From contig NZ_LWBS01000165.1 of NCBI RefSeq assembly GCF_001652265.1, positions 34,759 through 98,758 on the forward strand: a stretch of 64,000 bases of DNA. Direction: 5' to 3'. Both the position numbers and the translations under genes were made by a program. This document shows positions 1 through 64,000 of this stretch, piece by piece (within the stretch, counting starts at the first letter, position 1; every line of letters starts with the position of its first letter). Origin of the DNA: Rhizobium leguminosarum (lineage in GTDB: Bacteria > Pseudomonadota > Alphaproteobacteria > Rhizobiales > Rhizobiaceae). Below the pieces are notes generated by a model that was given only the letters and a program-made list of their open reading frames with translations, was not told the origin of the DNA and made no database searches.

Positions 1-384
1 GCCGAGCGAACGGACTTCCGCCGGCAGGCGCGGTTCGGCTTGGCTGACGCGGTTCTGCACGAGCTGCTGCGCCTTGTCAGGGTCGGTGCCGAGCTTGAAG
101 GTGACGGTGACGTTGAGCACACCGTCTGATGTCGCCTGGCTGGCCATGTAGAGCATGCCTTCGACGCCGTTGATCTGCTCTTCGAGCGGCGTTGCCACCG
201 TTTCGGCGATGACGGACGGGTTGGCGCCGGGATAGGTGGCGCGCACGACGATCGACGGCGGCACGACTTCCGGATATTCGGAAATCGGCAGCGCGCGCAG
301 GCCGATCAGGCCGGCAACCAGGATGAGGACCGAAAGAACACCGGCAAAGACCGGGCGGTCGACAAAGAATCTGGAGATGTTCAT
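1..384 (-). CDS. RND multidrug efflux permease, N-terminal part (cut by window edge)
   Basis: Inner-membrane proton-driven pump subunit of the HAE1 (AcrB/MexF) family that would work with the adaptor encoded just upstream. The 128 visible codons are open to base 1. They show the family start with FVDRP at residues 7-11, a first membrane helix around residues 11-30 and the porter-domain stretch with LPISEYPEV and the TPLEEQINGVEGM region. The start at 384 aligns exactly with the start of the second RND permease at 12736. The remaining roughly 900 residues lie outside the window, so integrity cannot be judged. Confidence 0.9.
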   Translation of the reverse strand, partial: MNISRFFVDRPVFAGVLSVLILVAGLIGLRALPISEYPEVVPPSIVVRATYPGANPSVIAETVATPLEEQINGVEGMLYMASQATSDGVLNVTVTFKLGTDPDKAQQLVQNRVSQAEPRLPAEVRSLG

Positions 385-504
385 ATCAAAGCCCTCTCCG
401 GGGTGAACATGGATGCAAAGTCCCTCCCCGGCGGTTCAGGAGCCTCGCCGGCGGGTCATATCACTTCAGGTATCGGCCCTCCCCCGGAGGGGAAGGCGAA
501 GTCT
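385..504. other. Spacer between adaptor and RND permease genes with a small GC hairpin
   Basis: This 120-base gap lies inside the presumed adaptor-permease operon (minus strand). It contains a short perfect stem, CCCTCC at 477-482 pairing with GGAGGG at 486-491, just after the adaptor stop codon. The stem is not followed by a clear T-run in either direction, so it may tune relative expression or mRNA stability more than end transcription. No open reading frame is supported here. Confidence 0.4.
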
Positions 505-1695
505 TTACTGCGCGGTCGCGACCTTCTCTTCCATCTGAGGCGCGACGACTGCGCCTGGGCGGATGCGCTGTAGACCGTTGACGACGATCTTCTCGCCGAT
601 GTTCAGGCCGCTTTCGACAACCCGCTGGCCGTCAGCCAGCGTGCCGAGTTGGACCTGCCGATAGGCGACCTTGTTCTCGCCATCGACGACGAAGACGAAC
701 TTCTTGTCCTGGTCGGTGCCGACCGCACGGTCGCTGATGACGATCTTGTTCTCGGCCTTCGGCTGGCCCATGCGCACCCGCACGAACTGACCGGGGATGA
801 GACGCCCGCCCGGATTATCGAAGACGGCGCGTACGCCGATCGTGCCGCTTGATGCATCAACCTCGTTGTCGATCAGCTGCAGCTTGCCCTTGATCGGCGT
901 GCCTGTGTCGGTCAGCGTGCCGACCTCGACCGGGATCTGCTCGACGGCAGGCAGGGCGCTATCCGTCTGCGGAAGCTGGGCAAGCGCGCGCGTCACCATC
1001 TCTTCGCTGGCATTGAAGCTCGCATAGATCGGATCGACGGAAACGAGCGTCGTCAGCGCCGGCGAGGTCGAACCGGCAGCGACGAGGTTACCGGCCGTCA
1101 CCTCGATCTTGCCGATGCGGCCGGAAACCGGAGCCCGCACCTGCGTATAATCGAGATCGAGCTGGGCCGACTGCAGTGCGGCCTGCGCGGAGCGCAGCCC
1201 CGCCTGAGCCTCGGCCAGCGAACTCTGACGCTGATCGAGATCACTCTGGGAGATGGTGCGGTTGTCGGAAAGCCGACGGCCGCGGTCGAGTTCAGTCTGC
1301 GCCAGGCTGACCTTGGCTTCGGCCGAAGCGACCTGGCCTTGCGCCTGCGCCACGCTCGCCTGATAGGGGGCCGGGTCGATGGTGAAGAGCAGGTCGCCCT
1401 GCTTCACCAGCGCCCCTTCACGGAAAGCCACCGACAGGATGGCGCCGGCAACACGGGAACGCACCTGCACACGGTCGACGGCTTCCAGACGGCCGGAGAA
1501 ATTCTCCCAGGCCGTCACATCGTGCGCCGCAACGACGGCCACCGTCACCGGCACAGCGGGAGCCTGTGCAGGGGCGGAAGCGGCCGTGGCGGTCGTGCTC
1601 ATCGGCAATTCGAAAAACAATGCGGCGCCGGAAACGGACGCAACAAGGCCTATGCCGGCGCCCACCAGGGCCCAGCGCTTCTTTCTGGACGTCAT
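505..1695 (-). CDS. RND efflux periplasmic adaptor (HlyD/MexE-AcrA family)
   Basis: Membrane fusion protein that links the inner-membrane RND pump to an outer-membrane channel. The 396-residue product has an N-terminal membrane anchor (about residues 9-30). A biotinyl-lipoyl half motif near residue 75 (RVQVRSRVAG) precedes a helical hairpin rich in Ala/Gln/Ser (about 105-180), the second lipoyl half (RAPVSGRIG) and a C-terminal beta barrel ending in GLQRIRPGA. Length is normal for the family. It precedes the partial permease on the same strand. No outer-membrane channel gene is visible in the window, so it may use a shared TolC-type channel. Confidence 0.92.
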   Translation of the reverse strand: MTSRKKRWALVGAGIGLVASVSGAALFFELPMSTTATAASAPAQAPAVPVTVAVVAAHDVTAWENFSGRLEAVDRVQVRSRVAGAILSVAFREGALVKQGDLLFTIDPAPYQASVAQAQGQVASAEAKVSLAQTELDRGRRLSDNRTISQSDLDQRQSSLAEAQAGLRSAQAALQSAQLDLDYTQVRAPVSGRIGKIEVTAGNLVAAGSTSPALTTLVSVDPIYASFNASEEMVTRALAQLPQTDSALPAVEQIPVEVGTLTDTGTPIKGKLQLIDNEVDASSGTIGVRAVFDNPGGRLIPGQFVRVRMGQPKAENKIVISDRAVGTDQDKKFVFVVDGENKVAYRQVQLGTLADGQRVVESGLNIGEKIVVNGLQRIRPGAVVAPQMEEKVATAQ

Positions 1696-1741
1696 CGGTA
1701 CTCTCCTTACGGCTCAAGGCCGCCGAAATATCAGGTCTTCT

Positions 1742-2554
1742 TCAATGCAATTGCGGTTGAACGCTTACGTCCCGAAGGAAGCTTCCGAAATGGCGGCTGA
1801 CGTTTTCCTGCCAGTCGGGCGCTCCGTCGGATTTCCCACCATAAATCGAGGGCCAGCCCGTCCCGGCGGGAAGGACATGCTGGCGCACACCGACGCCGGC
1901 CTGTTTCAGGCGGGCACCGTAACCAATTGTCTCGTCGTGCAGAGGATCGTCCTCGGCGGTGAATATCAGCGCCGGCGCGACGCCAGAAATACGAGAACAG
2001 AGGCAAGGCGCCGCATAAGGGTGGCAACCGCCGCCGCTCAGATAGTGGCTCCAGCCCTCCGTCCAGCGTTGGCGCATGCCGATGGCTTCGGCCTTGCGGA
2101 TCGAGGACGTGCCCATGAAGGGATCGAGCAGCGGCGAAATCAGGATCTGGCCGTCGAGCGCGTCCGGCATCTGGTCGCGCGCCTTCAGCGCCACACCGGC
2201 GGCGACATTGCCGCCTGCTTCTTCGCCAGCGACGAAGAGCAACGACTTCCGGTCGCCGAGACCGGCGCGTTTGTTGGCGAGATAGGTGAAAACGGAGAAG
2301 GAGACTTCCAGCGCTTGCGGGAATAGGTTGCCGGACAGGCTGCTGTAATCGGCAGCGACGACGATGGCGCCGGCCTTGGCGAGACTCATCGCCACCGGCC
2401 GGTCGACGTTCTTGTCGCTATCCAGAAACGCGCCGCCATGCAGGTAGAGCACGATCGGCGGACCCTTGCCGTAATCGGCGCCCTGGTAGATGCGTGCGGA
2501 AACGGGGCCGATGGCCACCTTATCCAGCATCATATCTTTCCATTCCACCGTCAT
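1742..2554 (-). CDS. Alpha/beta hydrolase of the esterase/HSL type lacking the catalytic serine
   Basis: The 270-residue protein has the alpha/beta-hydrolase fold signature. HGG at residues 39-41 is the oxyanion-hole motif of hormone-sensitive-lipase-like esterases, and AEDDPLHDE near the C-terminus carries the usual acid residue. The nucleophile elbow, normally GDSAGG, reads GEEAGG at residues 110-115, so Ser is replaced by Glu, and no HGF-type catalytic histidine motif follows. It is therefore probably not a conventional esterase. The start at 2554 was preferred because the longer frame runs into the divergent LysR gene. It lies just upstream of the efflux adaptor on the same strand and is probably controlled by LysR at 2719. 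Confidence 0.85.
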   Translation of the reverse strand: MTVEWKDMMLDKVAIGPVSARIYQGADYGKGPPIVLYLHGGAFLDSDKNVDRPVAMSLAKAGAIVVAADYSSLSGNLFPQALEVSFSVFTYLANKRAGLGDRKSLLFVAGEEAGGNVAAGVALKARDQMPDALDGQILISPLLDPFMGTSSIRKAEAIGMRQRWTEGWSHYLSGGGCHPYAAPCLCSRISGVAPALIFTAEDDPLHDETIGYGARLKQAGVGVRQHVLPAGTGWPSIYGGKSDGAPDWQENVSRHFGSFLRDVSVQPQLH

Positions 2555-2718
2555 GCTTCCGGTCTCTTTTGAGTCGGCCACAAGCAGACAACGCCTGCCG
2601 CTTGCAATTTGTACAAAAAAGATATTGTTATTCCAACCAAGGAATAAGAAGCTATATCGCGATAACACTGTTCCAGATCTCGAACAATGGTGCAACGCAA
2701 ACTGCGGATTTGAAACCG
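2555..2718. promoter_or_regulatory. Divergent promoter region with LysR-type inverted repeats
   Basis: The 164-base gap between the hydrolase and LysR genes contains TTATTCC (2628-2634) and GGAATAA (2641-2647), perfect 7-base arms around a 6-base spacer. The T-N11-A spacing fits LysR-family operators. A second perfect palindrome, TATCGCGATA, sits at 2655-2664, closer to the LysR start. The arrangement suggests one binding site for autoregulation and activation of the divergent gene. The repeats are seen directly; the regulator assignment is inferred from position. Confidence 0.6.
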
Positions 2719-3630
2719 ATGGATCAGCTCTCGGCAATGCGCGTCTTCATTCGCGTCGTGGAGACGGGCAATTTCACCCGCGCCGCCGACATGCTCGCCA
2801 TGCCCAAGGCGACGGTAACCAATCTCATCCAAGGCCTGGAGGCGCATCTGCGCACCAAGCTTTTGAATCGTACCACGCGCCGGGTCATGGTGACCACGGA
2901 CGGCGCGCTTTATTACGAACGCGCCGCCCAGATTATTTCGGAACTGGAGGAACTCGACGGCAGCCTTTCCAATTCGCAGAGCCTGCCGAGCGGGCGGCTC
3001 CGCGTCGAGATGGCCGGCGCTTTTGCCGATTGGATCGTCGTCCCCGCACTATGCGATTTTTATCAGCGTTATCCCGATATCCGTATCGACCTCGGTGTCG
3101 GCGACCGCACAGTCGATTATCTTGCAGAAAATGTCGATTGCGCGCTGCGGGCCGGCACGCCGACCGACCAGTCGCTGATTGCGCGGCGCGTCTCCGAAGT
3201 CGAGATGATTACCTGTGCTTCGCCGGGCTACATCCAGAAATTCGGCATGCCCGAGCGGCCGGAGGATCTGGAGGCGGATCATTACTCCGTCAACTATTTC
3301 CGCGCCCAGAACAACCGGACGCTGCCCTTCGAATTTCGCCGGCACAACGAGGTGATCGAGACCAGTCCGCGATACGTCGCCTCGGTCAACGACAGCCGCA
3401 CCTATCTGACGGCTGCGCTGACGGGTCTCGGCATCGCGCAGGTGCCGATCTTCATGGCGCGCGAGCCGATGGCAAGGGGCGAGCTCGTCCGCCTGCTGCC
3501 GGATTGGCGTCGCGATCCGCTACCGCTCTATGTCGTTTATCCGCCGAACCGCCACCTCAGCAACAAGGTGCGCGTCTTCGTCGACTGGCTGGTGAAGCTT
3601 CTGGTAGAGGCGAGACTGAACGACGCCTGA
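2719..3630 (+). CDS. LysR family transcriptional regulator
   Basis: The 303-residue protein has an N-terminal winged helix-turn-helix (about residues 1-60, with MRVFIRVVETGNFTRAA and the recognition region MPKATVTNLIQGLE) and a C-terminal periplasmic-binding-like effector domain. It belongs to the subgroup that starts MDxxxAMRVF and regulates neighbouring oxidoreductases and efflux genes. The start at 2719 was chosen because the family always begins a few residues before AMRVF; the longer frame upstream is the promoter. It is divergent from the hydrolase gene and a paralogue of the LysR at 5741. Confidence 0.92.
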   Translation: MDQLSAMRVFIRVVETGNFTRAADMLAMPKATVTNLIQGLEAHLRTKLLNRTTRRVMVTTDGALYYERAAQIISELEELDGSLSNSQSLPSGRLRVEMAGAFADWIVVPALCDFYQRYPDIRIDLGVGDRTVDYLAENVDCALRAGTPTDQSLIARRVSEVEMITCASPGYIQKFGMPERPEDLEADHYSVNYFRAQNNRTLPFEFRRHNEVIETSPRYVASVNDSRTYLTAALTGLGIAQVPIFMAREPMARGELVRLLPDWRRDPLPLYVVYPPNRHLSNKVRVFVDWLVKLLVEARLNDA

Positions 3631-3645
3631 GCCCCAAAACAAATA

Positions 3646-3680
3646 CGGCCCGGAAGGCAGGGGAAACCTTCGACGGGCCG
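3646..3680 (+). terminator. Stem-loop after the LysR gene
   Basis: CGGCCCG at 3646-3652 pairs with CGGGCCG at 3674-3680, and inside it GAAGG pairs with CCTTC. This gives a strong extended hairpin 16 bases after the LysR stop. No run of T follows directly, so it is either an imperfect intrinsic terminator or an mRNA 3'-end stabiliser. The rest of the gap to 3889 holds a second inverted repeat (GAGAGAG/CTCTCTC around 3750-3780) and no supported gene. Confidence 0.45.
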
Positions 3681-3889
3681 CAATGTACAACTTTGAACAT
3701 CAAGCCTGTCGCACCGTAGCAAGGGCACGGCAGGCTCTGGAGGTTCGGGAGAGAGCGGCAGGGAATTCCACTCTCTCGCGATAAAACAGATATACGCACT
3801 CCCCGCAGGATTGTAAGGAAAAATTCCGCAATCACGTTCACATAATTGCGATGACGGCTAAGCTCCCGCGCGGGGCGCCGGGCCAGTTT

Positions 3890-4792
3890 TCAATTCCTGA
3901 CAGCCGGCTTCAGCAGGTCCTCGAGGCCGATGCGGCGGAACAATTCCGCCCGGACACGGTCAGCAACGCCGTTGACGATCTCCGCGCCGTCCTCGGATGG
4001 ATCGATATGGACGCGGAACGGCCTCGTACCGAAGGGCTTGCCGACGACATCGACGATGGCGGCGGCTACCGCGCCGGCATCGGCGTCGGCCGGTTCAAGC
4101 GCTGCCAGGCCCTGTAGCGCCTGCTCCGGCACACCCTTGTAGGGTCCTTCATTATATTCGGCGGCGCGGGCAGTATCATCTGGCGAACCGGAATGGGCGA
4201 AATGGTTGGTGCCCTTGGTGAAGGCGCCAGGCACGATGATCGAGGTCTCGATGCCCCAGCGGGTAAGCTCGCCGGCATAGGAGACGGCAAGTGAATCCAT
4301 CGCCGCCTTGGCAGCGAAGTAGGGCGAGAGGTAGGGAGGCGTGCCGCCGCGGCTGCTCGACGACGATACCCAGACCACCAAGCCCCTGCCCTGTCTGCGG
4401 AGATACGGAAGTGCCGCGCGATTGACGCGCTGGGTGGAGAGCACGTTGATGTCGAAGAGCTCGGCGAACTGTTCCGGCGTGAAGGCTTCTGCCGGGCCGA
4501 AGGACATATGGCCGGCATTGTGGAGGATGACATCGAGGCGACCAGCATCGGCGATAATCCTGGCGATACCTGATACAACCGAAGCGTCGGAGGCGACATC
4601 GAGTTCGACGCTGCGCAGATCGACATTGTTATCCTTGGCGAATTCAGCAGCGTCGGCGACGGCGGCAGCGTTGCGGCCCTCCGTGGCACGCATGCCGGCA
4701 TAGACGATGTGACCGGCCTTGGCCAGCGCGCGGGCGCTGAGAGCGCCGAAACCGCTGGAAGCGCCTGTTATGACGATGACTTGCTTGCTCAT
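3890..4792 (-). CDS. Short-chain dehydrogenase/reductase
   Basis: NAD(P)-dependent oxidoreductase of the classical SDR family, 300 residues. The Rossmann motif TGASSGFG is at about residues 9-16. The NAG motif (HNAGHMSFGP), a serine run (VWVSSSSSRGG) and the active-site PYFAAK Tyr-xxx-Lys follow in the expected order. The length is slightly above the usual 250, with an extra C-terminal helix region. A good ribosome site, AAGGA, precedes the start. It follows the SDR at 4879-5619 by 86 bases and probably forms an operon with it under the divergent LysR. The substrate cannot be deduced. Confidence 0.92.
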   Translation of the reverse strand: MSKQVIVITGASSGFGALSARALAKAGHIVYAGMRATEGRNAAAVADAAEFAKDNNVDLRSVELDVASDASVVSGIARIIADAGRLDVILHNAGHMSFGPAEAFTPEQFAELFDINVLSTQRVNRAALPYLRRQGRGLVVWVSSSSSRGGTPPYLSPYFAAKAAMDSLAVSYAGELTRWGIETSIIVPGAFTKGTNHFAHSGSPDDTARAAEYNEGPYKGVPEQALQGLAALEPADADAGAVAAAIVDVVGKPFGTRPFRVHIDPSEDGAEIVNGVADRVRAELFRRIGLEDLLKPAVRN

Positions 4793-4878
4793 GATCGTAT
4801 TCCTTCTAGGTTCGATTGGAGTTGGTTGAAGTGGAAGCTTGGGCGGGCGACGGCCGGAAGACCGTCGCCGGTCTTTCG

Positions 4879-5619
4879 TCAGATCACGCCGCCATTGGCG
4901 CGCAGCGTCTGGCCGTTGATCCAGCCGCCATCGGGGCCGGCGAGGAAGGCGACCGCAGCGGCGACGTCGTCGGGCGTGCCGAGACGCTCCAGCGGGTTCA
5001 TCTTCGCCATCCGGGCAACGAGTTCGTCCGACTTGCCGTTGAGGAAGAGGTCAGTCGCAACGGGACCGGGCGCGATGGCGTTGACGGTGATATCGCGGCC
5101 GCGCATCTCCTTGGCCATGATCGCCGTCAGTGTTTCCACGGCAGCCTTGGTGGCGGCGTAGACGCCGTATGTTTCGAGCTTCAGGCCGACGACCGATGTC
5201 GAGAAATTGATGATCCGGCCGCCGTCGCGCAGACGCTTGGCGGCTTCCCTGAGCGTATTGAAGGTGCCTTTGAGGTTGACGCTGATCTGGCGATCGAAAT
5301 TAACGTCGTCGGCCTCGGCAAGTGAAGACAGCATCATGATCCCGGCATTGTTGACGAGCACATCGACGCCGCCGACGGCGGTTTCCGCAGCATCGAACAT
5401 GCGGCGGACGGCTTCGGCATCGCCGACATCGGCTTTCGCCGTCAGTGCCTTGCCGCCGGCCTGCTCGATCTTCTTAGCCAATTCCTCGGCCGGAGCGGCG
5501 TTGCCGGAATAATTGATGACAACGGTAAAGCCGTCTCTGGCGAGGCGCTCTGCGACCGCCGCGCCAATGCCGCGGGAAGCGCCAGTCACCAGTGCGACCT
5601 TGTTTTCGTTGCTGGCCAT
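4879..5619 (-). CDS. Short-chain dehydrogenase/reductase (FabG-like)
   Basis: 246-residue SDR with TGASRGIG at about residues 12-19, the NNAG motif, the serine region (NFSTSVVG) and the YAATK catalytic Tyr/Lys, ending in the family tail INGQTLRANGG. It resembles 3-oxoacyl-ACP-reductase-like dehydrogenases used for many substrates, and nothing ties it to fatty-acid synthesis here. AAGGAG precedes the ATG at good spacing. It is divergent from the LysR at 5741 and is the likely first gene of a two-SDR operon. Confidence 0.93.
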   Translation of the reverse strand: MASNENKVALVTGASRGIGAAVAERLARDGFTVVINYSGNAAPAEELAKKIEQAGGKALTAKADVGDAEAVRRMFDAAETAVGGVDVLVNNAGIMMLSSLAEADDVNFDRQISVNLKGTFNTLREAAKRLRDGGRIINFSTSVVGLKLETYGVYAATKAAVETLTAIMAKEMRGRDITVNAIAPGPVATDLFLNGKSDELVARMAKMNPLERLGTPDDVAAAVAFLAGPDGGWINGQTLRANGGVI

Positions 5620-5688
5620 TTTCGTTCTCCTTCAGGGATGCGCCGCAGCGCGTTTTCGATGAGGAGAAGATGCCGCTTTTCTATACTC

Positions 5689-5707
5689 GGATAATCGGGC
5701 ATTATCC
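5689..5707. promoter_or_regulatory. LysR-type operator between SDR and LysR genes
   Basis: GGATAAT (5689-5695) and ATTATCC (5701-5707) are perfect 7-base arms separated by CGGGC in the 121-base divergent promoter region. The palindrome contains a T-N11-A core typical of LysR binding sites and lies 34 bases before the LysR start. It is the natural operator candidate for the LysR at 5741 acting on itself and on the SDR operon. Confidence 0.65.
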
Positions 5708-5740
5708 GGCATCACTATCCGGGAATGACGAACAAACAAG

Positions 5741-6649
5741 ATGGACAGATTCGATGCCATGCGGGTCTTCTCCCGCGTCGTGGAACGGCGCAGCTTTACT
5801 CTTGCGGCCGAAGATACCGGCCTGCCGCGCTCGACCGTCACCGATGCAGTAAAGCAGCTCGAAGTCCGTCTCGGCGTGCGCCTGCTCCAGCGTACGACGC
5901 GCCATGTCAGCCCGACGCTCGACGGCGAAGCCTATTACCAGCGCTGCCTGTCGATCCTCGCCGATATCGAGGAAGCCGAAAGCGCCTTTGCTGGCGCCAA
6001 ACCGAAGGGCATGCTGCGCGTCGACGTGCATGGCACGCTGGCCCGCCATTTCGTGCTGCCGAGCCTGCCGTCCTTCCTGGAGACCTATCCTGACATTGAA
6101 TTCTACATGAGCGAGGGCGACCGCCTGGTCGACCTCGTGCGCGAGGGCATTGACTGCGTGCTGCGCGTCGGCACGCCCCAGGACAGCGACATGGTCGCCC
6201 GGCGCGTCGCCTTACTTGATGAGGTGACACTCGCCTCCCCCGCCTATATCGCCCGTCACGGCCAGCCGCAGCATCCGGACCGGCTTGCCGGCCATCGCAT
6301 GGTCGGCTTCCGCTCCAGCGGCGCCGGCAATCTGCTGCCGCTCGAATTTATCGTCGACGGCGCGGTAGCCAACATCGGCATTCCGGCGACCGTCGCCGTC
6401 AATGCCGCCGAAAGCTATGTTTCAGCGGCCAGGCTGGGCCTCGGCATGATCCAGATCCCGCGCTATCACGCTGAAAAGGATCTGGCCGAAGGCACGCTGG
6501 TCCAAGTGCTGCCGGATTTTCCGCCGACGCAAACACCGGTGTCCCTGCTCTATCCCCGTAACCGCCAGCTTTCGCCGCGCGTGCGCGTCTTCATCGACTG
6601 GCTGGCGAAGGTCTTCGCTCGACAAAATTCTGAAAACGCGCTTCACTAA
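5741..6649 (+). CDS. LysR family transcriptional regulator
   Basis: The 302-residue regulator has an N-terminal HTH (MRVFSRVVERRSFTLAA, then LPRSTVTDAVKQLE) and an effector-binding domain. It is the same subgroup as the LysR at 2719, with matching start and matching end (RNRQLSPRVRVFIDWL against RHLSNKVRVFVDWL). It is divergent from the two-SDR operon and probably controls it through the inverted repeat at 5689-5707. The inducer is unknown. Confidence 0.93.
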   Translation: MDRFDAMRVFSRVVERRSFTLAAEDTGLPRSTVTDAVKQLEVRLGVRLLQRTTRHVSPTLDGEAYYQRCLSILADIEEAESAFAGAKPKGMLRVDVHGTLARHFVLPSLPSFLETYPDIEFYMSEGDRLVDLVREGIDCVLRVGTPQDSDMVARRVALLDEVTLASPAYIARHGQPQHPDRLAGHRMVGFRSSGAGNLLPLEFIVDGAVANIGIPATVAVNAAESYVSAARLGLGMIQIPRYHAEKDLAEGTLVQVLPDFPPTQTPVSLLYPRNRQLSPRVRVFIDWLAKVFARQNSENALH

Positions 6650-6664
6650 AATGCGCTTTGCTAA

Positions 6665-7003
<339 letters not shown>

Positions 7004-7056
7004 TCCCTGTCGCGCAAACGCATAAAACGGTTTTGGGATGACGCCAAGCGCGCTGA

Positions 7057-7674
7057 ATGTTATCTGCGTCGATCATGACCGATGGTGGAACGATATCAGG
7101 CGCGATCGGCGTCGGCACGCTCACCGGCGAAAGCCTCAGAAAATTTTTCGAGCGCGATGCGATCACCGTCTCTCGCGACCTGCTCGGCTGCCATCTGACC
7201 ATAGATGGCGTCGGCGGACGCATCACCGAGACCGAAGCCTATTTCCCCGATGACGAGGCCTCGCACAGCTTCCGCGGCCCGACCAAGCGCAACGGCGCCA
7301 TGTACGGCAAGCCGGGCAACGTCTATATCTACCGCATCTACGGCATGTACTGGTGCCTGAATTTCGTCTGCCATCCGGGCTCGGCTGCCCTCATCCGCGC
7401 CCTGGAGCCGGAAACGGGAATCTCTGTGATGATGGAGCGGCGCGGCACCGATATGCTGACGTCGCTCTGCAGCGGCCCCGGCAAGCTCTGCCAGGCGCTC
7501 GGCATCGATATCGCGATCAACGATAGGCTGCTCGATCGGCCGCCCTATGCGATTGCGCCGTCAGCACCTGTGCCGATCGTCTCGGGCAAACGCATCGGCA
7601 TCACGAAAAATGCCGAAGCACCATGGCGCTTCGGCATTCAGGGATCGCGTTATCTCAGCAAGCCGTTCCGCTAG
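7057..7674 (+). CDS. DNA-3-methyladenine glycosylase (AAG/MPG family)
   Basis: Base-excision repair enzyme that removes 3-methyladenine and related alkylated purines. The 205-residue protein shows the AAG fold landmarks: ARDLLG-like VSRDLLG, the catalytic-glutamate motif ITETEAY, then SHSFRGPTKRNGAMYGKPG and YIYRIYGMYWCLNFVC, and a later SGPGKLCQALGI. Two starts are possible, 7057 and 7075 (MTDGG), and neither has a strong ribosome site. The family usually starts close to the LxxxFF segment, so the shorter form is equally likely. A repeat element directly follows the stop. Confidence 0.92.
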   Translation: MLSASIMTDGGTISGAIGVGTLTGESLRKFFERDAITVSRDLLGCHLTIDGVGGRITETEAYFPDDEASHSFRGPTKRNGAMYGKPGNVYIYRIYGMYWCLNFVCHPGSAALIRALEPETGISVMMERRGTDMLTSLCSGPGKLCQALGIDIAINDRLLDRPPYAIAPSAPVPIVSGKRIGITKNAEAPWRFGIQGSRYLSKPFR

Positions 7675-7718
7675 AGCATGAGGCCGGGAAGTGTAAGCTT
7701 TTCGGACGAAATCATGCT
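7675..7718. repeat. Rhizobial palindromic intergenic repeat (degenerate copy)
   Basis: AGCATGA (7675-7681) and TCATGCT (7712-7718) form perfect 7-base arms around an interior with CCGGGAAGTGT and TTTTCGGACGA. The layout recalls a dispersed rhizobial palindrome, and it begins at the base after the glycosylase stop codon. It may act as a 3'-end hairpin for that gene. The comparison to other genomes is from memory and was not searched. Confidence 0.5.
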
Positions 7719-7798
7719 TCAACTATTTAATTTTATAACAATATTCCAGGAAAAGTGCTGAGCGGCTTTTCATCCAGAATTGCGGCAACGCTCGGAGT

Positions 7799-9340
7799 TC
7801 ATTCCATCACCGCGCTGTGATCGACGGCGGGTGCAGCCTTCGGCTTGCGCAGCAACAGCACCAGCGGGATGACCGCAAGCGACATCAACATCAGCAACTT
7901 GAAATCGTCCATATAGGCGATGATCGTCGACTGCAGCGTGATGATTTCGTTGAGCGAAGCGCGTCCGGCGGCCGTCAGCGGGCTGAGCCCCTGCGCCGCT
8001 ACCGCGTTGAAGGCGTGATTGAATGGCGTCACATAGGCTGCGATCGATTCATGATTGCTCTGTGTGTTTTCGACGATCAGTGCCGAGACGATCGAGATGC
8101 CGACCGACGAGCCGATGTTTCGCGACAGATTATAGAGGCCGGTGCCGTCGCCGCGCATATGGGCGGGTAGCGTGGCAAAGGCGATCGTCGTCAGCGGCAC
8201 GAACAGGAAGCCGAGGCCGGCGCCCTGGATGAAACCGACTGAGACGATCGTCCACTGCGAGACATCGGGCGTCCAGCCGGTCATGTCGTACATCGCCCAA
8301 GCTGTGAGACCGAGACCGAGCACCAGCAGCAAGCGTGTATCGACCTTGCCGATCAGCCGTCCGACGATGAACATGCAGAGCATGGTGCCAAGCCCACGCG
8401 GTCCCATCACGATGCCGGCGGTGATCACGGGATAGCCCATCAGCGTTTGCAGGTAGGGCGTCATCAGCGCCAGCGAGGCGAGATAGGTGATGCCGATCAC
8501 GAAGATGAAGATCATGCTGATCGAGAAATTCTGGTCGAGAAACAGCTTCGGGTTCACGAAGGATTTCTCTGCCGTCAGAGTGTGCACGATCAGCAGATAG
8601 AAGGCGGCAGCGCAGATCAGCGCCTCGATGACGATCTCGCCCGAGGAGAACCAGTCGAGCTGCTCGCCGCGGTCGAGAAAGAGTTGCAGCGCGGCAATAC
8701 CGAGGCTCATCATCCCGAAGCCGAACCAGTCCAGCTTGGCAAGCAGATCCCTCTTGGTCTCGGTGACGAAGACGACGATGCCCATGAAGGCGAGCGCGCC
8801 GATCGGCACGTTGATATAAAACACCCAGCGCCAGCTGATATTGTCGGTCAGCCAGCCGCCGATGACAGGCCCAAGCACCGGCCCGACCATGACCGAGACG
8901 CCGAAAAGGGCCATGGCCGAGCCGCGCTCCTCGACGGTATAGATATCGAGAAGGATGCCCTGGGAAAGCGGCACCAGCGATGCGCCGAACAGGCCCTGCA
9001 GCAGGCGGAAGGCGACGATCTGGTTCAGCGATTGCGCGAGGCCGCAGAGAACGGAGGCGGCCACGAAACCGACGATGGCGACGAGCAGCACGCGCTTTCG
9101 GCCGAACTTGGCGGCAAGGAAACCGGAGGGCGGCGTCATGATTGCCGCCGCGACGATGTAGGAGGTCAGGACCCAGTTGATCTGGTCGGCGGAGGCCGAC
9201 ACGCTGCCCTGGATATAGGGCAGCGCCACGTTGGCGATCGTCGTGTCCAGCGCCTGCATGATGACGGCGAGAATGACGCAAGCCGTGATCGCACCGCGAT
9301 TGGCAATCGGCGTCGCCGGAGAAGCGGAAGCGTTACTCAT
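7799..9340 (-). CDS. emrB: DHA2 family drug:H+ antiporter (EmrB-like)
   Basis: Inner-membrane major-facilitator exporter with 14 predicted helices, 513 residues. The DHA2 signature LDTTIANVALP lies in helix 1, a loop 2-3 motif FGRKRVLL follows, and PVLGPVIGGWLT is the antiporter motif C region. The start at 9340 was chosen because its ATG overlaps the last 8 bases of the adaptor gene, which gives translational coupling; the longer frame runs back into emrA. Together with the adaptor it would form an EmrAB-type tripartite pump under MarR control. Confidence 0.93.
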   Translation of the reverse strand: MSNASASPATPIANRGAITACVILAVIMQALDTTIANVALPYIQGSVSASADQINWVLTSYIVAAAIMTPPSGFLAAKFGRKRVLLVAIVGFVAASVLCGLAQSLNQIVAFRLLQGLFGASLVPLSQGILLDIYTVEERGSAMALFGVSVMVGPVLGPVIGGWLTDNISWRWVFYINVPIGALAFMGIVVFVTETKRDLLAKLDWFGFGMMSLGIAALQLFLDRGEQLDWFSSGEIVIEALICAAAFYLLIVHTLTAEKSFVNPKLFLDQNFSISMIFIFVIGITYLASLALMTPYLQTLMGYPVITAGIVMGPRGLGTMLCMFIVGRLIGKVDTRLLLVLGLGLTAWAMYDMTGWTPDVSQWTIVSVGFIQGAGLGFLFVPLTTIAFATLPAHMRGDGTGLYNLSRNIGSSVGISIVSALIVENTQSNHESIAAYVTPFNHAFNAVAAQGLSPLTAAGRASLNEIITLQSTIIAYMDDFKLLMLMSLAVIPLVLLLRKPKAAPAVDHSAVME

Positions 9341-10562
9341 GATCCTTGCCCTGAGGCCGACCCAGAAGCTTGTTGACGAAATCAGGCAGGCCGCGGGCAT
9401 GGCCGGTCTCGACATCGACCACCGTGCTCATGCCGACGCGCAGCGGCGGCTTGCCTTCGATATCCTCGATGCGGACGCGCATCGGAATGCGCTGGACGAC
9501 CTTCACCCAGTTGCCCGTGGTGTTCTGCGCCGGCAGCAGCGAGAAGCTGGAGCCGGAGGCCGGGCTGATGCTCTCGACCTTGCCCTTCCATGTGACGCCG
9601 GGATAGGTGTCGATATAGATCTCAGCCGTCTGGCCGGGCTTGACGTAGGTGAGTTCGGTTTCCTTAGGGCTGGCGGCGATCCACAGGTGGTCGGTGGCAA
9701 CAAGCGAGAAGGCCTGCTGCGAAGCCTGCAGATAGGAGCCCACCTGCAGCGCGTTGACGTTGGTGACGATGCCGTCGAACGGCGCCTTGACGACGCTGTG
9801 GTCGAGTTCGCGCTGGGCATTATCGACATTCGACTTGGCCTGCAGGTAGAGCGGGTTCTCTTCGAGCGGCTGATCGGCGGAGCCACCAAGCTGAGCAAGC
9901 GTGGTTGCGGCTTCCGCCTTGGCGACGGTCACCTTCTGCTCAGCGGCTTCGAGATTGTGCTTGGCCTCGTCATAGGCCGAGCGTGTCGCGCCGCCGCTGG
10001 TCACCAGGTTCTGCTGACGGTCGAATTCCTCCTGGTAGTACGGAATGTCAGCCTCGGCCTGGGTGATCTCGGCCAGCGACTGCTGATAGCTTGCCTTGAG
10101 GTTCATGATCTGGTTGCGCTGGACGCCGAGCTGGGCTTCGGCGCCGGCAAGCGCGATCTTGAAGGAATCGGCCCTGAGGCTGAAGAGCACCTGCCCCGCC
10201 TTGACCGCCTCGTTCTCATGCACGTTGATCTGGTCGACGATACCCGAGACATCGGTGGTAAGCCCGACCATGTCGGCCTGTATATAGGCGTTGTCCGTCG
10301 ACATCACCTGACCGCCATTGACGTAATAATAACCGCCGACGACGAGCGCCACCGGCAGCAAGGCAAACAGGATCGGCCGCGTGAGACGGCGCCGGCGGCG
10401 GACCTTGTTACCGCCAGGCGCAGCCACGGCGGTAGCCGGCGCTGAATTGGATGAAGGCGCTTCGGCTACCGTTTCCTGCTCTTTCGCTTCGTTTTCTTCG
10501 ACAGGAGTCTTGGTCTTGGCATTGGCGTCGGCAACGACGCGGAGGGGAGATTGATCAGCCAT
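9333..10562 (-). CDS. emrA: HlyD family efflux adaptor (EmrA-like)
   Basis: Membrane-anchored periplasmic adaptor for EmrB, 409 residues from the ATG at 10562. A hydrophilic N-terminal tail precedes an RRRRL positive patch and one membrane helix (about residues 45-65). The lipoyl half DNAYIQADMVGL, a coiled-coil hairpin, the second lipoyl half (VVKAPFDGIV) and a C-terminal barrel follow. The start overlaps the marR stop by 8 bases and the end overlaps emrB by 8 bases, so the three genes form one tightly coupled operon. Confidence 0.93.
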   Translation of the reverse strand: MADQSPLRVVADANAKTKTPVEENEAKEQETVAEAPSSNSAPATAVAAPGGNKVRRRRRLTRPILFALLPVALVVGGYYYVNGGQVMSTDNAYIQADMVGLTTDVSGIVDQINVHENEAVKAGQVLFSLRADSFKIALAGAEAQLGVQRNQIMNLKASYQQSLAEITQAEADIPYYQEEFDRQQNLVTSGGATRSAYDEAKHNLEAAEQKVTVAKAEAATTLAQLGGSADQPLEENPLYLQAKSNVDNAQRELDHSVVKAPFDGIVTNVNALQVGSYLQASQQAFSLVATDHLWIAASPKETELTYVKPGQTAEIYIDTYPGVTWKGKVESISPASGSSFSLLPAQNTTGNWVKVVQRIPMRVRIEDIEGKPPLRVGMSTVVDVETGHARGLPDFVNKLLGRPQGKDHE

Positions 10563-11019
10563 CGTTCGTCTCATTTTCGTCAACCGGGCTCCGGCATGCC
10601 TGAACCAGGTTCGTCTTCATTACGGATAGGATGTGGAAAAGCTGCTCGCGCTGTTCGGCCGAAACGCCCTGCAACGCTTCCGCGCGGGTGGTGTCGCCGA
10701 GCTCGCGCATTTCGGCGAGCAGCGGGTGCGCCTCGTCGCGCATGTAGAGCAGCCAGATGCGTCGGTCGGTCGGGTGCTGGCGGCGCTCGATCAGCCCGCG
10801 TTCGGCGAGCTTGTCGAGAATGCGCACCAGCGTGATCGGCTCGACTTCGAGGATTTCGGCAAGGCCGCCTTGATGAATGCCTTCATTATTCGAGAGATAG
10901 GCAAGCGTCTGCCATTGCGACCGGGTCAGCCCAAGGCACTTCGCGCGTTGCTCGAACCGCTTGCGCAGCAGCCGTGCGACATCGTGGAGAAGGAAACCGA
11001 GGGTCGGAGTGGCGTTCAT
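10555..11019 (-). CDS. MarR family transcriptional regulator
   Basis: 154-residue winged-helix dimeric regulator. The family landmarks are LTRSQWQTLAYLSNNEGIHQGGLAEILE (helix-turn-helix), ITLVRILDKLAERGLIERR and the beta-wing PTDRRIWLLYM. It is the first gene of the operon with emrA and emrB and is expected to repress it. A likely operator lies 22 bases upstream of its start. The ligand is unknown, although MarR regulators of EmrAB pumps usually respond to phenolic or lipophilic compounds. Confidence 0.93.
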   Translation of the reverse strand: MNATPTLGFLLHDVARLLRKRFEQRAKCLGLTRSQWQTLAYLSNNEGIHQGGLAEILEVEPITLVRILDKLAERGLIERRQHPTDRRIWLLYMRDEAHPLLAEMRELGDTTRAEALQGVSAEQREQLFHILSVMKTNLVQACRSPVDENETNDG

Positions 11020-11040
11020 GAAAACCTGTGACCGTTATTT

Positions 11041-11054
11041 ATAAGCATACTTAT
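11041..11054. promoter_or_regulatory. Candidate MarR operator
   Basis: ATAAG (11041-11045) and CTTAT (11050-11054) form an inverted repeat with a 4-base spacer in AT-rich DNA immediately upstream of marR. Position and size fit a MarR-family site overlapping the operon promoter. It is one short repeat, so the assignment rests on position. Confidence 0.45.
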
Positions 11055-11563
11055 GATATCGGTTGATATATTGAGCATGCGCGCCGCACAAGGGCATGAG
11101 CGGCAGATTCAACGGCAGCGGCGAAAATGCCGCAGCCCAGCTCTGCCCTAATTCTGCGGTAAGTACAGCCTCCGGCGGAGGCGCGTAGCGCCGCGCCGAC
11201 GAGATCGACGATGATGTCTTTCACATGCTGGAACAGGAGTTCGACGGGACCGAACTCGCCGCCCTGCCACCCCGGCAGAGACGAGATCGTCGAGAGCTGA
11301 TGCCCTCCGTGACGTTTTGATGGATTCCGGAATCGTTACGAATTGGCATTTGCAATTTTTCGCCGCTGCCGTTTATAGTCCAATTCCATAGGGTTACGAT
11401 TTTTCCGATGTGCATTGCGTGCCGGCCTTCCTTTTCCAAGGGATTGAAAGCCGGGGGAATCACGGGGGCAAAAGCCCCTCGTTCACAGCAGCAAGACATG
11501 AACAGCATCACTTCATCTTGAGGTTGGCGGCAGTGAATCGGCCGTCGAGATTGGAGGACCGGT
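11055..11563. other. Gene-poor spacer with a possible coding remnant
   Basis: About 500 bases separate marR from the next operon. No complete gene is supported. The plus strand between about 11179 and 11320 can be read as a short tail with DDDVFHMLEQEFDGTELA, which recalls the C-terminal end of CPA1-type Na+/H+ antiporters (see the pseudogene entry). The part nearest 11563 should hold the promoter of the second RND operon; no clear -35/-10 pair was picked out. Confidence 0.4.
11179..11320 (+). pseudogene. Possible 3' remnant of a CPA1 Na+/H+ antiporter gene
   Basis: After an in-frame TAG, the plus strand reads RRADEIDDDVFHMLEQEFD, then GTELAALPPRQRRDRREL, ending at a TGA near 11320. The acidic DDDVFHxLExExD pattern resembles the cytoplasmic tail of bacterial CPA1 antiporters. 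There is no start codon with a ribosome site and no antiporter core upstream. It would be a fragment left after deletion or rearrangement. The match is by eye and from memory, so confidence is low. Confidence 0.3.
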
Positions 11564-12739
11564 ATGACTTACTCGCTTCGACAGATGGTGGTGCTTGGCT
11601 GTATTGCCGCATTCATGCCTCTCCCCGCGCTGGCCCAGAGCGCCCCGCCGCCCCCGCCCGTCACCGTCGCCAAGCCTGTCGTGCGCGATGTCGTCGACAG
11701 CGACGAGTTCATCGGCCGTTTCGAGCCCGTCGACGAAGTCTCCGTCCGTTCGCGCGTCGGTGGTTACCTGGAGGAAATCCATTTCCAGGACGGCGCCCTG
11801 GTCAAGCAGGGCGATCTGCTCTTCGTCATCGACCAGCGGCCGTTCGTCACCGCGCTCAATCAGGCAAAGGCGGCACTCGAAGCCTCGCAATCCGCCCTGG
11901 TCTTTGCCGATGCGCAGTATAAGCGCGCGCAATCGCTTGCTTCGAGCGGCAGCCAATCGGCGCAGACGCTGGACGATCGCCGCCGCGAATTCGATTCGGC
12001 TGAGGCCAATGTCCGCGGCGCCCAGGCTGCCGCCGATCGCGCATCTCTCGATATGGAATATACCGAAATCAAAGCGCCGCTCAGCGGCCGCATCGACCGC
12101 CGCCTGATCTCCGCCGGCAACCTCGTGCAAACCGACCAGACCATTCTCACGACGATCGTTTCTCTCGACCCGATCGATTTCTATTTCGACGTCGATGAGC
12201 GCCGCCTGCTGAATTTTGCCGACACGGCCCGCAAGCTGGGAAAGGATCTCCAGCAGGGCGGTGGCGGACTGGATGTATCCGTCACGATCTCCGATCCCAA
12301 TGCCAAACCATTCAAGGGAAAGCTCGATTTCGCCGAAAATCGGGTCGACAATGAGAGCGGCACCATTCGTCTGCGTGCCCGCTTCCCCAACCCCGATCTC
12401 GTCCTTCAGCCCGGCCTCTTCGGTCGCATACAGGTCGAAGCCTCGAACACCTACCAGGCCATTCTCGTCCCCGACGAGGCGATAGGCTCGGACCAGAATG
12501 AGCGCGTCGTTTATGTCGTCGCCGAAGACGGCACGGTGTCGACCAAGCCCGTAAGGCCTGGGCCGAGGCTCTACGGCTACCGCATCATACGCGAGGGCCT
12601 CGATGGCACCGAGACGATCATTGTCAACGGCCTGATGCGCGCCCGGCCGGGTGCAAAGATTACGCCTCAGATGACCGAACTGCCGCAGGAGCGGCAGGAC
12701 ACTGCGCCCGAAACGGCCGGCGCGGAGAGCGGACAATGA
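11564..12739 (+). CDS. RND efflux periplasmic adaptor
   Basis: Membrane fusion protein of a second RND pump, 391 residues. The N-terminus is a signal peptide (about residues 1-25, ending LPALAQS). Lipoyl half RVGGYLEEIHFQDG, a helical hairpin (about 105-165), second half IKAPLSGRID and a barrel ending GLMRARPGAKI follow. GGAGG precedes the ATG at good spacing. Its stop overlaps the permease start in an ATGA, so the two are translationally coupled. It is distinct in sequence from the adaptor at 505-1695, so this is a separate system. Confidence 0.94.
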   Translation: MTYSLRQMVVLGCIAAFMPLPALAQSAPPPPPVTVAKPVVRDVVDSDEFIGRFEPVDEVSVRSRVGGYLEEIHFQDGALVKQGDLLFVIDQRPFVTALNQAKAALEASQSALVFADAQYKRAQSLASSGSQSAQTLDDRRREFDSAEANVRGAQAAADRASLDMEYTEIKAPLSGRIDRRLISAGNLVQTDQTILTTIVSLDPIDFYFDVDERRLLNFADTARKLGKDLQQGGGGLDVSVTISDPNAKPFKGKLDFAENRVDNESGTIRLRARFPNPDLVLQPGLFGRIQVEASNTYQAILVPDEAIGSDQNERVVYVVAEDGTVSTKPVRPGPRLYGYRIIREGLDGTETIIVNGLMRARPGAKITPQMTELPQERQDTAPETAGAESGQ

Positions 12740-15700
12740 GATTTGCTCATTTTTTCGTGGACCGGCCGATCTTTGCGGCCGTGATCTCGATCCTGCTTCT
12801 CGTCGTCGGCGGCATTGCCTATACGCAGCTGCCGGTATCGCAGTATCCTGAGATAGCGCCGCCGACCATCGTCGTGCGCACCTCTTATCCGGGTGCCGAC
12901 CCGCAGACGATCGCCGATACCGTTTCGACGCCGCTCGAACAGCAGATCAACGGCGTCGAAGACATGCTTTATATGTCTTCTTACTCCAGCGCCGACGGCG
13001 CCATGTCGCTGACGATCACCTTCAAGCTCGGCACTGATCTCGACAAGGTCCAGGTGCTTGTCCAGAACCGCGTTTCCATCGCCCTTCCCCGTCTTCCCGA
13101 AGAAGTCCAGCGGCTTGGCGTGACCACCGACAAAAGCTCGCCGGATCTGATGATGGTGGTGCATCTGCTGTCGCCGTCGCACCGCTATGACCAGCTTTAC
13201 GTCTCGAATTACGCCCGCAACCGCATCCGCGACGTTCTCGTGCGCCTTGACGGCGTCGGCGACGTGCAGATCTTTGGCGAGCGCCAGTATTCGATGCGAA
13301 TCTGGCTGGATCCGGAAAAGCTCTCCGCTTACGGGATGACATCAGATGACGTCGTCTCCGCATTGAGAGACCAGAACGTTCAGGTATCAGGCGGCAAGAT
13401 CGGTGCCCCACCCGTCACCGGCAAGAATGCATTCGAATATACGGTGCGAACGGACGGCCGCTTCTCCGACGTGCGCGAGTTCCGATATGTCATTGTGAAA
13501 TCGACGACATCGGGCCGGCTCGTGCAGTTGCAGGATGTCGCCCGGATAGAACTCGGCGCACAGGATTACGTCACTAATAGTTATCTCAACAACGATCCGG
13601 CAGTTGCTCTCGGCATCTTCGCCCGGCCGGGAACCAACGCCCTGGACACGGCCCATCAAGTCCAGACGCTGATGAAGGACATATCCCAGAATTTCCCGCC
13701 GGGTCTGGAATATCGTATCGTCTACGACACGACTGAATTCATCTCGGATTCGATCACCGAGGTCTATAGGACCATCGCCGAAGCGGCCATCCTGGTGGCG
13801 ATTGTCGTTCTTGTCTTCCTGCAATCCTGGCGAACCGCGATCATTCCAATCATTGCCATCCCGGTATCGCTGATCGGCACCTTCGCCGTCCTGCTCGCCT
13901 TCGGCTTCTCGCTCAACATGCTCACCCTGTTCGGCCTCGTGCTGGCGATCGGTATCGTCGTCGACGACGCGATCGTGGTGGTGGAAAACGTCGAGCGCAA
14001 TCTGGCACGCGGCATGACACCGAAGCAGGCGTCCCATGTCACGATGGACGAAGTCGGAACCGCCGTCGTCGCCATCTCGCTGGTGCTGATCGCCGTGTTC
14101 GTGCCGACAGCCTTCATTCCAGGCATCTCTGGCCAGTTCTACAGGCAGTTCGCGGTCACGATCTCCGTCACCACTGCAATTTCCGCATTGAATTCGCTCA
14201 CGCTGTCGCCCGCCCTTGCAGGCATATTGCTGAAAACCCATGACCATGAAACCAAGCGCACGAATGTCGCATCCCGTCTGGGAAGAGGGCTTGCAGACGG
14301 CTTCAATCATGGATTCGATCGGCTGAGTTCCGGCTATTCATGGACCGTCCGGCATCTGGTCAGCAGTTGGGTTGGGTTGACAGCCGCAATGGTCACCTTC
14401 GTCTGCCTGCTGGGAGCGACCTGGTACATGGGCACGAAAGTTCCCGCGGGCTTTATCCCGACCATGGACCAGGGTTACGCCATCATCGTCATACAGCTAC
14501 CGGACGGCGCCTCGCTCGCGCGTACCGATGCCGTCGTCAAACAGGTGGGCGATATCGCCCGCACCGTGCCCGGCGTCGGCAACGCCGTGCAGTTTGCCGG
14601 CTTCAGCGGGGCGACGTTCACCAATGCCTCGAATGCCGGCGTCGTCTTCGTCCCGTTCAAATCCTTTGCCGAACGTGAAGAAGGCGGGGAGAACGCCAAC
14701 AAGATCATCGGCGAGCTATACGGCAAGCTGCAAAGCATCCAGGAAGCCTTCATCATCGCCATCCCGCCGCCATCCGTGCGTGGCGTCGGCAACTCCGGCG
14801 GCTTCAAGATGCAGATTTCCGATCTCGAAAACGCCGACATGACGCGCGTGCTCGGCCTCGCCCGGCAGATGATGGGTGCGGCGGCAACGACCGAGGGGCT
14901 GACCGGCGTCTTTACGACATTCTCCGATGCGAGCCCGCAATATTTCCTGGCGATCGACCGCGACAAGGCACGTTTCCTGAATGTGCCGATCCCCAATATC
15001 TTCAACGCCCTTTCCATCAATCTCGGCGTCGCCTACGTGAACGATTTCAATGCGTTCGGCCGCGTCTACCAGGTTCGCGCCCAGGCCGACCGGCAATACC
15101 GCATGGACCGGGAAGACATCCTTGCCCTGAAGGTCCGCTCGGCGACCGGGGCGCTGGTTCCGCTTGGAACCTTGATGGACATCCAGGATGCCAGCGGCCC
15201 GGCGCTTGTCCAGCGCTACAACATGTACGTCTCGGTGCCGCTTCAGGGCAATCCGACGCCTGGCACGTCGACGGGCGATGCCATCGCCAAGATGGAGGCC
15301 TTAGCAGCGAAGATCCTGCCGCAGGGGACGACTTTCGAATGGACGGAACTTGCCTATCAGGAGACCCACACCGGCAATACGGCCATCTACATCTTCGCCT
15401 TGTCTGTCGTCTTCGTCTTCCTGGCACTTGCAGCACAATATGAAAGCTGGGTTCTGCCCTTGGCGATCATTCTCATCGTCCCGCTGGCGGTGCTCGCGGC
15501 GCTGATCGGGGTCTCACTGAGGGGAATGGACAACAACGTACTGACCCAGATCGGCCTGATCGTCCTGATCGGCCTTGCGGCCAAGAACGCCATTCTGATC
15601 GTCGAGTTCGCCAGGCAGGCGGAAGAGGAAGGCAAGTCGCCGGTCGAGGCAGCCATCGAGGCCAGCCATCTTCGCCTGCGCCCGATCCTGATGACAGCAT

Positions 15701-15924
15701 TCGCCTTCATCTTCGGTGTTCTGCCGCTTGCCATCGCCACCGGTCCCGGCGCCGAAATGCGCCAGTCGCTCGGCACCGCCGTGTTCTCGGGCATGCTCGG
15801 TGTAACCTTCTTCGGCCTGTTCCTGACACCGGTCTTCTACGTCGTGCTGCGCCGCTGGCGCCGTAACCGGCCGGCCACTGTAGAACCAGCGAAGACAGAG
15901 CCGGTCGAGGAAGGGGTCGTCTGA
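12736..15924 (+). CDS. RND multidrug efflux permease (HAE1 family)
   Basis: Full-length 1062-residue inner-membrane pump of the AcrB/MexF type. It has FVDRPIF at the N-terminus, twelve predicted helices in two halves with two large periplasmic domains, and GIVVDDAIVVVENVERNL in helix 4 with the paired Asp residues of the proton relay. GLAAKNAILIVEFA marks the second half. The start overlaps the adaptor gene by 4 bases. Its N-terminal 128 residues are closely similar to those of the partial permease at 1-384. The drug range cannot be read from sequence. Confidence 0.95.
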   Translation: MRFAHFFVDRPIFAAVISILLLVVGGIAYTQLPVSQYPEIAPPTIVVRTSYPGADPQTIADTVSTPLEQQINGVEDMLYMSSYSSADGAMSLTITFKLGTDLDKVQVLVQNRVSIALPRLPEEVQRLGVTTDKSSPDLMMVVHLLSPSHRYDQLYVSNYARNRIRDVLVRLDGVGDVQIFGERQYSMRIWLDPEKLSAYGMTSDDVVSALRDQNVQVSGGKIGAPPVTGKNAFEYTVRTDGRFSDVREFRYVIVKSTTSGRLVQLQDVARIELGAQDYVTNSYLNNDPAVALGIFARPGTNALDTAHQVQTLMKDISQNFPPGLEYRIVYDTTEFISDSITEVYRTIAEAAILVAIVVLVFLQSWRTAIIPIIAIPVSLIGTFAVLLAFGFSLNMLTLFGLVLAIGIVVDDAIVVVENVERNLARGMTPKQASHVTMDEVGTAVVAISLVLIAVFVPTAFIPGISGQFYRQFAVTISVTTAISALNSLTLSPALAGILLKTHDHETKRTNVASRLGRGLADGFNHGFDRLSSGYSWTVRHLVSSWVGLTAAMVTFVCLLGATWYMGTKVPAGFIPTMDQGYAIIVIQLPDGASLARTDAVVKQVGDIARTVPGVGNAVQFAGFSGATFTNASNAGVVFVPFKSFAEREEGGENANKIIGELYGKLQSIQEAFIIAIPPPSVRGVGNSGGFKMQISDLENADMTRVLGLARQMMGAAATTEGLTGVFTTFSDASPQYFLAIDRDKARFLNVPIPNIFNALSINLGVAYVNDFNAFGRVYQVRAQADRQYRMDREDILALKVRSATGALVPLGTLMDIQDASGPALVQRYNMYVSVPLQGNPTPGTSTGDAIAKMEALAAKILPQGTTFEWTELAYQETHTGNTAIYIFALSVVFVFLALAAQYESWVLPLAIILIVPLAVLAALIGVSLRGMDNNVLTQIGLIVLIGLAAKNAILIVEFARQAEEEGKSPVEAAIEASHLRLRPILMTAFAFIFGVLPLAIATGPGAEMRQSLGTAVFSGMLGVTFFGLFLTPVFYVVLRRWRRNRPATVEPAKTEPVEEGVV

Positions 15925-15958
15925 GACGATCCCGTCCGGCTCTCGCGAACCAAGGAAG

Positions 15959-16696
15959 TCAGGTGGAAAACAGGTGCACCTTGCCCTGCCACAGGCGGGC
16001 GACGGTGAGCCTGCCGCTGCGAAAGGCGCGCGTATCGAGATTGAGCCGCCTCGGCCGTATGTCGGGTTCGTCGTTCGGCGTATGACCGTGAACGACGAGT
16101 TTCGGCAACGGCACCCGGCTTTCGAGAAACCGCTGGCGGATGAGGACCAGATCCTCGTCCGTCTGCTCGCTGAGCGGCAGCTTCGGATTGATGCCAGCAT
16201 GCACGAAAATCACGCTTGGAGTCTCCAGCATGACGGGCAGCGCCCGCATGAAATCGATATGCGTGCGCGGCAGCGATTGGCGGATGAAAGCATCGAGCTT
16301 CGCGCCGGAGGGAAAGACCAGCGGCAGGTGCTCCGGATCGAGGCCATAGGATTTGAGCGACTCCGCCGACCCCATCTGCATCCAATCTTCATAGGAGATC
16401 CAGCCGTCGACATAGTCGAGCATGGCGACTTCGTGATTGCCGGCAAGGCAGATGCGGTCGAATCCATCTGGCGGTGGCTCCATGAGATGGGCGATCACCT
16501 GTGACGATTCCGGGCCGCGGTCGATATAGTCGCCGAGCGTGACGATCAGCTTACGCCCGGGCAACTGCGCGCCGTCACGCAGGATCGCCTCCTCGGCTTT
16601 CACAAGCAGATCGTACCGACCGTGAATGTCGCCGATCGCATAGGTTGGAATAGCGGCAATATCCAGCTTCAGACGCGGTCTCGGCTGGCGTGCCAT
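15959..16696 (-). CDS. PPP-type metallophosphoesterase (serine/threonine phosphatase-like)
   Basis: Two-metal phosphoesterase with every PPP-family motif: GDIHGRY (residues 22-28), LGDYIDRGPES, GNHEVAML, a metal-binding histidine in VFVHAGINP and VVHGHTPND. Bacterial relatives act as protein phosphatases or on diadenosine polyphosphates. The start at 16696 has GAGG 8 bases upstream. An alternative start at 16738 would add 14 residues and has a poorer site. It is convergent with the RND permease gene and divergent from the SfnB-like gene. The substrate is unknown. Confidence 0.88.
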   Translation of the reverse strand: MARQPRPRLKLDIAAIPTYAIGDIHGRYDLLVKAEEAILRDGAQLPGRKLIVTLGDYIDRGPESSQVIAHLMEPPPDGFDRICLAGNHEVAMLDYVDGWISYEDWMQMGSAESLKSYGLDPEHLPLVFPSGAKLDAFIRQSLPRTHIDFMRALPVMLETPSVIFVHAGINPKLPLSEQTDEDLVLIRQRFLESRVPLPKLVVHGHTPNDEPDIRPRRLNLDTRAFRSGRLTVARLWQGKVHLFST

Positions 16697-16738
16697 TTTC
16701 GAAACCTCGCTGTTGCGAGCACGAGAGTCGCTCATCAT

Positions 16739-16899
16739 ATTTCTCGGTTAAGGAAGCCCCACCTAACCGTAAGTAGAGTGGAGGACAAGGCAATCAAGCT
16801 GGTAAGAAAATTCAAAGCACACGGGTTTTGTAGAAAAACCGGCCTTATCATTCGAGGGGTAATCCCTCACTCCTGTATCCGTCGAGAAAAGAGTGACCG
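16739..16899. promoter_or_regulatory. Divergent promoter region with stem-loops
   Basis: This gap between the phosphatase and the SfnB-like gene carries an imperfect palindrome CGGTTAAGG/CCTAACCG around 16747-16771 and a stem GAGGG/CCCTC just before 16880. A GGTTTT/AAAACC pair lies between them. Both genes must start transcription here. No specific regulator can be named. Confidence 0.35.
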
Positions 16900-18027
16900 A
16901 TGGGAACGGTATCACAGTTTCATGAGAGCCTGAGGCCTCCCGCGCATCGCATCGAAAGCGAAGAGGAGGCGATATCCACGGCCCGCGGCCTTGCCGCCGC
17001 ATTCCGGCATCAGGAGAGCGAGCGCGATATCAACCGCATCCTGCCCTTTGCCGAGCTTGACGCGCTGTCGGTATCGGGACTGACGGCAATCACTGTTCCG
17101 CCCGACCATGAGGGGCTCGACGTGTCGAACGCCCTGCTCGCCGAAATCGTTGCAATCATCGCCGAGGGCGATGCTTCGATCGGTGAGGCGCTGGAAAATC
17201 ATTTTTGCGCGCTGGAAACGCTCCGCACCCAGGCTGCCGAGGATCTGAAGGCATCGCTGTTTGCCCGTGTGCTGCTCGGCGACCGCTTTTCGGGCGCCGC
17301 CTTCACCGACGTGGCCGAACTGACCGCTGAAGGGCCAGGCTACCGGCTGAGCGGGCGCACGCGGCAGGCACCCGGTATTCTATTTGCCGACTGGATCGCC
17401 GCTGCCGCCACCGCTCCGCCCAGCCGCCCGGTGACGCTCTACCTCGCACGCACCGACGAGGGCGTGCAGGTGGTCGACGATTGGGACGGCTTCGGCCAGC
17501 GCACCAATGGATCGGCGACGGCGATCGTTGGCACGCTTCACGTCAATGCCGATGCGATTGCCGCGGCCCCCTCGTCCGGATATTCGACCGGCATCTCGCT
17601 TGGCCTGCTGCTCAAGGCCGGTGTCAGCCTGGGCATCGCCCGGGCCGCATGGAGCGACCTGATGGCCGCGATAGGCGATCGCAGCACGACCGTCCTTCCC
17701 CGGATCGGCGAACGTGCCATCCGCATCGAAGCGACGGCGGCAGCCTTGGAACGGGCTGGCCGCAAACTCGACATTGCCCAGGTCAATCCCGTTGAGGCCG
17801 CGATGGCGGACGCGCATTTCTCCGCCTCGGCGGCCGTAATCCTTGCCGGGGAAACGGCGCTCGACACCGCAAATGCGCTGTTCGAACTTGCAGGGGAAAC
17901 ATCGGCGGGCATCGGCCTCAATCTCGACCGCCATTGGCGCAATGCCCGCATTCACGCGCTATCGCTGGCGCGGGATAAGTTGCTGCACACCGCAGGCGAA
18001 TATATGTCAGAGCCTGGGAGGACCTAA
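16900..18027 (+). CDS. Acyl-CoA dehydrogenase-like flavoprotein, SfnB family
   Basis: 375-residue member of the acyl-CoA dehydrogenase fold, in the branch named SfnB after the dimethyl-sulfone-use gene of Pseudomonas. The N-terminus RPPAHRIESEEEAI followed by ERDINRILPFAELDALSVSGLTAITVP is characteristic. Relatives are FMNH2-dependent monooxygenases that release sulfur from organosulfur compounds. It is convergent with the Rrf2 gene at 18029, one base from its stop. A sulfur-scavenging role is family-based inference; no sulfonate transporter is present in the window. Confidence 0.85.
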   Translation: MGTVSQFHESLRPPAHRIESEEEAISTARGLAAAFRHQESERDINRILPFAELDALSVSGLTAITVPPDHEGLDVSNALLAEIVAIIAEGDASIGEALENHFCALETLRTQAAEDLKASLFARVLLGDRFSGAAFTDVAELTAEGPGYRLSGRTRQAPGILFADWIAAAATAPPSRPVTLYLARTDEGVQVVDDWDGFGQRTNGSATAIVGTLHVNADAIAAAPSSGYSTGISLGLLLKAGVSLGIARAAWSDLMAAIGDRSTTVLPRIGERAIRIEATAAALERAGRKLDIAQVNPVEAAMADAHFSASAAVILAGETALDTANALFELAGETSAGIGLNLDRHWRNARIHALSLARDKLLHTAGEYMSEPGRT

Positions 18028-18028
18028 T

Positions 18029-18493
18029 TCAACTGGCGGCGGAGATCGGGAATTCTTCCCTCGCGCCGTCGATGCGGCCGCCGTCGGCGACGAACTGCTC
18101 GAGGGTCATATTGTCGAGAATGGCGGCGATCGCGTCCCGAACCTCGGTCATCGAGCGCCGCACCTGACAGGTTTCCGGATCGGCACAGTCGTCGCAGGCC
18201 TCGTAAGCCGTACGGCTGGCGCAGCGGATCGGCGCTAAGGGCCCGTCGAGCGTGCGGATGACATGGCCGATGCGGATTTCGGTTGCCGGCCGCGACAGGG
18301 AATAGCCGCCGCCCGGTCCCTTCTTCGAGCGCAGGATGCCGACATTGCGCAGTTCGAGCAGGATGGTATCGAGAAACTTCTTCGGGATATTGTTACGGGC
18401 GGCGATGTCATTGATGAAGGCAGTCTCGCCCGGCGCCAGCTGCGCCAGGTCGACCAGCGCCTTCAGCCCGTATTTTCCCTTTTTCGTCAACAT
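18029..18493 (-). CDS. Rrf2 family transcriptional regulator with clustered cysteines
   Basis: 154-residue winged-helix regulator from the ATG at 18493: MLTKKGKYGLKALVDLA, NNIPKKFLDTILLELR and the wing SKKGPGGGYSL are standard Rrf2 motifs. Four cysteines at residues 91, 100, 103 and 109 (pattern C-x8-C-x2-C-x5-C) lie where IscR-type members bind an iron-sulfur cluster. It may therefore sense iron, sulfur or redox state. The longer frame upstream was rejected because it reads through the promoter and AAGG sits well before 18493. It is convergent with the SfnB-like gene, which may be a target. Confidence 0.9.
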   Translation of the reverse strand: MLTKKGKYGLKALVDLAQLAPGETAFINDIAARNNIPKKFLDTILLELRNVGILRSKKGPGGGYSLSRPATEIRIGHVIRTLDGPLAPIRCASRTAYEACDDCADPETCQVRRSMTEVRDAIAAILDNMTLEQFVADGGRIDGAREEFPISAAS

Positions 18494-18525
18494 CGTCGTC
18501 GCCTTGTAGAAATCGCAGTATTTAT

Positions 18526-18540
18526 CCTGCCAATAGCAGG
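18526..18540. promoter_or_regulatory. Inverted repeat upstream of the Rrf2 gene
   Basis: CCTGC (18526-18530) and GCAGG (18536-18540) flank CAATA, 33 bases upstream of the Rrf2 start. Position and size suit an autoregulatory operator. An AT-rich stretch with AAATAGCTATT follows further upstream, near 18575-18590, and may be part of the promoter. Confidence 0.4.
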
Positions 18541-18669
18541 CAAATAGCGTCAAAAGCGTGAACATACAACAAAATAGCTATTATTTATAGCTTGTATCGG
18601 CAACGTCCACAGAAACGCCCGGCAGCCTTGAGAAAGACCGACCGCCGCGCGCCCTGCCGGCAGTCTCAG

Positions 18670-19458
18670 TCAGATCGTCTTCAGCATGCCGCCATCGACG
18701 AAATAGGTCGAGCCGATGCAATAGCTCGCACGCTCCGAACTCAGGAAGACGAAGACGTTTGCCAGCTCCTCCGGTGTGCCGAAGCGTTTGGAGGTGGCGT
18801 GCTCGTTGGCGACGCTCTGCAGGTAGCCTTCCCAGTTCCCGCCGGTTTCGGCCGTCAATTGCTTGGCGGTCTTGATCCAGTCGGGCGTCAGGATCAGGCC
18901 GGCATTGACGCAGTTGACACGGATATTGTCCTTGATGAGTTCGGTCGAGAGCGTCTTCGAAAACATCATCAGCGCCGACTTGCTGACATTGTAGATCGGC
19001 TCGTACCAGAGCGGCTGAACGGCACAGATCGAGGCGTTGTGCAGGATCACACCGCCGCCGCGCTCCTTCATCTGCGGGGCGATGCCGCGCGCCAGCCGCA
19101 CGGCGGCCATCACATGCAAGTCCCAATAGGTCTGCCACTTCTCGTCGGGTGCCTCCATCACCGTCTCGTTCGATCCGGTGCCGGCATTGTTGATAAGGAT
19201 ATCGGCGCCGCCTTTTTCGGCCGCCGCCGCTATGATCGCCTCGGTTCCCGCAACCGTCGCCACATCGGCGACAACAGCGGCGGCGCTGACCCCGTACGTC
19301 TCGGCGATACGGGCGGCTTCCGCCTCGAGCCGTTCGCCGCCGCGCGCTGCCAGCAGGAGGTTGGCGCCCTCAGCCGCCAGTCCTTCGGCGATCGCCAGTC
19401 CGATACCGATCGACGCACCTGTTATGACGGCAGTCTTTCCCTTCAATCCGAGATCCAT
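18670..19458 (-). CDS. Short-chain dehydrogenase/reductase
   Basis: 262-residue classical SDR with TGASIGIG near residue 13, the NNAG motif (NNAGTGSNE), catalytic Ser in HNASICAVQ and YNVSKSAL as the Tyr-xxx-Lys pair. The tail IGSTYFVDGGMLKTI is typical. The start at 19458 has GGAGGA immediately upstream; a longer frame to 19530 lacks a site. It is divergent from the TIM-barrel isomerase gene, so a role in oxidising a sugar or polyol is plausible, but the substrate is not known. Confidence 0.92.
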   Translation of the reverse strand: MDLGLKGKTAVITGASIGIGLAIAEGLAAEGANLLLAARGGERLEAEAARIAETYGVSAAAVVADVATVAGTEAIIAAAAEKGGADILINNAGTGSNETVMEAPDEKWQTYWDLHVMAAVRLARGIAPQMKERGGGVILHNASICAVQPLWYEPIYNVSKSALMMFSKTLSTELIKDNIRVNCVNAGLILTPDWIKTAKQLTAETGGNWEGYLQSVANEHATSKRFGTPEELANVFVFLSSERASYCIGSTYFVDGGMLKTI

Positions 19459-19600
19459 CTCTTCCTCCGCAAACGGCCGGAGATCCCGGCCTGATATGCT
19501 GAATGTTCCGCCAATGAATCCCTGCGTCAAGCGCCTGAACGCCTCTTGCGGCAGGCTCCGATCTGTCGCATGCCTGCATCAACACATGGGAGGAGTTTTC

Positions 19601-20371
19601 ATGCGACGTTATTCAGCCTGCATCGAGTGGCTGTTTGCCGAAGAAGGCGACAGCTTTCCCGATCGCATCCGCCGCGCCCATGCGGCCGGCCTGACGGCGA
19701 TCGAATTCTGGCGCTGGACCGACAAGGATCTGGATGCGATCGAGGCGGCGCTGAAGGAAACCGGTCTTGCCGTCTCCAGCCTCGTCGCCGAACCGATGAT
19801 CGCGCTGACCAACGCAGCCAATCGGCAGGCCTGGCTGAAAGGCCTTGCCGAATCCGTCACTGTCGCAAAACGTCTCGGCGCACCGGTGCTGATTGCCCAG
19901 GCGGGCGACGATCTCCCCGATTTAAGCCGCGAGGAACAGCGTCGGGCGCTCACCGAGACGCTGAGAGCCGGCGCCGATATCCTCAAAGGCAGCGGTGTCC
20001 GCCTCGGCGTCGAGCCGCTCAACATCCGCATCGACCATGTCGGCTATTTCCTCGATTCGACCCGCGAAGGTCTCGACATCATCGATGACGTCGCTCGCCC
20101 CGAGATCGGCATCGTTTACGACATCTATCATTCCGCCGTGATGGACGAACGCACCGAAGAGGTGCTGAACGGCCGCCTCGACCGTGTCATCCACGTCCAT
20201 GTCGCCGATCACCCCGGCCGCAACGAACCGGGCTCCGGCGATATCGACCTTGATCACCGCCTCGGCTGGATCTTCGCCAACGGCTATGACGGCGCCGTCG
20301 GTCTGGAATACCGGCCGACCAGGCCCGGCGCGGACGCGGTCAAGGCCGCGATTGCTTCCCTCGGCGGTTAA
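19601..20371 (+). CDS. TIM-barrel sugar isomerase, hydroxypyruvate-isomerase-like
   Basis: 256-residue xylose-isomerase-like TIM barrel: residues IEWLFAEEGDSFPDRI at the N-terminus and VEPLNIRIDHVGYFL, IVYDIYHSAV and VADHPGRNEPGSGDID in the second half carry the metal-binding Glu, Asp and His positions of the Hyi group. GGGAGGAG precedes the ATG. It is more divergent from E. coli Hyi than the protein at 29707. Its 3' end overlaps the convergent LacI gene by 4 bases. It probably handles a sugar or ketose intermediate of the island. Confidence 0.85.
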   Translation: MRRYSACIEWLFAEEGDSFPDRIRRAHAAGLTAIEFWRWTDKDLDAIEAALKETGLAVSSLVAEPMIALTNAANRQAWLKGLAESVTVAKRLGAPVLIAQAGDDLPDLSREEQRRALTETLRAGADILKGSGVRLGVEPLNIRIDHVGYFLDSTREGLDIIDDVARPEIGIVYDIYHSAVMDERTEEVLNGRLDRVIHVHVADHPGRNEPGSGDIDLDHRLGWIFANGYDGAVGLEYRPTRPGADAVKAAIASLGG

Positions 20372-21387
20372 ACCTCGGCGGCATCGACGCTTGCCACCGC
20401 CTTGCAGGGTCCGGCCGAGCGGCGCTCGATAATGCGGGAGGCAATCATGATGCGCCGCGCCGGCATGCCGGGCAGGCGTGGATTCTCGATGCGCTCGAGC
20501 AAGAGCCGCAGCCCGACCGCCCCGCATTCCTGCCCCTCCATCCTCACCGTCGTCAGCGCCGGCGAAATCTGCGTTGCCGGCGAGTAGTCGCCGAAACCGA
20601 CGACCGAAATATCGTCGGGAATGCGGTATCCCTGGCCGAGCAGTTCGGAAACCACGGTCAGCGCCAGCCCGTCATGGGCGCAGAAGAAAGCCGTCGGCCG
20701 GATGCCTTTTTCCACGAGCGCTCGGAAGGCCGCGCTGAAGCCATTCTCTTCGTCGAATTGCATAACATGAAGCAAAACGTCAGGATAACGTTCGGCGACT
20801 TCGCGGGCGCCGTAGTGCCGCTCTTGGCGTCCCCGCAGGCCTGGCATGCCATAGACGTAAACGATGGACCGATGGCCGAGCCCGACCAGATACTCCACCA
20901 CCGCCTGCCCCGCCTCATGGTCGGTGCCGCCGATATGGTCGATCTGTTCGAGCGCATCGACCCAGCCGAAACGCACGATCGGAACGCCGGTGGCACTCGC
21001 CGCCGCCACGGCCTCACGGGCATGCGGACCGACGAGCATCAGCCCGTCGCAAGTGCGCGCCAGCTCCTCCAACTGGCCGGAATCATGGGTCCAGCGTACG
21101 CGCAGCGTCATGCCAAGCCGGTGAGCCTCGCGCTGCACACCGTTCTGCACCTGCATATAGAGCTCACTGTTGACGGCGTCGAGATCGTGAAAGACAACCG
21201 CGACCTCGCCGGTAGAGCCCTGCCCGGCGGGCTTGGTATAGCCGAGGCGCTGCGCCGTCTCGCGGATCAGCGCGCGCGTTTCCTCGCTGACCCCGCTCTT
21301 GCCGGCAAGCGACCGCGACACGGCATATTTCGACAGACCGACCTCCCGTGCGATCGTCTGCAACGTAACCCGGCCCCTGCTTCCCAC
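20368..21387 (-). CDS. LacI family transcriptional regulator
   Basis: 339-residue regulator beginning with GTG at 21387, preceded by GAGGTG. The N-terminal HTH VTLQTIAREVGLSKYAVSRSLAG is followed by the hinge and a periplasmic-binding-like sugar domain (residues about 62-330) with HEAGQAVVEYLVGLGH and the effector-pocket region. It is divergent from the ABC transporter operon starting at 21565 and is the obvious repressor for it. The inducer would be the transported glycoside or a derivative. Confidence 0.93.
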   Translation of the reverse strand: MGSRGRVTLQTIAREVGLSKYAVSRSLAGKSGVSEETRALIRETAQRLGYTKPAGQGSTGEVAVVFHDLDAVNSELYMQVQNGVQREAHRLGMTLRVRWTHDSGQLEELARTCDGLMLVGPHAREAVAAASATGVPIVRFGWVDALEQIDHIGGTDHEAGQAVVEYLVGLGHRSIVYVYGMPGLRGRQERHYGAREVAERYPDVLLHVMQFDEENGFSAAFRALVEKGIRPTAFFCAHDGLALTVVSELLGQGYRIPDDISVVGFGDYSPATQISPALTTVRMEGQECGAVGLRLLLERIENPRLPGMPARRIMIASRIIERRSAGPCKAVASVDAAEV

Positions 21388-21564
21388 GTGGCACCTCAGC
21401 GTTCGATTGATGCGCGCTGGCTATAGCAATCGCGCCGATAAAGCAAATTTATACACTAACGGAAACATAACGCTTTACCTAACAATATCCAAATGTAATC
21501 TTTTCCTCATCCCAGCCCGACAGCAAAAATAATGATAAGGGCGCGGATTTTGGAGGAGATCCCT
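21388..21564. promoter_or_regulatory. Divergent control region of the LacI gene and the glycoside operon
   Basis: This gap contains three TAAC elements at 21457, 21468 and 21480, spaced 11-12 bases, about one helical turn. A small GCTATAGC palindrome lies near 21420. No textbook LacI operator with a central CG dyad was found. The direct TAAC repeats are the most regular signal and could bind the regulator or mark the promoter. GGAGGAG before 21565 is the ribosome site for the binding protein. Confidence 0.35.
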
Positions 21565-23490
21565 ATGATCAAGCTGAAACGACGTGCGTTTCTGGCCGGG
21601 ACGTCGGCCGCCCTGATATTGCCGGCCCTGCCGGTTTTCGCCGCTGACTTCAAGGAAGCGGATATCCTGAAAACGAAGGTGTCGAGCGGCGTCCTGCCGG
21701 GGCTGAAAGAGCGGCTTCCTGAAAATCCGCTCGTCGTCAAACCGGTCGAAAGCGTCGGCAAATACGGCGGCGACTGGAACATGGCGTTGGTCGGCGGCGG
21801 CTCGCTGTCGATGCTGTTCCGCTACCAGGCCTACGAGCCGCTGTTGCGCTATACGCCCGACTGGTCTGGCGTGACGCTGAATGTCGCCGAGTCCTTCGAG
21901 GGCGACGCCGACTCCAAGGTCTATACGATCCGCCTGCGCAAGGGCATGAAATGGTCGGACGGCCATCCCTACACCACCGCCGACATCAAGTTCTGGTACG
22001 ACACCGTTTTCACCGACAAGCGCGTCGCCTTCGTCGGTCAGGATCATTGGAAGTCCGGCGGCAAGCCGGCCAAGCTGGAGATCGTCGACGAGCAGACCTT
22101 CAAGGTCACCTTCGACAAACCGAACGGCCTGTTCCCGCTGCAGGTCGCCTGGGCAAACAACGACCAGACGACGCGCACGCCGAAACATTATCTCGAGCAG
22201 TTCCACATCGACTTCAATCCCAAGGCCGATGAACTCGCCAAGCAACGCGGCTTTGAAAGCTGGATCGCCTCCTTCCAGGCGGCCGCCGGTTTCCAGGACG
22301 ACAACGCCTTCTTCCTGAACTCCTCGAAGAAGCCCTGCGTGCATGCCTGGATGTTCACGATAGCGCCCGGCGAAAACACCGAACGTGCCGTTGCCGAACG
22401 CAATCCCTACTACTGGAAGGTCGATACCGAGGGCAACCAGCTGCCCTATATGGACCGTATCGTCTACCAGATGGTCGCCGACCCGCAGGTTCTGCTGCTG
22501 AAGGCCATGCAGGGCGAAGTCGACCTGATGGACCAGTATATCGCCACGCCGAACAACAAGTCGGTTCTCTACGATGCGCGAGAGCAGGGCGGCTATGATT
22601 TCTACACGCTGACGTCGACTGAAGCCAATGTGATGAATTTCATCTTCAACCTGAACCACAATGACGAGACCAAGCGGACACTCTTCCGGAACAAGGATTT
22701 CCGTGCGGCACTCTCGACAGCACTCGACCGGCAGTCGCTGATCGATGCCGTGCTCGTTGGCCAAGGGGCGGCTGCCCAGCCGTCGATCAAGAAGGAAGAC
22801 CCGCTTTACAACGAGCAGCTCGCCACGCAGTTCACGGCCTATGACGTCGACAAGGCGAATGCCATGCTCGACCAGATCGTGCCGAAGCGCGACGATCAGA
22901 ACTTTCGACTCGACGAAAAGGGCCGCCGCCTGACGATCATCTTCGAGATCGACCAGGCGCGCGCCGTCTTCCTCGATCTCTTCCAGCTTGTCATTCCGAT
23001 GTTCCAGGCGGTCGGCATCGATGCGCAGATGCGCTCGATGGACCGTTCGCTCTGGGAGACGCGCGTCCGCCAGGGCCGCGATTTCGACGCGACCGCCCAC
23101 CAGTTCGGCGCAAATGGCGGCGTCGCCGCCATGCTCGACCCGCGCTATTACGTGCCGACCGATGCCAACGCCATGTATGCCCCGGCCTGGCAACTCTGGT
23201 ATCGCGACCGCGCCAATGCCAATGCCGAGGAACCGCCGGAAAGCACCAAGAGCCAGCTTGCGCTCTACGACAAGCTGAAGGCGACGTCCGACGCATCAGG
23301 CCAGCGCGAGGTCATGAAGCAGATCCTGCAAGGCGCCGCCGACAACTTCTATGTCTTCGGCATCTCGCTGCCGCCTGATGGATACGGCATCGTCAAGAAC
23401 AACATGAAGAACATCACTAAGATCATGCCGAACTCTTTCGGCTGGCCGACGCCCGCTCCGACCATGCCGGAGCAGTTCTATAAGGCCTGA
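21565..23490 (+). CDS. ABC transporter substrate-binding protein (SBP_bac_5 family)
   Basis: Periplasmic 641-residue solute-binding protein of the peptide/oligosaccharide family 5. The N-terminus KRRAFLAG with a following hydrophobic stretch looks like a twin-arginine signal peptide ending near PVFAAD. YGGDWNMALVGGG, LEPxL-like YEPLLRY and the long second lobe match the large members of the family that carry oligosaccharides, such as AgpA for alpha-galactosides in Sinorhizobium. The start at 21565 has GGAGGAG before it. It opens an operon with two permeases, a double ATPase and glycosidases, so a glycoside is the likely ligand. Confidence 0.9.
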   Translation: MIKLKRRAFLAGTSAALILPALPVFAADFKEADILKTKVSSGVLPGLKERLPENPLVVKPVESVGKYGGDWNMALVGGGSLSMLFRYQAYEPLLRYTPDWSGVTLNVAESFEGDADSKVYTIRLRKGMKWSDGHPYTTADIKFWYDTVFTDKRVAFVGQDHWKSGGKPAKLEIVDEQTFKVTFDKPNGLFPLQVAWANNDQTTRTPKHYLEQFHIDFNPKADELAKQRGFESWIASFQAAAGFQDDNAFFLNSSKKPCVHAWMFTIAPGENTERAVAERNPYYWKVDTEGNQLPYMDRIVYQMVADPQVLLLKAMQGEVDLMDQYIATPNNKSVLYDAREQGGYDFYTLTSTEANVMNFIFNLNHNDETKRTLFRNKDFRAALSTALDRQSLIDAVLVGQGAAAQPSIKKEDPLYNEQLATQFTAYDVDKANAMLDQIVPKRDDQNFRLDEKGRRLTIIFEIDQARAVFLDLFQLVIPMFQAVGIDAQMRSMDRSLWETRVRQGRDFDATAHQFGANGGVAAMLDPRYYVPTDANAMYAPAWQLWYRDRANANAEEPPESTKSQLALYDKLKATSDASGQREVMKQILQGAADNFYVFGISLPPDGYGIVKNNMKNITKIMPNSFGWPTPAPTMPEQFYKA

Positions 23491-23566
23491 TGGCCTTTTC
23501 CCCATGATGCATGCCAGGCGCCGGCCCCTCCGGTTGGCGCCGAGGCCCTTCTTTGCCAATGATTGG

Positions 23567-25684
23567 ATGAAGACGATGCTCGATGCCAGGAAACAGAATA
23601 CCCACACGCTGAGGACGCCGGACTGGTTCAAGACGGCGACCCGCTGGACTCAGCTGACCTTCGTGGAAGACGATCCGGAGAAATACGACCCGGCCTTCTG
23701 GATTGATGTCTTCAAACGCACGAAATCGAACGCGGTCTGCCTCAGTGCCGGCGGCTATATCGCCTATTATCCGAGCGAAGTGCCCTACCACTATGTGAGC
23801 AAGTATCTCGGCGACAAGGACATCTTCGGCGCGCTCGTCGATGCGGCCCGCAAGCTCGACATGCATGTCATGGCCCGCGTCGACCCGCATGCGATCCATG
23901 ACGACGCCGCCAAAGCCCATCCGGAATGGGTGATGATCAATGCCGACGGCACGCCGCGCCGCCACTGGGCCTATCCCGATGTCTGGGTGACCAATGCCTA
24001 CGGCGACTACAACAGCGTCTTCATGCCTGAGGTGGTCAGGGAGATCGTCCGCAAATACGATATCGATGCGGTCTTCGCCAATCGCTGGCAGGGCCACGGC
24101 GTCGATTATAGCGAAGACAGCGCCCGCCGCTTCAAGGACATGTCCGGCCACGCCCTGCCTGTAAAACCCGATGCCGAGGATCCGGCCTGGCAGGCCTGGG
24201 TGCAATGGCGCCGCCGCGTGCTCACCGACATGATCGCGCAATGGGACGATGCCGTCAAAGCGATCCGCCCGCATGCGAGCTTCATTCCGAACGTGGGCGG
24301 CGCGTCGCTGATGGAATTCGACCTCTCGGTCATCGCCAGGCACTGCCCCTTTCTCGTCGTTGACCATCAGGGCCGCAAGGGCCTCGAGCTCGGCTGGTCG
24401 GCTGGCCGCAACGGCAAGCGCATCCGCGCCACCTTCCCCGACCGCCCGGTCGTGCTGATCACCTCGATCGGCCCAGAGGAGGAATATCGCTGGAAGGATG
24501 CCGTCACCTCGGGTGAGGAGATGCAGCTCTGGATCAACGACGGCACTGCCCACGGTCTCTATGCCTGGTTCACCAAGTTCAACGGTGTCGTGCCCGACAA
24601 ACGCTGGGTCGAGCCGGTGGCCGACGCATTCGGCCTGCAGGCAGCCGTCGAGCCGGTGCTGGAAAGCATGAAGCCGACCGCCGAAATCGCCGTCGTCGAT
24701 CCCTCGACGACGCTGCGCCACTGGGCGCCGGAAGACCGGCATTCCGCCGAAAAGCACGATCTCGGTCTCTACCATGCCCTCGTCGAAGCCCGCCTGCCCT
24801 TCGAGCTGCTTTCGGACCAGGTGCTGACCGAAGAGAGCCTCGATCGGTTCAAGCTCATCATCCTTGCCAACGCTTCCTGCCTTTCGGATGCGCAGAACGC
24901 GGTGATCCGCGCCTATGTCGATCGCGGCGGCAGCGTGATTGCCTCCTATGAGACGTCGCTGCGCGACGAATTCGGCAAGAAGCGCCCGGACTTCGGCCTG
25001 GCCGACGTACTCGGCGCCAGATACGTCTCCGGCCCGGGCGGCATCGTCAAGAACACCTATGTCGCCCTTTCCGGCGATCATCCGATCAATCAGGGTTTCG
25101 ACGGCGCCGAACGCATCATGGGCGGCACCCGCCTGATCCACGCCGAACCGTCGGCCGATGCGACGACGCCCTTCCTCTATGTCCCCGATTTTCCCGATCT
25201 GCCGATGGAAGAGGTCTACGCGCGCGAGGCCCCGAAAGGTGCTGCCGTCATCGCCCGCGAGACCGGCAAGGGCGGACGCACGGTTTACATCCCCTGGAAC
25301 ATCGGCGAGATCTTCTGGGAGGTCTTTGCCGTCGACCACGCCCGTCTCATCGCGAACGCCGTCCATTGGGCACTCGGCAAGATGCCGCGCGTGACAGTCA
25401 AGGGCAAGGGCGTCATCGATCTGGCGCTGCGCGAAAACGGTGAGGGTCTGGCGCTCAGCATCTTCAACCTCGCCAATCCGATGATGATGAAAGGCCCGAT
25501 CCGCGACAATTACCCTCTGGCAGCGCAGACCGTTTCGGTGGAGATTCCGGAGGGCCGATCGGTGGCGAAGGCGTGGCTCGTCGTTGCCGACCGCGCCGCA
25601 AGCTTCAGCTTCGGGAATGGCCGCGCCCAGGTGGAGGTGCCTGGTATCGATCGGCTGGAGGTCCTGCATCTCACCTGGAAATGA
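23567..25684 (+). CDS. GHL6-like putative glycoside hydrolase with beta-galactosidase-type trimerisation domain
   Basis: About 705 residues, no signal peptide, so cytoplasmic. The N-terminal half is a TIM barrel of the hypothetical glycosyl hydrolase 6 type: GGYIAYYPSEVPYHYVSKYLG, VMARVDPHAIHDDAAKAHPEW and YDIDAVFANRW are family landmarks. The C-terminal half is a class-I-amidotransferase-like trimerisation domain as in GH42 enzymes (IILANASCLSDAQ, DRGGSVIASYE). Where fucosidase-like relatives have an Asp nucleophile, this protein has AN (VFANRW), so the mechanism is open. The start could be 23567 or 23576. It sits between the binding protein and permease genes. Confidence 0.8.
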   Translation: MKTMLDARKQNTHTLRTPDWFKTATRWTQLTFVEDDPEKYDPAFWIDVFKRTKSNAVCLSAGGYIAYYPSEVPYHYVSKYLGDKDIFGALVDAARKLDMHVMARVDPHAIHDDAAKAHPEWVMINADGTPRRHWAYPDVWVTNAYGDYNSVFMPEVVREIVRKYDIDAVFANRWQGHGVDYSEDSARRFKDMSGHALPVKPDAEDPAWQAWVQWRRRVLTDMIAQWDDAVKAIRPHASFIPNVGGASLMEFDLSVIARHCPFLVVDHQGRKGLELGWSAGRNGKRIRATFPDRPVVLITSIGPEEEYRWKDAVTSGEEMQLWINDGTAHGLYAWFTKFNGVVPDKRWVEPVADAFGLQAAVEPVLESMKPTAEIAVVDPSTTLRHWAPEDRHSAEKHDLGLYHALVEARLPFELLSDQVLTEESLDRFKLIILANASCLSDAQNAVIRAYVDRGGSVIASYETSLRDEFGKKRPDFGLADVLGARYVSGPGGIVKNTYVALSGDHPINQGFDGAERIMGGTRLIHAEPSADATTPFLYVPDFPDLPMEEVYAREAPKGAAVIARETGKGGRTVYIPWNIGEIFWEVFAVDHARLIANAVHWALGKMPRVTVKGKGVIDLALRENGEGLALSIFNLANPMMMKGPIRDNYPLAAQTVSVEIPEGRSVAKAWLVVADRAASFSFGNGRAQVEVPGIDRLEVLHLTWK

Positions 25685-25700
25685 GATGACACGCGACGGA

Positions 25701-25770
25701 GGAGCGCTTTCGGCCTGGAGGGCCGAAGGCGGGTGAAGATCCGGGGGAAGCGCGTCACGGCGTTCCCGAC
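25701..25770 (+). promoter_or_regulatory. Stem-loop inside the glycoside operon
   Basis: TTCGGCC (25709-25715) and GGCCGAA (25721-25727) form a perfect 7-base stem with a 5-base loop, in the 104-base gap between the GHL6-like gene and the first permease. Outer bases ACGCG near 25691 and CGCGT near 25753 can extend the pairing. It lacks a T-run and probably serves as an intercistronic mRNA-processing or stability element that lowers permease output. Confidence 0.4.
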
Positions 25771-25788
25771 GGGAGGAGAAACGTTTCA

Positions 25789-26775
25789 ATGCTTGGCTAT
25801 ATCTTCAAGCGCGTGCTCTACATGATCCCGACCTTGTTTGGCATGTCGCTGATCTCGTTCCTGATCATCCAGCTGCCGCCGGGTGACTATCTGACGTCGA
25901 TGATCGCCACCATGAGCGACAGCGGCCAGACCGTCGATCCCGCGCAGATCGAACGGCTGAAGGAAATCTACGGCTTCGACGATCCCTTCTATATCCAATA
26001 TTTGAAATGGATCTGGGGCATCGTCAGCCGCGGCGACTTCGGCTACTCCTTCGAGTGGGGCCAGCCCGTCTCCGGGCTGATCTGGGCGCGTATGGGCTCG
26101 ACGCTGGTGATCTCGCTCTTGAGCCTGCTCTTCGTCTGGATCGTAGCGCTGCCGATCGGCATCTATTCCGCCGTCCGCCGCCACTCCGTCGGCGACCATG
26201 TCTTTACCTTCCTCGGCTTCATCGGCCTTGCTGTGCCGAACTTCATTCTGGCGCTGACTCTGATGTACATCGCCTATAAATATCTCGGCCAGAGCGTCGG
26301 CGGGCTGATCTCGCAGGAATATGCCGAGGCGCCCTGGAGCCTCGCCAAGGTCGGCGATTTCCTCGCCCATCTCTGGATCCCGATCATCATCATCGGCGCA
26401 TCCGGAACGGCAGCGATGATCCGCATCCTGCGCGCCAACCTGACCGACGAGCTGCACAAGCCTTATGTCGTCACCGCCCGCGCCAAGGGACTGCCGGAAT
26501 ACAAGGTCATCTTGAAATATCCGGTCAGAATCGCGCTCAATCCCTTCGTCTCGGCGATCGGCTGGGTGCTGCCGCATCTCGTCTCCGGCGTGACGATCAC
26601 CGCCATCGTGCTGAATCTTCCGACCGCAGGTCCCCTGCTTTTCCGCGCGCTGATCTCGCAGGACATGTATCTCGCCGGCAGCTTCATCCTGCTATTGAGC
26701 GCGCTGACCCTTGTCGGCATGCTGCTGTCGGATCTGCTGCTGGCGCTGCTCGATCCGCGCATCCGGTTCAATTGA
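25789..26775 (+). CDS. ABC transporter permease (DppB/OppB type)
   Basis: 328-residue inner-membrane permease of the peptide/oligosaccharide class. It begins MLGYIFKRVLYMIPTLFGMS, the typical OppB first helix, followed by a periplasmic loop and five more helices. An EAA-type cytoplasmic loop reads TARAKGLPEYKVILKYPVR. GGGAGGAG precedes the ATG. It pairs with the OppC-type permease 10 bases downstream. Confidence 0.93.
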   Translation: MLGYIFKRVLYMIPTLFGMSLISFLIIQLPPGDYLTSMIATMSDSGQTVDPAQIERLKEIYGFDDPFYIQYLKWIWGIVSRGDFGYSFEWGQPVSGLIWARMGSTLVISLLSLLFVWIVALPIGIYSAVRRHSVGDHVFTFLGFIGLAVPNFILALTLMYIAYKYLGQSVGGLISQEYAEAPWSLAKVGDFLAHLWIPIIIIGASGTAAMIRILRANLTDELHKPYVVTARAKGLPEYKVILKYPVRIALNPFVSAIGWVLPHLVSGVTITAIVLNLPTAGPLLFRALISQDMYLAGSFILLLSALTLVGMLLSDLLLALLDPRIRFN

Positions 26776-26785
26776 GGGGAATGCG

Positions 26786-27976
26786 ATGAGCACGCACGAA
26801 ACCTTCGGAGCGCATGCTGGTCCGCTTCACACCGTTGCCGATGGTCCCTCGATCAGCCCGCTGAAACAGGGCAAGACTGTCTCGACCGCTGCGATCAGCC
26901 CCTGGCGACTGGTTGCCGGCAAACTGATCCGCCAGAAGGTGGCGATGGTGGCCGGCGCGATCATCCTCTTCCTCTATCTGGTCGGCCTCTTCGCCGAATT
27001 CCTGGCGCCGGCTTTGCCGATGACCTCGCGGCCGCAATATACCTATGCCCCGCCGCAGGGCCTCAGCTTCTTCGTCGAAAAACCGGACGGCAGTTCGGAG
27101 TTCAATTTCCACGTGAAGGGCTACAAGGTCGAGATCGACAAGGTGGCGCTGCGCCGCACCTTCGTCGTCGACGATACCAAGGTTGTCCCAATCGGCTTCT
27201 TCGTCAAAGGCGCGGCCTATGATCTCTGGGGCCTGATCCCGATGAACCGCCACCTGATCGGCCCCCTCAACCAGAATGACCCGATGTATCTGCTCGGCGC
27301 CGACCGGCTCGGCCGCGACGTCTTCTCGCGCCTCGTCTACGGCACCCGCGTATCCATGTCGATCGGCCTCGTCGGCGTCGCCATGTCGCTGATATTGGGC
27401 GTTGTACTCGGCTCGATCTCCGGCTTCTACGGTGGCTGGGTGGATACGCTGATCCAGCGCGTCATCGAGGTCGTCAGCGCCATGCCGACCATCCCGCTGT
27501 GGCTCGGCCTGGCGGCGGCGATCCCGCTGACATGGTCGCCGGTCAATGTCTATTTCGTCATAACGATCATCGTCTCGCTGCTCGGCTGGACTAGCCTGGC
27601 TCGGGAGGTGCGCGGCCGGTTCCTGGCGCTGCGCAGCGAGGATTTCGTCGTCGCCGCCCGGCTCGACGGATCGAGCGAAGCGCGGCTGATCTTCCGCCAC
27701 ATCCTGCCGTCGCTGACCAGCCATATCCTTGCGGTCGTGACGCTGGCCGTGCCGACCATGATCGTCGCCGAGACCTCGCTTTCCTTCCTCGGCATCGGTC
27801 TCAAGCCGCCGGTTGTCAGCTGGGGCGTGCTGCTGCAGGACGCCCAGAACATCCGCACGGTCGCCACCGCGCCGTGGCTCCTGATCTGGCCATCACTCGC
27901 GGTCGTCGTCGCCGTCCTGTCCTTCAATTTCTTCGGCGACGGCCTGCGCGATGCCGCCGACCCCTATGACAATTGA
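26786..27976 (+). CDS. ABC transporter permease (DppC/OppC type)
   Basis: 396-residue permease. A hydrophilic N-terminus precedes the first helix (KVAMVAGAIILFLYLVGLF). A large periplasmic insertion follows that is longer than in Opp peptide permeases (about residues 80-165). The core has five helices and the EAA loop AARLDGSSEARLIFRHILPS. The ATG at 26786 follows GAGGGGAA, and the longer frame overlaps the previous gene. It is the partner of the permease at 25789. Confidence 0.92.
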   Translation: MSTHETFGAHAGPLHTVADGPSISPLKQGKTVSTAAISPWRLVAGKLIRQKVAMVAGAIILFLYLVGLFAEFLAPALPMTSRPQYTYAPPQGLSFFVEKPDGSSEFNFHVKGYKVEIDKVALRRTFVVDDTKVVPIGFFVKGAAYDLWGLIPMNRHLIGPLNQNDPMYLLGADRLGRDVFSRLVYGTRVSMSIGLVGVAMSLILGVVLGSISGFYGGWVDTLIQRVIEVVSAMPTIPLWLGLAAAIPLTWSPVNVYFVITIIVSLLGWTSLAREVRGRFLALRSEDFVVAARLDGSSEARLIFRHILPSLTSHILAVVTLAVPTMIVAETSLSFLGIGLKPPVVSWGVLLQDAQNIRTVATAPWLLIWPSLAVVVAVLSFNFFGDGLRDAADPYDN

Positions 27977-27986
27977 GGAGGAAACC

Positions 27987-29696
27987 ATGACCGATCTTTC
28001 AGACGACATCGTTCTCTCCGTCGAAAACCTCTCGATCGATTTCAGGCTGCGCACCCACATCCTGCACGCCGTCGAAAATGTCAGCTTCGAGCTGAAACGC
28101 GGCCAGACGCTCTGCCTCGTCGGCGAAAGCGGCTCCGGTAAAAGCGTCACCGCCCGCTCGCTGCTGCAGATCCTCGACAGCCCCGGCAGCATCGTTTCCG
28201 GCCGCATCCTGCTCAACAACGGCGACGGCATCACCGACATCGCCGCCCTCAAGCCGTCGGATCGGGCAATGCGCGCCATCCGCGGCCGCCGCATCGGCCT
28301 GATCTTCCAGGAGCCGATGAGCTCGCTGTCACCGGTCCACGCCATCGGCTCGCAGATCATCGAGGCGGTGCGCCTGCACAGCAATCTCGACCAGCGCGCC
28401 GCCCGCGAAAGGACCATAGAGCTGCTGCGCCAGGTCGAAATTCCGAACCCGGACAAGATGGTTGACCGCTACACCTTCGAGTTCTCCGGCGGCATGCGCC
28501 AGCGCGCCATGATCGCCATGGCGCTTGCCGGCAATCCCGATGTTCTCATCGCCGACGAGCCGACGACGGCGCTCGACGTCACCACCCAGGCCGAGATCCT
28601 CGACCTGATCAAACGCCTGCAGGTCGAGCGCGGCATGGCCATGCTGCTCATCACCCATGATATGGGGATCGTCGCCGAAGTGGCAGACGACGTCGCCGTC
28701 ATGCGCTTCGGCCGTGTCGTCGAGCACGGACCGGTGGATGCGATCTACTATGCCGCCGAACATCCCTATACCCGCCAACTGCTCGCCTCGACAGTCAAGC
28801 TCACGCATCAGGTCGAAGGCCGGCTGCCCGCCGTGGCGCTGTCGCCGGAGGCACCGCAGCCGATCCTGTCCGTCCGCAACCTCAGTAAGATCTATGGCTG
28901 GCACGGCAAATCAAACACGCTGCGCGCCGTCGACGACGCCAGCTTCGATCTTTATCCCGGCGAAAACCTCGGCATCGTCGGCGAAAGCGGCTCCGGCAAG
29001 ACGACGCTCGGCCGGCTCATCCTGCGCACCGTCGAGCCGACATCGGGCAGCATCAGCTATCGCGACAAGGACGGTAGCGAGATCGATGTTACGAAACTCA
29101 CCAAGCGCGAACTCCGCACTTTCCACCGCGAAGTCCGCCTGGTCTTCCAGGACCCTTTCGCATCGCTCAATCCGCGCATGACCGTCAAGGAAGTGATCGG
29201 CGATCCGCTTGTTGTCAACGGGCTGGCCAAGGGCAAGGCACTGGAGGACCGCGTCGCCGAACTGATGCGTCTGGTCGGCCTCGATCCGATGGGCATGGAG
29301 CGTTATCCGCATGCCTTCTCCGGCGGCCAGCGCCAGCGCATCGGCATCGCCCGCGCCCTTGCGCTCGATCCGCGCATCATCATCGCCGACGAGGCAACGT
29401 CGGCACTCGACGTCTCGATCCGCAGCCAGATCCTCGACCTGCTGCTCGATATCCGCCAGCGGTTGAACCTGAGCTTCATCTTCATCTCCCACGACATTTC
29501 GGTCGTCCGTTATTTCTGCGATCGCGTGGCTGTCATGCATCGTGGCAAAATCGTCGAACTTGGGGAGGCCGAACAGATCTGCACCGCTCCCGAGGAGGCC
29601 TACACGAAGAGCCTCATATCAGCCGTTCCCAATCCCGACCCCCGCGACAAGCGCATGCTGCACCGGCATCGTTTCGTCGTGCCTGCCAATACTTAA
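27987..29696 (+). CDS. Fused double ABC ATPase (DppD-DppF type)
   Basis: 569-residue cytoplasmic ATPase with two complete nucleotide-binding domains in one chain. The first has Walker A GESGSGKS and signature FSGGMRQRA; the second has Walker [10 protein letters not shown] and signature FSGGQRQRI. Opp-type systems usually encode these as two proteins, and fused forms are common in Rhizobiales. GAGGAGG precedes the ATG at 27987, 10 bases after the permease stop. Both cassettes look active, and it completes the importer. Confidence 0.94.
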
Positions 29697-29706
29697 GGAC
29701 GATCCC

Positions 29707-30501
29707 GTGCCGAAATTTTCTGCCAACCTTTCCTTTCTCTACCAGGACCTGCCCTTTCTCGACCGCTTCACGGCAGCCGCAAAGGACGGCTTCGGCGCCC
29801 TCGAATATCTCGGCCCCTATTCCGAACCGAAGGAGAAGGTCGCCGAGGCGCTGAAAGCGAGCGGCCTGAAACAGGCGCTCTTCAACGTACCATCAGGCGA
29901 CTGGGCCGGCGGCGAGCGCGGCATCGCCTGCCTGCCGGAGCGCGTAGAGGAGTTCCGCAACGGAGTCGTGCAGGCGCTCGATTATGCCGCAGCGCTCGAT
30001 TGCCGGCAGGTGAATGTCATCTCCGGCCTGGTGCCGAAGGATGCGGGCCTTCAAACGCTGGAAACGGTGCTGGTCGACAATCTGAAATATGCTGCAAAGC
30101 GTTGTGCCGACGCCGGCGTCAAGCTGCTGGTCGAGCCGATCAACCTGCGCGATATTCCTGGCTTCTTCCTGTCGACCACCGCTGATGCCGAACGCATTCT
30201 CGACCGGGTCGGCTCGGACAATCTCTACATCCAGTATGATTTCTACCACATGCAGATCATGCAGGGCGACCTGGTCCCCACCTTCATCCGGCTGAAGGAG
30301 AAGATCGCCCATGTCCAGATCGCCGACAATCCCGGCCGGGGCGAACCCGGCACCGGCGAGATCAATTACGGTTTCATCCTCTCCGAGCTTGATCGCATCG
30401 GCTACGACGGCTGGATCGGCTGCGAGTACAAGCCGAAATCCGGCACCAGCGAAGGCCTCGGCTGGATGAAACCCTATCTGAAGTCAGCGAGGACAGCATG
30501 A
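29707..30501 (+). CDS. hyi: Hydroxypyruvate isomerase
   Basis: 264-residue TIM-barrel enzyme that interconverts hydroxypyruvate and tartronate semialdehyde. It matches E. coli Hyi closely throughout: FSANLSFLY at the start, PSGDWAGGERGIACLP, VEPINLRDIPGFFL, IQYDFYHMQIMQGD, ADNPGRGEPGTGEINY and GCEYKP. Initiation is at GTG 29707, with AAGGA 8 bases upstream; the longer frame lies in the ATPase gene. The next gene overlaps by 4 bases and encodes the reductase for the product, so the pair feeds C3 acids to glycerate. Confidence 0.93.
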   Translation: MPKFSANLSFLYQDLPFLDRFTAAAKDGFGALEYLGPYSEPKEKVAEALKASGLKQALFNVPSGDWAGGERGIACLPERVEEFRNGVVQALDYAAALDCRQVNVISGLVPKDAGLQTLETVLVDNLKYAAKRCADAGVKLLVEPINLRDIPGFFLSTTADAERILDRVGSDNLYIQYDFYHMQIMQGDLVPTFIRLKEKIAHVQIADNPGRGEPGTGEINYGFILSELDRIGYDGWIGCEYKPKSGTSEGLGWMKPYLKSARTA

Positions 30502-31373
30502 ACATCGGATTTATCGGACTGGGCGTCATGGGCCGCCCGATGGCGGAACACCTGATCGACGCCAGCCACACGCTGCATCTGAGCCGCGTGAAGGAAACCT
30601 CGCAGCATCTCGTCGACAAGGGCGGCAAAGCCGCCGCCAGCGCCAGGGCGGTGGCGCACGCTTCCGACATCGTCATCCTGATGCTGCCGGATACACCAGA
30701 TGTCGAGGCGGTGCTGTTCGGCGAAGAAGGCGTGGCGTCGGGGCTTACGGAAGGCAAGCTGGTTATCGACATGAGCTCGATCTCGCCGGTCGCCACCAAG
30801 GCTTTCGCCAAACGCATCGAAGCGCTCGGCTGCGATTATCTCGATGCTCCGGTCTCCGGCGGCGAGGTCGGCGCCAAGGCCGCCTCGCTGACGATCATGG
30901 TCGGCGGCAAGGAGCAGGCTTTCGAACGCGCCAAACCGCTTTTCGAGAAGATGGGCAAGAACATCACTCATGTCGGCGGCAGCGGCGACGGGCAGACGGC
31001 GAAGGTCGCCAACCAGATCATCGTCGGGCTGACGATCGAGGCGGTTGCCGAAGCGCTGCTGTTTGCCAAGCGTGCCGGCGCCGATCCGGCCAAGGTGCGC
31101 AACGCGCTGATGGGCGGCTTTGCTTCATCGCGCATCCTCGAAGTGCATGGCGAGCGCATGGTCAAGGAGACCTTCGAGCCCGGCTTCCGCATCCGCCTGC
31201 ACCGCAAGGACATGACGCTTGCCGTCGATGCCGCCCGCGCACTCGATCTGTCGCTGCCGAACACGGCCGCCACGCAGCAACTGATGAAGGCCGCGATCGC
31301 CAATGGTGACGGTGAACGCGACCATTCCGCCCTCATCCGCACCCTGGAACTCGTCGCCGGAGGACCGCGCTAA
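30498..31373 (+). CDS. garR: 2-hydroxy-3-oxopropionate (tartronate semialdehyde) reductase
   Basis: 291-residue NAD-dependent beta-hydroxyacid dehydrogenase. It has the N-terminal dinucleotide motif GFIGLGVMGRPMA, the substrate-binding motif DAPVSGGEVGA and the catalytic-lysine region GDGQTAKVANQ. The family uses tartronate semialdehyde, 3-hydroxyisobutyrate or similar acids; coupling to hyi (ATGA overlap) favours the first. It closes this transcription block, since a RIME follows the stop directly. It converts tartronate semialdehyde to glycerate in the cytoplasm. Confidence 0.9.
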   Translation: MNIGFIGLGVMGRPMAEHLIDASHTLHLSRVKETSQHLVDKGGKAAASARAVAHASDIVILMLPDTPDVEAVLFGEEGVASGLTEGKLVIDMSSISPVATKAFAKRIEALGCDYLDAPVSGGEVGAKAASLTIMVGGKEQAFERAKPLFEKMGKNITHVGGSGDGQTAKVANQIIVGLTIEAVAEALLFAKRAGADPAKVRNALMGGFASSRILEVHGERMVKETFEPGFRIRLHRKDMTLAVDAARALDLSLPNTAATQQLMKAAIANGDGERDHSALIRTLELVAGGPR

Positions 31374-31480
31374 AGCATGTCGCGCAAAAGTGTGCAGCGG
31401 TTTTGCGACAACGACATGCGTAGAAACAAAGACCTAAAGCGCGAGGAGCGAATCTGAAAGATCGCGACGCGCTTTAGATC
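31374..31480. repeat. RIME-type two-palindrome intergenic element, copy 1
   Basis: The element starts just after the garR stop. Palindrome one has GCATGTCG (31375-31382) and CGACATGC (31412-31419) with inner GCAAAA/TTTTGC. Palindrome two has CTAAAGCGCG (31434-31443) and CGCGCTTTAG (31468-31477). Overall size of about 105 bases and two dyads match the rhizobial intergenic mosaic element (RIME). A near-identical copy is at 37862-37968. The remainder of the gap to 31585 would carry any promoter for the GH42 gene. Confidence 0.8.
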
Positions 31481-31585
31481 AACGCTTTTTAGAACAACCG
31501 GACGACATCTTCGATTGCCGACTGCCGGAGCCTTCTTTCCGGACGGCGAAGCCATGTCCGGGCATCGATAGAGAAGGACAGGAAA

Positions 31586-33688
31586 ATGCTCAACAAAGAT
31601 ATCCAGCTGCCCTACGGCGCCGTCTATTTCCGCAAGTCGAATCCGCCCCGCGAGGATTGGGAACGCGACTACGCCACCGCTGGGCAAGACGGCCTTAACA
31701 TCTTCCGCCACTGGTTCATGTGGAGCGCGATCGAAACCGCCCCCGGCGTCTATGATTGGGAGGAATATGACCGCCAGATGGATCTTGCCGCCGCAAACGG
31801 CATCAAGACCGTTATCGCCGAGCTGATTCATGCCGTGCCCGACTGGGCGGTACGCAAATACGCTCATGCATTGCAGGTCAATGCCGACGGCACCAAACTC
31901 GGTTCCTATATGGGTGTGTCGTCGGCAACCGGCGGCTTCTCCAACAATGGTGGCGGCGCCGGCGCCCTGACGCTGAACTGCCCCGAAGTGAAGGAAGCAG
32001 CGGGCAAGTTCCTGACCGCGCTCTCCACCCGCTACAAGGATCATCCGGCGATCTATGGCTATGACGTGTGGAACGAGTGCAACTATTCCGCCGATGTCGA
32101 TTACAGCCCCTATGCCAAGGCTACCTTTCGCAAATGGCTCGAAAAGAAATACGGCAGCCTGAAGGTTCTGGCCAAGGCCTGGTACCGCTACAGCTATGCC
32201 GAATGGGACGATGTCGAACCGCCGGTGCACATGGCACCCTACCCCGAATGCATCGACTGGCTGCAGTTCAAGCGCGACAATTTCTACGACCAGATGCAGT
32301 GGCGCATCGACACGATCCGCGCCGTCGACCAGAAGCACACCATCGTTGCCCACGGCATATCCGGCGCAATTCCCAACATGGCGGCCAACGGCTGCGACGA
32401 CTGGCTCGCCGCCTCCAAGGTCGAGGTTTACGGCTTCACCTGGATCCAGGCCCGCAAGGGGTCGGAAGCCTGGAAGAACTGGTATGGCGTCGACATCAAC
32501 CGTGCCGCCGCCCGCGGCAAGCCCTTCTGGCATGCCGAACGCCAGGGCGGCCCGCTCTGGCTGCAGCCGCAGGTGATCGGCCGCGACAAGGAAGACGGCC
32601 GCGTCGCCGAGCCCGAGGATATCCGTCTCTGGAGCATGACCTCGCTTGCCGGCGGCGCCCGCGGCGTGATCAATCTGCGCTGGCGCCCGCTGCTCGACGG
32701 TCCGCTCTTCGGCGCTTTCGGCTCCTACGGCATGGACGGCTCGCGCACGCCGCGCTCCGACATGGCAAGCGCTATGGCGAAATGGGCAAACGACAAGGCG
32801 CAAGGCCCCCTCTGGGAGGCAAAGCCCGTGCGCGGCGAGGTCGGCATCGTTGTCGTTCGCGAAACGCAGGAGTTCGATTATCTGCTGAACCACGACCGCA
32901 AGGAAAAGCCCTATCCCGAAGCCATGTGGGGCGCCTATCGCGCCTTCCTCGAAAATGGCGTGCAGCCGGACTGGGTGCATATCGACGACATCGCAGCCTA
33001 TGATTTCCTCTATTTCCCCTATCCGATCATGTTCACATCGGAGCAGGCGAAACGTCTGAAAGCCTGGGTCGAAAATGGCGGCACGCTGATTGCCGAAGCA
33101 TGCCCCGGCTATTTCGGCGATCGTGGTCATGTCGGCACCGTGCAGCCGAACATGGGCCTCGACGAGGTCTTCGGCGCGCGCGAGGAGGAAGTCGAATTCA
33201 TGCCCGATATCGGCGACCGCATCCGTTTCGATCTCGACGGCGCGGCGGTCGACGGTGGCGGCTTCCTGCAGTCTTATCGGTTGACCGGCGGAACGGGACG
33301 CGGCCACTTCACCGACGGTCGTCTTGCCGTGGTCGAAAACGCCTATGGCAAGGGCCGCACGCTGCTGATCGGCACCAATCCTTCAGTTGCCTATTACCGC
33401 ACCCAGGGAAAGGCGAACGGCGCCTTCTTCGCGGAGCTATTGAGATGGAGTGGGAAGAAGCGCCATGTGACGCTGTCGAATACCGCACTCTTCGCCCGTA
33501 TCCACGAGGGAGAAAAGGGCAGCTTCCTCTGGCTCGTCAATCCGACGAGAACGGCGCAGAAGACCGAGGTGACGCTAGCCGAAGGAGCGCTTGCGCAAAG
33601 CCAGGCAGTCTGGCCGATCGACCATATCGGCAATAGTGGCATCGAGGTGCCGCCGCGCGATGTGCTGATCCTGCCGCTCGATAGCTGA
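31586..33688 (+). CDS. GH42 beta-galactosidase
   Basis: 700-residue cytoplasmic glycosidase. The TIM-barrel domain has the acid/base Glu164 in VWNECNY and the nucleophile Glu318 in FWHAERQGG. A trimerisation domain (FPYPIMFTSEQAKRLKAWVENGG) and a short C-terminal beta domain follow. The zinc-site cysteines of some thermophilic GH42 enzymes are absent. GAAGGACAGG precedes the ATG. It lies behind a RIME after garR, so it may be read from the same operon or from its own promoter. It should release galactose or a related sugar from the imported glycoside. Confidence 0.92.
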   Translation: MLNKDIQLPYGAVYFRKSNPPREDWERDYATAGQDGLNIFRHWFMWSAIETAPGVYDWEEYDRQMDLAAANGIKTVIAELIHAVPDWAVRKYAHALQVNADGTKLGSYMGVSSATGGFSNNGGGAGALTLNCPEVKEAAGKFLTALSTRYKDHPAIYGYDVWNECNYSADVDYSPYAKATFRKWLEKKYGSLKVLAKAWYRYSYAEWDDVEPPVHMAPYPECIDWLQFKRDNFYDQMQWRIDTIRAVDQKHTIVAHGISGAIPNMAANGCDDWLAASKVEVYGFTWIQARKGSEAWKNWYGVDINRAAARGKPFWHAERQGGPLWLQPQVIGRDKEDGRVAEPEDIRLWSMTSLAGGARGVINLRWRPLLDGPLFGAFGSYGMDGSRTPRSDMASAMAKWANDKAQGPLWEAKPVRGEVGIVVVRETQEFDYLLNHDRKEKPYPEAMWGAYRAFLENGVQPDWVHIDDIAAYDFLYFPYPIMFTSEQAKRLKAWVENGGTLIAEACPGYFGDRGHVGTVQPNMGLDEVFGAREEEVEFMPDIGDRIRFDLDGAAVDGGGFLQSYRLTGGTGRGHFTDGRLAVVENAYGKGRTLLIGTNPSVAYYRTQGKANGAFFAELLRWSGKKRHVTLSNTALFARIHEGEKGSFLWLVNPTRTAQKTEVTLAEGALAQSQAVWPIDHIGNSGIEVPPRDVLILPLDS

Positions 33689-33692
33689 AACT

Positions 33693-34235
33693 TCAGGATG
33701 CGGATGAACTGGCGCCTTCGGCAAAGGCTTCAAGCTCGGGATCGAAATCGACCTCGACGACATTGTTGAAGACGGCGGTCGCCAGCATGATGCCGGCAAA
33801 GGCGACGAGATCGACGAGCACCTTGGTCTCGTAGCGCTGTTTCAGCTTCGCCCAGAGTTCGGCGGGAACAGCGTTGGAATCGGTAATGATCGCCTTACCG
33901 AAAGCGTTCAGCAGCGCTTCCTCTTCGGAAAGCTCCAGCGCGTCGGGATTGAAACCGTTGTTGATCAGAGCCCGGCGAAAGAAGGTGATGGCGATCTTCG
34001 ATTTCGCCGCCTTCGAGATCGCATGCGAGAAAATCCAGATCGCCCGTTCGTTGATCGCAGGATCGAGCTCGGCCCGCAGCGTGAACCATTCGGCATAGAT
34101 GCGGTGGGCGGCCGGCGAATGCAGCAGCGTCCGCTTCATGTTGGTCATGCGCCCGCGCAGCCTGACTTCTTCGTCATGCGCCGCACGGATCTCTTCCGAA
34201 GCGGTGTCGTAGTCGATTTGCGGGAGGTGGCTCAT
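33693..34235 (-). CDS. Carboxymuconolactone decarboxylase-like protein without cysteines
   Basis: 180-residue all-alpha protein resembling the AhpD/CMD family: ERAIWIFSHAISKAAKSKIA corresponds to the core helix and NNGFNPDALELSEEEALLNAF to the conserved following segment. Peroxidase members need a CxxC pair in the core helix, but this protein has no cysteine at all, so alkylhydroperoxidase activity is unlikely. The start at 34235 has AAGGA 8 bases upstream. It is convergent with the GH42 gene and divergent from the cupin gene. The function is unknown. Confidence 0.8.
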   Translation of the reverse strand: MSHLPQIDYDTASEEIRAAHDEEVRLRGRMTNMKRTLLHSPAAHRIYAEWFTLRAELDPAINERAIWIFSHAISKAAKSKIAITFFRRALINNGFNPDALELSEEEALLNAFGKAIITDSNAVPAELWAKLKQRYETKVLVDLVAFAGIMLATAVFNNVVEVDFDPELEAFAEGASSSAS

Positions 34236-34353
34236 CGGGCCGGTCCTTTCCTTCACAGAAGCTATCGGGGCGCTACGGTTGCGCAGCGGCAAATCCGCTT
34301 GGCCGCCGCCCGGCTCCCGCTTAGACTGATCAGATCGAAGCTGGAGGCAAGGC

Positions 34354-34827
34354 ATGAGCGACGACCACGAGCATCATCATGTCGACTGGCGGGACCATGG
34401 CGTCAAGGTCATCCCCGGCAATTCGCTCGATCCGAACACCGCGCAGACGCCGGGCATGAACCGCGCGACGGCGATCAACAATGCGCGCGCCGGTGCCGAG
34501 AAGATCTGGGCCGGCACGGTGACGATCCATGCCAATGCCAAAACCGGCGCCCATCACCACGGGGATCTCGAAAGCATCATCTACGTGGTCAAGGGCAAGG
34601 CCCGCATGCGCTGGGGCGAACATCTGGAATATACCGCCGAGGCCGGCCCAGGCGACTTCATCTATGTTCCGCCCTATGTGCCGCATCAGGAGATCAACGC
34701 CAGCCGCGGCGAGACGCTGGAATGCGTTCTCGTCCGCTCAGGCCAGGAACCGGTCGTCGTCAACCTCGACATCGAGCCAGTCGAAAAGCCGGAGGACGTC
34801 GCGTGGATCGACCCGATCCATCGTTAG
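34354..34827 (+). CDS. Single-domain cupin protein
   Basis: 157-residue protein with a cupin barrel. Motif 1 is AHHHGDLESIIYVVKGKARM, with three consecutive His and a Glu as probable metal ligands. Motif 2 is PGDFIYVPPYVPHQEIN, with the fourth ligand His. The N-terminus has the short metal-rich DDHEHHHVDW. GGAGGCAAGGC precedes the ATG. Relatives bind small ligands or isomerise sugars, and no substrate can be assigned. It is divergent from the CMD-like gene, separated by 118 bases. Confidence 0.85.
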   Translation: MSDDHEHHHVDWRDHGVKVIPGNSLDPNTAQTPGMNRATAINNARAGAEKIWAGTVTIHANAKTGAHHHGDLESIIYVVKGKARMRWGEHLEYTAEAGPGDFIYVPPYVPHQEINASRGETLECVLVRSGQEPVVVNLDIEPVEKPEDVAWIDPIHR

Positions 34828-34847
34828 AGCAATTCACGGTCGAGCAA

Positions 34848-34868
34848 GCGGCTGACATCCTCAGCCGC
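34848..34868. terminator. Hairpin between convergent cupin and ugpC genes
   Basis: GCGGCTGA (34848-34855) and TCAGCCGC (34861-34868) form a perfect 8-base stem with loop CATCC. It sits between the cupin stop and the convergent ugpC stop. Outer bases TTAGAGC/CTCTCTAA can add pairing. No clear T-run follows on either side, but the position suits a bidirectional terminator. Confidence 0.5.
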
Positions 34869-34900
34869 CGAACGCTCTCTAAGGATCGTCGCAGACCGCT

Positions 34901-36010
34901 TTAGGCGTGAACTGCACCGACACCGCTCATGGCGGGGTTCTCGATGACCCGGCCGGTATCGGCGGCATAGAGGTGGATTTGGTTGTAATCGATCGCGATT
35001 CCGATCGGATCGCCCGACTTCACCTTCACGGCCTCAGTCAGCGCCACGGCAAACGGCAGCCCATCGAAATCGGCGTGGACGACGCGGCTTGCGCCGAGCT
35101 CTTCGATGAAATCGGCCGTTGCGACGAGGGCGCCGGGCGCATCCGGGGCGACCAGCCGGGCGGCCTCGGCGCGCATGCCGAGCACGACGCGTTTGCCTTT
35201 CAGCGGTGCGGCGCGCTCGCGTGGCAGCGCGACCTTGCGGCTTTGATCGTAGACGAAGACGCCCTCGTCATTGATTGTGCCCTCGAGCAGGTTCATTGCC
35301 GGCGTGCCGACGAAGCCGGCGACGAAGCGCGAGACGGGATGATGATAGACCTCTTCCGGCGTGCCGACCTGCTCCACCCTGCCGCCGTTCATCACCACCA
35401 GCCGGTCGGCCAGCGTCATCGCCTCGGTCTGGTCATGCGTGACGAAGATCGAGGTTGCGCCGAGGCGGCGGTGCAGGCGGCGGATTTCGGCGCGCATGGC
35501 GATACGCAGCTTGGCGTCGAGGTTCGACAACGGCTCGTCGAAGAGGAATACCTTCGGTTCGCGGATCATCGCCCGGCCCATGGCGACGCGCTGGCGCTGA
35601 CCGCCGGAAAGAGCGGCGGGCCGGCGTTCGAGGAAAGGTTCGAGGCTGAGCGCCTTGGCGACCTCGCCGATACGCCGCTGACGCTCCGCCTTCGAGACGC
35701 CGGCCACCTTCAATGCATAGCCGATATTCTCGGCAACGCTCATATGCGGATAAAGCGCATAGTTCTGGAAGACCATGGCGCAACCGCGCTCGCGCGGCTC
35801 CAACTGGTTGACGACGCGGCCGTCAATAGCGATTTCACCGCCGGTGATTTCCTCGAGGCCGGCGATCATGCGCAGCAGCGTGGACTTGCCGCAGCCGGAC
35901 GGGCCAAGGATGACGATGAACTCGCCCGACTGGATGTCGAGATCGACGCCGTGAACGACGGGGGTCTTGCCGTAGTTTTTCTTCACGCCACGAATGGAGA
36001 TCGGTGCCAA
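34901..36010 (-). CDS. ugpC: Glycerol-3-phosphate ABC transporter ATPase
   Basis: 369-residue MalK/UgpC-type ATPase: Walker [10 protein letters not shown] near residue 36, Q-loop [11 protein letters not shown], signature LSGGQRQRV, Walker [14 protein letters not shown], switch His in VTHDQTEAM, then the C-terminal TOBE domain. Translation begins at TTG 36010, preceded by GGAG 7 bases upstream; no ATG fits. It is the last gene of ugpBAEC. The ATPase family alone would not identify the substrate, but the UgpB match and gene order do. Confidence 0.92.
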
Positions 36011-36022
36011 GGGAGTACTCCT

Positions 36023-36937
36023 TCACTTCTCGGTGGAGATAAGGCCGCGTACGAACCAGCGCTGCATCAGAATGACGAGGATCAATGGCGGCGACATGAT
36101 GATCAGGGTTCCGGCCATGGCGACATTCCAGTCGGGCAGGCCGAATTCGGACGGGATGAGGGTCTTGAGCTGCGTCACGGCGATGCCGAATTTCGGATCG
36201 GTGGTGATCAGTAGCGGCCAGAGATACTGGTTCCAGGCCCAGACGAACATGATCGTGAAGAGCGCGATCATATTTGGCCGCGAAAGCGGCAGCAGAATGT
36301 CCCAGAAGAACCGGACCGGGCCCGATCCGTCCATCTTCGAGGCCTCGGCCAGCTCGTCCGGAACCGTCAGGTAGAACTGCCGGTAGAGGAAGGTGCCGGT
36401 CGCGGTTGCGACCAGCGGCAAAACGAGACCGGGATAGGAATTCAGCAGGCCCCATTCGAGCTTGATCTGGACGCCGGTGATCTGCGCAACGAGCCAGCTT
36501 ATGCCGGTGACGTCGAGGATCGTCTGGAAAGGCTGGAGCGCGTTGGCCGCAATCGAATAGGTCGGCACGATGCGGACTTCCAGCGGCAGCATCAGCGTGA
36601 TGAAGATGATCCAGAAAATCACATACCGGCCGCGGAAGCGGAAGTAGACGATCGAGAAGGCTGCCATGGAAGACAGCAAGACCTTGCCGGCGCCGACGGT
36701 TGCGGCGAAGATGATGCTGTGGAACAGCTTGTTGCCGAGATCGGCGCGAACCCAGGCGGTCTCAGCGTTTTCCCAGAAATGCGAGCCTGGCATCAGCGGC
36801 AGCGGCACGCGATTGACCGTCTCCAGATCAAGCGTCGAGGCGATGATGACGATGGCGAAAGGCAGAAGCGCGATCACCATGCCGAGCGCGAGAAGGCTAT
36901 AGCAGATGAAGTTGAATATCGGCGTGCGTTCGATCAT
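36023..36937 (-). CDS. ugpE: Glycerol-3-phosphate ABC transporter permease
   Basis: 304-residue CUT1-type inner-membrane permease with six predicted helices. The EAA loop reads ELAEASKMDGSGPVRFFWDILLPLSRP and the C-terminus ends RWFVRGLISTEK, which is typical of the MalG/UgpE side. The start at 36937 (MIERTPIF) has GAGG upstream, and the longer frame would enter the ugpA gene. It is separated by 10 bases from ugpA and 12 bases from ugpC. Confidence 0.92.
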   Translation of the reverse strand: MIERTPIFNFICYSLLALGMVIALLPFAIVIIASTLDLETVNRVPLPLMPGSHFWENAETAWVRADLGNKLFHSIIFAATVGAGKVLLSSMAAFSIVYFRFRGRYVIFWIIFITLMLPLEVRIVPTYSIAANALQPFQTILDVTGISWLVAQITGVQIKLEWGLLNSYPGLVLPLVATATGTFLYRQFYLTVPDELAEASKMDGSGPVRFFWDILLPLSRPNMIALFTIMFVWAWNQYLWPLLITTDPKFGIAVTQLKTLIPSEFGLPDWNVAMAGTLIIMSPPLILVILMQRWFVRGLISTEK

Positions 36938-36947
36938 GTCCGCGACC

Positions 36948-37832
36948 TCACTTGTAGTGCACGCGCCGCTCGATGAAGCGGAACTGGAAGATGGTGAGTA
37001 GGACAACGAGCACCATCAGGATGATGGACTGTGCTGCGGCGCCCGAATAATCGAGACCTCTGAAGCCGTCGAAATAGATCTTGTAGACCATGAGCTCGGT
37101 GGCGCGCGCCGGGCCACCCTGCGTCATGACGTCGACGATACCGAAGGAATCCTGGAAGCTCTCGGTGATGTTGATGACGAGCAGGAAGAACAGCGTCGGC
37201 GTCAGCAGGGGCAGCTGGATATCCCAGATCCGGCGCATCGGCCCCGAACCATCCATCGCGGCGGCCTCGATCAGCGAACGTGGAATGCCCTGCAGCGCCG
37301 AGAGGAAGAAGATAAAGTTGTAGCCGATATATTTCCAGGAGAAGGCGACGATGACGGCGATCATCGCATCCTTGCCGTCGAGCGCGGGGTTCCAGAGGCC
37401 GGGCCAGACGTGGTTGATGACCGACAGAAGGCCGGCCTCCGGTGCCAGGATGAAGCGGAAGGCGAGGCCGAGAGCGGGAGCGGCAATTGCGTAAGGCCAG
37501 ATGAAGACTGACCGGTAGACTTTGTGGCCGCGCAGTTCACGATCTGTCAAAAGCGCCAGGATCAGCGCCAGCCCCATGGCGATGGCCGTCGAGCTGAAGC
37601 CGAAGATCATGCTGCGGGTGATCGAGTCCCAATAGATCGGATCGGTGAGCAGCTGTTTGAAATTGTCGAAACCGACCCAGGCATTACCGCCGCCCCATGG
37701 CTGCTCGAGCGTGAACGCCCAATAGAGCGCCTGCGCGCTCGGCCAGTAGAAGAAGACGAAGATCAGCAGCAGCATCGGAAATGCGAAGAGCAGTCCGATC
37801 GTCGTTGAGGAGAAAGTGACGCGCTTTTCCAT
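36948..37832 (-). CDS. ugpA: Glycerol-3-phosphate ABC transporter permease
   Basis: 294-residue CUT1 permease of the MalF/UgpA side. The N-terminus TIGLLFAFPMLLLIFVFFYWPS is a first helix, and the EAA loop reads SLIEAAAMDGSGPMRRIWDIQLPLL. The ribosome site before the ATG is weak. The gene lies 232 bases after ugpB, and that gap contains a RIME, so its expression may be uncoupled from that of the binding protein. Confidence 0.92.
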   Translation of the reverse strand: MEKRVTFSSTTIGLLFAFPMLLLIFVFFYWPSAQALYWAFTLEQPWGGGNAWVGFDNFKQLLTDPIYWDSITRSMIFGFSSTAIAMGLALILALLTDRELRGHKVYRSVFIWPYAIAAPALGLAFRFILAPEAGLLSVINHVWPGLWNPALDGKDAMIAVIVAFSWKYIGYNFIFFLSALQGIPRSLIEAAAMDGSGPMRRIWDIQLPLLTPTLFFLLVINITESFQDSFGIVDVMTQGGPARATELMVYKIYFDGFRGLDYSGAAAQSIILMVLVVLLTIFQFRFIERRVHYK

Positions 37833-37861
37833 GAGTGGTCGTTTTCGTCCTGGTTTGGTTT

Positions 37862-37968
37862 AAAACATGTCGCGCAAAAATGTGCAGCAGTTTTGCGGTA
37901 ACGACATGCGTCAAAATAGAGATCTAAAGCGCGAGGAGCGAATCTGAAAGATTGCGGCGCGCTTCAGG
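37862..37968. repeat. RIME-type two-palindrome intergenic element, copy 2, inside ugpBAEC
   Basis: Near-identical to the element at 31374-31480. ACATGTCG/CGACATG arms with inner GCAAAA/TTTTGC are followed by TCTAAAGCGCG and a partner CGCGCTTCAG with a few changes that weaken the second palindrome. It lies between ugpB and ugpA. Transcribed, it would form hairpins that can protect the upstream ugpB message or reduce read-through to the permeases. Confidence 0.8.
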
Positions 37969-38064
37969 CGCGGGCGGCGAGTCCGCATCCGCGGCCGACT
38001 GAAGAACTTACAAAGACGCACCCGGCGCGCGAAATGCGGGCCGGGTGCGGCTCATATCAAGCGA

Positions 38065-39420
38065 TCAGGGGAGCTGAACGTTCTTGTAGGTCTGCTGGAA
38101 GCGACGCAGCAGCGTGTTGCCACGCTCGGCAGCGCTGTCGAGCGAAGCCTGGACATCGGCATTGTTGACGAAGATTGCCTGCAGACCATTGGCGATTTCG
38201 GTGCGGACCTGCAGCAGGCCACCGAGGCGGATGCCGTGCGGAGCCGCGTCGCCAACCGGCGAAGCGGTCAGGCTCTGAATGGCGAGTTCGCGGCCGGCAT
38301 AAGGAGCCTTGTCGTAGAAGCCCTGCTTCTTCAGATACTCGAAGCCGGAGTTACGAACCGGGATGTAACCGGTAACGGTCGACCAGGTAAGAGCTTCTTC
38401 CGGCTTTGCGATGAAGTTGAAGAAGGCAGCGGCAGCTTTGTATTCAGCGTCGGAATGACCCTTCAGAACCCAGAGCGAAGCGCCGCCAACGTAAGAGCTG
38501 TGACGGGTTGCGTCGCCGTAGGTCGGGAGCATGGCAACGCCCCAGTTCATGCCTTGCTTGGCGGTGCGGCCAACGTTGCCGTGGTCGCCGACAGAGGTCA
38601 GGATGACCTGGCAATCGCCAGCGGCAAAGGCTTCGACGAAGGTCTGGCCGACAGCCTTGTTCTTGATGACGGCAAGCTTGTTGTCGTACCAGGACTTGAG
38701 GTCCTTGACGTAGCTGACGAGAAGCGGGTTCTTGTTGAACACCAGCTCGGCGTCGAGACCTTCAAAACCGTTCTTCTTCGTGGCGATCGCTTCGCCATTT
38801 ACGGCTTCGAACTGCTCGATGTACTGCCAGACTTCGTTGTTGGAGATGTCAAAGCCGAGCGGGCAAGCATAGCCTGCATCCTTCAGAGCCTTGAGATCCT
38901 CGCCTGCTTCCTTCCAGGTCGCCGGAGCATGATCCTTGCCGATCTTGGCGAAGGCGTCCTTGTTCCAGTAGAGAAGAGCGGTCGAGGAGTTGAAGGGGAA
39001 GGAGTACATTTCGCCCGTCGATGTCGCGTAGTAGCCGGAGATACCGGAGAAGTAGTCCTTCCAGTCGACGGTGTAGCCCATGTCGGTCATCAGCTTATTG
39101 GCCGGGTAGTAGGCGCCGGAGAGCATGATGTCGAGGGTGCCGGCGTCGGAGACCTGGGCGATGGTCGGCTGCTTGCCGGCGCGGAAGGCAGCAATGGTGT
39201 TCTGCAGGGAGGCGTCGTAGCTGCCCTGGCTGGTGCAGACGACTTCGTAGTCGGCCTGCGACTTGTTGAAGCGATCGCACTGCTCCTGGACACGTTTTGC
39301 GATGTCACCGGAATTGCCGAACCAGAAGTCTATCTTGGTCTTATCGGCGGCGGCGGCGGGACCAGCAAGAAACGCTGTAACGAGAAGGGCGCCAACGGCG
39401 CCGAGAAGCTTGGCTTGCAT
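38065..39420 (-). CDS. ugpB: Glycerol-3-phosphate-binding periplasmic protein
   Basis: 451-residue binding protein with a signal peptide (residues 1-25, ending GPAAAAD). It matches E. coli UgpB at many landmarks: YDASLQNTIAAFRAGKQPTI, PFNSSTALLYWNKDAF, NGDCAMT-like AGDCQVILTS, GGASLWVLKG, FFNFIAKPEEALTW, and the tail DSAAERGNTLLRRFQQ. It captures sn-glycerol-3-phosphate or its diesters for UgpAEC. The start at 39420 has GAGG upstream. The gene is first in the operon, and PhoB-box-like sequences lie upstream. Confidence 0.94.
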   Translation of the reverse strand: MQAKLLGAVGALLVTAFLAGPAAAADKTKIDFWFGNSGDIAKRVQEQCDRFNKSQADYEVVCTSQGSYDASLQNTIAAFRAGKQPTIAQVSDAGTLDIMLSGAYYPANKLMTDMGYTVDWKDYFSGISGYYATSTGEMYSFPFNSSTALLYWNKDAFAKIGKDHAPATWKEAGEDLKALKDAGYACPLGFDISNNEVWQYIEQFEAVNGEAIATKKNGFEGLDAELVFNKNPLLVSYVKDLKSWYDNKLAVIKNKAVGQTFVEAFAAGDCQVILTSVGDHGNVGRTAKQGMNWGVAMLPTYGDATRHSSYVGGASLWVLKGHSDAEYKAAAAFFNFIAKPEEALTWSTVTGYIPVRNSGFEYLKKQGFYDKAPYAGRELAIQSLTASPVGDAAPHGIRLGGLLQVRTEIANGLQAIFVNNADVQASLDSAAERGNTLLRRFQQTYKNVQLP

Positions 39421-39792
39421 GAGAACCTCGAGCGTAAAAGGGACGCGCACTTTCAGCGCACGCCCTATTAGCTGGTTCAAATTGCCGCGGCCAATGAATA
39501 TTACATGACATGAAGTCACCTAAGTAAAGTTGTCATAAAACCTTCATACAACCATTGTTCGCAAATTCCAGGGAAATATTTATAGAAGTTTCAAATCTTG
39601 CTTCAGCATATTGCCAGCAGATTGCAGCTATATTCGAAACAATGGAATTTTAGGGGATATTTAATATTTATTTATATTATGACAGAGCGCCTTTATTCAG
39701 CTACTCCGCCGCAACGAAACTTGCAAAAACGCTGGCATTTTCCCCATTGCACTGGTGTGCAACCTCAGAGTTTAGGCCTCAGGGTTTAGGCC
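39421..39792 (-). promoter_or_regulatory. ugpB upstream region with PhoB-box-like sequences
   Basis: No gene is supported in this 372-base, AT-richer stretch. Two sequences resemble the Pho box (CTGTCAT, 4 bases, CTGTCAT). In the orientation of ugpB the sequence at 39511-39494 reads ATGTCAT-GTAA-TATTCAT, 10 of 14 by eye. On the opposite strand 39530-39547 reads TTGTCAT-AAAA-CCTTCAT, 11 of 14. ugp genes belong to the Pho regulon in E. coli and Sinorhizobium, so phosphate-starvation control is expected. The part nearest 39790 should end the ROK gene transcript. Confidence 0.5.
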
Positions 39793-41004
39793 TCAGGATT
39801 GAAGGGAATCCTTCAGGATCGCCGCAAAACGCGGATCGAATGCACGGCTGATCGGTCCGGCGGCAGCGCCAAGCGCCACCGACCAGGGATCGGCCATGCC
39901 GGGCTGCAGGCGCGGCAGCGTCCGGCCACGACGTTCGGCGATCGAGGGCAGCAACGGCCCGATTGCCGCAATCAACCTGTTCACCAGCGCTTCCGGCGCG
40001 CTGCCGCAGAGGATCACCGTCTGCGGATCGAACAGTGTCTCGATGAGATGGATGCTCCAGCGCAGGTCCACTGCCGCTGCTTCGACCCAGCCGTCGATGC
40101 TTTGATCGCCTCTCAAGGCAAGATCGTTGATATGTGCGTGCAGATGAGGATCGGCGGGATCGACCGATAGATGCTGATAGAGCGAGGCGAGCGAGGCGCG
40201 ATGTTCGAGCGGCGTCGATTTGCCGTCGGCAAACAGCAGCGCCATGCCGATCTCGCCGGCATTGCCGTTGGTGCCGCGGTAGAGTTCGCCGTTGAGAATG
40301 AGGCCGGCGCCGATGCCATAGCCGACGAAGAGGCAGACGGCGTGGTCGAGGCCGTGGGCAGCTCCCACCATGCGTTCGGCAGTCGCCGCCGCCGCCGCAT
40401 CGTTCTGCAGGCCGACATCGAGCCCGGTGCCGGCGGTCAGCGTTTCCAACAACGGAAATTTCTGCCAGGCCTCCATCATCCAAGGATCATCGCCGCTGCC
40501 GGCAACTCCGAAAGGCCCGGGCATGGCGGCGCCGAGGCCGACCAGCCGCTTTTCCGACTGCTGGACGATTCCGGCGAGCTTTGAGCGTATGCCGGCGACG
40601 AGGTCGAGGATGACCTTCGTCCCGTTCGACGGACCTCCGGGTGGGAGGCTGGCCTCATCACGCACGAGAACGCTGCCGACGAGATCGACTGCGACCGCCC
40701 GCGTCACATGCCGGTCGATCTGCAGGCCGATCGCAAAGGCGCCCTCGGGCATTAGGCCGTAGGGTGTCGACGGCTGGCCTCTGCCCCTCCTCACCGTCTC
40801 CTGCGAACTGACGAGACCGTCGCGCTCAAGTTCCTCGATGATATTCGACACCGTCTGCTTGGTCAGCCGCGTCGCCCGCGCCAGATCGGCGCGTGAAAGC
40901 GCACCGTTGATCCTGAGGGCATCGATCATCACGCGCCGGTTATGCGCGCTGGTGCCCTCGTGATTGGTGCCGCTCTTGGCCCGGATCGGGCGGCTGTCAT
41001 TCAT
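39793..41004 (-). CDS. ROK family transcriptional regulator
   Basis: 403-residue repressor with an N-terminal winged helix (LRINGALSRADLARATRLTKQTVSNIIEELERDGLV) and a sugar-kinase-like ROK domain (GLQIDRHVTRAVAVDL, GYGIGAGLILNGELYRGTNGNAGEIGM). The usual zinc-cysteine cluster of ROK proteins (CxCGxxGC) is not present after the GEIGM segment. The ATG at 41004 follows GAGGG; an in-frame TTG at 41010 is less likely. It is divergent from the frl-like operon and should bind the palindrome between them. Confidence 0.92.
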   Translation of the reverse strand: MNDSRPIRAKSGTNHEGTSAHNRRVMIDALRINGALSRADLARATRLTKQTVSNIIEELERDGLVSSQETVRRGRGQPSTPYGLMPEGAFAIGLQIDRHVTRAVAVDLVGSVLVRDEASLPPGGPSNGTKVILDLVAGIRSKLAGIVQQSEKRLVGLGAAMPGPFGVAGSGDDPWMMEAWQKFPLLETLTAGTGLDVGLQNDAAAAATAERMVGAAHGLDHAVCLFVGYGIGAGLILNGELYRGTNGNAGEIGMALLFADGKSTPLEHRASLASLYQHLSVDPADPHLHAHINDLALRGDQSIDGWVEAAAVDLRWSIHLIETLFDPQTVILCGSAPEALVNRLIAAIGPLLPSIAERRGRTLPRLQPGMADPWSVALGAAAGPISRAFDPRFAAILKDSLQS

Positions 41005-41046
41005 GTGCAATTCCCTCTTGACTCCAATAGAATGTTGAAGAAGTAA

Positions 41047-41067
41047 TAAGTCAAGACACTTGACTTA
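41047..41067. promoter_or_regulatory. Strong palindrome, probable ROK operator
   Basis: TAAGTCAAG (41047-41055) and CTTGACTTA (41059-41067) are perfect 9-base arms around ACA in the 223-base divergent region. The site lies 43 bases upstream of the ROK start and about 160 bases upstream of the binding-protein gene. The TTGACT inside the arm could double as a -35 box, which would make binding repressive. It is the strongest operator-like dyad noticed in the window. Confidence 0.7.
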
Positions 41068-41227
41068 ATAAGGGACCGGAGAGTTCCAGGGAACGCAGGA
41101 GGCCGGCAAGGGCTCCGACGACGCTCCGAGACGACGAACCGGCACGCATTCCGCGCGTGCCTTCTCGAACGCCGATGGCGGAGGACCGCCGTCGGCAATG
41201 CGTAAATGTCAAATACTGGAGGCTGCA

Positions 41228-42466
41228 ATGCTGAAATCCTTTAACAAGACGCTTCTGGGTGCGGCCTTGATCGGCGCATCCTTTGCGCCGCACGCTTTCG
41301 CCGAAACGACGCTGAACGCGCTCTTCATGGCGCAGGCCGCCTATAGCGAGGCCGATGTGCGCGCCATGACCGACGCCTTCGCCAAGGCGAACCCAGACAT
41401 CAAGGTCAATCTCGAATTCGTTCCCTATGAGGGCCTGCACGACAAGACGGTGCTGGCGCAGGGTTCCGGCGGTGGTTATGACGTCGTCCTCTTCGACGTC
41501 ATCTGGCCAGCCGAATACGCCACCAACAAGGTGCTGGTCGACGTCTCCTCTCGCGTCACCGACGAGATGAAGAAGGGCGTGCTGCCGGGTGCCTGGACCA
41601 CCGTGCAATATGATGGCAAATATTTCGGCATGCCGTGGATCCTCGACACCAAATATCTGTTCTACAACAAGGAAATCCTCGAAAAGGCCGGCATCAAGAC
41701 CCCGCCCAAGACCTGGGACGAACTGACCGAACAGGGAAAGACGATCAAGGACAAGGGCTTGCTTGCCACGCCGATCGCCTGGAGCTGGTCGCAGGCCGAA
41801 GCCGCGATCTGCGATTACACCACGCTCGTCAGCGCCTATGGCGGCGATTTCCTGAAGGACGGCAAGCCGGCCTTCCAGACCGGCGGCGGGCTCGATGCCC
41901 TGAAGTACATGGTCTCCAGCTATTCCTCCGGCCTGACCAATCCGAATTCCAAGGAATTCCTGGAAGAGGACGTCCGCAAGGTCTTCGAAAACGGCGATGC
42001 CGCCTTCGCGCTGAACTGGACCTACATGTACAACATGGCCAACGATCCCAAGGACAGCAAGGTCGCAGGCAAGGTCGGCGTCGTGCCGGCGCCGGGTGTT
42101 GCCGGCAAGAGCGAGGCTTCGGCCGTCAACGGCTCGATGGGCCTCGGCATCACCTCGGCCAGCAAGCATCCTGATGAAGCCTGGAAATACATCACCTTCA
42201 TGACCTCGCAGGCGACGCAGAATGCCTATGCCAAGCTCAGCCTGCCGATCTGGGCGTCCTCCTATGAGGACCCAGCCGTCACCAAGGGCCAGGAAGAGCT
42301 GATCTCCGCCGCCAAGATCGGCCTGGCCGCGATGTATCCGCGTCCGACGACGCCGAAATATCAGGAGCTCTCGACGGCGCTGCAGCAGGCGATCCAGGAA
42401 TCGCTGCTCGGCCAGTCCTCTCCCGAGGACGCGCTGAAGTCGGCCGCCGACAATAGCGGCCTCTGA
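41228..42466 (+). CDS. CUT1 ABC transporter substrate-binding protein
   Basis: 412-residue periplasmic binding protein with a signal peptide (residues 1-23, ending PHAFAE). The family-1 lobe pattern AMTDAFAKANPDIKVNLEFVPYEGLHDKT and LDTKYLFYNKEILEKAGIKTPPKTWDEL is typical of carbohydrate binders. TGGAGG precedes the ATG at 41228. It opens a six-gene operon with two permeases, a SIS protein, a PfkB kinase and an ATPase. Its ligand is probably a phosphorylatable sugar or sugar adduct. Confidence 0.93.
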   Translation: MLKSFNKTLLGAALIGASFAPHAFAETTLNALFMAQAAYSEADVRAMTDAFAKANPDIKVNLEFVPYEGLHDKTVLAQGSGGGYDVVLFDVIWPAEYATNKVLVDVSSRVTDEMKKGVLPGAWTTVQYDGKYFGMPWILDTKYLFYNKEILEKAGIKTPPKTWDELTEQGKTIKDKGLLATPIAWSWSQAEAAICDYTTLVSAYGGDFLKDGKPAFQTGGGLDALKYMVSSYSSGLTNPNSKEFLEEDVRKVFENGDAAFALNWTYMYNMANDPKDSKVAGKVGVVPAPGVAGKSEASAVNGSMGLGITSASKHPDEAWKYITFMTSQATQNAYAKLSLPIWASSYEDPAVTKGQEELISAAKIGLAAMYPRPTTPKYQELSTALQQAIQESLLGQSSPEDALKSAADNSGL

Positions 42467-42539
42467 TCAAGCCATGAAAACCCGGGCGGCGCCTGCCGTC
42501 GCCCGGTCTCCAAACCTGTAATGAAGAAGGGTCGCCTTG

Positions 42540-43424
42540 ATGTCGGGCACTTGGCTGACAACGCGCGCGTGGTTTTTGATGCTGCCGCTTCTCGTGGTCA
42601 TGATAGCAGTCATTGGCTGGCCTCTGATCGATACCGTCGGCCTCTCCTTCACCGATGCCAAGCTCGTCGGCACGGAAGGAAACTTCGTCGGCATCGACAA
42701 CTATGCGAAGATGATCTCTGGCTCGAATTTCCAGCGCACGCTCATCACCACGGCATGGTTCGCGATCGTTTCGGTCGCCGCCGAAATGGTGATCGGCGTT
42801 CTGGCAGCCCTGCTGCTGAACCAGCCGTTTCGCGGCCGCACTGCGCTTCGTGCGCTGATGATCCTGCCCTGGGCGCTGCCGACCGTCGTCAACGCCACGC
42901 TCTGGCGGCTGATCTACAATCCGGAATACGGCGCACTGAACGCCGCGCTGACCCAAATCGGCCTGCTGGAGGTCTACCGCTCCTGGCTCGGCGAACCGGG
43001 CACGGCGCTGGCAGCCCTGATCGTCGCCGACTGCTGGAAGAATTTCCCCCTGGTGGCGCTGATCGCGCTGGCCGCACTCCAGGCCGTGCCGCGCGACATC
43101 ACCGCCGCCTCGCTGGTCGACGGCGCCGGCGCTTTCGCCCGCTTCCGCTTCGTCATCCTGCCCTATCTCGCCGGGCCCCTGATGGTGGCCCTAGTGCTGC
43201 GCACGATCGAGGCCTTCAAAGTGTTCGACATCATCTGGGTCATGACCCGCGGCGGCCCGGCCAACAGCACGCGCACGCTGTCGATCCTCGTCTATCAGGA
43301 GGCCTTCTCCTTCCAGCGGGCAGGCTCCGGCGCCTCGCTGGCATTGATCGTCACGCTGCTGGTAACGCTGCTTGCTGCCGGCTACGCCGCTCTGGTGCGC
43401 AAGACGGCGGGAAGTGCGGCCTGA
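42540..43424 (+). CDS. CUT1 ABC transporter permease
   Basis: 294-residue permease with six predicted helices. LLVVMIAVIGWPLIDTVGLSF is the first helix, and the EAA loop reads TAASLVDGAGAFARFRFVILPYL. Start choice: ATG 42540 with AAGG about 9 bases upstream; an in-frame TTG is one codon earlier. Its stop overlaps the next permease by one base (TGATG). Confidence 0.92.
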   Translation: MSGTWLTTRAWFLMLPLLVVMIAVIGWPLIDTVGLSFTDAKLVGTEGNFVGIDNYAKMISGSNFQRTLITTAWFAIVSVAAEMVIGVLAALLLNQPFRGRTALRALMILPWALPTVVNATLWRLIYNPEYGALNAALTQIGLLEVYRSWLGEPGTALAALIVADCWKNFPLVALIALAALQAVPRDITAASLVDGAGAFARFRFVILPYLAGPLMVALVLRTIEAFKVFDIIWVMTRGGPANSTRTLSILVYQEAFSFQRAGSGASLALIVTLLVTLLAAGYAALVRKTAGSAA

Positions 43425-44269
43425 TGGAACGCCAGAGCCCGCTCTTTTCCGTCTTCATTCACGTCTGCGCGCTGCTGCTTGCCGCCGTCATCCTGGCGCC
43501 GATCCTGTGGTTGTTCATCATGAGCATCTCGCCGGCCGCCGACCTTGCGGCAAGGCCGCTGCGTTGGTGGCCGCAGACGGCGGATTTCTCGCGATACGGC
43601 GTGCTGCTCTCGACGCTCGAAAACAGCGCCGGCGGCGCCTTCACCTCGTCGCTGCGCAACAGCATCGAAGTGGCGGGCATGGCGACGATCGCAGCCATTA
43701 CGCTCGCCATTCCGGCCGGCTGGGCGGTGTCGCGCACGCCCTCCGTCGGCTGGTCGCTGTCAATGGTGATCGCCACCTACATGCTGCCGCCGGTGGCGCT
43801 CGCCGTGCCGCTCTATATGGGCCTCTCCCATCTAGGATTGCTGAACAACGTCTTCGGCCTCGCTCTCGTCTATCTCACCATCCTTGCGCCTTTCACCACC
43901 TGGCTGATGAAATCGGGTTTCGATTCCATCCCGCGCGAGATCGAATCCGCCGCGATGATCGACGGTGCCGGCCTGTTCCAGACGCTGCGGATCATCACGC
44001 TGCCGCTGGCGGCCCCCGTGGTCGCGACGTCAAGCCTCTTTGCCTTCCTGCTTGCCTGGGATGAATTCTTCTATGCGCTGCTCTTCACCTCGGACCAGCG
44101 CGCCAAGACGCTGACTGTCGCCATTGCGGATCTCGCCGGCGGCCGCGTTTCCGATTACGGACTGATTGCGACGGCAGGCGTGCTCGCCGCCCTGCCCCCG
44201 GTGCTGATCGGTCTTGTCATGCAACGCGCCCTGATTTCGGGGCTCACCAGCGGCGGCGTCAAGGGATGA
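43424..44269 (+). CDS. CUT1 ABC transporter permease
   Basis: 281-residue partner permease of the MalG side, six predicted helices, with the EAA loop EIESAAMIDGAGLFQTLRIITLPLAAP. The start sits in the TGATG overlap with the preceding gene and its stop overlaps the SIS gene by 4 bases (ATGA). Both overlaps support tight translational coupling. Confidence 0.92.
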   Translation: MERQSPLFSVFIHVCALLLAAVILAPILWLFIMSISPAADLAARPLRWWPQTADFSRYGVLLSTLENSAGGAFTSSLRNSIEVAGMATIAAITLAIPAGWAVSRTPSVGWSLSMVIATYMLPPVALAVPLYMGLSHLGLLNNVFGLALVYLTILAPFTTWLMKSGFDSIPREIESAAMIDGAGLFQTLRIITLPLAAPVVATSSLFAFLLAWDEFFYALLFTSDQRAKTLTVAIADLAGGRVSDYGLIATAGVLAALPPVLIGLVMQRALISGLTSGGVKG

Positions 44270-45288
44270 ACATGACAGCAGAAAGAACCCGGCCGGCCGG
44301 ACTTGCCGCGATCGATCGCGAAATGGCGCGCCAGCATGCCGATGCGATCGCCTCCTATGAAGCGGCCCAGCCGATGGCGGCAAAGGCCGCCGCCTCGCTG
44401 AAAAAGACCGGCAGGCTGCTGCTCATCGGCATGGGCGGCTCGCATGCCGTCAACCGCGCCGTTGAGCCGCTCTACCGGGCTCTCGGCATCGATGCCGTCG
44501 CCTTGCCGCTGTCCGAGCAGCTCGGCCAGCCGCTGCCAATCGCCGGCAGGACGATCTTCGTCACCTCGCAATCCGGCGAAAGTGCCGAAGTCCTGCGCTG
44601 GTTCGACGAAACCGGCGGCACGGAAGAGACCTTCGGCCTGACGCTCGAAGGCGGCTCCTTCCTCGCAAGAACCGCCCCGTCGCTGGTCGGCGCCGGCGGC
44701 ACCGAGCTAGCGTTCGCCGCGACCCGCAGCTTGACGGTGACCTTCGCCCTGCATCTCGCAATCCTCGCCGCCCTCGGCGAAGAGTCGGATGCCGCCCTTG
44801 CCGTCCTCAAGGCGCCTGAAGACCACGACATCGCCGCCGCTCTTGCTGCACTCGAAAACGTCGTGACGATCGTCACGTCGGGACGACGGCTGCAGGGTGT
44901 CGCCGAGGCACTGGCGCTCGGATTGACGGAGCTGTCACGCCGTCCCTGCTTTTCGCTCGAAGGTGGCCAGTTGCGCCATGGGCCGATGGAGATGCTGGGA
45001 CCGCAGATCGGTGTCGTGCTCTTCCGCGGCTCGGACGAAACGGCCGGCCTCGTGACGGCGATGGCGGTATCCGCCGTCGAGACTGGCGCCCCCGTCATAC
45101 TGTTCGACGCGTCGGGCGAAACGCCGGTTGCCGGCGCGGTGACGATCCGCTTTGCGCCTGCAACCGGTCTTGCCGCGATCTTCGCCATGCTGCCGGTCGC
45201 CCAGCGGCTGATGATCGCCTTTGCCGATGCTCGCGTGGAGGATGCCGGAACGCCGGTCCGCTCCACCAAGATCACCCGGAGCGAATGA
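44266..45288 (+). CDS. SIS-domain sugar isomerase/deglycase-like protein
   Basis: 340-residue protein with two SIS domains, related to the isomerase half of GlmS and to AgaS/FrlB. GMGGSHAVNRAVEPLYRALG forms the first phosphosugar loop, TSQSGESAEVLRWF the second serine-rich loop, and LEGGQLRHGPMEMLGP carries the HGPxE active-site motif. There is no glutaminase domain, so it does not make glucosamine-6-phosphate from glutamine. Paired with a PfkB kinase it most resembles FrlB, which splits phosphorylated fructosamines. The start overlaps the permease by 4 bases, and its stop abuts the kinase start. Confidence 0.88.
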   Translation: MNMTAERTRPAGLAAIDREMARQHADAIASYEAAQPMAAKAAASLKKTGRLLLIGMGGSHAVNRAVEPLYRALGIDAVALPLSEQLGQPLPIAGRTIFVTSQSGESAEVLRWFDETGGTEETFGLTLEGGSFLARTAPSLVGAGGTELAFAATRSLTVTFALHLAILAALGEESDAALAVLKAPEDHDIAAALAALENVVTIVTSGRRLQGVAEALALGLTELSRRPCFSLEGGQLRHGPMEMLGPQIGVVLFRGSDETAGLVTAMAVSAVETGAPVILFDASGETPVAGAVTIRFAPATGLAAIFAMLPVAQRLMIAFADARVEDAGTPVRSTKITRSE

Positions 45289-46218
45289 ATGCGGCCGCTT
45301 GCAGTCATCGGCAACGTCAACATCGACCTGATCCTTGGACCGGCCGCCCCCTGGCCAAAGGCCGGGACGGAAATCATCGTCGATCATGACGAGTTGCGGG
45401 TCGGCGGAGCCGCCGGCAACAGCGCGCTCGCTTGGCAAGCGCTTGGCGTCGAATTCGAGATCGCCGCCAATATCGGCAATGACCAGTTCGGCCGCTGGCT
45501 GAGCGAAGCCTTCGGCCACCGTTCCGACAAGTGGCCGGTACATCCTGAAAAAACGACGCTCTCCGTCGGCATCACCCATCCGGACGGCGAGCGCACCTTC
45601 TTCACGACGAGGGGCCATCTGCCGCGTTTCAGCCTGGCAGATGTCTTCGTGGTCATCGAGGGGGCACGGCTGCAAGGCGGCTACGCCCTTCTCTGCGGCT
45701 CGTTCCTGACCGACGACCTGGCGAGACAATATGGCGCCTTCTTCGACTGGGCCGACAGCCATGGCATCACCGTCGCGCTCGATACCGGCTGGCCGCTCGA
45801 CGGCTGGACAGACGAGAATTGCGCAGCGACACGCGCCTGGCTCTCCCGCAGCGGTATCGCGCTGCTGAACGAGGTCGAATCGACGACGCTTGCCGGCATC
45901 GCCGATCCGATCGAGGCGGCCCGTCACATCAGATCGCATATGCCGGAGGGTGCGATCATCGTCGTCAAGCGCGGCCCGGACGGCGCTCTCGCGATCGGGC
46001 CGGACGGGCTGTTGGTTTCGGTGGCGGCACCCGTTGTCGAGGTCGTCGATACGATCGGCGCTGGCGATGTCTTCAACGCCGCCTTTCTCGCCGCGCTCGC
46101 AAGCGATGAGCCGCTGATCTCCTGCCTGGAGGCGGGAACCGCAGTCGCCTCGCGCGCCATATCCACCCTTCCCCGCAATTATGGCGGCCCGTCATCTCCT
46201 GAGGAGCCTGTGCGATGA
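45289..46218 (+). CDS. PfkB family carbohydrate kinase
   Basis: 309-residue ribokinase-fold kinase. GNVNIDLIL at the N-terminus and LRVGGAAGNSALAWQALG are the PfkB sugar-binding signatures. DTIGAGDVFNAAFLAAL holds the anion hole and the catalytic Asp. The ATG follows the SIS stop without a gap, and the 3' end overlaps the ATPase gene by 4 bases. In an frl-type pathway it would phosphorylate the imported fructosamine at C6, as FrlD does. An alternative is a kinase for another aminosugar. Confidence 0.9.
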   Translation: MRPLAVIGNVNIDLILGPAAPWPKAGTEIIVDHDELRVGGAAGNSALAWQALGVEFEIAANIGNDQFGRWLSEAFGHRSDKWPVHPEKTTLSVGITHPDGERTFFTTRGHLPRFSLADVFVVIEGARLQGGYALLCGSFLTDDLARQYGAFFDWADSHGITVALDTGWPLDGWTDENCAATRAWLSRSGIALLNEVESTTLAGIADPIEAARHIRSHMPEGAIIVVKRGPDGALAIGPDGLLVSVAAPVVEVVDTIGAGDVFNAAFLAALASDEPLISCLEAGTAVASRAISTLPRNYGGPSSPEEPVR

Positions 46219-47288
46219 GCGCGCTCGAAATTCAGAACATCCGCAAGACCTACGGCGACGTCGAGACGCTGAAAGGCATCGACGTCTCGTTGGAAAGCGG
46301 CGAGTTCCTGGTGCTGCTCGGCTCCTCCGGCTGCGGCAAGTCCACGCTGCTGAACATCATCGCCGGCCTTGCCGAGGCGACGAGCGGCGATGTCAGGATC
46401 GGCGGCCGCTCGGTGCTTAGCGTGCATCCGAAGGACCGCGATATCGCCATGGTCTTTCAATCCTACGCGCTCTATCCCAATCTGACGGTGCACCGGAACA
46501 TCGGCTTCGGCCTGGAAATGCGCAAGGTGCCGACGCCGGAGCGCGACAGGGCCGTACACGATGCCGCAAAGCTCCTGCAGATCGAAAACCTCCTCGACCG
46601 CAAGCCCTCCCAGCTTTCCGGCGGCCAGCGCCAGCGCGTCGCGATCGGCCGCGCGCTGGTGCGCAAACCGGAGGTATTCCTCTTCGACGAGCCGCTCTCC
46701 AACCTTGATGCCAAGCTGCGCATGGAGATGCGCACCGAGATCAAGCGGCTGCACCAGATGCTGCGGACCACGGTCGTCTATGTCACCCATGACCAGATCG
46801 AGGCGATGACGCTTGCAAGCCGCATCGCCGTCATGCGCGACGGCCGCATCGAGCAGCTGGGCACGCCGGAGGAGATCTACAACCATCCGGCAACGCTCTA
46901 TGTCGCCACCTTCGTCGGCGCGCCGCCGATGAACCTGCTGAAGGTGACGGCGCGAGATGGTCGCCTGGCGCTTTCCGGCTCCGATGCCAGCCTGCCTCTG
47001 CCCGCCCGTTTCCGCGAGGCGGCCGGCAATGGCCGCGACCTTGTCCTCGGCATCCGTCCCGAGGCGCTTCGCACGGACGGCACTGGCCCGTCGATCGAGG
47101 CAACCCTTGAGGTCGCAGAGCTGACCGGCCCGGAACTCGTCGTCACCGCCCTTGCCGGAGATCAGCGCCTGATGGCCTGCCTGCCGCCACGCACGCCGAT
47201 CCGCGACAACGAAAAGCTCACTCTCTTTTTCGACGAGGAGGCAATGCATCTCTTCGACCCGGAAACCGGTCTCAGCTGCGGCCGTTAA
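46215..47288 (+). CDS. CUT1 ABC transporter ATPase
   Basis: 357-residue MalK-type ATPase with Walker A GSSGCGKST, Q-loop VFQSYALYPNL, signature LSGGQRQRV, Walker [14 protein letters not shown], switch VTHDQIEAM and a TOBE domain. It is the last gene of the operon, overlapping the kinase gene at ATGA. It is convergent with the GH16 gene, leaving 27 bases between the stops. It probably energises only this importer, because ugp has its own ATPase. Confidence 0.93.
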   Translation: MSALEIQNIRKTYGDVETLKGIDVSLESGEFLVLLGSSGCGKSTLLNIIAGLAEATSGDVRIGGRSVLSVHPKDRDIAMVFQSYALYPNLTVHRNIGFGLEMRKVPTPERDRAVHDAAKLLQIENLLDRKPSQLSGGQRQRVAIGRALVRKPEVFLFDEPLSNLDAKLRMEMRTEIKRLHQMLRTTVVYVTHDQIEAMTLASRIAVMRDGRIEQLGTPEEIYNHPATLYVATFVGAPPMNLLKVTARDGRLALSGSDASLPLPARFREAAGNGRDLVLGIRPEALRTDGTGPSIEATLEVAELTGPELVVTALAGDQRLMACLPPRTPIRDNEKLTLFFDEEAMHLFDPETGLSCGR

Positions 47289-47315
47289 CGACAGAACGGT
47301 TATCCCGTCAGTTGT

Positions 47316-48143
47316 TCAATTCGCTGCGTCAGTAGCCTTCCGCTGGTAGACGTGAATATAGTCGACAAGCAGGATGGAAGGATTCGGCGTTTCATCAATC
47401 GGCCAACCCGAGCCGAGCGCCAGGTTCACCAGTGGATAGAACGGCATGTGGAACTCCTTCGGCGTATCGAAGCTCCAGATGAACTGACGGTCTAGATAGA
47501 AGCTCGTCTTGTCAGCTTGGATATCGACGCCGTAGGTGTGGTATTCGCTGTTCAAAATTCCGTCCTGGATGGTTTGCCAATGGCCGCCGGTCGTGTTCTG
47601 GCCGCCCTGGCTCTGACGCCAGATATGAAAGCCCATGCTGAATTCGTAGGGCGCGCGTCCATAATATTCCAGGACGTCGATCTCGGCGGTGTATTTCGAC
47701 CGGTCAAGCCCGATGAGCCAGAAAGCCGGCCAGACACCCTTGCCCGGCGGCAGCTTCATCCGCGCTTCGAAATAACCAAATTGCTGCGAGAACCCTTCGC
47801 CTTTCGGGTTCACCGACGACAACAGGCCCGAGCGCCAAGTTCCATCGGCCTCCTTGCGCGCTTCGATCTTCAAAACTCCCTGATCGGTAGTAAACGGAAA
47901 GCCCGGCGCCGGGTCTGTGAACCGAGCGTCACCGAAATCGCCGTTCCAGGGCGTATGGGCGATCCAGCGGGAGCTTCTCTCCCCCCAGGCCGAGACGTCC
48001 AGACTGTCGAAACTTTCCTCGAACGTTAGCTGGTACGCATTGATATTGAGTGGTTGCTGAGCCACGCTGGGCTGGCCGGGCAACGCCCCCAGACCGAGAA
48101 CGATGAGCAAACCCAGAGCCTTAGAAGATATCCCGTAACGCAT
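47316..48143 (-). CDS. GH16 family secreted glycanase
   Basis: 275-residue secreted glycosidase. The start at 48143 has GGAGGAG upstream and opens a signal peptide (residues 1-28, ending PSVAQQ). The catalytic motif EIDVLEYYG places nucleophile Glu154, helper Asp156 and acid/base Glu159. The rest of the GH16 jellyroll is present (FGYFEARMKLPPGKGVWPAFW, YHTYGVDIQADKTSFYLD). Rhizobial relatives such as ExoK and ExsH trim exopolysaccharide. Its place at the end of the flippase operon suggests it cleaves the polymer made by this locus. Confidence 0.92.
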   Translation of the reverse strand: MRYGISSKALGLLIVLGLGALPGQPSVAQQPLNINAYQLTFEESFDSLDVSAWGERSSRWIAHTPWNGDFGDARFTDPAPGFPFTTDQGVLKIEARKEADGTWRSGLLSSVNPKGEGFSQQFGYFEARMKLPPGKGVWPAFWLIGLDRSKYTAEIDVLEYYGRAPYEFSMGFHIWRQSQGGQNTTGGHWQTIQDGILNSEYHTYGVDIQADKTSFYLDRQFIWSFDTPKEFHMPFYPLVNLALGSGWPIDETPNPSILLVDYIHVYQRKATDAAN

Positions 48144-48193
48144 CCTGCTCCTCCGAAAACGCCAAACCAATCGTTGGACTACGCTTGTCTCGA

Positions 48194-49675
48194 TCAAAAG
48201 GTGAGAACCCCGTTTCGTCGCGGCATGAGCCTTTGGACGACGATGGTCTCGATGCCGTCAGGCCTTCCGACAACCTGCCACAGCAGCAGCGCGAAGGCCC
48301 AGAAGATCGCGACGGCCGCCCCGCCGCAAAGCGCCAGGCTGACGATAAGGTTGAGGCCGACAGGCATGGCGGCGAGCATCGGCTCCATCCACAACAGGAA
48401 AGCGATCATCGGCAAGCTCGCGGCCAGAGGCCGTAAAAAGGCATGCAACTGAGCGGCAAACGTCGCACCGATCAGCTGCCGCGTGATAATCAGCGATGCG
48501 GCATAGGCGACAAGCACCGCCACGATCCGCGCGCCCAATGCTCCTGCCACCTGAAAATAGACAATGCCCAAGACGGTGACCGGAACCCTGACGGCGAACT
48601 CGGCAAACATCCGGAGAGCGAGATAACGGGTTTTATTCAGGACCATGGCCAATGGCGGCATCATATTCGTCGGAAGACCGAGCAGACTGACGATGCACAG
48701 CCATTGCAGAATCGGCGCGGCGGATGCCCATTTCTCGCCAACGATAATCCGTACGGCCGGCTCGGCAAGAAGCGCGAGCGTGATGAGGATGGGCGCGGCC
48801 ACGAAGGTGATCGCGTTCGTCGCCTTCAGATAGGCAGTGATCAGATTACGACGGTCATCGACGGTCGAGAATGCCGCCATCAGCGGGCGCAACAATGGCC
48901 CAACAAAGGTCTGGTATGGAATTCCGGCAATATTGTCGGCGACGCTGAAGGCGCCGAACGTCGACAAGCCGGTAAAGCGTGGCAAAAGCAGGCGGTCCAG
49001 TTGCCAGTTGATCGAACTCAGCACCTGCGACACGGTGTTCCAGCTGACCATGTCCTGAAAGTGCTTCCACTCGGAAAGGCTGAACCTCGGTCGCATCGGC
49101 GCAAAGACATAGGAGGTGATCGCCGCGGCGGTCGGGCCTGCAACCGCGCCGATCGCCAGTCCCCAATAGCTGCCGGTCGCGACCGCCACCCCGACACCGA
49201 ACAGCAGTGTCGAACCCTTGGTGATGAGATCGAGTGCGAACTCGCGTTTGAAATCGAACCGCTGCATGAACAGAACCATGCGTGGGCTGATCACACTGCG
49301 CATCGCAGGCGCGATGGAGAGCACGGCGACAAGCGAGAAAAGCCGGGAATCGTCATAGATCAGAGCCATTGGCCAGGAAATGATCATCATCAGTATGCTG
49401 ATGGCCACGCCTCGAAGCAGGCTGAGGGTAAGAGCCGTGGCAAACATATCGTCCGAAGGCGACGGCTGGCGCATCAGGGCCTGCGTCAGCGGCAGGTCCA
49501 GGATTGTCTCGACGATGACCAGAACCGAGGTCGCGATGGCGACAAGGCCGAAATCCGCCGGGCTCAAAAGCCTTGCGAGGATCAGGAGGCTGACGAAATC
49601 GAACAGTCGCGCCAGGAATTTACCGCCGATTGTCCAGATACTCGCCGTCGCCGTCTTCTGAGATACGCTTGACAT
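48194..49675 (-). CDS. Wzx-like polysaccharide flippase (PST/MATE superfamily)
   Basis: 493-residue inner-membrane protein with 12-14 predicted helices and the family N-terminus ASIWTIGGKFLARLFDFVSLLILARLLSPADFGLVAIA. FGAFSVADNIAGIPY and the paired-helix pattern are typical of ExoT/WzxC transporters. It would move lipid-linked repeat units across the membrane for the Wzy-like polymerase at 58671. The gene is downstream of two GT4 genes (79-base gap) and upstream of the GH16 gene. The ribosome site is weak. Confidence 0.9.
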   Translation of the reverse strand: MSSVSQKTATASIWTIGGKFLARLFDFVSLLILARLLSPADFGLVAIATSVLVIVETILDLPLTQALMRQPSPSDDMFATALTLSLLRGVAISILMMIISWPMALIYDDSRLFSLVAVLSIAPAMRSVISPRMVLFMQRFDFKREFALDLITKGSTLLFGVGVAVATGSYWGLAIGAVAGPTAAAITSYVFAPMRPRFSLSEWKHFQDMVSWNTVSQVLSSINWQLDRLLLPRFTGLSTFGAFSVADNIAGIPYQTFVGPLLRPLMAAFSTVDDRRNLITAYLKATNAITFVAAPILITLALLAEPAVRIIVGEKWASAAPILQWLCIVSLLGLPTNMMPPLAMVLNKTRYLALRMFAEFAVRVPVTVLGIVYFQVAGALGARIVAVLVAYAASLIITRQLIGATFAAQLHAFLRPLAASLPMIAFLLWMEPMLAAMPVGLNLIVSLALCGGAAVAIFWAFALLLWQVVGRPDGIETIVVQRLMPRRNGVLTF

Positions 49676-49754
49676 GATCTATCTTCTATTCCTCATCGAC
49701 GGATTGAGACGGTTTCGGTCCCAGCGGCAAGACAGGCAACTCCGTCCTTTTCCG

Positions 49755-50999
49755 TCAGCCCGGCCGTCTTCTGAAGACCTCGGCGGATCGGTCGCCATGG
49801 GTGGACAGTTGTTGTTCGATCAGGCTGGACAGACGGTCGCGGAAAACGGCGGAAGAGAATTTCAGCGAGTGCGCGCGGATGGCATGCGGATCGATATCGT
49901 CCTCAACCTCTTCGAACGCCGCCATCGTTTCCAACAGAGCTTCCGTGGTCTGCTGCGCAAAGCGAAAACCGACCTGCGGCGAGGAAACGGTTTCTCTGGC
50001 GCCGCCGGCGTCGAAAGCCAGGACCGGCCGCCCGGATGCCATGGCTTCCACCGGAAGGATGCCGAAATCCTCCGTGCCGGGAAACAACAGCGCACGGCAT
50101 CGCGACAGGTGGTCGCGCAGAACGTTGAAGGGTTGATGGCCGAGAAACTCGACGGTCGGTCCGGCGATCGACTTCAGATAAGCCAATTGTTCTCCTTCGC
50201 CGATCACGACCAGCTTCCGCCCGGCCTCGGTGCAGGCGCGAACGGCAATATCCGGCCGCTTGTAGGTGGTCAGTTGACCCGCATAGAGATAGAATTCGCC
50301 TTTTCCCTTCCCCACCGCAAAATCGTCCGTCGCAACGGGCGGATGAATGACGATGGATTCCCGGTCGTAGAAGCGGCGGATCCGGCTTGCGACATAATCG
50401 GAATTGGCGACGAACACGTCGACTCGCGAGGACGTCGTCACGTCCCAGGCGCGCAGCATGGGCGCGGTGATCGACATCAAAGCGCGCCCAACCCAGGGCA
50501 GGCCATGACGGTAGACATGGAACTGATCCCAGATGTAGCGCATCGGCGAGTGGCAGTAGCAGACATGCAGCGCGTCGGCGCGCGTGATGATGCCCTTGGC
50601 GGGTCCGGATTCACTCGACAGCACGAGATCGTAGTCCTGCAGATCGAACTGCTCGAGCGCGAAGGGCATCAGCGGCAGCATCTTGGTATAATGCCGTTGC
50701 GCGCCGGGGATCTTCTGCAGGAAGGACGTGCGGATGTTCCGCGTCTTCAGAAAATCGCTGATGCGATCCCGGTTGCAGACGAGGGTGAAGATGTCGGCCT
50801 GCGGAAACATGCGGCACAGCTCTTCGACGACTTTCTCGCCGCCGCGCATCGAAACGAGCCAATAATGCACGATGGCGACACGAAGCTGCTTCGTGTCGCT
50901 CGCGCCTCCGGCTTCGGCGACACGTCTTTTCGCCATGACAGGCGCATCGCCGAGAAATGCCCTCGCGTCGGGAAGAGAGGTTGTTGCTTTAAGAGTCAA
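49755..50999 (-). CDS. GT4 family glycosyltransferase
   Basis: 414-residue GT-B fold transferase. The N-terminal domain begins LRVAIVHYWLVSMRGGEKVVEEL. The C-terminal nucleotide-sugar domain has FYLYAGQLTTYKRPDIAV and the EX7E-type motif EDFGILPVEAMASGRPV. Translation is assigned to TTG 50999, because AAGGAG lies 7 bases upstream and the codon overlaps the previous stop as TTGA. The long ATG frame to 51095 would overlap the upstream gene by 100 bases. It adds a sugar to the lipid-linked repeat unit; donor and acceptor are unknown. Confidence 0.9.
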   Translation of the reverse strand: MTLKATTSLPDARAFLGDAPVMAKRRVAEAGGASDTKQLRVAIVHYWLVSMRGGEKVVEELCRMFPQADIFTLVCNRDRISDFLKTRNIRTSFLQKIPGAQRHYTKMLPLMPFALEQFDLQDYDLVLSSESGPAKGIITRADALHVCYCHSPMRYIWDQFHVYRHGLPWVGRALMSITAPMLRAWDVTTSSRVDVFVANSDYVASRIRRFYDRESIVIHPPVATDDFAVGKGKGEFYLYAGQLTTYKRPDIAVRACTEAGRKLVVIGEGEQLAYLKSIAGPTVEFLGHQPFNVLRDHLSRCRALLFPGTEDFGILPVEAMASGRPVLAFDAGGARETVSSPQVGFRFAQQTTEALLETMAAFEEVEDDIDPHAIRAHSLKFSSAVFRDRLSSLIEQQLSTHGDRSAEVFRRRPG

Positions 51000-52342
51000 C
51001 TCGATACTCCTTGTATCACCACACCGTCTGTCAGCTCGGGAACCGCATTCGTCGAAATCAGGCTCTGGTATTCGGCAAGAAGCGCGTCGCGCCATTCCTC
51101 GTGTGTCGAGGCGAGATCCGGCGACAGCCGGAAAGCCCGCTCGCTCATGGCGCGGACCTCATGTCTCGGCATTTGGCTGAATCTCGTCAAAGTATCGGCA
51201 AAGGCGCTTTCGTCAGCCGTATCGCAGGCAAGCGCCATGCCGGCTCTTTGCATTTCCTCGGCGAGAAAGGCGCTGCGCGACATGATGACCGGCAGACCGC
51301 TCCTGGCCGCTTCGATAGCGACGAGACCGAACGGCTCGGGATAGCGCGACGGCATCAACAGTGCGCGCGCCTTGCGGATGGTCGGGCCGATCTCCGCATG
51401 CGACTGCCAGCCGACGGCCCTGACGTGATTTCCTGAAGCTGCGACCAGCGGCATCAGCGGCCCGTCCCCAATCACGCAGAGCCGGACGCCGGCTTTGCGC
51501 GTGGCGGCCACGGCGTCCTCTATGCCCTTCTCCTCATCCAGCCTCCCGATGAAGACGAACTCGTCGTTGGCCTCCGCCTCGATGCGTTTGATGGATAGCG
51601 GAGCAACGGGATTGCGGATCGTCGTCAGGCGTTCGGGCCGATATCCGGCGCCGACGAGAAAACCAGCCATCTTCTCGTGCAGCAGGATGATCCGGCCGAA
51701 ATCGGCCTGATCCTTCAGCAGCCGCAGGATATTGGAGCCGCGGGCGACCCGCCACAATTTGTGCGAATAACTTCTCTTGTCGCAAGCCGTCGCAATGCAG
51801 CTTCCGCCGAGCGGGCGCCGAAGGCAGATCTCCTGCGCCTGATAGTCGAAGAAGGCGCCGTTGGGGCAGGCGGTAAAGAAATCATGCGCGTGAACCACGC
51901 ATCGTCCGGCGACCGGCGCCAGTGCTCTGAAAATCGCCGGAGACAGGATCTGGTGCCAGCCATGGACATGGTAGACGGTATTGGCGGTGTCGTTTGCGGC
52001 AACCCAGTTCGCGACCATACGGACGGCGGCGCCATTGTGAATGCCGGTCACGAAAGCCTTCGCACGCTCGCCGCTGAGCAGGTCGCGGCTGTTCAGACCG
52101 ACCATCGAAACCCCGAGCGCGACAAGCTCCACATTGGCGGCGTCATCCCCGCAAATATAGGTCACGGGGATGTCGAGCTCCCGAAAAAGCTTGGCGGACA
52201 GCACCGCCAGCGCCGTCGCGCCGCCTCTGGCCACCGAGTAGTCGTCGATGATGACCACGCGATCGATCTTTGTCGTGCCTGGGCCGGGAAAGCGGCCGAC
52301 GCTTGCTGCGGATCGGAGAGCCTCGGGAAGCGATGGGCCCAT
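50996..52342 (-). CDS. GT4 family glycosyltransferase
   Basis: 448-residue GT-B transferase with N-terminal IDRVVIIDDYSVARGGATALAV and a conserved HVHGWHQILSP stretch. A cysteine-bearing insertion (FFTACPNGAFFDYQAQEICLRRP) is followed by the C-terminal donor site EFVFIGRLDEEKGIEDAV and PEPFGLVAIEAARSGLPV. The insertion resembles that of GT4 enzymes acting early on lipid-linked sugars. The ATG at 52342 overlaps the crp stop by one base (TGATG). It belongs to the minus-strand arm of the polysaccharide locus. Confidence 0.9.
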   Translation of the reverse strand: MGPSLPEALRSAASVGRFPGPGTTKIDRVVIIDDYSVARGGATALAVLSAKLFRELDIPVTYICGDDAANVELVALGVSMVGLNSRDLLSGERAKAFVTGIHNGAAVRMVANWVAANDTANTVYHVHGWHQILSPAIFRALAPVAGRCVVHAHDFFTACPNGAFFDYQAQEICLRRPLGGSCIATACDKRSYSHKLWRVARGSNILRLLKDQADFGRIILLHEKMAGFLVGAGYRPERLTTIRNPVAPLSIKRIEAEANDEFVFIGRLDEEKGIEDAVAATRKAGVRLCVIGDGPLMPLVAASGNHVRAVGWQSHAEIGPTIRKARALLMPSRYPEPFGLVAIEAARSGLPVIMSRSAFLAEEMQRAGMALACDTADESAFADTLTRFSQMPRHEVRAMSERAFRLSPDLASTHEEWRDALLAEYQSLISTNAVPELTDGVVIQGVSS

Positions 52343-53079
52343 CACTTCACCGAAACCGCGCCGTTGGCACAGGCCTCCAGCGCCTTGCGGTTGAGAATGC
52401 GGATCTTGCCCTGCCCCCCGTCGATGATCTTGCTTTCCCGCAGGCGCCGCAGGCATTGATTGACCTTCTCGCGGGACGCCGGCAGCGTCGCGGCCAGGTC
52501 ATTTTGCGAGATGATTAGTTCGTCGCCGCTATTTGCCGCATCTTTTCCATAAACAGCGGAGAGCCGCAGCAGCGTGCTGGCCAGCCTCGACTGCAGGCTC
52601 GACGCCGCATTGGCAATGATCCGGAGTTCAAGCTCTGAAATACGCGCCAGCGCCCTGGAGAAAACCTTTTCGCGAAAGCTGGGATCGCTGGCGTACATGT
52701 CGCGCAGCAGCCTGCCTTCGAAGAAATGCAGTTCGCAGTTGGAACCGGCGCGGTATTCGAGACTCAACGTCTGCCTGCGCAGGACCTCGAGCTCGCCGAT
52801 GAGGCCGGATTTCGGAATAATCTCGACGATGAATTCCCTGCCGTCGGGCAGCATCGTGCTGGCGCTGACCACCCCCGAATGGACGCGCGCGAAGGTATCG
52901 ACGAGGACGCCGGCCCCGGCGATGACTTCGCCGCGCCGGAATCGCCGGACGCTCGACCGGCAGGAAAGAAATTCGTCGTCGATGACGATGCGGCTGTTGA
53001 GAAGAATGCTGCCGTTAGCCGATATGGCCGGCTTGCCGATGCCGGCCTTGCGATCTGATGTGTGTGTCGCCCCATCCAT
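52342..53079 (-). CDS. Crp/Fnr family transcriptional regulator, left copy
   Basis: 245-residue regulator from the ATG at 53079 (MDGA), with GGAG 8 bases upstream. It has an N-terminal cNMP-binding-like beta barrel (FRRGEVIAGAGVLVDTFARVHSG, GLIGELEVL) and a C-terminal winged helix with SQNDLAATLPASREKVNQCLRRLRES. It lacks the PxGExxGExA phosphate-binding signature of cAMP receptors and the Fnr cysteine set, so its signal is unknown. About 77% of some 204 aligned residues match the regulator at 63183. It leads the minus-strand polysaccharide operon. Confidence 0.92.
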   Translation of the reverse strand: MDGATHTSDRKAGIGKPAISANGSILLNSRIVIDDEFLSCRSSVRRFRRGEVIAGAGVLVDTFARVHSGVVSASTMLPDGREFIVEIIPKSGLIGELEVLRRQTLSLEYRAGSNCELHFFEGRLLRDMYASDPSFREKVFSRALARISELELRIIANAASSLQSRLASTLLRLSAVYGKDAANSGDELIISQNDLAATLPASREKVNQCLRRLRESKIIDGGQGKIRILNRKALEACANGAVSVK

Positions 53080-53552
53080 GCGCATAACTCCGAGTACTCG
53101 AATAACCATAGAAAATGCTGCACCGCATCATTTATATTGCCTTAATATGAGAGTCAAATAACATCACCGAAATTTAGCGTAAAGATAAAGCATCTATTTA
53201 GTTCCAAAACAAAATATACATCATGAACTGAATTCAAAATCTCAATGAATCTAAAAAACTGCCGTTTGATCGAATATGACTGCCTATTAAAATGGCTTAC
53301 TGAATTAAAAACGGCAATAATCGAAATGATGATATCAAAACTGATAAATAAGTATCAGCAAATAATCGCTCCGAATTAGGTTAGATTGTCGTTTGAAATG
53401 AAAAGAAGGCCATCAAGGTGTAATCCAAATTCTCTATTGCCCGTTAGTAGCATAAAGAATTTATTAAGGATTATGACCTTGGTAACAGACAACCAGAGTG
53501 CGGCGCAGCAAACTTTGAACGGTTCTTAATCGGAATGTTTTGGAGACCGCCG
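53080..53552. promoter_or_regulatory. AT-rich divergent control region of the polysaccharide locus
   Basis: This 473-base stretch is much richer in A and T than its flanks and holds no supported gene. It must carry the promoters of both arms. Notable dyads are CTGATA/TATCAG with spacer AATAAG at 53341-53358 and the perfect palindrome TGATATCA at 53330-53337. GGAG at 53542 is the ribosome site of the plus-strand gene. The base composition fits a target of Crp/Fnr and nucleoid-protein control, which is inference. Confidence 0.6.
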
Positions 53553-54254
53553 ATGACATGGGATGCACATAGTTTCGAGGCCTGGTCGCGTGTCGGACGG
53601 TCCGCGAAAGACGGCGATCTCCATTCGTCCCGGCCGCGTGCGGCAGGCAGATCGTCGAAGCGCGCGATAGACCTTCTCATCGCAATCACGGCGCTGATCC
53701 TGCTTTCCCCGCTTCTGTTGATCGTCGCAATAATCGTGAAGATGAACGACCGCGGCCCGGTCTTCTATTCCCATACGCGTATCGGCGTCGGTGGAGCGCC
53801 GTTCGGGTGCCTCAAGTTTCGCACGATGAAGACCGATGCGAGTACTCAGCTTGCCGAATTGCTGCAAAACAACCCGGCTGCGCGAAGCGAATGGGAAGAG
53901 ACACGCAAGCTGAAGGACGATCCGAGGGTCACAGCCGTCGGAGAGATCCTGAGGCGGTCGAGCATCGACGAACTCCCCCAGCTGATCAATATCGTGCGTG
54001 GCGACATGAGCCTTGTCGGCCCCCGGCCGATCACGGCCGAGGAATTGCCGCGCTACGGCGAGCATATTTGGGCCTATATGGCCGTCCGCCCCGGCCTGAC
54101 CGGTCACTGGCAGACCAGCGGGCGCAACGATGTCAGTTATGAGTACCGGGTTTCCCTCGACGTTCACTATCTCGACAACTGGTCGCTCGGCCGGGACTTC
54201 GTCATCATTGCTAAGACCATTCCCGCTCTGTTTTCGCAGCGCGGCTCGTACTGA
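53553..54254 (+). CDS. Exopolysaccharide priming sugar-1-phosphate transferase (ExoY/PssA type)
   Basis: 233-residue polyprenyl-phosphate hexose-1-phosphate transferase that starts repeat-unit assembly. One membrane segment (about residues 38-62, AIDLLIAITALILLSPLLLI) precedes the catalytic domain with GPVFYSHTRIG, KFRTM, RRSSIDELPQL, GDMSLVGPRP and RPGLTGHWQ. The start at 53553 has GGAG 8 bases upstream; an in-frame ATG at 53535 has a poorer site. It is the first gene of the plus-strand arm. The sugar is likely galactose or glucose by family. Confidence 0.92.
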   Translation: MTWDAHSFEAWSRVGRSAKDGDLHSSRPRAAGRSSKRAIDLLIAITALILLSPLLLIVAIIVKMNDRGPVFYSHTRIGVGGAPFGCLKFRTMKTDASTQLAELLQNNPAARSEWEETRKLKDDPRVTAVGEILRRSSIDELPQLINIVRGDMSLVGPRPITAEELPRYGEHIWAYMAVRPGLTGHWQTSGRNDVSYEYRVSLDVHYLDNWSLGRDFVIIAKTIPALFSQRGSY

Positions 54255-54370
54255 GCATTCAAGGGGAAGCTGCCGACCATGCTTGAAATCGGAAGACACG
54301 CTGCCCCCGTCCCCTCCAAGCCGCCACTCCCTGGTTGCTCCGTGATCTCGCCATTTTGGATTAGGACGAC

Positions 54371-56137
54371 ATGACCTCAAGCACGATCTTCAGCGGTGTT
54401 TCTCCGATATCTCTGCCTGCCGCAGCCACTGACGGGAATTCGCCGCTGACCTTGCGAGATATGCTCTTCTTTCTCAGGATGCGCTGGCGGTGGATTGTGG
54501 CGACGACGCTCGTTTTCCTCGCAATGGCGGGGATCTATGTGCTGAGCGCCGAGCCGACTTTCGTTGCCAGCACGCAACTTGTGATCTTCCCGCAGGTGAG
54601 CGGCACCGAAGCACAAAGGTCTTTCGCAGAAGACGCATTCATAGAGGGACAGCTGGAGATCGCCAGATCCAGCGATGTCATCAGCGAAACGGTAAGGGCG
54701 CTTGGTCTCGATACCGATCCCGACTTTGTCGATCAGGCGCCTTCGCTGCAGGATAGGGCAAAGAACTGGTTGATGGGGATTTCTTCTGAATCGGATACGG
54801 AATCGCAGGAAGCAGTAGGCACAGGGCCGCGTGACAGACAGCCGCAACAGCAGATCGAGGACGGGCGGATCCATGATCGGGCGGTCGCCACGCTGCTGAA
54901 CATGATGGGAGTACGCCGGATCGGGAGTTCGACGATCATCGAGATATCGGCTGCAGCGTCGACCCCACATCAGGCCGTCGACATCGCCGACACGCTGGCC
55001 AGGCAGTATATCCAGAAGAATATCGCAATGAAGGCCAATGCGTCCCGGCAATACAGCGAATGGCTGACCAGATTCGTAAGCGAGCAGCAGCGCGGACTGG
55101 CCGAAGCTGCCAGTGCCCTGGCCAGCTTCACGAGCAATCCGCGCGATCAGTTCAAGCTTGCGGAGCTGCAGAGCGCGACTGACGCCCGCCGCGCCCTCTA
55201 TGAAAATACCTTGAATCAGCTGACCGAAGCCCGGCAGCGCATCACCTACCCGGTGTCGGATGCCACGATCGTCTCTCGGGCCACCCTGCCGCTTTCGAAG
55301 GCCAGACCACGCAGCGCGCTCATCATCGCCTTTGCGTCGGCGGTTGGTCTTGGCGTCGGGCTGGCACTTGCCATGATCAGGCACGCCGGCGATCGCCGGA
55401 TCATCCGCCCCCATCAGATCGCGGAAGCCGGTGGACTGCCCTTTGTCACTTTGCTGGCGACATCGAGGCGGATCCGCAATGGTCATCCCGCACGTTTCCT
55501 CGCCGCCGGTACTGGCAGCAGCAGCACAGCCGCCAATCCCGTCATACCGGGCATGGCGGAATTGAGCGCGACGGTCGTCGGTCTTCGGCGCAAACGCCGG
55601 GTCGTCATTGGAATCGTCGCCGTCAATCCCGGCGGCGGGGCGTCGACCATAGCATGCGAACTTGCGGTGCTGTCCTCCATATCAGGCGCTCACACGCTGC
55701 TGATCGATGCAGCCGCACAGAAATCGTCGCTCAGCAAATCGATCGCCCCCCATAGTTCCACAGGCCTCGTCGATGTTCTCGAAAATGGCGAACTGATCCA
55801 GGCGGCGGCATTGCCCCTCACCCCGACGCTGAAATTCCTTCCCCTCGGCAAGGTCGAAGCGGTGACGCCAGCCATACGCCTCAGTTCCCGCCGTACGCAG
55901 TTGAGTTTCGCCGAGCTGAAAAAGGAGTTCGACGCCATATTCGTCGACATTTCCGCATTCTCCGCGTCGCCGGATGCCAATGCGATCGCGCCGGAACTGG
56001 ACGGTGTCCTCGTGGTCACGTCGCACGGGCGCACCTCGATCGACGACACCATGCGCGTCATCGACACCCTGCGGAATGTCGGCGCGGAGATCCTCGGCGC
56101 GATCATCAATCATGCACCGAAAAGAATAGAGTCATGA
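54371..56137 (+). CDS. Wzz/Wzc-like chain-length protein with degenerate kinase domain
   Basis: 588-residue polysaccharide co-polymerase. A Wzz domain with membrane helices near residues 41-60 and 315-335 flanks a periplasmic helical region. The cytoplasmic C-terminal half resembles a BY-kinase/ParA domain, but Walker A reads NPGGGAST (419-426), so the lysine is Ala424. Walker A' (LLIDAAAQ) is also altered, and no C-terminal tyrosine cluster follows. It probably regulates chain length without ATP-dependent autophosphorylation. It lies 116 bases after the priming gene and overlaps the GT2 gene by 4 bases. Confidence 0.9.
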   Translation: MTSSTIFSGVSPISLPAAATDGNSPLTLRDMLFFLRMRWRWIVATTLVFLAMAGIYVLSAEPTFVASTQLVIFPQVSGTEAQRSFAEDAFIEGQLEIARSSDVISETVRALGLDTDPDFVDQAPSLQDRAKNWLMGISSESDTESQEAVGTGPRDRQPQQQIEDGRIHDRAVATLLNMMGVRRIGSSTIIEISAAASTPHQAVDIADTLARQYIQKNIAMKANASRQYSEWLTRFVSEQQRGLAEAASALASFTSNPRDQFKLAELQSATDARRALYENTLNQLTEARQRITYPVSDATIVSRATLPLSKARPRSALIIAFASAVGLGVGLALAMIRHAGDRRIIRPHQIAEAGGLPFVTLLATSRRIRNGHPARFLAAGTGSSSTAANPVIPGMAELSATVVGLRRKRRVVIGIVAVNPGGGASTIACELAVLSSISGAHTLLIDAAAQKSSLSKSIAPHSSTGLVDVLENGELIQAAALPLTPTLKFLPLGKVEAVTPAIRLSSRRTQLSFAELKKEFDAIFVDISAFSASPDANAIAPELDGVLVVTSHGRTSIDDTMRVIDTLRNVGAEILGAIINHAPKRIES

Positions 56138-57156
56138 CCTCACCTTCGGCAGAAGCAACCAGGCAGGACAGCCCGATCGGACCGGCGCCTGTTCCTTGCG
56201 GCGCTGAAGCCATGGCGGGGCACGCGAGCCGCCCATTGCGAATGGCCGTGGGGATCGCTTCGGCCGGCCGCCCCTCGATACTGCGGGAGACGGTGGATTA
56301 TCTCACGGCCCTGCAGGATCAGGCCGAGCGGCTGATCGTCTGCGTGCCCTTGATCGACGACGCAGCCGGGCTCGCCGACCGCCGCGACGTGGAAGTCATT
56401 GTCGGCAGCCGCGGCCTGACCTCTCAGCGCAACAGGATCATCCAGGCGGCCGCTGCCGATACGGATGTTCTGATCTTCCTGGATGACGACTTCATTCCCG
56501 CCTCGACCTTCCTGTCGCGGATGGCGGCTGTCTTTGCGGCAAACCCCGACGTGGCGATCGCCACCGGCGAAGTTCTGGCCGATGGCATCCTCGACGGCGG
56601 CCTCAGCATGTCAAACGCCCTGCAGGTTCTTGAAACTGCGGCCGAAGGAGCCGTGCAGGTGACGGATGTCTATAACGCCTACGGATGCAATATGGCGGTT
56701 CGCCTTTCACCCATTATCGAGCACGCGCTGGCCTTTGATGAACAATTGCCGCTCTACGGCTGGCTCGAGGATGTCGATTTCAGCCGGTCCATCGCCCGCT
56801 ATGGCAGGTCCGTCCGTGTCGAAGGTGCCCGCGGGGTGCACCTCGGCGTCAGATCCGGGCGCCAGCCCGGCCGAAGACTCGGCTATTCGCAGGTTGCCAA
56901 TCCTGTCTACCTGACCCGGAAGGGCACGATGTCGAAGGGCCGTGCCGTTGCACAGATCGGCCGTAACATCCTGGCGAATACGCGGGGCCTATTGTTCAAT
57001 GATCGCTTGATCGACCGTTGGGGACGTTTGAACGGCAATTTGCTGGCCCTGTCCGATCTTCTTATCGGCCGCGCCTCTCCGTCCCGTATCCTGGAATTGG
57101 GCAATCCCGCGCCGCGCGAAATGCCTTCGCCGTCGATCGCAACGAAACGGAGATAG
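56134..57156 (+). CDS. GT2 family glycosyltransferase
   Basis: 340-residue GT-A transferase. MAVGIASAGRPSILRETVDYL forms the nucleotide fold, LDDDF (117-121) is the metal-binding DxD-type motif and GWLEDVDFS the acceptor/base region. A Pro/Ala-rich leader of about 35 residues precedes the fold. There are no clear membrane helices. The start overlaps the Wzc-like gene as ATGA. It would add a sugar to the growing repeat unit; the donor is unknown. Confidence 0.9.
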   Translation: MTSPSAEATRQDSPIGPAPVPCGAEAMAGHASRPLRMAVGIASAGRPSILRETVDYLTALQDQAERLIVCVPLIDDAAGLADRRDVEVIVGSRGLTSQRNRIIQAAAADTDVLIFLDDDFIPASTFLSRMAAVFAANPDVAIATGEVLADGILDGGLSMSNALQVLETAAEGAVQVTDVYNAYGCNMAVRLSPIIEHALAFDEQLPLYGWLEDVDFSRSIARYGRSVRVEGARGVHLGVRSGRQPGRRLGYSQVANPVYLTRKGTMSKGRAVAQIGRNILANTRGLLFNDRLIDRWGRLNGNLLALSDLLIGRASPSRILELGNPAPREMPSPSIATKRR

Positions 57157-57162
57157 CAGACA

Positions 57163-58545
57163 ATGCAGCGCACATCCTTGTCCGGTCGCCTCATCTCCAT
57201 CGCCCTTGCCTTGCTGGCATTTTCCGGCGTGACCGGCTGGAGTGTCGCCCATGCGGAAAACTATACCCTCGTGCCGGAAGATCAGGTGAGACTGCGTGTC
57301 GTCGAATGGCGATCGTCGGATTCCCGGTATGCCAGCTGGGAAGCCCTCGGCGGAACATATACAGTCGACGATGCCGGTAATCTGGCGATTCCGATCGCCG
57401 GCCAGGTGCAGGCGATCGGCAAGACGACCGCGCAGGTTTCCGATGCGATCGCCACCGCGCTCTCAGAAAAGGCGGAACTGCCGGGAAAGCCGTTCATCGC
57501 CGTGGAAATTGCCCAGCATGCGCCGATCTTCGTAACCGGGACCGTGCAGACCCCCGGGCGCTATGCTTTTGAGGCCGATATGACGGTCATGAAGGCCGTC
57601 AGCATCGCTGGCGGCTTCCTTCGGGAGCGCGAGGAAAATACCGTCTTCGAGCGCGACCGGATTCAGGCCGCCGGCGCCTATCGAACCGCCATTCTCAACC
57701 GGCGCGATCTTCTGATGCGCCAGGCGCGGCTGCGCGCCGAGATCGCCGGCGAACAGAGTTTCGAGATCCCTGCCGAGCTCGCCGGAACGCCCGATGTGGA
57801 CAAGCTCAAGGCGCAGGAATTGAACCTGATGCGGCTGCGACGTGTCGATATCGAAAGCCAGATCGAAGCAGCAAGCGACCTCAGCCGTCTCTACGGCCAG
57901 CAGGTCCAGTCTCTCGAGGCCAAGATCAATTCGCAAAAACGGCAGATCGACCTGGCGCAGAAGGAACTGGACAATGTCAACAGTCTGGTGAGCAAGGGCT
58001 TGGTCAGCAATTCCCGTCAGGTCTCGGTCGACCGCGGGGTCGCGGATGCGCAAGGCACCCTGATCGACCTCGAAGTCGCCCTGACCACGGCTCGCCAGGG
58101 GCTCAGCGAAGCCGACCGCTCGACGATCAATATCGTCAACCGGCAGAACAGCGAAAACCAGGAACTGCTGAACCAGGTCAATCTGGCGATCGGCAGGGCG
58201 GCGATCGATATCCAGGTGGCCCAGCTTCTGGGCGAGCAGGCTGGCTACAGCGCGCAGCTCGCCCAGATGAATACGGAAACGCCGGGTCTTGGCAGAGCGC
58301 AGAAGAACTACAGGATCGTGCGTCGCAACGAAGACGGGACTTATCGCAACATCGAGGCGGACGAGACAACCACCTTGCGGCCGCATGATGTCGTCGAAAT
58401 CGGCATCGACACCGACCTTCAGACGCCGTCGCCTCCGCTGCAGCTGCAGTCCGCACCGCAGCAAAGCTCGACCGTCCCGCTGTCGAATGTGGCAGGCGAT
58501 AATCAAGCGGCTGCCGGCTGGATATCCCAGACGGGATCGAATTAG
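57163..58545 (+). CDS. Polysaccharide export protein (ExoF/Wza type)
   Basis: 460-residue periplasmic/outer-membrane export protein. A signal peptide (1-31, ending VAHAEN) precedes the poly-export domain (YTLVPEDQVRLRV and DDAGNLAIPIAGQVQAIG). A SLBB-like part follows (IFVTGTVQTPGRYAF, LKAVSIAGGF-like) and a long coiled coil (about 185-345). This domain order is that of ExoF, longer than Wza. There is no lipobox cysteine, so it is not a lipoprotein. It follows the GT2 gene by 6 bases, with GGAG upstream. Confidence 0.92.
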   Translation: MQRTSLSGRLISIALALLAFSGVTGWSVAHAENYTLVPEDQVRLRVVEWRSSDSRYASWEALGGTYTVDDAGNLAIPIAGQVQAIGKTTAQVSDAIATALSEKAELPGKPFIAVEIAQHAPIFVTGTVQTPGRYAFEADMTVMKAVSIAGGFLREREENTVFERDRIQAAGAYRTAILNRRDLLMRQARLRAEIAGEQSFEIPAELAGTPDVDKLKAQELNLMRLRRVDIESQIEAASDLSRLYGQQVQSLEAKINSQKRQIDLAQKELDNVNSLVSKGLVSNSRQVSVDRGVADAQGTLIDLEVALTTARQGLSEADRSTINIVNRQNSENQELLNQVNLAIGRAAIDIQVAQLLGEQAGYSAQLAQMNTETPGLGRAQKNYRIVRRNEDGTYRNIEADETTTLRPHDVVEIGIDTDLQTPSPPLQLQSAPQQSSTVPLSNVAGDNQAAAGWISQTGSN

Positions 58546-58590
58546 GGGGCGGTAGTGAGCATCGACGACAGCTGGCGGCTTCCGCCTCAA

Positions 58591-58635
58591 GCATCGCGCC
58601 GAAAGGCGGATGCCGGTCTTCGGCAAAACCGATGC
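58591..58635. repeat. REP-like palindrome between export and polymerase genes
   Basis: GCATCG (58591-58596) and GCCGAA (58598-58603) pair with TTCGGC (58619-58624) and CGATGC (58630-58635), giving an imperfect 45-base dyad. It lies in the 125-base gap between the ExoF-like and Wzy-like genes. It resembles dispersed rhizobial intergenic palindromes and may lower polymerase expression relative to upstream genes. Confidence 0.5.
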
Positions 58636-58670
58636 CTCCGCCGCTCGCCGTCCGGATCGGGATCTGAAGC

Positions 58671-60140
58671 ATGTCGATAGAACCGATCGGTTTCATCGTT
58701 CTGCTGCTTGGCCTGCTCGGCATGGTCAACGGCGCGCGTTTTGCGGTCGCGACCCTTTGCCTGTCGACGCTGCTGGGGGCCGCAGCGGCTCTCCAATTGC
58801 CGGCGCTCGGCGGCAGCAGCATCCAGCCAAGCCATCTACTGGTACTTTTTCTCGTGGCCGCCGCCCTGCTACGCCCGGCTCAAACACAGGCGATGCTGGC
58901 CAGCCTCGCCTATCCGGGTTCCGGTTTCTGGTTTGCCTGCTACATCCTGTTTTCCGTAGCATCGTCTTTCTTCTTGCCCCGCATCTTTGCGGGCGCGACC
59001 CTGGTCTACTCCTCTGCACGAGACGCCACGGGCATGATGTCGACGGTGGCCGCTCCCTTGTCGCCGGGTTCGTCCAATCTCAGCCAGTCCGTCTATCTGC
59101 TCGGCGATCTCGCCTGCTTTGCCGCCATCTCGGGGCTTACCAGGCTCGGATATGCCCGTTTCATCGCACTGCAGTTGATCGTGGCCTCGATCGCATGTTT
59201 TGTCCTGGCGTTGGTCGATATCGGAACGTTCCTGACCGACCAGTCCTACCTGCTCGATGTCATCAGAAATGCGAATTATACGATGCATACGGCCGAGACG
59301 ATCAGCGGCTTCAAACGCATCGTCGGTCCGTTCCCCGAAGCAAGCACTTATGGCGCGGTCGCATTGACCTATTTTTCCTTCACGCTCATGCTTTGGCTGG
59401 AGCGCGTCCAAAGCCGCATGGCGGGACTTGCAACGCTTTTCATCGGCCCGACGATCGTCCTTTGCACGTCGACAACCGCCTATATCGCCGGCATCTTCGT
59501 TGTCTGCATGTTCGTGCTGTATTGCTTGAAACGACTGATCGACGGCCCAGCCACGACCCCGCACGTGACACTCCTGGTGATCACACTGTTCTTGATTCCC
59601 TGCGCCATCGTCGCGCTCAGCCTTATCCCCGATGCGTGGGATTCCATCGCCGGCCTAGTGAACACCACCTTGTCGGACAAGCTACAATCACAATCCGGTG
59701 AAGAGCGCACTGCCTGGAACACGCTGGCATTGATCGCATTCGTCGATACTGCCACCTTCGGCGCCGGGCTCGGCACGGTTCGAGCTTCGAGCTTCATTGC
59801 TGCATTGCTTTCCAATGTCGGATTGACCGGCACTCTTCTCTTCGCCGCCTTCCTGTACAGCCTCGTGAGAGCCTCCGGCCGGCATAGGTTAGGCGATCGG
59901 GAGATGCACGCAATCGGAAACGCGGCGGTGATGGCATCCATCGCCCAGGTCGCCTCGGCGGCGATATCGGGAAGCGGCACCGATCTCGGATTGCTGTTCA
60001 GCACCACGGCCGGCCTGGCGGCCGGCTGCCTGGCGGCAACCAATACCTCGCCACACCGCGCGACCCGATCGCTTGCCAACCGGACTCCACTGGGGACATC
60101 GACATCTCTGATGAGAGCGCCGATGTTTTCAACACGATGA
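58671..60140 (+). CDS. Wzy-like polysaccharide polymerase (O-antigen ligase family)
   Basis: 489-residue inner-membrane protein with about 11 predicted helices and a periplasmic loop between the eighth and ninth. Sequence identity in this family is low. GFKRIVGPFPEASTYGAVALTYFSF and the later FGAGLGTVRASSFIAALLSNVGLTGTLLF match the ExoQ/Wzy pattern. It would polymerise the repeat units on the periplasmic side. It ends the plus-strand arm; a GC-rich stem (GGCGTG 60194-60199, CACGCC 60226-60231) follows and may end transcription. Confidence 0.88.
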   Translation: MSIEPIGFIVLLLGLLGMVNGARFAVATLCLSTLLGAAAALQLPALGGSSIQPSHLLVLFLVAAALLRPAQTQAMLASLAYPGSGFWFACYILFSVASSFFLPRIFAGATLVYSSARDATGMMSTVAAPLSPGSSNLSQSVYLLGDLACFAAISGLTRLGYARFIALQLIVASIACFVLALVDIGTFLTDQSYLLDVIRNANYTMHTAETISGFKRIVGPFPEASTYGAVALTYFSFTLMLWLERVQSRMAGLATLFIGPTIVLCTSTTAYIAGIFVVCMFVLYCLKRLIDGPATTPHVTLLVITLFLIPCAIVALSLIPDAWDSIAGLVNTTLSDKLQSQSGEERTAWNTLALIAFVDTATFGAGLGTVRASSFIAALLSNVGLTGTLLFAAFLYSLVRASGRHRLGDREMHAIGNAAVMASIAQVASAAISGSGTDLGLLFSTTAGLAAGCLAATNTSPHRATRSLANRTPLGTSTSLMRAPMFSTR

Positions 60141-60328
60141 GGCCCGCTGTGGAGCTCCGCCATGGCGTAGCATGGCAATCTCATCAAGCCGTTGGCGTGC
60201 CGCCACGGGGCCGAAGCCGGCCGGCCACGCCGCATCTTTCAAGAATCGCCTGTAAAAACAAACTGGCGAACGAACGCCGTCTTGCAAGGCCATCCGCAGA
60301 GGGCTATGCGGCGAATTCTATGTCGATA

Positions 60329-60628
60329 TTAGCCTTGCGGGCGCTCACGGGTGGTCGCGACGCTATCTGCAGCGGAATTGTTTTCCCGCAGCCTGGCACT
60401 GCGTCGCAAAAACCCCGAGAGGAACACGCCCGCCAGATAGCCGATTTCCATGAACGAGAGAATGGCGACACCGAAGAGGATTGCCGCAATCACCGAAGAC
60501 CCGTCGGCGAAAGCCACACTGCCGAAGCCGATTGCCACGAGAAATGCAAAAATTGCGAAAGCCCAGGCGCGGATGGAAGCCCCGGCAGCGATCGAAATGA
60601 CGGCTGCCACAAGTATGGTGATCAACAT
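60329..60628 (-). CDS. Small three-helix inner-membrane protein, possible ExoX/SyrA-like regulator
   Basis: 99 residues from the ATG at 60628, which has an AGGGGG ribosome site upstream. Three hydrophobic segments (about 2-18, 21-40, 45-72) are followed by a basic, hydrophilic tail (RRSARLRENN). Size, topology, the segment MEIGYLAGVFLSGFLRR and location beside exo genes recall ExoX/Psi/SyrA proteins, which curb polysaccharide synthesis at the priming step. That similarity is weak and from memory. The overlapping plus-strand frame is a shadow. Confidence 0.65.
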   Translation of the reverse strand: MLITILVAAVISIAAGASIRAWAFAIFAFLVAIGFGSVAFADGSSVIAAILFGVAILSFMEIGYLAGVFLSGFLRRSARLRENNSAADSVATTRERPQG

Positions 60629-60935
60629 GACAATCCCCCTCCCCTCCGCATTCCACCAAACGTCCCGGCACCAATCGTCGTACCGCGAAACGATATGTCG
60701 AAACACAGCCTTATGACAGACAAGGCATTCTTCATAATGAATACCTCAACAATGAAACGCACAAAAGCCGCCGTCAGCCAGACACCGATTCAGCACCATT
60801 GGACCGGATGTCGGCAATATATACTGAACAGGGCCTTCATATGACAGAGCTGTCGGCTCAATTCACAACTGTTCCCTCGCCTCGCAAAGACAATGCCGAT
60901 TCAATCGTATTGCGCACAATCGGAAGGGTGATGAC
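60629..60935. promoter_or_regulatory. Divergent promoter region of the small membrane protein and GT8 genes
   Basis: This 307-base gap has no supported gene. It is AT-richer in its middle (about 60720-60850). GACAG (60843-60847) and CTGTC (60850-60854) form a short dyad with a 2-base spacer, 82 bases before the GT8 start. GGAAGGG before 60936 is a strong ribosome site. No copy of the CTGATA/TATCAG dyad from 53341 was seen. Confidence 0.4.
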
Positions 60936-61847
60936 ATGAACAATCAGTGCGTCGTCTACGTCACGGATGTCGAATATTCATTTCCGACCATTCTCTCGGC
61001 GCTTCAGGCTCGCAAATTCGCAAGCTCCGCGACCGATGTCTGCGTCCTCATGTCGGAACATCTCGACAATTTCGAAGAGCTGAAAGCCCTGCTCGCAACG
61101 AACGGGGTCATCTTGATCGATGCGACTGAGGCGCTGCAGGACTCGCTCGGCAAGCTCGACAGTTCGCATTTCCAGGGGCGCATCAGCGTCAGCACGATGG
61201 CCAAGCTGGTCCTTTGCGAGATCCTGCCTGCCCATTATACCCAGATCATCTACCTCGATGGGGATACCCAGATCGTCAGCAATCTGGGTGCTTTCGAAAG
61301 TGCAGTTGTGCCCGAAGGCAGGTTTTTCGCGGCGCGCGATTACACGGCGATCCATGACTTCCTCGACACCGGAAAGGACAGCCACTATTTCAATGCAGGG
61401 GTGCTGAAATTCCATCGCAACGGCTGGATCGGACAGGAGGCGCTTGAGCTTTTTGCTAGAAATCCCGAGGCCTGCGAGGGCAAACATGATCAGGGCGCAT
61501 TGAATTATGTCTGCGGTTCATCGCTCATCCTCGTATCGAACCGGTGGAACTTTCCAAAACAGTTCCTTCATCTGGTGACCATGTCCTCCTTGTCGATCGT
61601 CCATTATATGGCGCATCCAAAGCCATGGCACGGAACCTTCTTTCCATGGACCGATAAAGAAAGCCAAGTGTACGTCGACCTGCGCAAAGCACATCCGATT
61701 TACAACTCGCTGTATCGCGGAATAAGCTTCGACCGTAAGATGCTGTATAAATATCGATCGATACGGGCGCGCATCGAACACGCGATTGAGAAAGACGAAT
61801 TCAATCCTCGGGTTCAGAGCCTGCTGGTTGGCGATTATGCCGTATGA
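60936..61847 (+). CDS. GT8 family glycosyltransferase
   Basis: 303-residue GT-A transferase of the glycogenin/LgtC family. The DGD metal motif is at residues 108-110 (IIYLDGDTQIV), HYFNAGVLKF is the conserved second site, DQGALNYVC follows and HYMAHPKPWHG is the terminal His-Lys-Pro-Trp motif. All key residues are present. Donors in the family are UDP-glucose, galactose or galacturonate. It likely adds a side residue to the polysaccharide. Confidence 0.9.
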   Translation: MNNQCVVYVTDVEYSFPTILSALQARKFASSATDVCVLMSEHLDNFEELKALLATNGVILIDATEALQDSLGKLDSSHFQGRISVSTMAKLVLCEILPAHYTQIIYLDGDTQIVSNLGAFESAVVPEGRFFAARDYTAIHDFLDTGKDSHYFNAGVLKFHRNGWIGQEALELFARNPEACEGKHDQGALNYVCGSSLILVSNRWNFPKQFLHLVTMSSLSIVHYMAHPKPWHGTFFPWTDKESQVYVDLRKAHPIYNSLYRGISFDRKMLYKYRSIRARIEHAIEKDEFNPRVQSLLVGDYAV

Positions 61848-61939
61848 TGATGTATTGTTGGTCCGACCTGAATGTTCGCGAAACTGAACTCAGCGTCGCC
61901 GGTCGAGCCGTGGATTTGCAGACGGAAGCGCAAGTATTC

Positions 61940-61962
61940 ATCCATTCATTCCAGGAATGGAT
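61940..61962 (+). promoter_or_regulatory. Perfect hairpin upstream of the GT2-type gene
   Basis: ATCCATTC (61940-61947) and GAATGGAT (61955-61962) are perfect 8-base arms around a 7-base loop. The hairpin ends 17 bases before the ATG at 61980, and the AGGACAG ribosome site follows it. It could be an operator or a leader-RNA structure that modulates translation. Confidence 0.45.
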
Positions 61963-61979
61963 AATGTTCAGGACAGAAT

Positions 61980-63002
61980 ATGAGTTATAGGGCTTCCGCC
62001 GCCAGTATCTCGCATTATGTGAAAGCCCGCCTGCGCCGGTCGCTCAAGGCTCGGCAGGTTCGCTATGATCTGCTGCGCAGCGGGCTCAAGCAGGCGCGCC
62101 ACGTCGTCATCTGCGTCATCCGCGACGAAGGGCACCGGCTGGCCTTCTTCCTGCAGTATTATCGTGATCTCGGCTTCGAGCACTTCATCTGCATCGACAA
62201 CGGCTCGACCGACGGCACGGCCGAGTTGCTGTCCAGCTTCGACGACGTCTCCCTTCTTTCAGCTCATGGGTCCTACAAGGCGGCGAGATTCGGAAACGAC
62301 TGGATCAACGAAGTCATCAACCGGCACTGCCGGGAGAAGTGGGTCCTGTACGTCGATGCAGATGAATTTCTGGTCTATCCCCATTGCGACACCCGGCCGA
62401 TCGATCAATTGACCGCCTATATCGAATCCATGGGCGGCCACTCGCTCCGCTCGGTCATGATCGACATGTATAGCCCGCATCCCGTTCTCGAGAACATCTG
62501 CGAACCCGGTCGCAACCCGCTCGAGGTCTGCAATCTTTTCGACCGATCCGGCTATGTCGCGCATTTCGACAAACGCAACTGGACAATATGGATCAAGGGT
62601 GGCGTTCGCGGGCGGGTCTACTTCCACGACCGGCTGTGGGACGGCCCCGCGCTCAACAAGATACCTCTCATCCATGTGGCGGGTGAACGTCTGTTTCTCA
62701 AATCATCGCACCAGGTCTGGCCGCTCTCGCTGAATTTGGGCGACATGCGCGGAGCGCTCGGCGTATCCGGCGCCCTTCTGCATTTCAAGTTTCTGTCGAC
62801 ATTCGTGCACAAGGTTGCCGATGCGGCACACCGATCCCAACATACGGAAGAATACACCGTATACTCCTCAGGCAAGGACATGGATGACTTCGTCCATGAC
62901 GATACGGAGACCTACAGAAGCTGGAAAGACCTGTCCGATCACGGGCTCATACAGGGTGAAGGCTGGAAATACTGGAGGAATGCTTCCGAGACCGAAGTCT
63001 AA
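61980..63002 (+). CDS. GT2-type glycosyltransferase (Glyco_tranf_2_4-like)
   Basis: 340-residue protein of the GT2/GT92-like group. CVIRDEGHRLAFFLQYYRDLGFEHFICIDNGSTDGT is the donor-binding start, VDADEF (125-130) the metal motif, and later HVAGERLFLKSSHQVWP and LLHFKFL are characteristic. A basic N-terminal stretch (about 16-40) may touch the membrane. It is 132 bases after the GT8 gene on the same strand. Acceptor and donor are unknown. Confidence 0.9.
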   Translation: MSYRASAASISHYVKARLRRSLKARQVRYDLLRSGLKQARHVVICVIRDEGHRLAFFLQYYRDLGFEHFICIDNGSTDGTAELLSSFDDVSLLSAHGSYKAARFGNDWINEVINRHCREKWVLYVDADEFLVYPHCDTRPIDQLTAYIESMGGHSLRSVMIDMYSPHPVLENICEPGRNPLEVCNLFDRSGYVAHFDKRNWTIWIKGGVRGRVYFHDRLWDGPALNKIPLIHVAGERLFLKSSHQVWPLSLNLGDMRGALGVSGALLHFKFLSTFVHKVADAAHRSQHTEEYTVYSSGKDMDDFVHDDTETYRSWKDLSDHGLIQGEGWKYWRNASETEV

Positions 63003-63045
63003 TGCAGTCCAAAAATGCGCAGCGGTTTTGGGACGACGCGCATGA
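63003..63045. repeat. Degenerate RIME-like fragment
   Basis: TCCAAAAATGCGCAGCGG is followed by TTTTGGGACGACGCGCATG. This keeps the plan of the first RIME palindrome (CCAAAA/TTTTGG arms, GCAGCGGTTTTG core) with many changes. It starts right after the GT2-type stop codon. Only one of the two RIME dyads is recognisable. Confidence 0.45.
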
Positions 63046-63117
63046 AGACAAGAGCCAACACGTCAACCCGAGCTTTCAGCCTGCATCGTCTGACTATCGA
63101 CTCCCCATCAAACACAA

Positions 63118-63136
63118 AACCCGCCGGCGGCGGGTT
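63118..63136 (-). terminator. Intrinsic terminator for the right crp gene
   Basis: AACCCGCC (63118-63125) pairs with GGCGGGTT (63129-63136) around a 3-base loop. Read on the minus strand, the stem is followed by TTTTGTGTTT, so it is a convincing rho-independent terminator for the regulator gene ending at 63183. On the plus strand the following bases are less T-rich, but it may also stop the GT2-type transcript. Confidence 0.7.
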
Positions 63137-63182
63137 CTGTTGAGGCTTCTGCCGTTCCGTTTTATTTTATCGAGGCGCCGCC

Positions 63183-63935
63183 TCAAACGAGAGACGTCAC
63201 ACCCTCGGCGTAAGCTTCTAGCGCCTTCCGGTTGAGAATGCGGATTTTGCCCTGTGTCCCGTCGACCACTTTGCTCTCGCGCAAACGCCGCAGGCACTGG
63301 TTAACCTTCTCACGCGACGCCGGCAGCGTTGCGGCCAGGTCATGTTGGGAGATGATCAGCTCATCGCCGCTATTCTCCGCATCCATTCTGTACAGGGCAG
63401 AAAGACGCAGCAGCGTCCGGGCCACTCTCTGCCTTAGACTCGATCCGGCATTGGCAATGATCCGCAGTTCGAGTTCGGAAACACGCGCCAGCGCCTTTGA
63501 CAGGATCTTCACCTGAAATTGCGGATCGTTCGCACACAAGTCCCGCAGTAACCGACCGTCGAAGTAATGGAGTTCGCAGTCCGAGGAGGCCCGATATTCC
63601 AAGCTGAGAGACTGCTTGCGCAGCACCTGCAATTCGCCGATCAAGCCACCTTTAGGAATGATTTCGACGATGAACTCTCGTCCATCGGCAAGCGGGGTGC
63701 TTGCACTCACCATTCCGCGCTGCACGCGGGCGAACATGTCGATGAGGACACCGGCGCTGGCAATAAGCTCACCGCGACGAAACTTTCGAACACTCGAGCG
63801 GCAAAACGGGAACTCGTGATCCAAATCCCCCCGATCACCGTAAACAATACCTACAGTCCCGAAAGTAATCGCTTCGCCTATTCGCGCCGCGCTTCCTCTA
63901 GTCCTGTCGTCTCTGATGCTAATCGCCCCATCCAT
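63183..63935 (-). CDS. Crp/Fnr family transcriptional regulator, right copy
   Basis: 250-residue paralogue of the regulator at 52342-53079, with the same MDGA start, the same FCRSSVR-type segment before the barrel (FRRGELIASAGVLIDMF, GLIGELQVL) and a nearly identical C-terminal HTH (SQHDLAATLPASREKVNQCLRRLRES). GGAG precedes the ATG at the same spacing as in the left copy. The N-terminal 40 residues differ most. It stands alone with its own terminator and marks the right edge of the polysaccharide locus. Confidence 0.92.
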   Translation of the reverse strand: MDGAISIRDDRTRGSAARIGEAITFGTVGIVYGDRGDLDHEFPFCRSSVRKFRRGELIASAGVLIDMFARVQRGMVSASTPLADGREFIVEIIPKGGLIGELQVLRKQSLSLEYRASSDCELHYFDGRLLRDLCANDPQFQVKILSKALARVSELELRIIANAGSSLRQRVARTLLRLSALYRMDAENSGDELIISQHDLAATLPASREKVNQCLRRLRESKVVDGTQGKIRILNRKALEAYAEGVTSLV

Positions 63936-64000
63936 AAGTGCAACTCCACGCAGACTAATTAACTTACTATCTCGAGAGACATTCGTAATAAGTTTAATTA

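Follow-up and report, generated by a model that had tools for sequence, protein, structure and literature searches.

Why a polysaccharide locus of Rhizobium leguminosarum should contain two closely similar regulators of the Crp/Fnr family, and whether both act on the same genes, is the question raised by the DNA analysed here (the window, 64,000 nucleotides), in which regA and regB lie on the minus strand at 52342-53079 and 63183-63935, where the first-pass annotation had placed them. The answer that we favour, and consider moderately probable, is a single shared local regulon in the Pss-II locus, to which a second regulator was added by acquisition and in which a pseudo-transferase has been kept.

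The Pss-II locus

The window covers Pss-II, a Wzx/Wzy polysaccharide locus of the R. leguminosarum group, as identified by the pssY promoter primer site, the gene order and the published gene names. The bacteria that carry Pss-II are root bacteria of clover and pea. Its genes crp1, pssY, pssP2 and pssL2 already appear in the available text of two papers (PMC4182512, PMC4696191), and the earlier statement that no described exopolysaccharide locus with this layout was known is thus not supported. According to the same portion of PMC4182512, which also describes PssP2, crp1 adjoins pssY in divergent orientation, with promoters between the two; the accessible part of a 2017 review (PMC5748678) calls the functions of the Pss-II genes unstudied, with the exception of pssP2. 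The ORFs of pssY and crp1 are divergent in the window, and the published reverse primer for the pssY promoter falls at the pssY start (53533-53552, 2/20 mismatches). Neither the published forward primer nor the published RosR box of crp1 has a match at ≤3 mismatches; by eye, the forward primer is discernible around 53132, lacking one base. A promoter scan of the regA/pssY intergenic region gave 3 promoters against 1.9 expected, and we therefore claim none. Within the gene complement, Wzz and Poly_export proteins are assigned by Pfam; for Wzx and Wzy the assignment is based solely on gene position and the published layout. The features are as follows.

47316..48197, minus strand: GH16 glycosidase, left end of Pss-II (Pfam, synteny)
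48194..49675, minus strand: pssL2, Wzx flippase (ORF, synteny, published Pss-II layout)
49755..51095, minus strand: glycosyltransferase of the minus-strand genes (ORF; in 18/20 listed loci, the other two ending short of that side)
50996..52456, minus strand: family 4 glycosyltransferase downstream of regA; the listed ORF start overlaps regA (ORF, Pfam)
52342..53079, minus strand: regA = crp1, Crp/Fnr-family regulator, first minus-strand Pss-II gene (ORF, Pfam, position beside pssY)
53472..53490, plus strand: candidate operator TATGACCTTGGTAACAGAC, sole match in the window
53535..54254, plus strand: pssY, priming phosphoglycosyl transferase with Asp-Glu dyad (Bac_transf, WbaP structures, published primer site); the conserved start is probably at 53553
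54371..56137, plus strand: pssP2, Wzz/co-polymerase (Pfam Wzz, GNVR; PMC4182512)
56134..57156, plus strand: family 2 glycosyltransferase (Pfam)
57163..58545, plus strand: Wza-type polysaccharide export protein (Pfam Poly_export, SLBB)
58671..60140, plus strand: probable Wzy polymerase (no Pfam match; position and published Pss-II description)
60329..60706, minus strand: orf1, small membrane protein related to orf2 of the putatively acquired block (no Pfam match; hhalign to orf2)
60936..61847, plus strand: family 8 glycosyltransferase (Pfam)
61980..63002, plus strand: glycosyltransferase (Pfam Glyco_tranf_2_4), the final resident gene on this strand ahead of the block
63183..63935, minus strand: regB, second Crp/Fnr-family regulator, at which the putatively acquired block begins (ORF, Pfam)

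Plus-strand polysaccharide genes do lie between the two regulators, as first described, but regA lies at the divergent promoter in the centre of Pss-II. A locus bracketed by the two is not supported: Pss-II continues leftwards of regA on the minus strand with two glycosyltransferases, Wzx and GH16, and regB is paired with a transferase of its own past the window. This divergent partner is hidden because the contig stops 65 nt past regB.

Two regulators and one candidate operator

The similarity of regA and regB, judged by eye at about 77%, is borne out by alignment (158/205 identical, regA residues 41-245), as is their common start, with GGAG, 8 nt and then the ATG of MDGA in both. Over the whole length 172/249 residues are identical (69%; BLASTP, E 2e-120), and HTH_Crp_2 and cNMP_binding domains are found in both proteins above the Pfam cut-offs. 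They are the sole close pair found in the genome assembly, the three other matches (E <= 0.001) being 25-28% identical. The recognition helix, reported as near-identical, reads SREKVNQCLRRLRE in both. As had been proposed, RegA and RegB probably have a common DNA target, since they have the same helix and one operator sequence occurs in both regulator/transferase intergenic regions.

The operator pattern TRTGACYNNGGTMACAGAC has 99 exact matches in 148 genomes, one or two per genome and every one between a Crp gene and a priming-transferase gene; the reversed pattern, used as a control, has 0. It is exact in all 59 regA/pssY intergenic regions that were fetched. On the opposite strand, the first 16 bases of the copy at 53472..53490 read TGTTACCAAGGTCATA, which differs from the Clr core GTNNCNNNNGNNAC at one position, and the 98 candidate sites compared with this core have either 0 mismatches (6 sites) or 1 (92 sites) in the best of three registers. 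With one mismatch allowed, the unmodified CRP pattern of E. coli, TGTGANNNNNNTCACA, matches the window once, at chance level, and was discarded.

It had been suggested that the two regulators carry different N-terminal sensors and bring two signals onto one set of promoters. The N-terminal 40 residues do diverge (14/40 identical, regA residues 1-40) compared with the DNA-binding part (65/81, residues 165-245), and the common operator sequence is also in keeping with such a model. However, this stretch falls outside the residues matched by cNMP_binding (45-131 in regA, 50-137 in regB), and the position of the phosphate-binding Arg of Clr is occupied by L, V or M in 46/46 regA, 14/14 outer-clade regA and 33/33 regB sequences, as mapped from one HMMER alignment, so that neither regulator appears to resemble an ordinary cNMP sensor. 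In addition, binding at 60629-60935, one of the regions put forward for footprinting, was rejected, as this region contains no site within 2 mismatches of the 16-bp element. Loss or breakage of one copy in relatives, which had been named beforehand as grounds for refutation, is observed for regB, which is absent from 22 of 60 regA genomes and broken in 5/37 fetched copies, whereas regA has 0 stops inside the match in 60/60 genomes. Two signals converging on one set of promoters are, in our view, improbable.

Content and origin of the regB-BacT2-orf2 block

Together with BacT2, a second PssY-like priming transferase, and orf2, which encodes a small membrane protein, regB forms a block that is present in 38 of the 60 regulator-bearing genomes. 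The rest of the block lies elsewhere in the same assembly (L194), on contig C27, with an operator at 73-91, BacT2 at 116-805 (plus strand) and orf2 at 1174-881 (minus strand). Strain 3841 also has a second transferase. The products of orf1 and orf2 are related to each other (hhalign 99.7%), and neither matches Pfam, including PF11089 (SyrA/ExoX), up to E 0.1. In the eight block-free genomes of the near clade, the glycosyltransferase gene corresponding to 61980..63002 is followed, after a gap of 38-345 bp, by an acyltransferase gene; no block remnant was recognised there, and, short chance similarity aside, six block genomes match the gap only at its acyltransferase edge. The block-free genomes form a sister clade, and one gain or one clean loss therefore fits equally.

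Origin was addressed with trees of the regulators and of the transferases. An in-place duplication, by which the R. leguminosarum lineage would have gained a tandem copy of regA-pssY...orf1 and lost the genes in the middle of that copy, was our first model on seeing the second transferase of strain 3841, and 'near-duplicate', the term first applied to the regulators, can be read in the same way. It would account for the identical order and orientation of regulator, transferase and small membrane protein beside the resident locus, and for the 69% identity of the regulators. In contrast, regB groups with L079, L080, L081 and L082 (support 100), and BacT2 groups with the Rhizobium herbae protein P0034 (support 100) and with P0032; constrained trees in which regA and regB (AU p = 0.0197) or BacT2 and pssY (p = 2e-5) are forced together are rejected. 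In pairwise identity, BacT2 reaches 63% with P0032 and 60% with P0034, compared with about 57% with R. leguminosarum proteins of the pssY type, and a pssY fragment of L079 is 78% identical to P0034. The rejection for the regulators is modest, and their tree has low resolution around regA (supports 41-82); in an earlier tree with only the L079 fragment, this fragment joined regB at 0.496. The regulator of L079, whose locus has many frame breaks, shares 71% of residues with regA in a 217-residue alignment and 67% with regB over almost the entire length; P0034, the closest relative of BacT2, enters the comparison as a protein sequence. We regard duplication in place as very doubtful and favour acquisition, in which the block would have been gained by transfer from Pss-II-like loci of other lineages (R. 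herbae in the case of the transferase).

Probable loss of catalysis and retention of BacT2

The Glu of the catalytic dyad is found in 0/37 fetched BacT2 copies, compared with an intact DE in 59/59 pssY sequences. PRP has changed to PRA in 35/37 copies, all 37 have a 24-residue deletion within the region of the WbaP mobile loop (337-369), and the active-site Lys and Arg are missing in some. An AlphaFold model of BacT2 from the window genome (mean pLDDT 76.7) aligns with PglC at a TM score of 0.70-0.71 by query length. Judged from these sequence changes, BacT2 is probably a dead priming transferase that is kept as a gene.

Alternatively, regB and BacT2 could be a decaying, functionless leftover. 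The lost catalytic residues are what such decay would produce, as are the broken regB copies in 5 of 37 genomes and a median dN/dS for BacT2 about twice that of pssY (0.275 versus 0.149), and the lower constraint on BacT2 is also compatible with slow decay. On the other hand, the BacT2 frame is open in all 37 copies, where about 6 stop mutations per lineage would be expected under neutrality, and the dN/dS values themselves (0.275 for BacT2, 0.156 for regB) argue against inertness; they come from 31 of the 37 block genomes where 32 were usable, because L136, whose regB is intact, was left out as 'broken' on account of a reported stop. Furthermore, the operator is retained beside BacT2 in 5/5 genomes with a broken regB, which is counted as evidence for action in trans. 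A mere leftover seems unlikely to us, and within the block selection more probably acts on BacT2 than on regB.

Proposed circuit

In the proposed model, RegA dimers, and RegB dimers where the gene is intact, would bind at both elements and at few if any further sites. The two regulators would thus form one small cross-regulated circuit with joint control of the crp1-GT-GT-wzx genes, BacT2 and pssY, the gene for the real priming enzyme. BacT2 would be a non-catalytic, PssY-like membrane protein and a competitor in priming, for either partners or substrates. More tentatively, the block may be a regulatory device, in which a dead priming transferase is switched through the same operator as the live one and tunes the initiation of polysaccharide synthesis; BacT2 could compete with PssY for substrates, for dimer or co-polymerase partners, or for a small ExoX-like inhibitor (orf1/orf2). 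If true, a pseudoenzyme would serve as brake or decoy at the first committed step; the device would derive from a foreign copy of Pss-II, and 38 of the 60 regulator-bearing Rhizobium genomes sampled would have retained it. The local regulator of Pss-II also gains a concrete 19-bp candidate operator, and with all 99 exact sites in 148 genomes located at a single type of promoter, it could be put to a footprint or reporter assay at once. The naming of a kept, probably dead priming transferase makes pseudoenzyme control of priming directly testable, for example in the laboratory Rhizobium strain 3841.

Comparison with known systems

The best PDB sequence match of the regulators is 7pza, which we take to be Clr, the cAMP/cGMP receptor of Sinorhizobium meliloti. 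Clr shares with them the Crp-family domains and KVN in the recognition helix, at a similarity of only 46 bits, but it has R95 in its cNMP pocket where regA and regB have L, V or M. It is associated with 417 intergenic ChIP peaks, in contrast to the one or two exact candidate sites per genome described here.

The BacT2 model matches the folds of both PglC and WbaP, small monotopic phosphoglycosyl transferases, with E about 1e-15. Unlike these enzymes, BacT2 is without the catalytic Glu and the mobile loop in 37/37 copies.

Pss-II of R. leguminosarum TA1 (DQ384109) is the same locus, with divergent crp1/pssY and co-polymerase, flippase, polymerase and export genes, all as here. In the part of its published text available to us, crp1 is the sole regulator named and a second priming transferase goes unmentioned, though the printed map may show more; a literature search found no second Pss-II regulator or inactive PssY relative named in the accessible portions of the papers listed.

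According to the available text of PMC3233446, priming transferases of rhizobia are adjusted by a small non-enzymatic membrane protein through copy ratio, as in ExoX/ExoY and PsiA/PssA. BacT2 differs from ExoX in being transferase-like and is no ExoX relative; orf1 and orf2 resemble SyrA/ExoX weakly (hhalign 37% to 12 SyrA-family proteins), and their assignment as ExoX relatives was dropped as not significant. As a mode of control, the ExoX/ExoY and PsiA/PssA pairs offer a possible precedent for the action of BacT2 or orf1/orf2.

The two regulator genes and their locus

The window holds two Crp/Fnr-family genes, which encode the proteins RegA and RegB:

regA, 52342-53079, minus strand, Crp/Fnr-family open reading frame
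regB, 63183-63935, minus strand, Crp/Fnr-family open reading frame

Both proteins carry cNMP_binding and HTH_Crp_2 domains (Pfam) and share 172 of 249 residues over the full length (BLASTP), with 14 of 40 identical in the first 40 residues and 158 of 205 in the remainder. The first-pass annotation had described the pair accurately: its 77% identity is correct for the part compared, past residue 40, and start context and GGAG spacing are the same in both genes. No third protein approaching the pair was found in the genome assembly. A stop codon in regA occurs in 0 of 60 genomes; regB is broken in five of 37 (L107, L109, L111, L129 and L133) and intact in L136, though the genome search had flagged it there. 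Among regulators of solved structure, the closest in sequence is 7pza, a ‘putative cAMP-binding protein-catabolite gene activator’, which we take to be Clr, a Crp-family regulator of Sinorhizobium meliloti. RegA and RegB retain the Gly-Glu of the Clr pocket and lack its Arg, which makes a cyclic nucleotide doubtful as their effector.

A new layout, with the two regulators bracketing an exopolysaccharide locus, had also been proposed and is unsupported: the locus is the already known Pss-II region of R. leguminosarum. Pss-II is described as having divergent pssY (the resident priming transferase gene) and crp1, followed by pssP2 and Wzx/Wzy-pathway genes (PMC4182512, PMC5748678). The gene order here is the same, with divergent pssY/crp1, next pssP2 and then more Wzx/Wzy-pathway genes, and the published reverse primer for the pssY promoter maps to 53533-53552 with two mismatches in 20. 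By inference, regA and crp1 are the same gene, which heads the minus-strand set and sits at the centre of the locus rather than at its edge. Mutation of rosR is reported to raise the Crp gene Rt620_2 by log2 7.05 and to raise the adjoining pssY, two glycosyltransferase genes and pssL2 as well, and lacZ fusions of crp1 and pssY are consistent with these increases (PMC4696191). Left of Pss-II, at 39796-47285, lies a sugar-uptake cluster (ROK regulator, ABC transporter, SIS and PfkB), which has the same place in several relatives.

A regulator-transferase block at the right end

The window's contig, C165, stops 65 nt past regB. Past regB in R. johnstonii 3841, the first gene that can be recognised is BacT2, a second Bac_transf gene divergent from regB, followed by orf2, a second small membrane protein gene, and an acyltransferase; in the window's assembly, the continuation with BacT2 and orf2 was found on contig C27 (L194). 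We refer to regB, BacT2 and orf2 as the block.

orf1, 60329-60706, minus strand, small membrane protein gene in the locus, related to orf2
orf2, 881-1174 of L194, minus strand, small membrane protein gene in the block, related to orf1

Both weakly resemble SyrA/ExoX (GS..GY..GV-like motif, hhalign 37%), a family (PF11089) present in 58 of 100 sampled genus genomes and seemingly rare among Pss-II carriers.

A search of 148 genus genomes for a regA-like gene gave 60 positives, and the locus was fetched from 59, all except the window's own genome. BacT2 is present in 37 of the 59, which puts the block in 38 of 60 once the window's genome is counted. It is absent from eight genomes of one clade, in which the last glycosyltransferase lies directly beside the acyltransferase and no block remnant was recognised, and from 14 more distant genomes. 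A midpoint-rooted tree of seven neighbouring genes makes the eight the sister group of the 37 block genomes, a pattern that fits a single gain or a single loss.

The regulator tree covered 97 sequences: 46 regA, 33 regB, eight of the 14 outer-clade regA and 10 others. In it, regB groups with L079, L080, L081 and L082 with a support of 100, and a topology constrained to unite regA with regB is rejected (AU p = 0.0197). In the transferase trees, BacT2 groups with P0034 (Rhizobium herbae) and P0032, not with pssY, and forcing it together with pssY is likewise rejected (p = 2e-5; 13 of 37 BacT2 and 15 of 45 pssY sequences). The L079 genome also carries a pssY fragment 78% identical to P0034. Against a foreign origin, the branches near regA have low support (41-82), a previous tree linked a fragment of the L079 regulator with regB at only 0.496, and the L079 regulator is 71% identical to regA (217 residues) versus 67% to regB. 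Read from regB and BacT2, the block is probably a segment of a Pss-II locus of foreign origin. Several genes of the L079 Pss-II-like locus, on a plasmid record of Rhizobium sp. RCAM05350, contain numerous frame breaks, through decay or sequencing error.

BacT2 has lost catalytic residues and kept its frame

PglC is described as relying for catalysis on the D93-E94 dyad together with K59, R88 and R111, residues that enzymes of this kind conserve (PMC12802240). The DE dyad is found in 59 of 59 pssY products and its Glu in none of the 37 BacT2, which have DK (27), EK (5), AK (2), DA (1), ET (1) or YK (1). By our own mapping of the other three PglC residues, BacT2 retains the active-site Lys in 24 of 37, the Arg located five positions ahead of the Asp in 16 and the GPRP Arg in 30; PRP has become PRA in 35. 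Some 24 residues ahead of the dyad are missing from all 37, and the alignment with WbaP breaks at WbaP 336-366; WbaP 337-369 has been likened to a mobile loop close to the active site (PMC10942596). The frame is open in 37 of 37, against a rough neutral expectation, ignoring shared ancestry, of about six stop mutations per lineage at the observed synonymous divergence. Median pairwise dN/dS among 31 genomes is 0.149 for pssY, 0.275 for BacT2, 0.098 for regA and 0.156 for regB. An AlphaFold model of BacT2 (47 sequences, mean pLDDT 76.7, pTM 0.72) matches PglC and WbaP with E about 1e-15. BacT2 is likely a pseudoenzyme, judging from its sequence.

A shared candidate operator

Comparison of the intergenic regions revealed one element common to regA/pssY and regB/BacT2. 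Beside pssY it reads ATTATGACYTTGGTAACAGACA in 45/45 near-clade and ATTATGACCNNGGTCACAGACAA in 14/14 outer-clade sequences; among 2000 letter-shuffles of one such region, the best match was 14 of 17 positions, reached once. In a comparison of the element at window 53472-53490 with other clades, the half-site on the minus strand is TGTTA in all 45 fetched near-clade regA/pssY regions and TGTGA in all 14 outer-clade regions and in the block operators shown.

An exact search of the 148 genomes for TRTGACYNNGGTMACAGAC gave 99 matches in 62 genomes, and the reversed-pattern control gave none. All 99 lie at a divergent promoter of a Crp gene and a priming transferase gene: 95 within the fetched loci, beside pssY in 59/59 and beside BacT2 in 36/37 (the exception being L110), two in the window's genome, on C165 and on C27 right before BacT2, and two in genomes without a regA match at 1e-40. 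These last two lie in diverged Pss-II-like loci (L195 and L196), between a Crp gene 36-41% identical and a pssY 55-57% identical, with a Wzy-like gene directly after pssY. Relaxing the pattern to 16 bp and allowing one mismatch added five matches in the window's own genome. All 98 scored operators are within one mismatch of the Clr core site, six having none (best of three registers).

A DNA site common to both regulators, as the first-pass annotation had supposed, is supported by the same element in both regulator/transferase intergenic regions, with binding predicted; its idea of two signals acting on one promoter set finds no support. The operator beside BacT2 is still present in 5/5 genomes with a broken regB, suggesting a role for RegA at this site as well.

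Proposed working

Beside the directly observed gene layout, operator distribution, catalytic-residue loss and retained frames, we propose a circuit in which RegA and RegB would each bind both elements, jointly setting the active priming transferase and its probably dead counterpart, and BacT2 may compete for partners or substrates of priming, or for its inhibitors. We hold the explanation as a whole, foreign block and circuit together, with moderate confidence. The novelty is modest: a putatively foreign crp-transferase unit retained beside Pss-II, its transferase probably dead. Rhizobial precedents are described in which small membrane proteins exert ratio control of priming, namely ExoX/ExoY and PsiA/PssA (PMC3233446).
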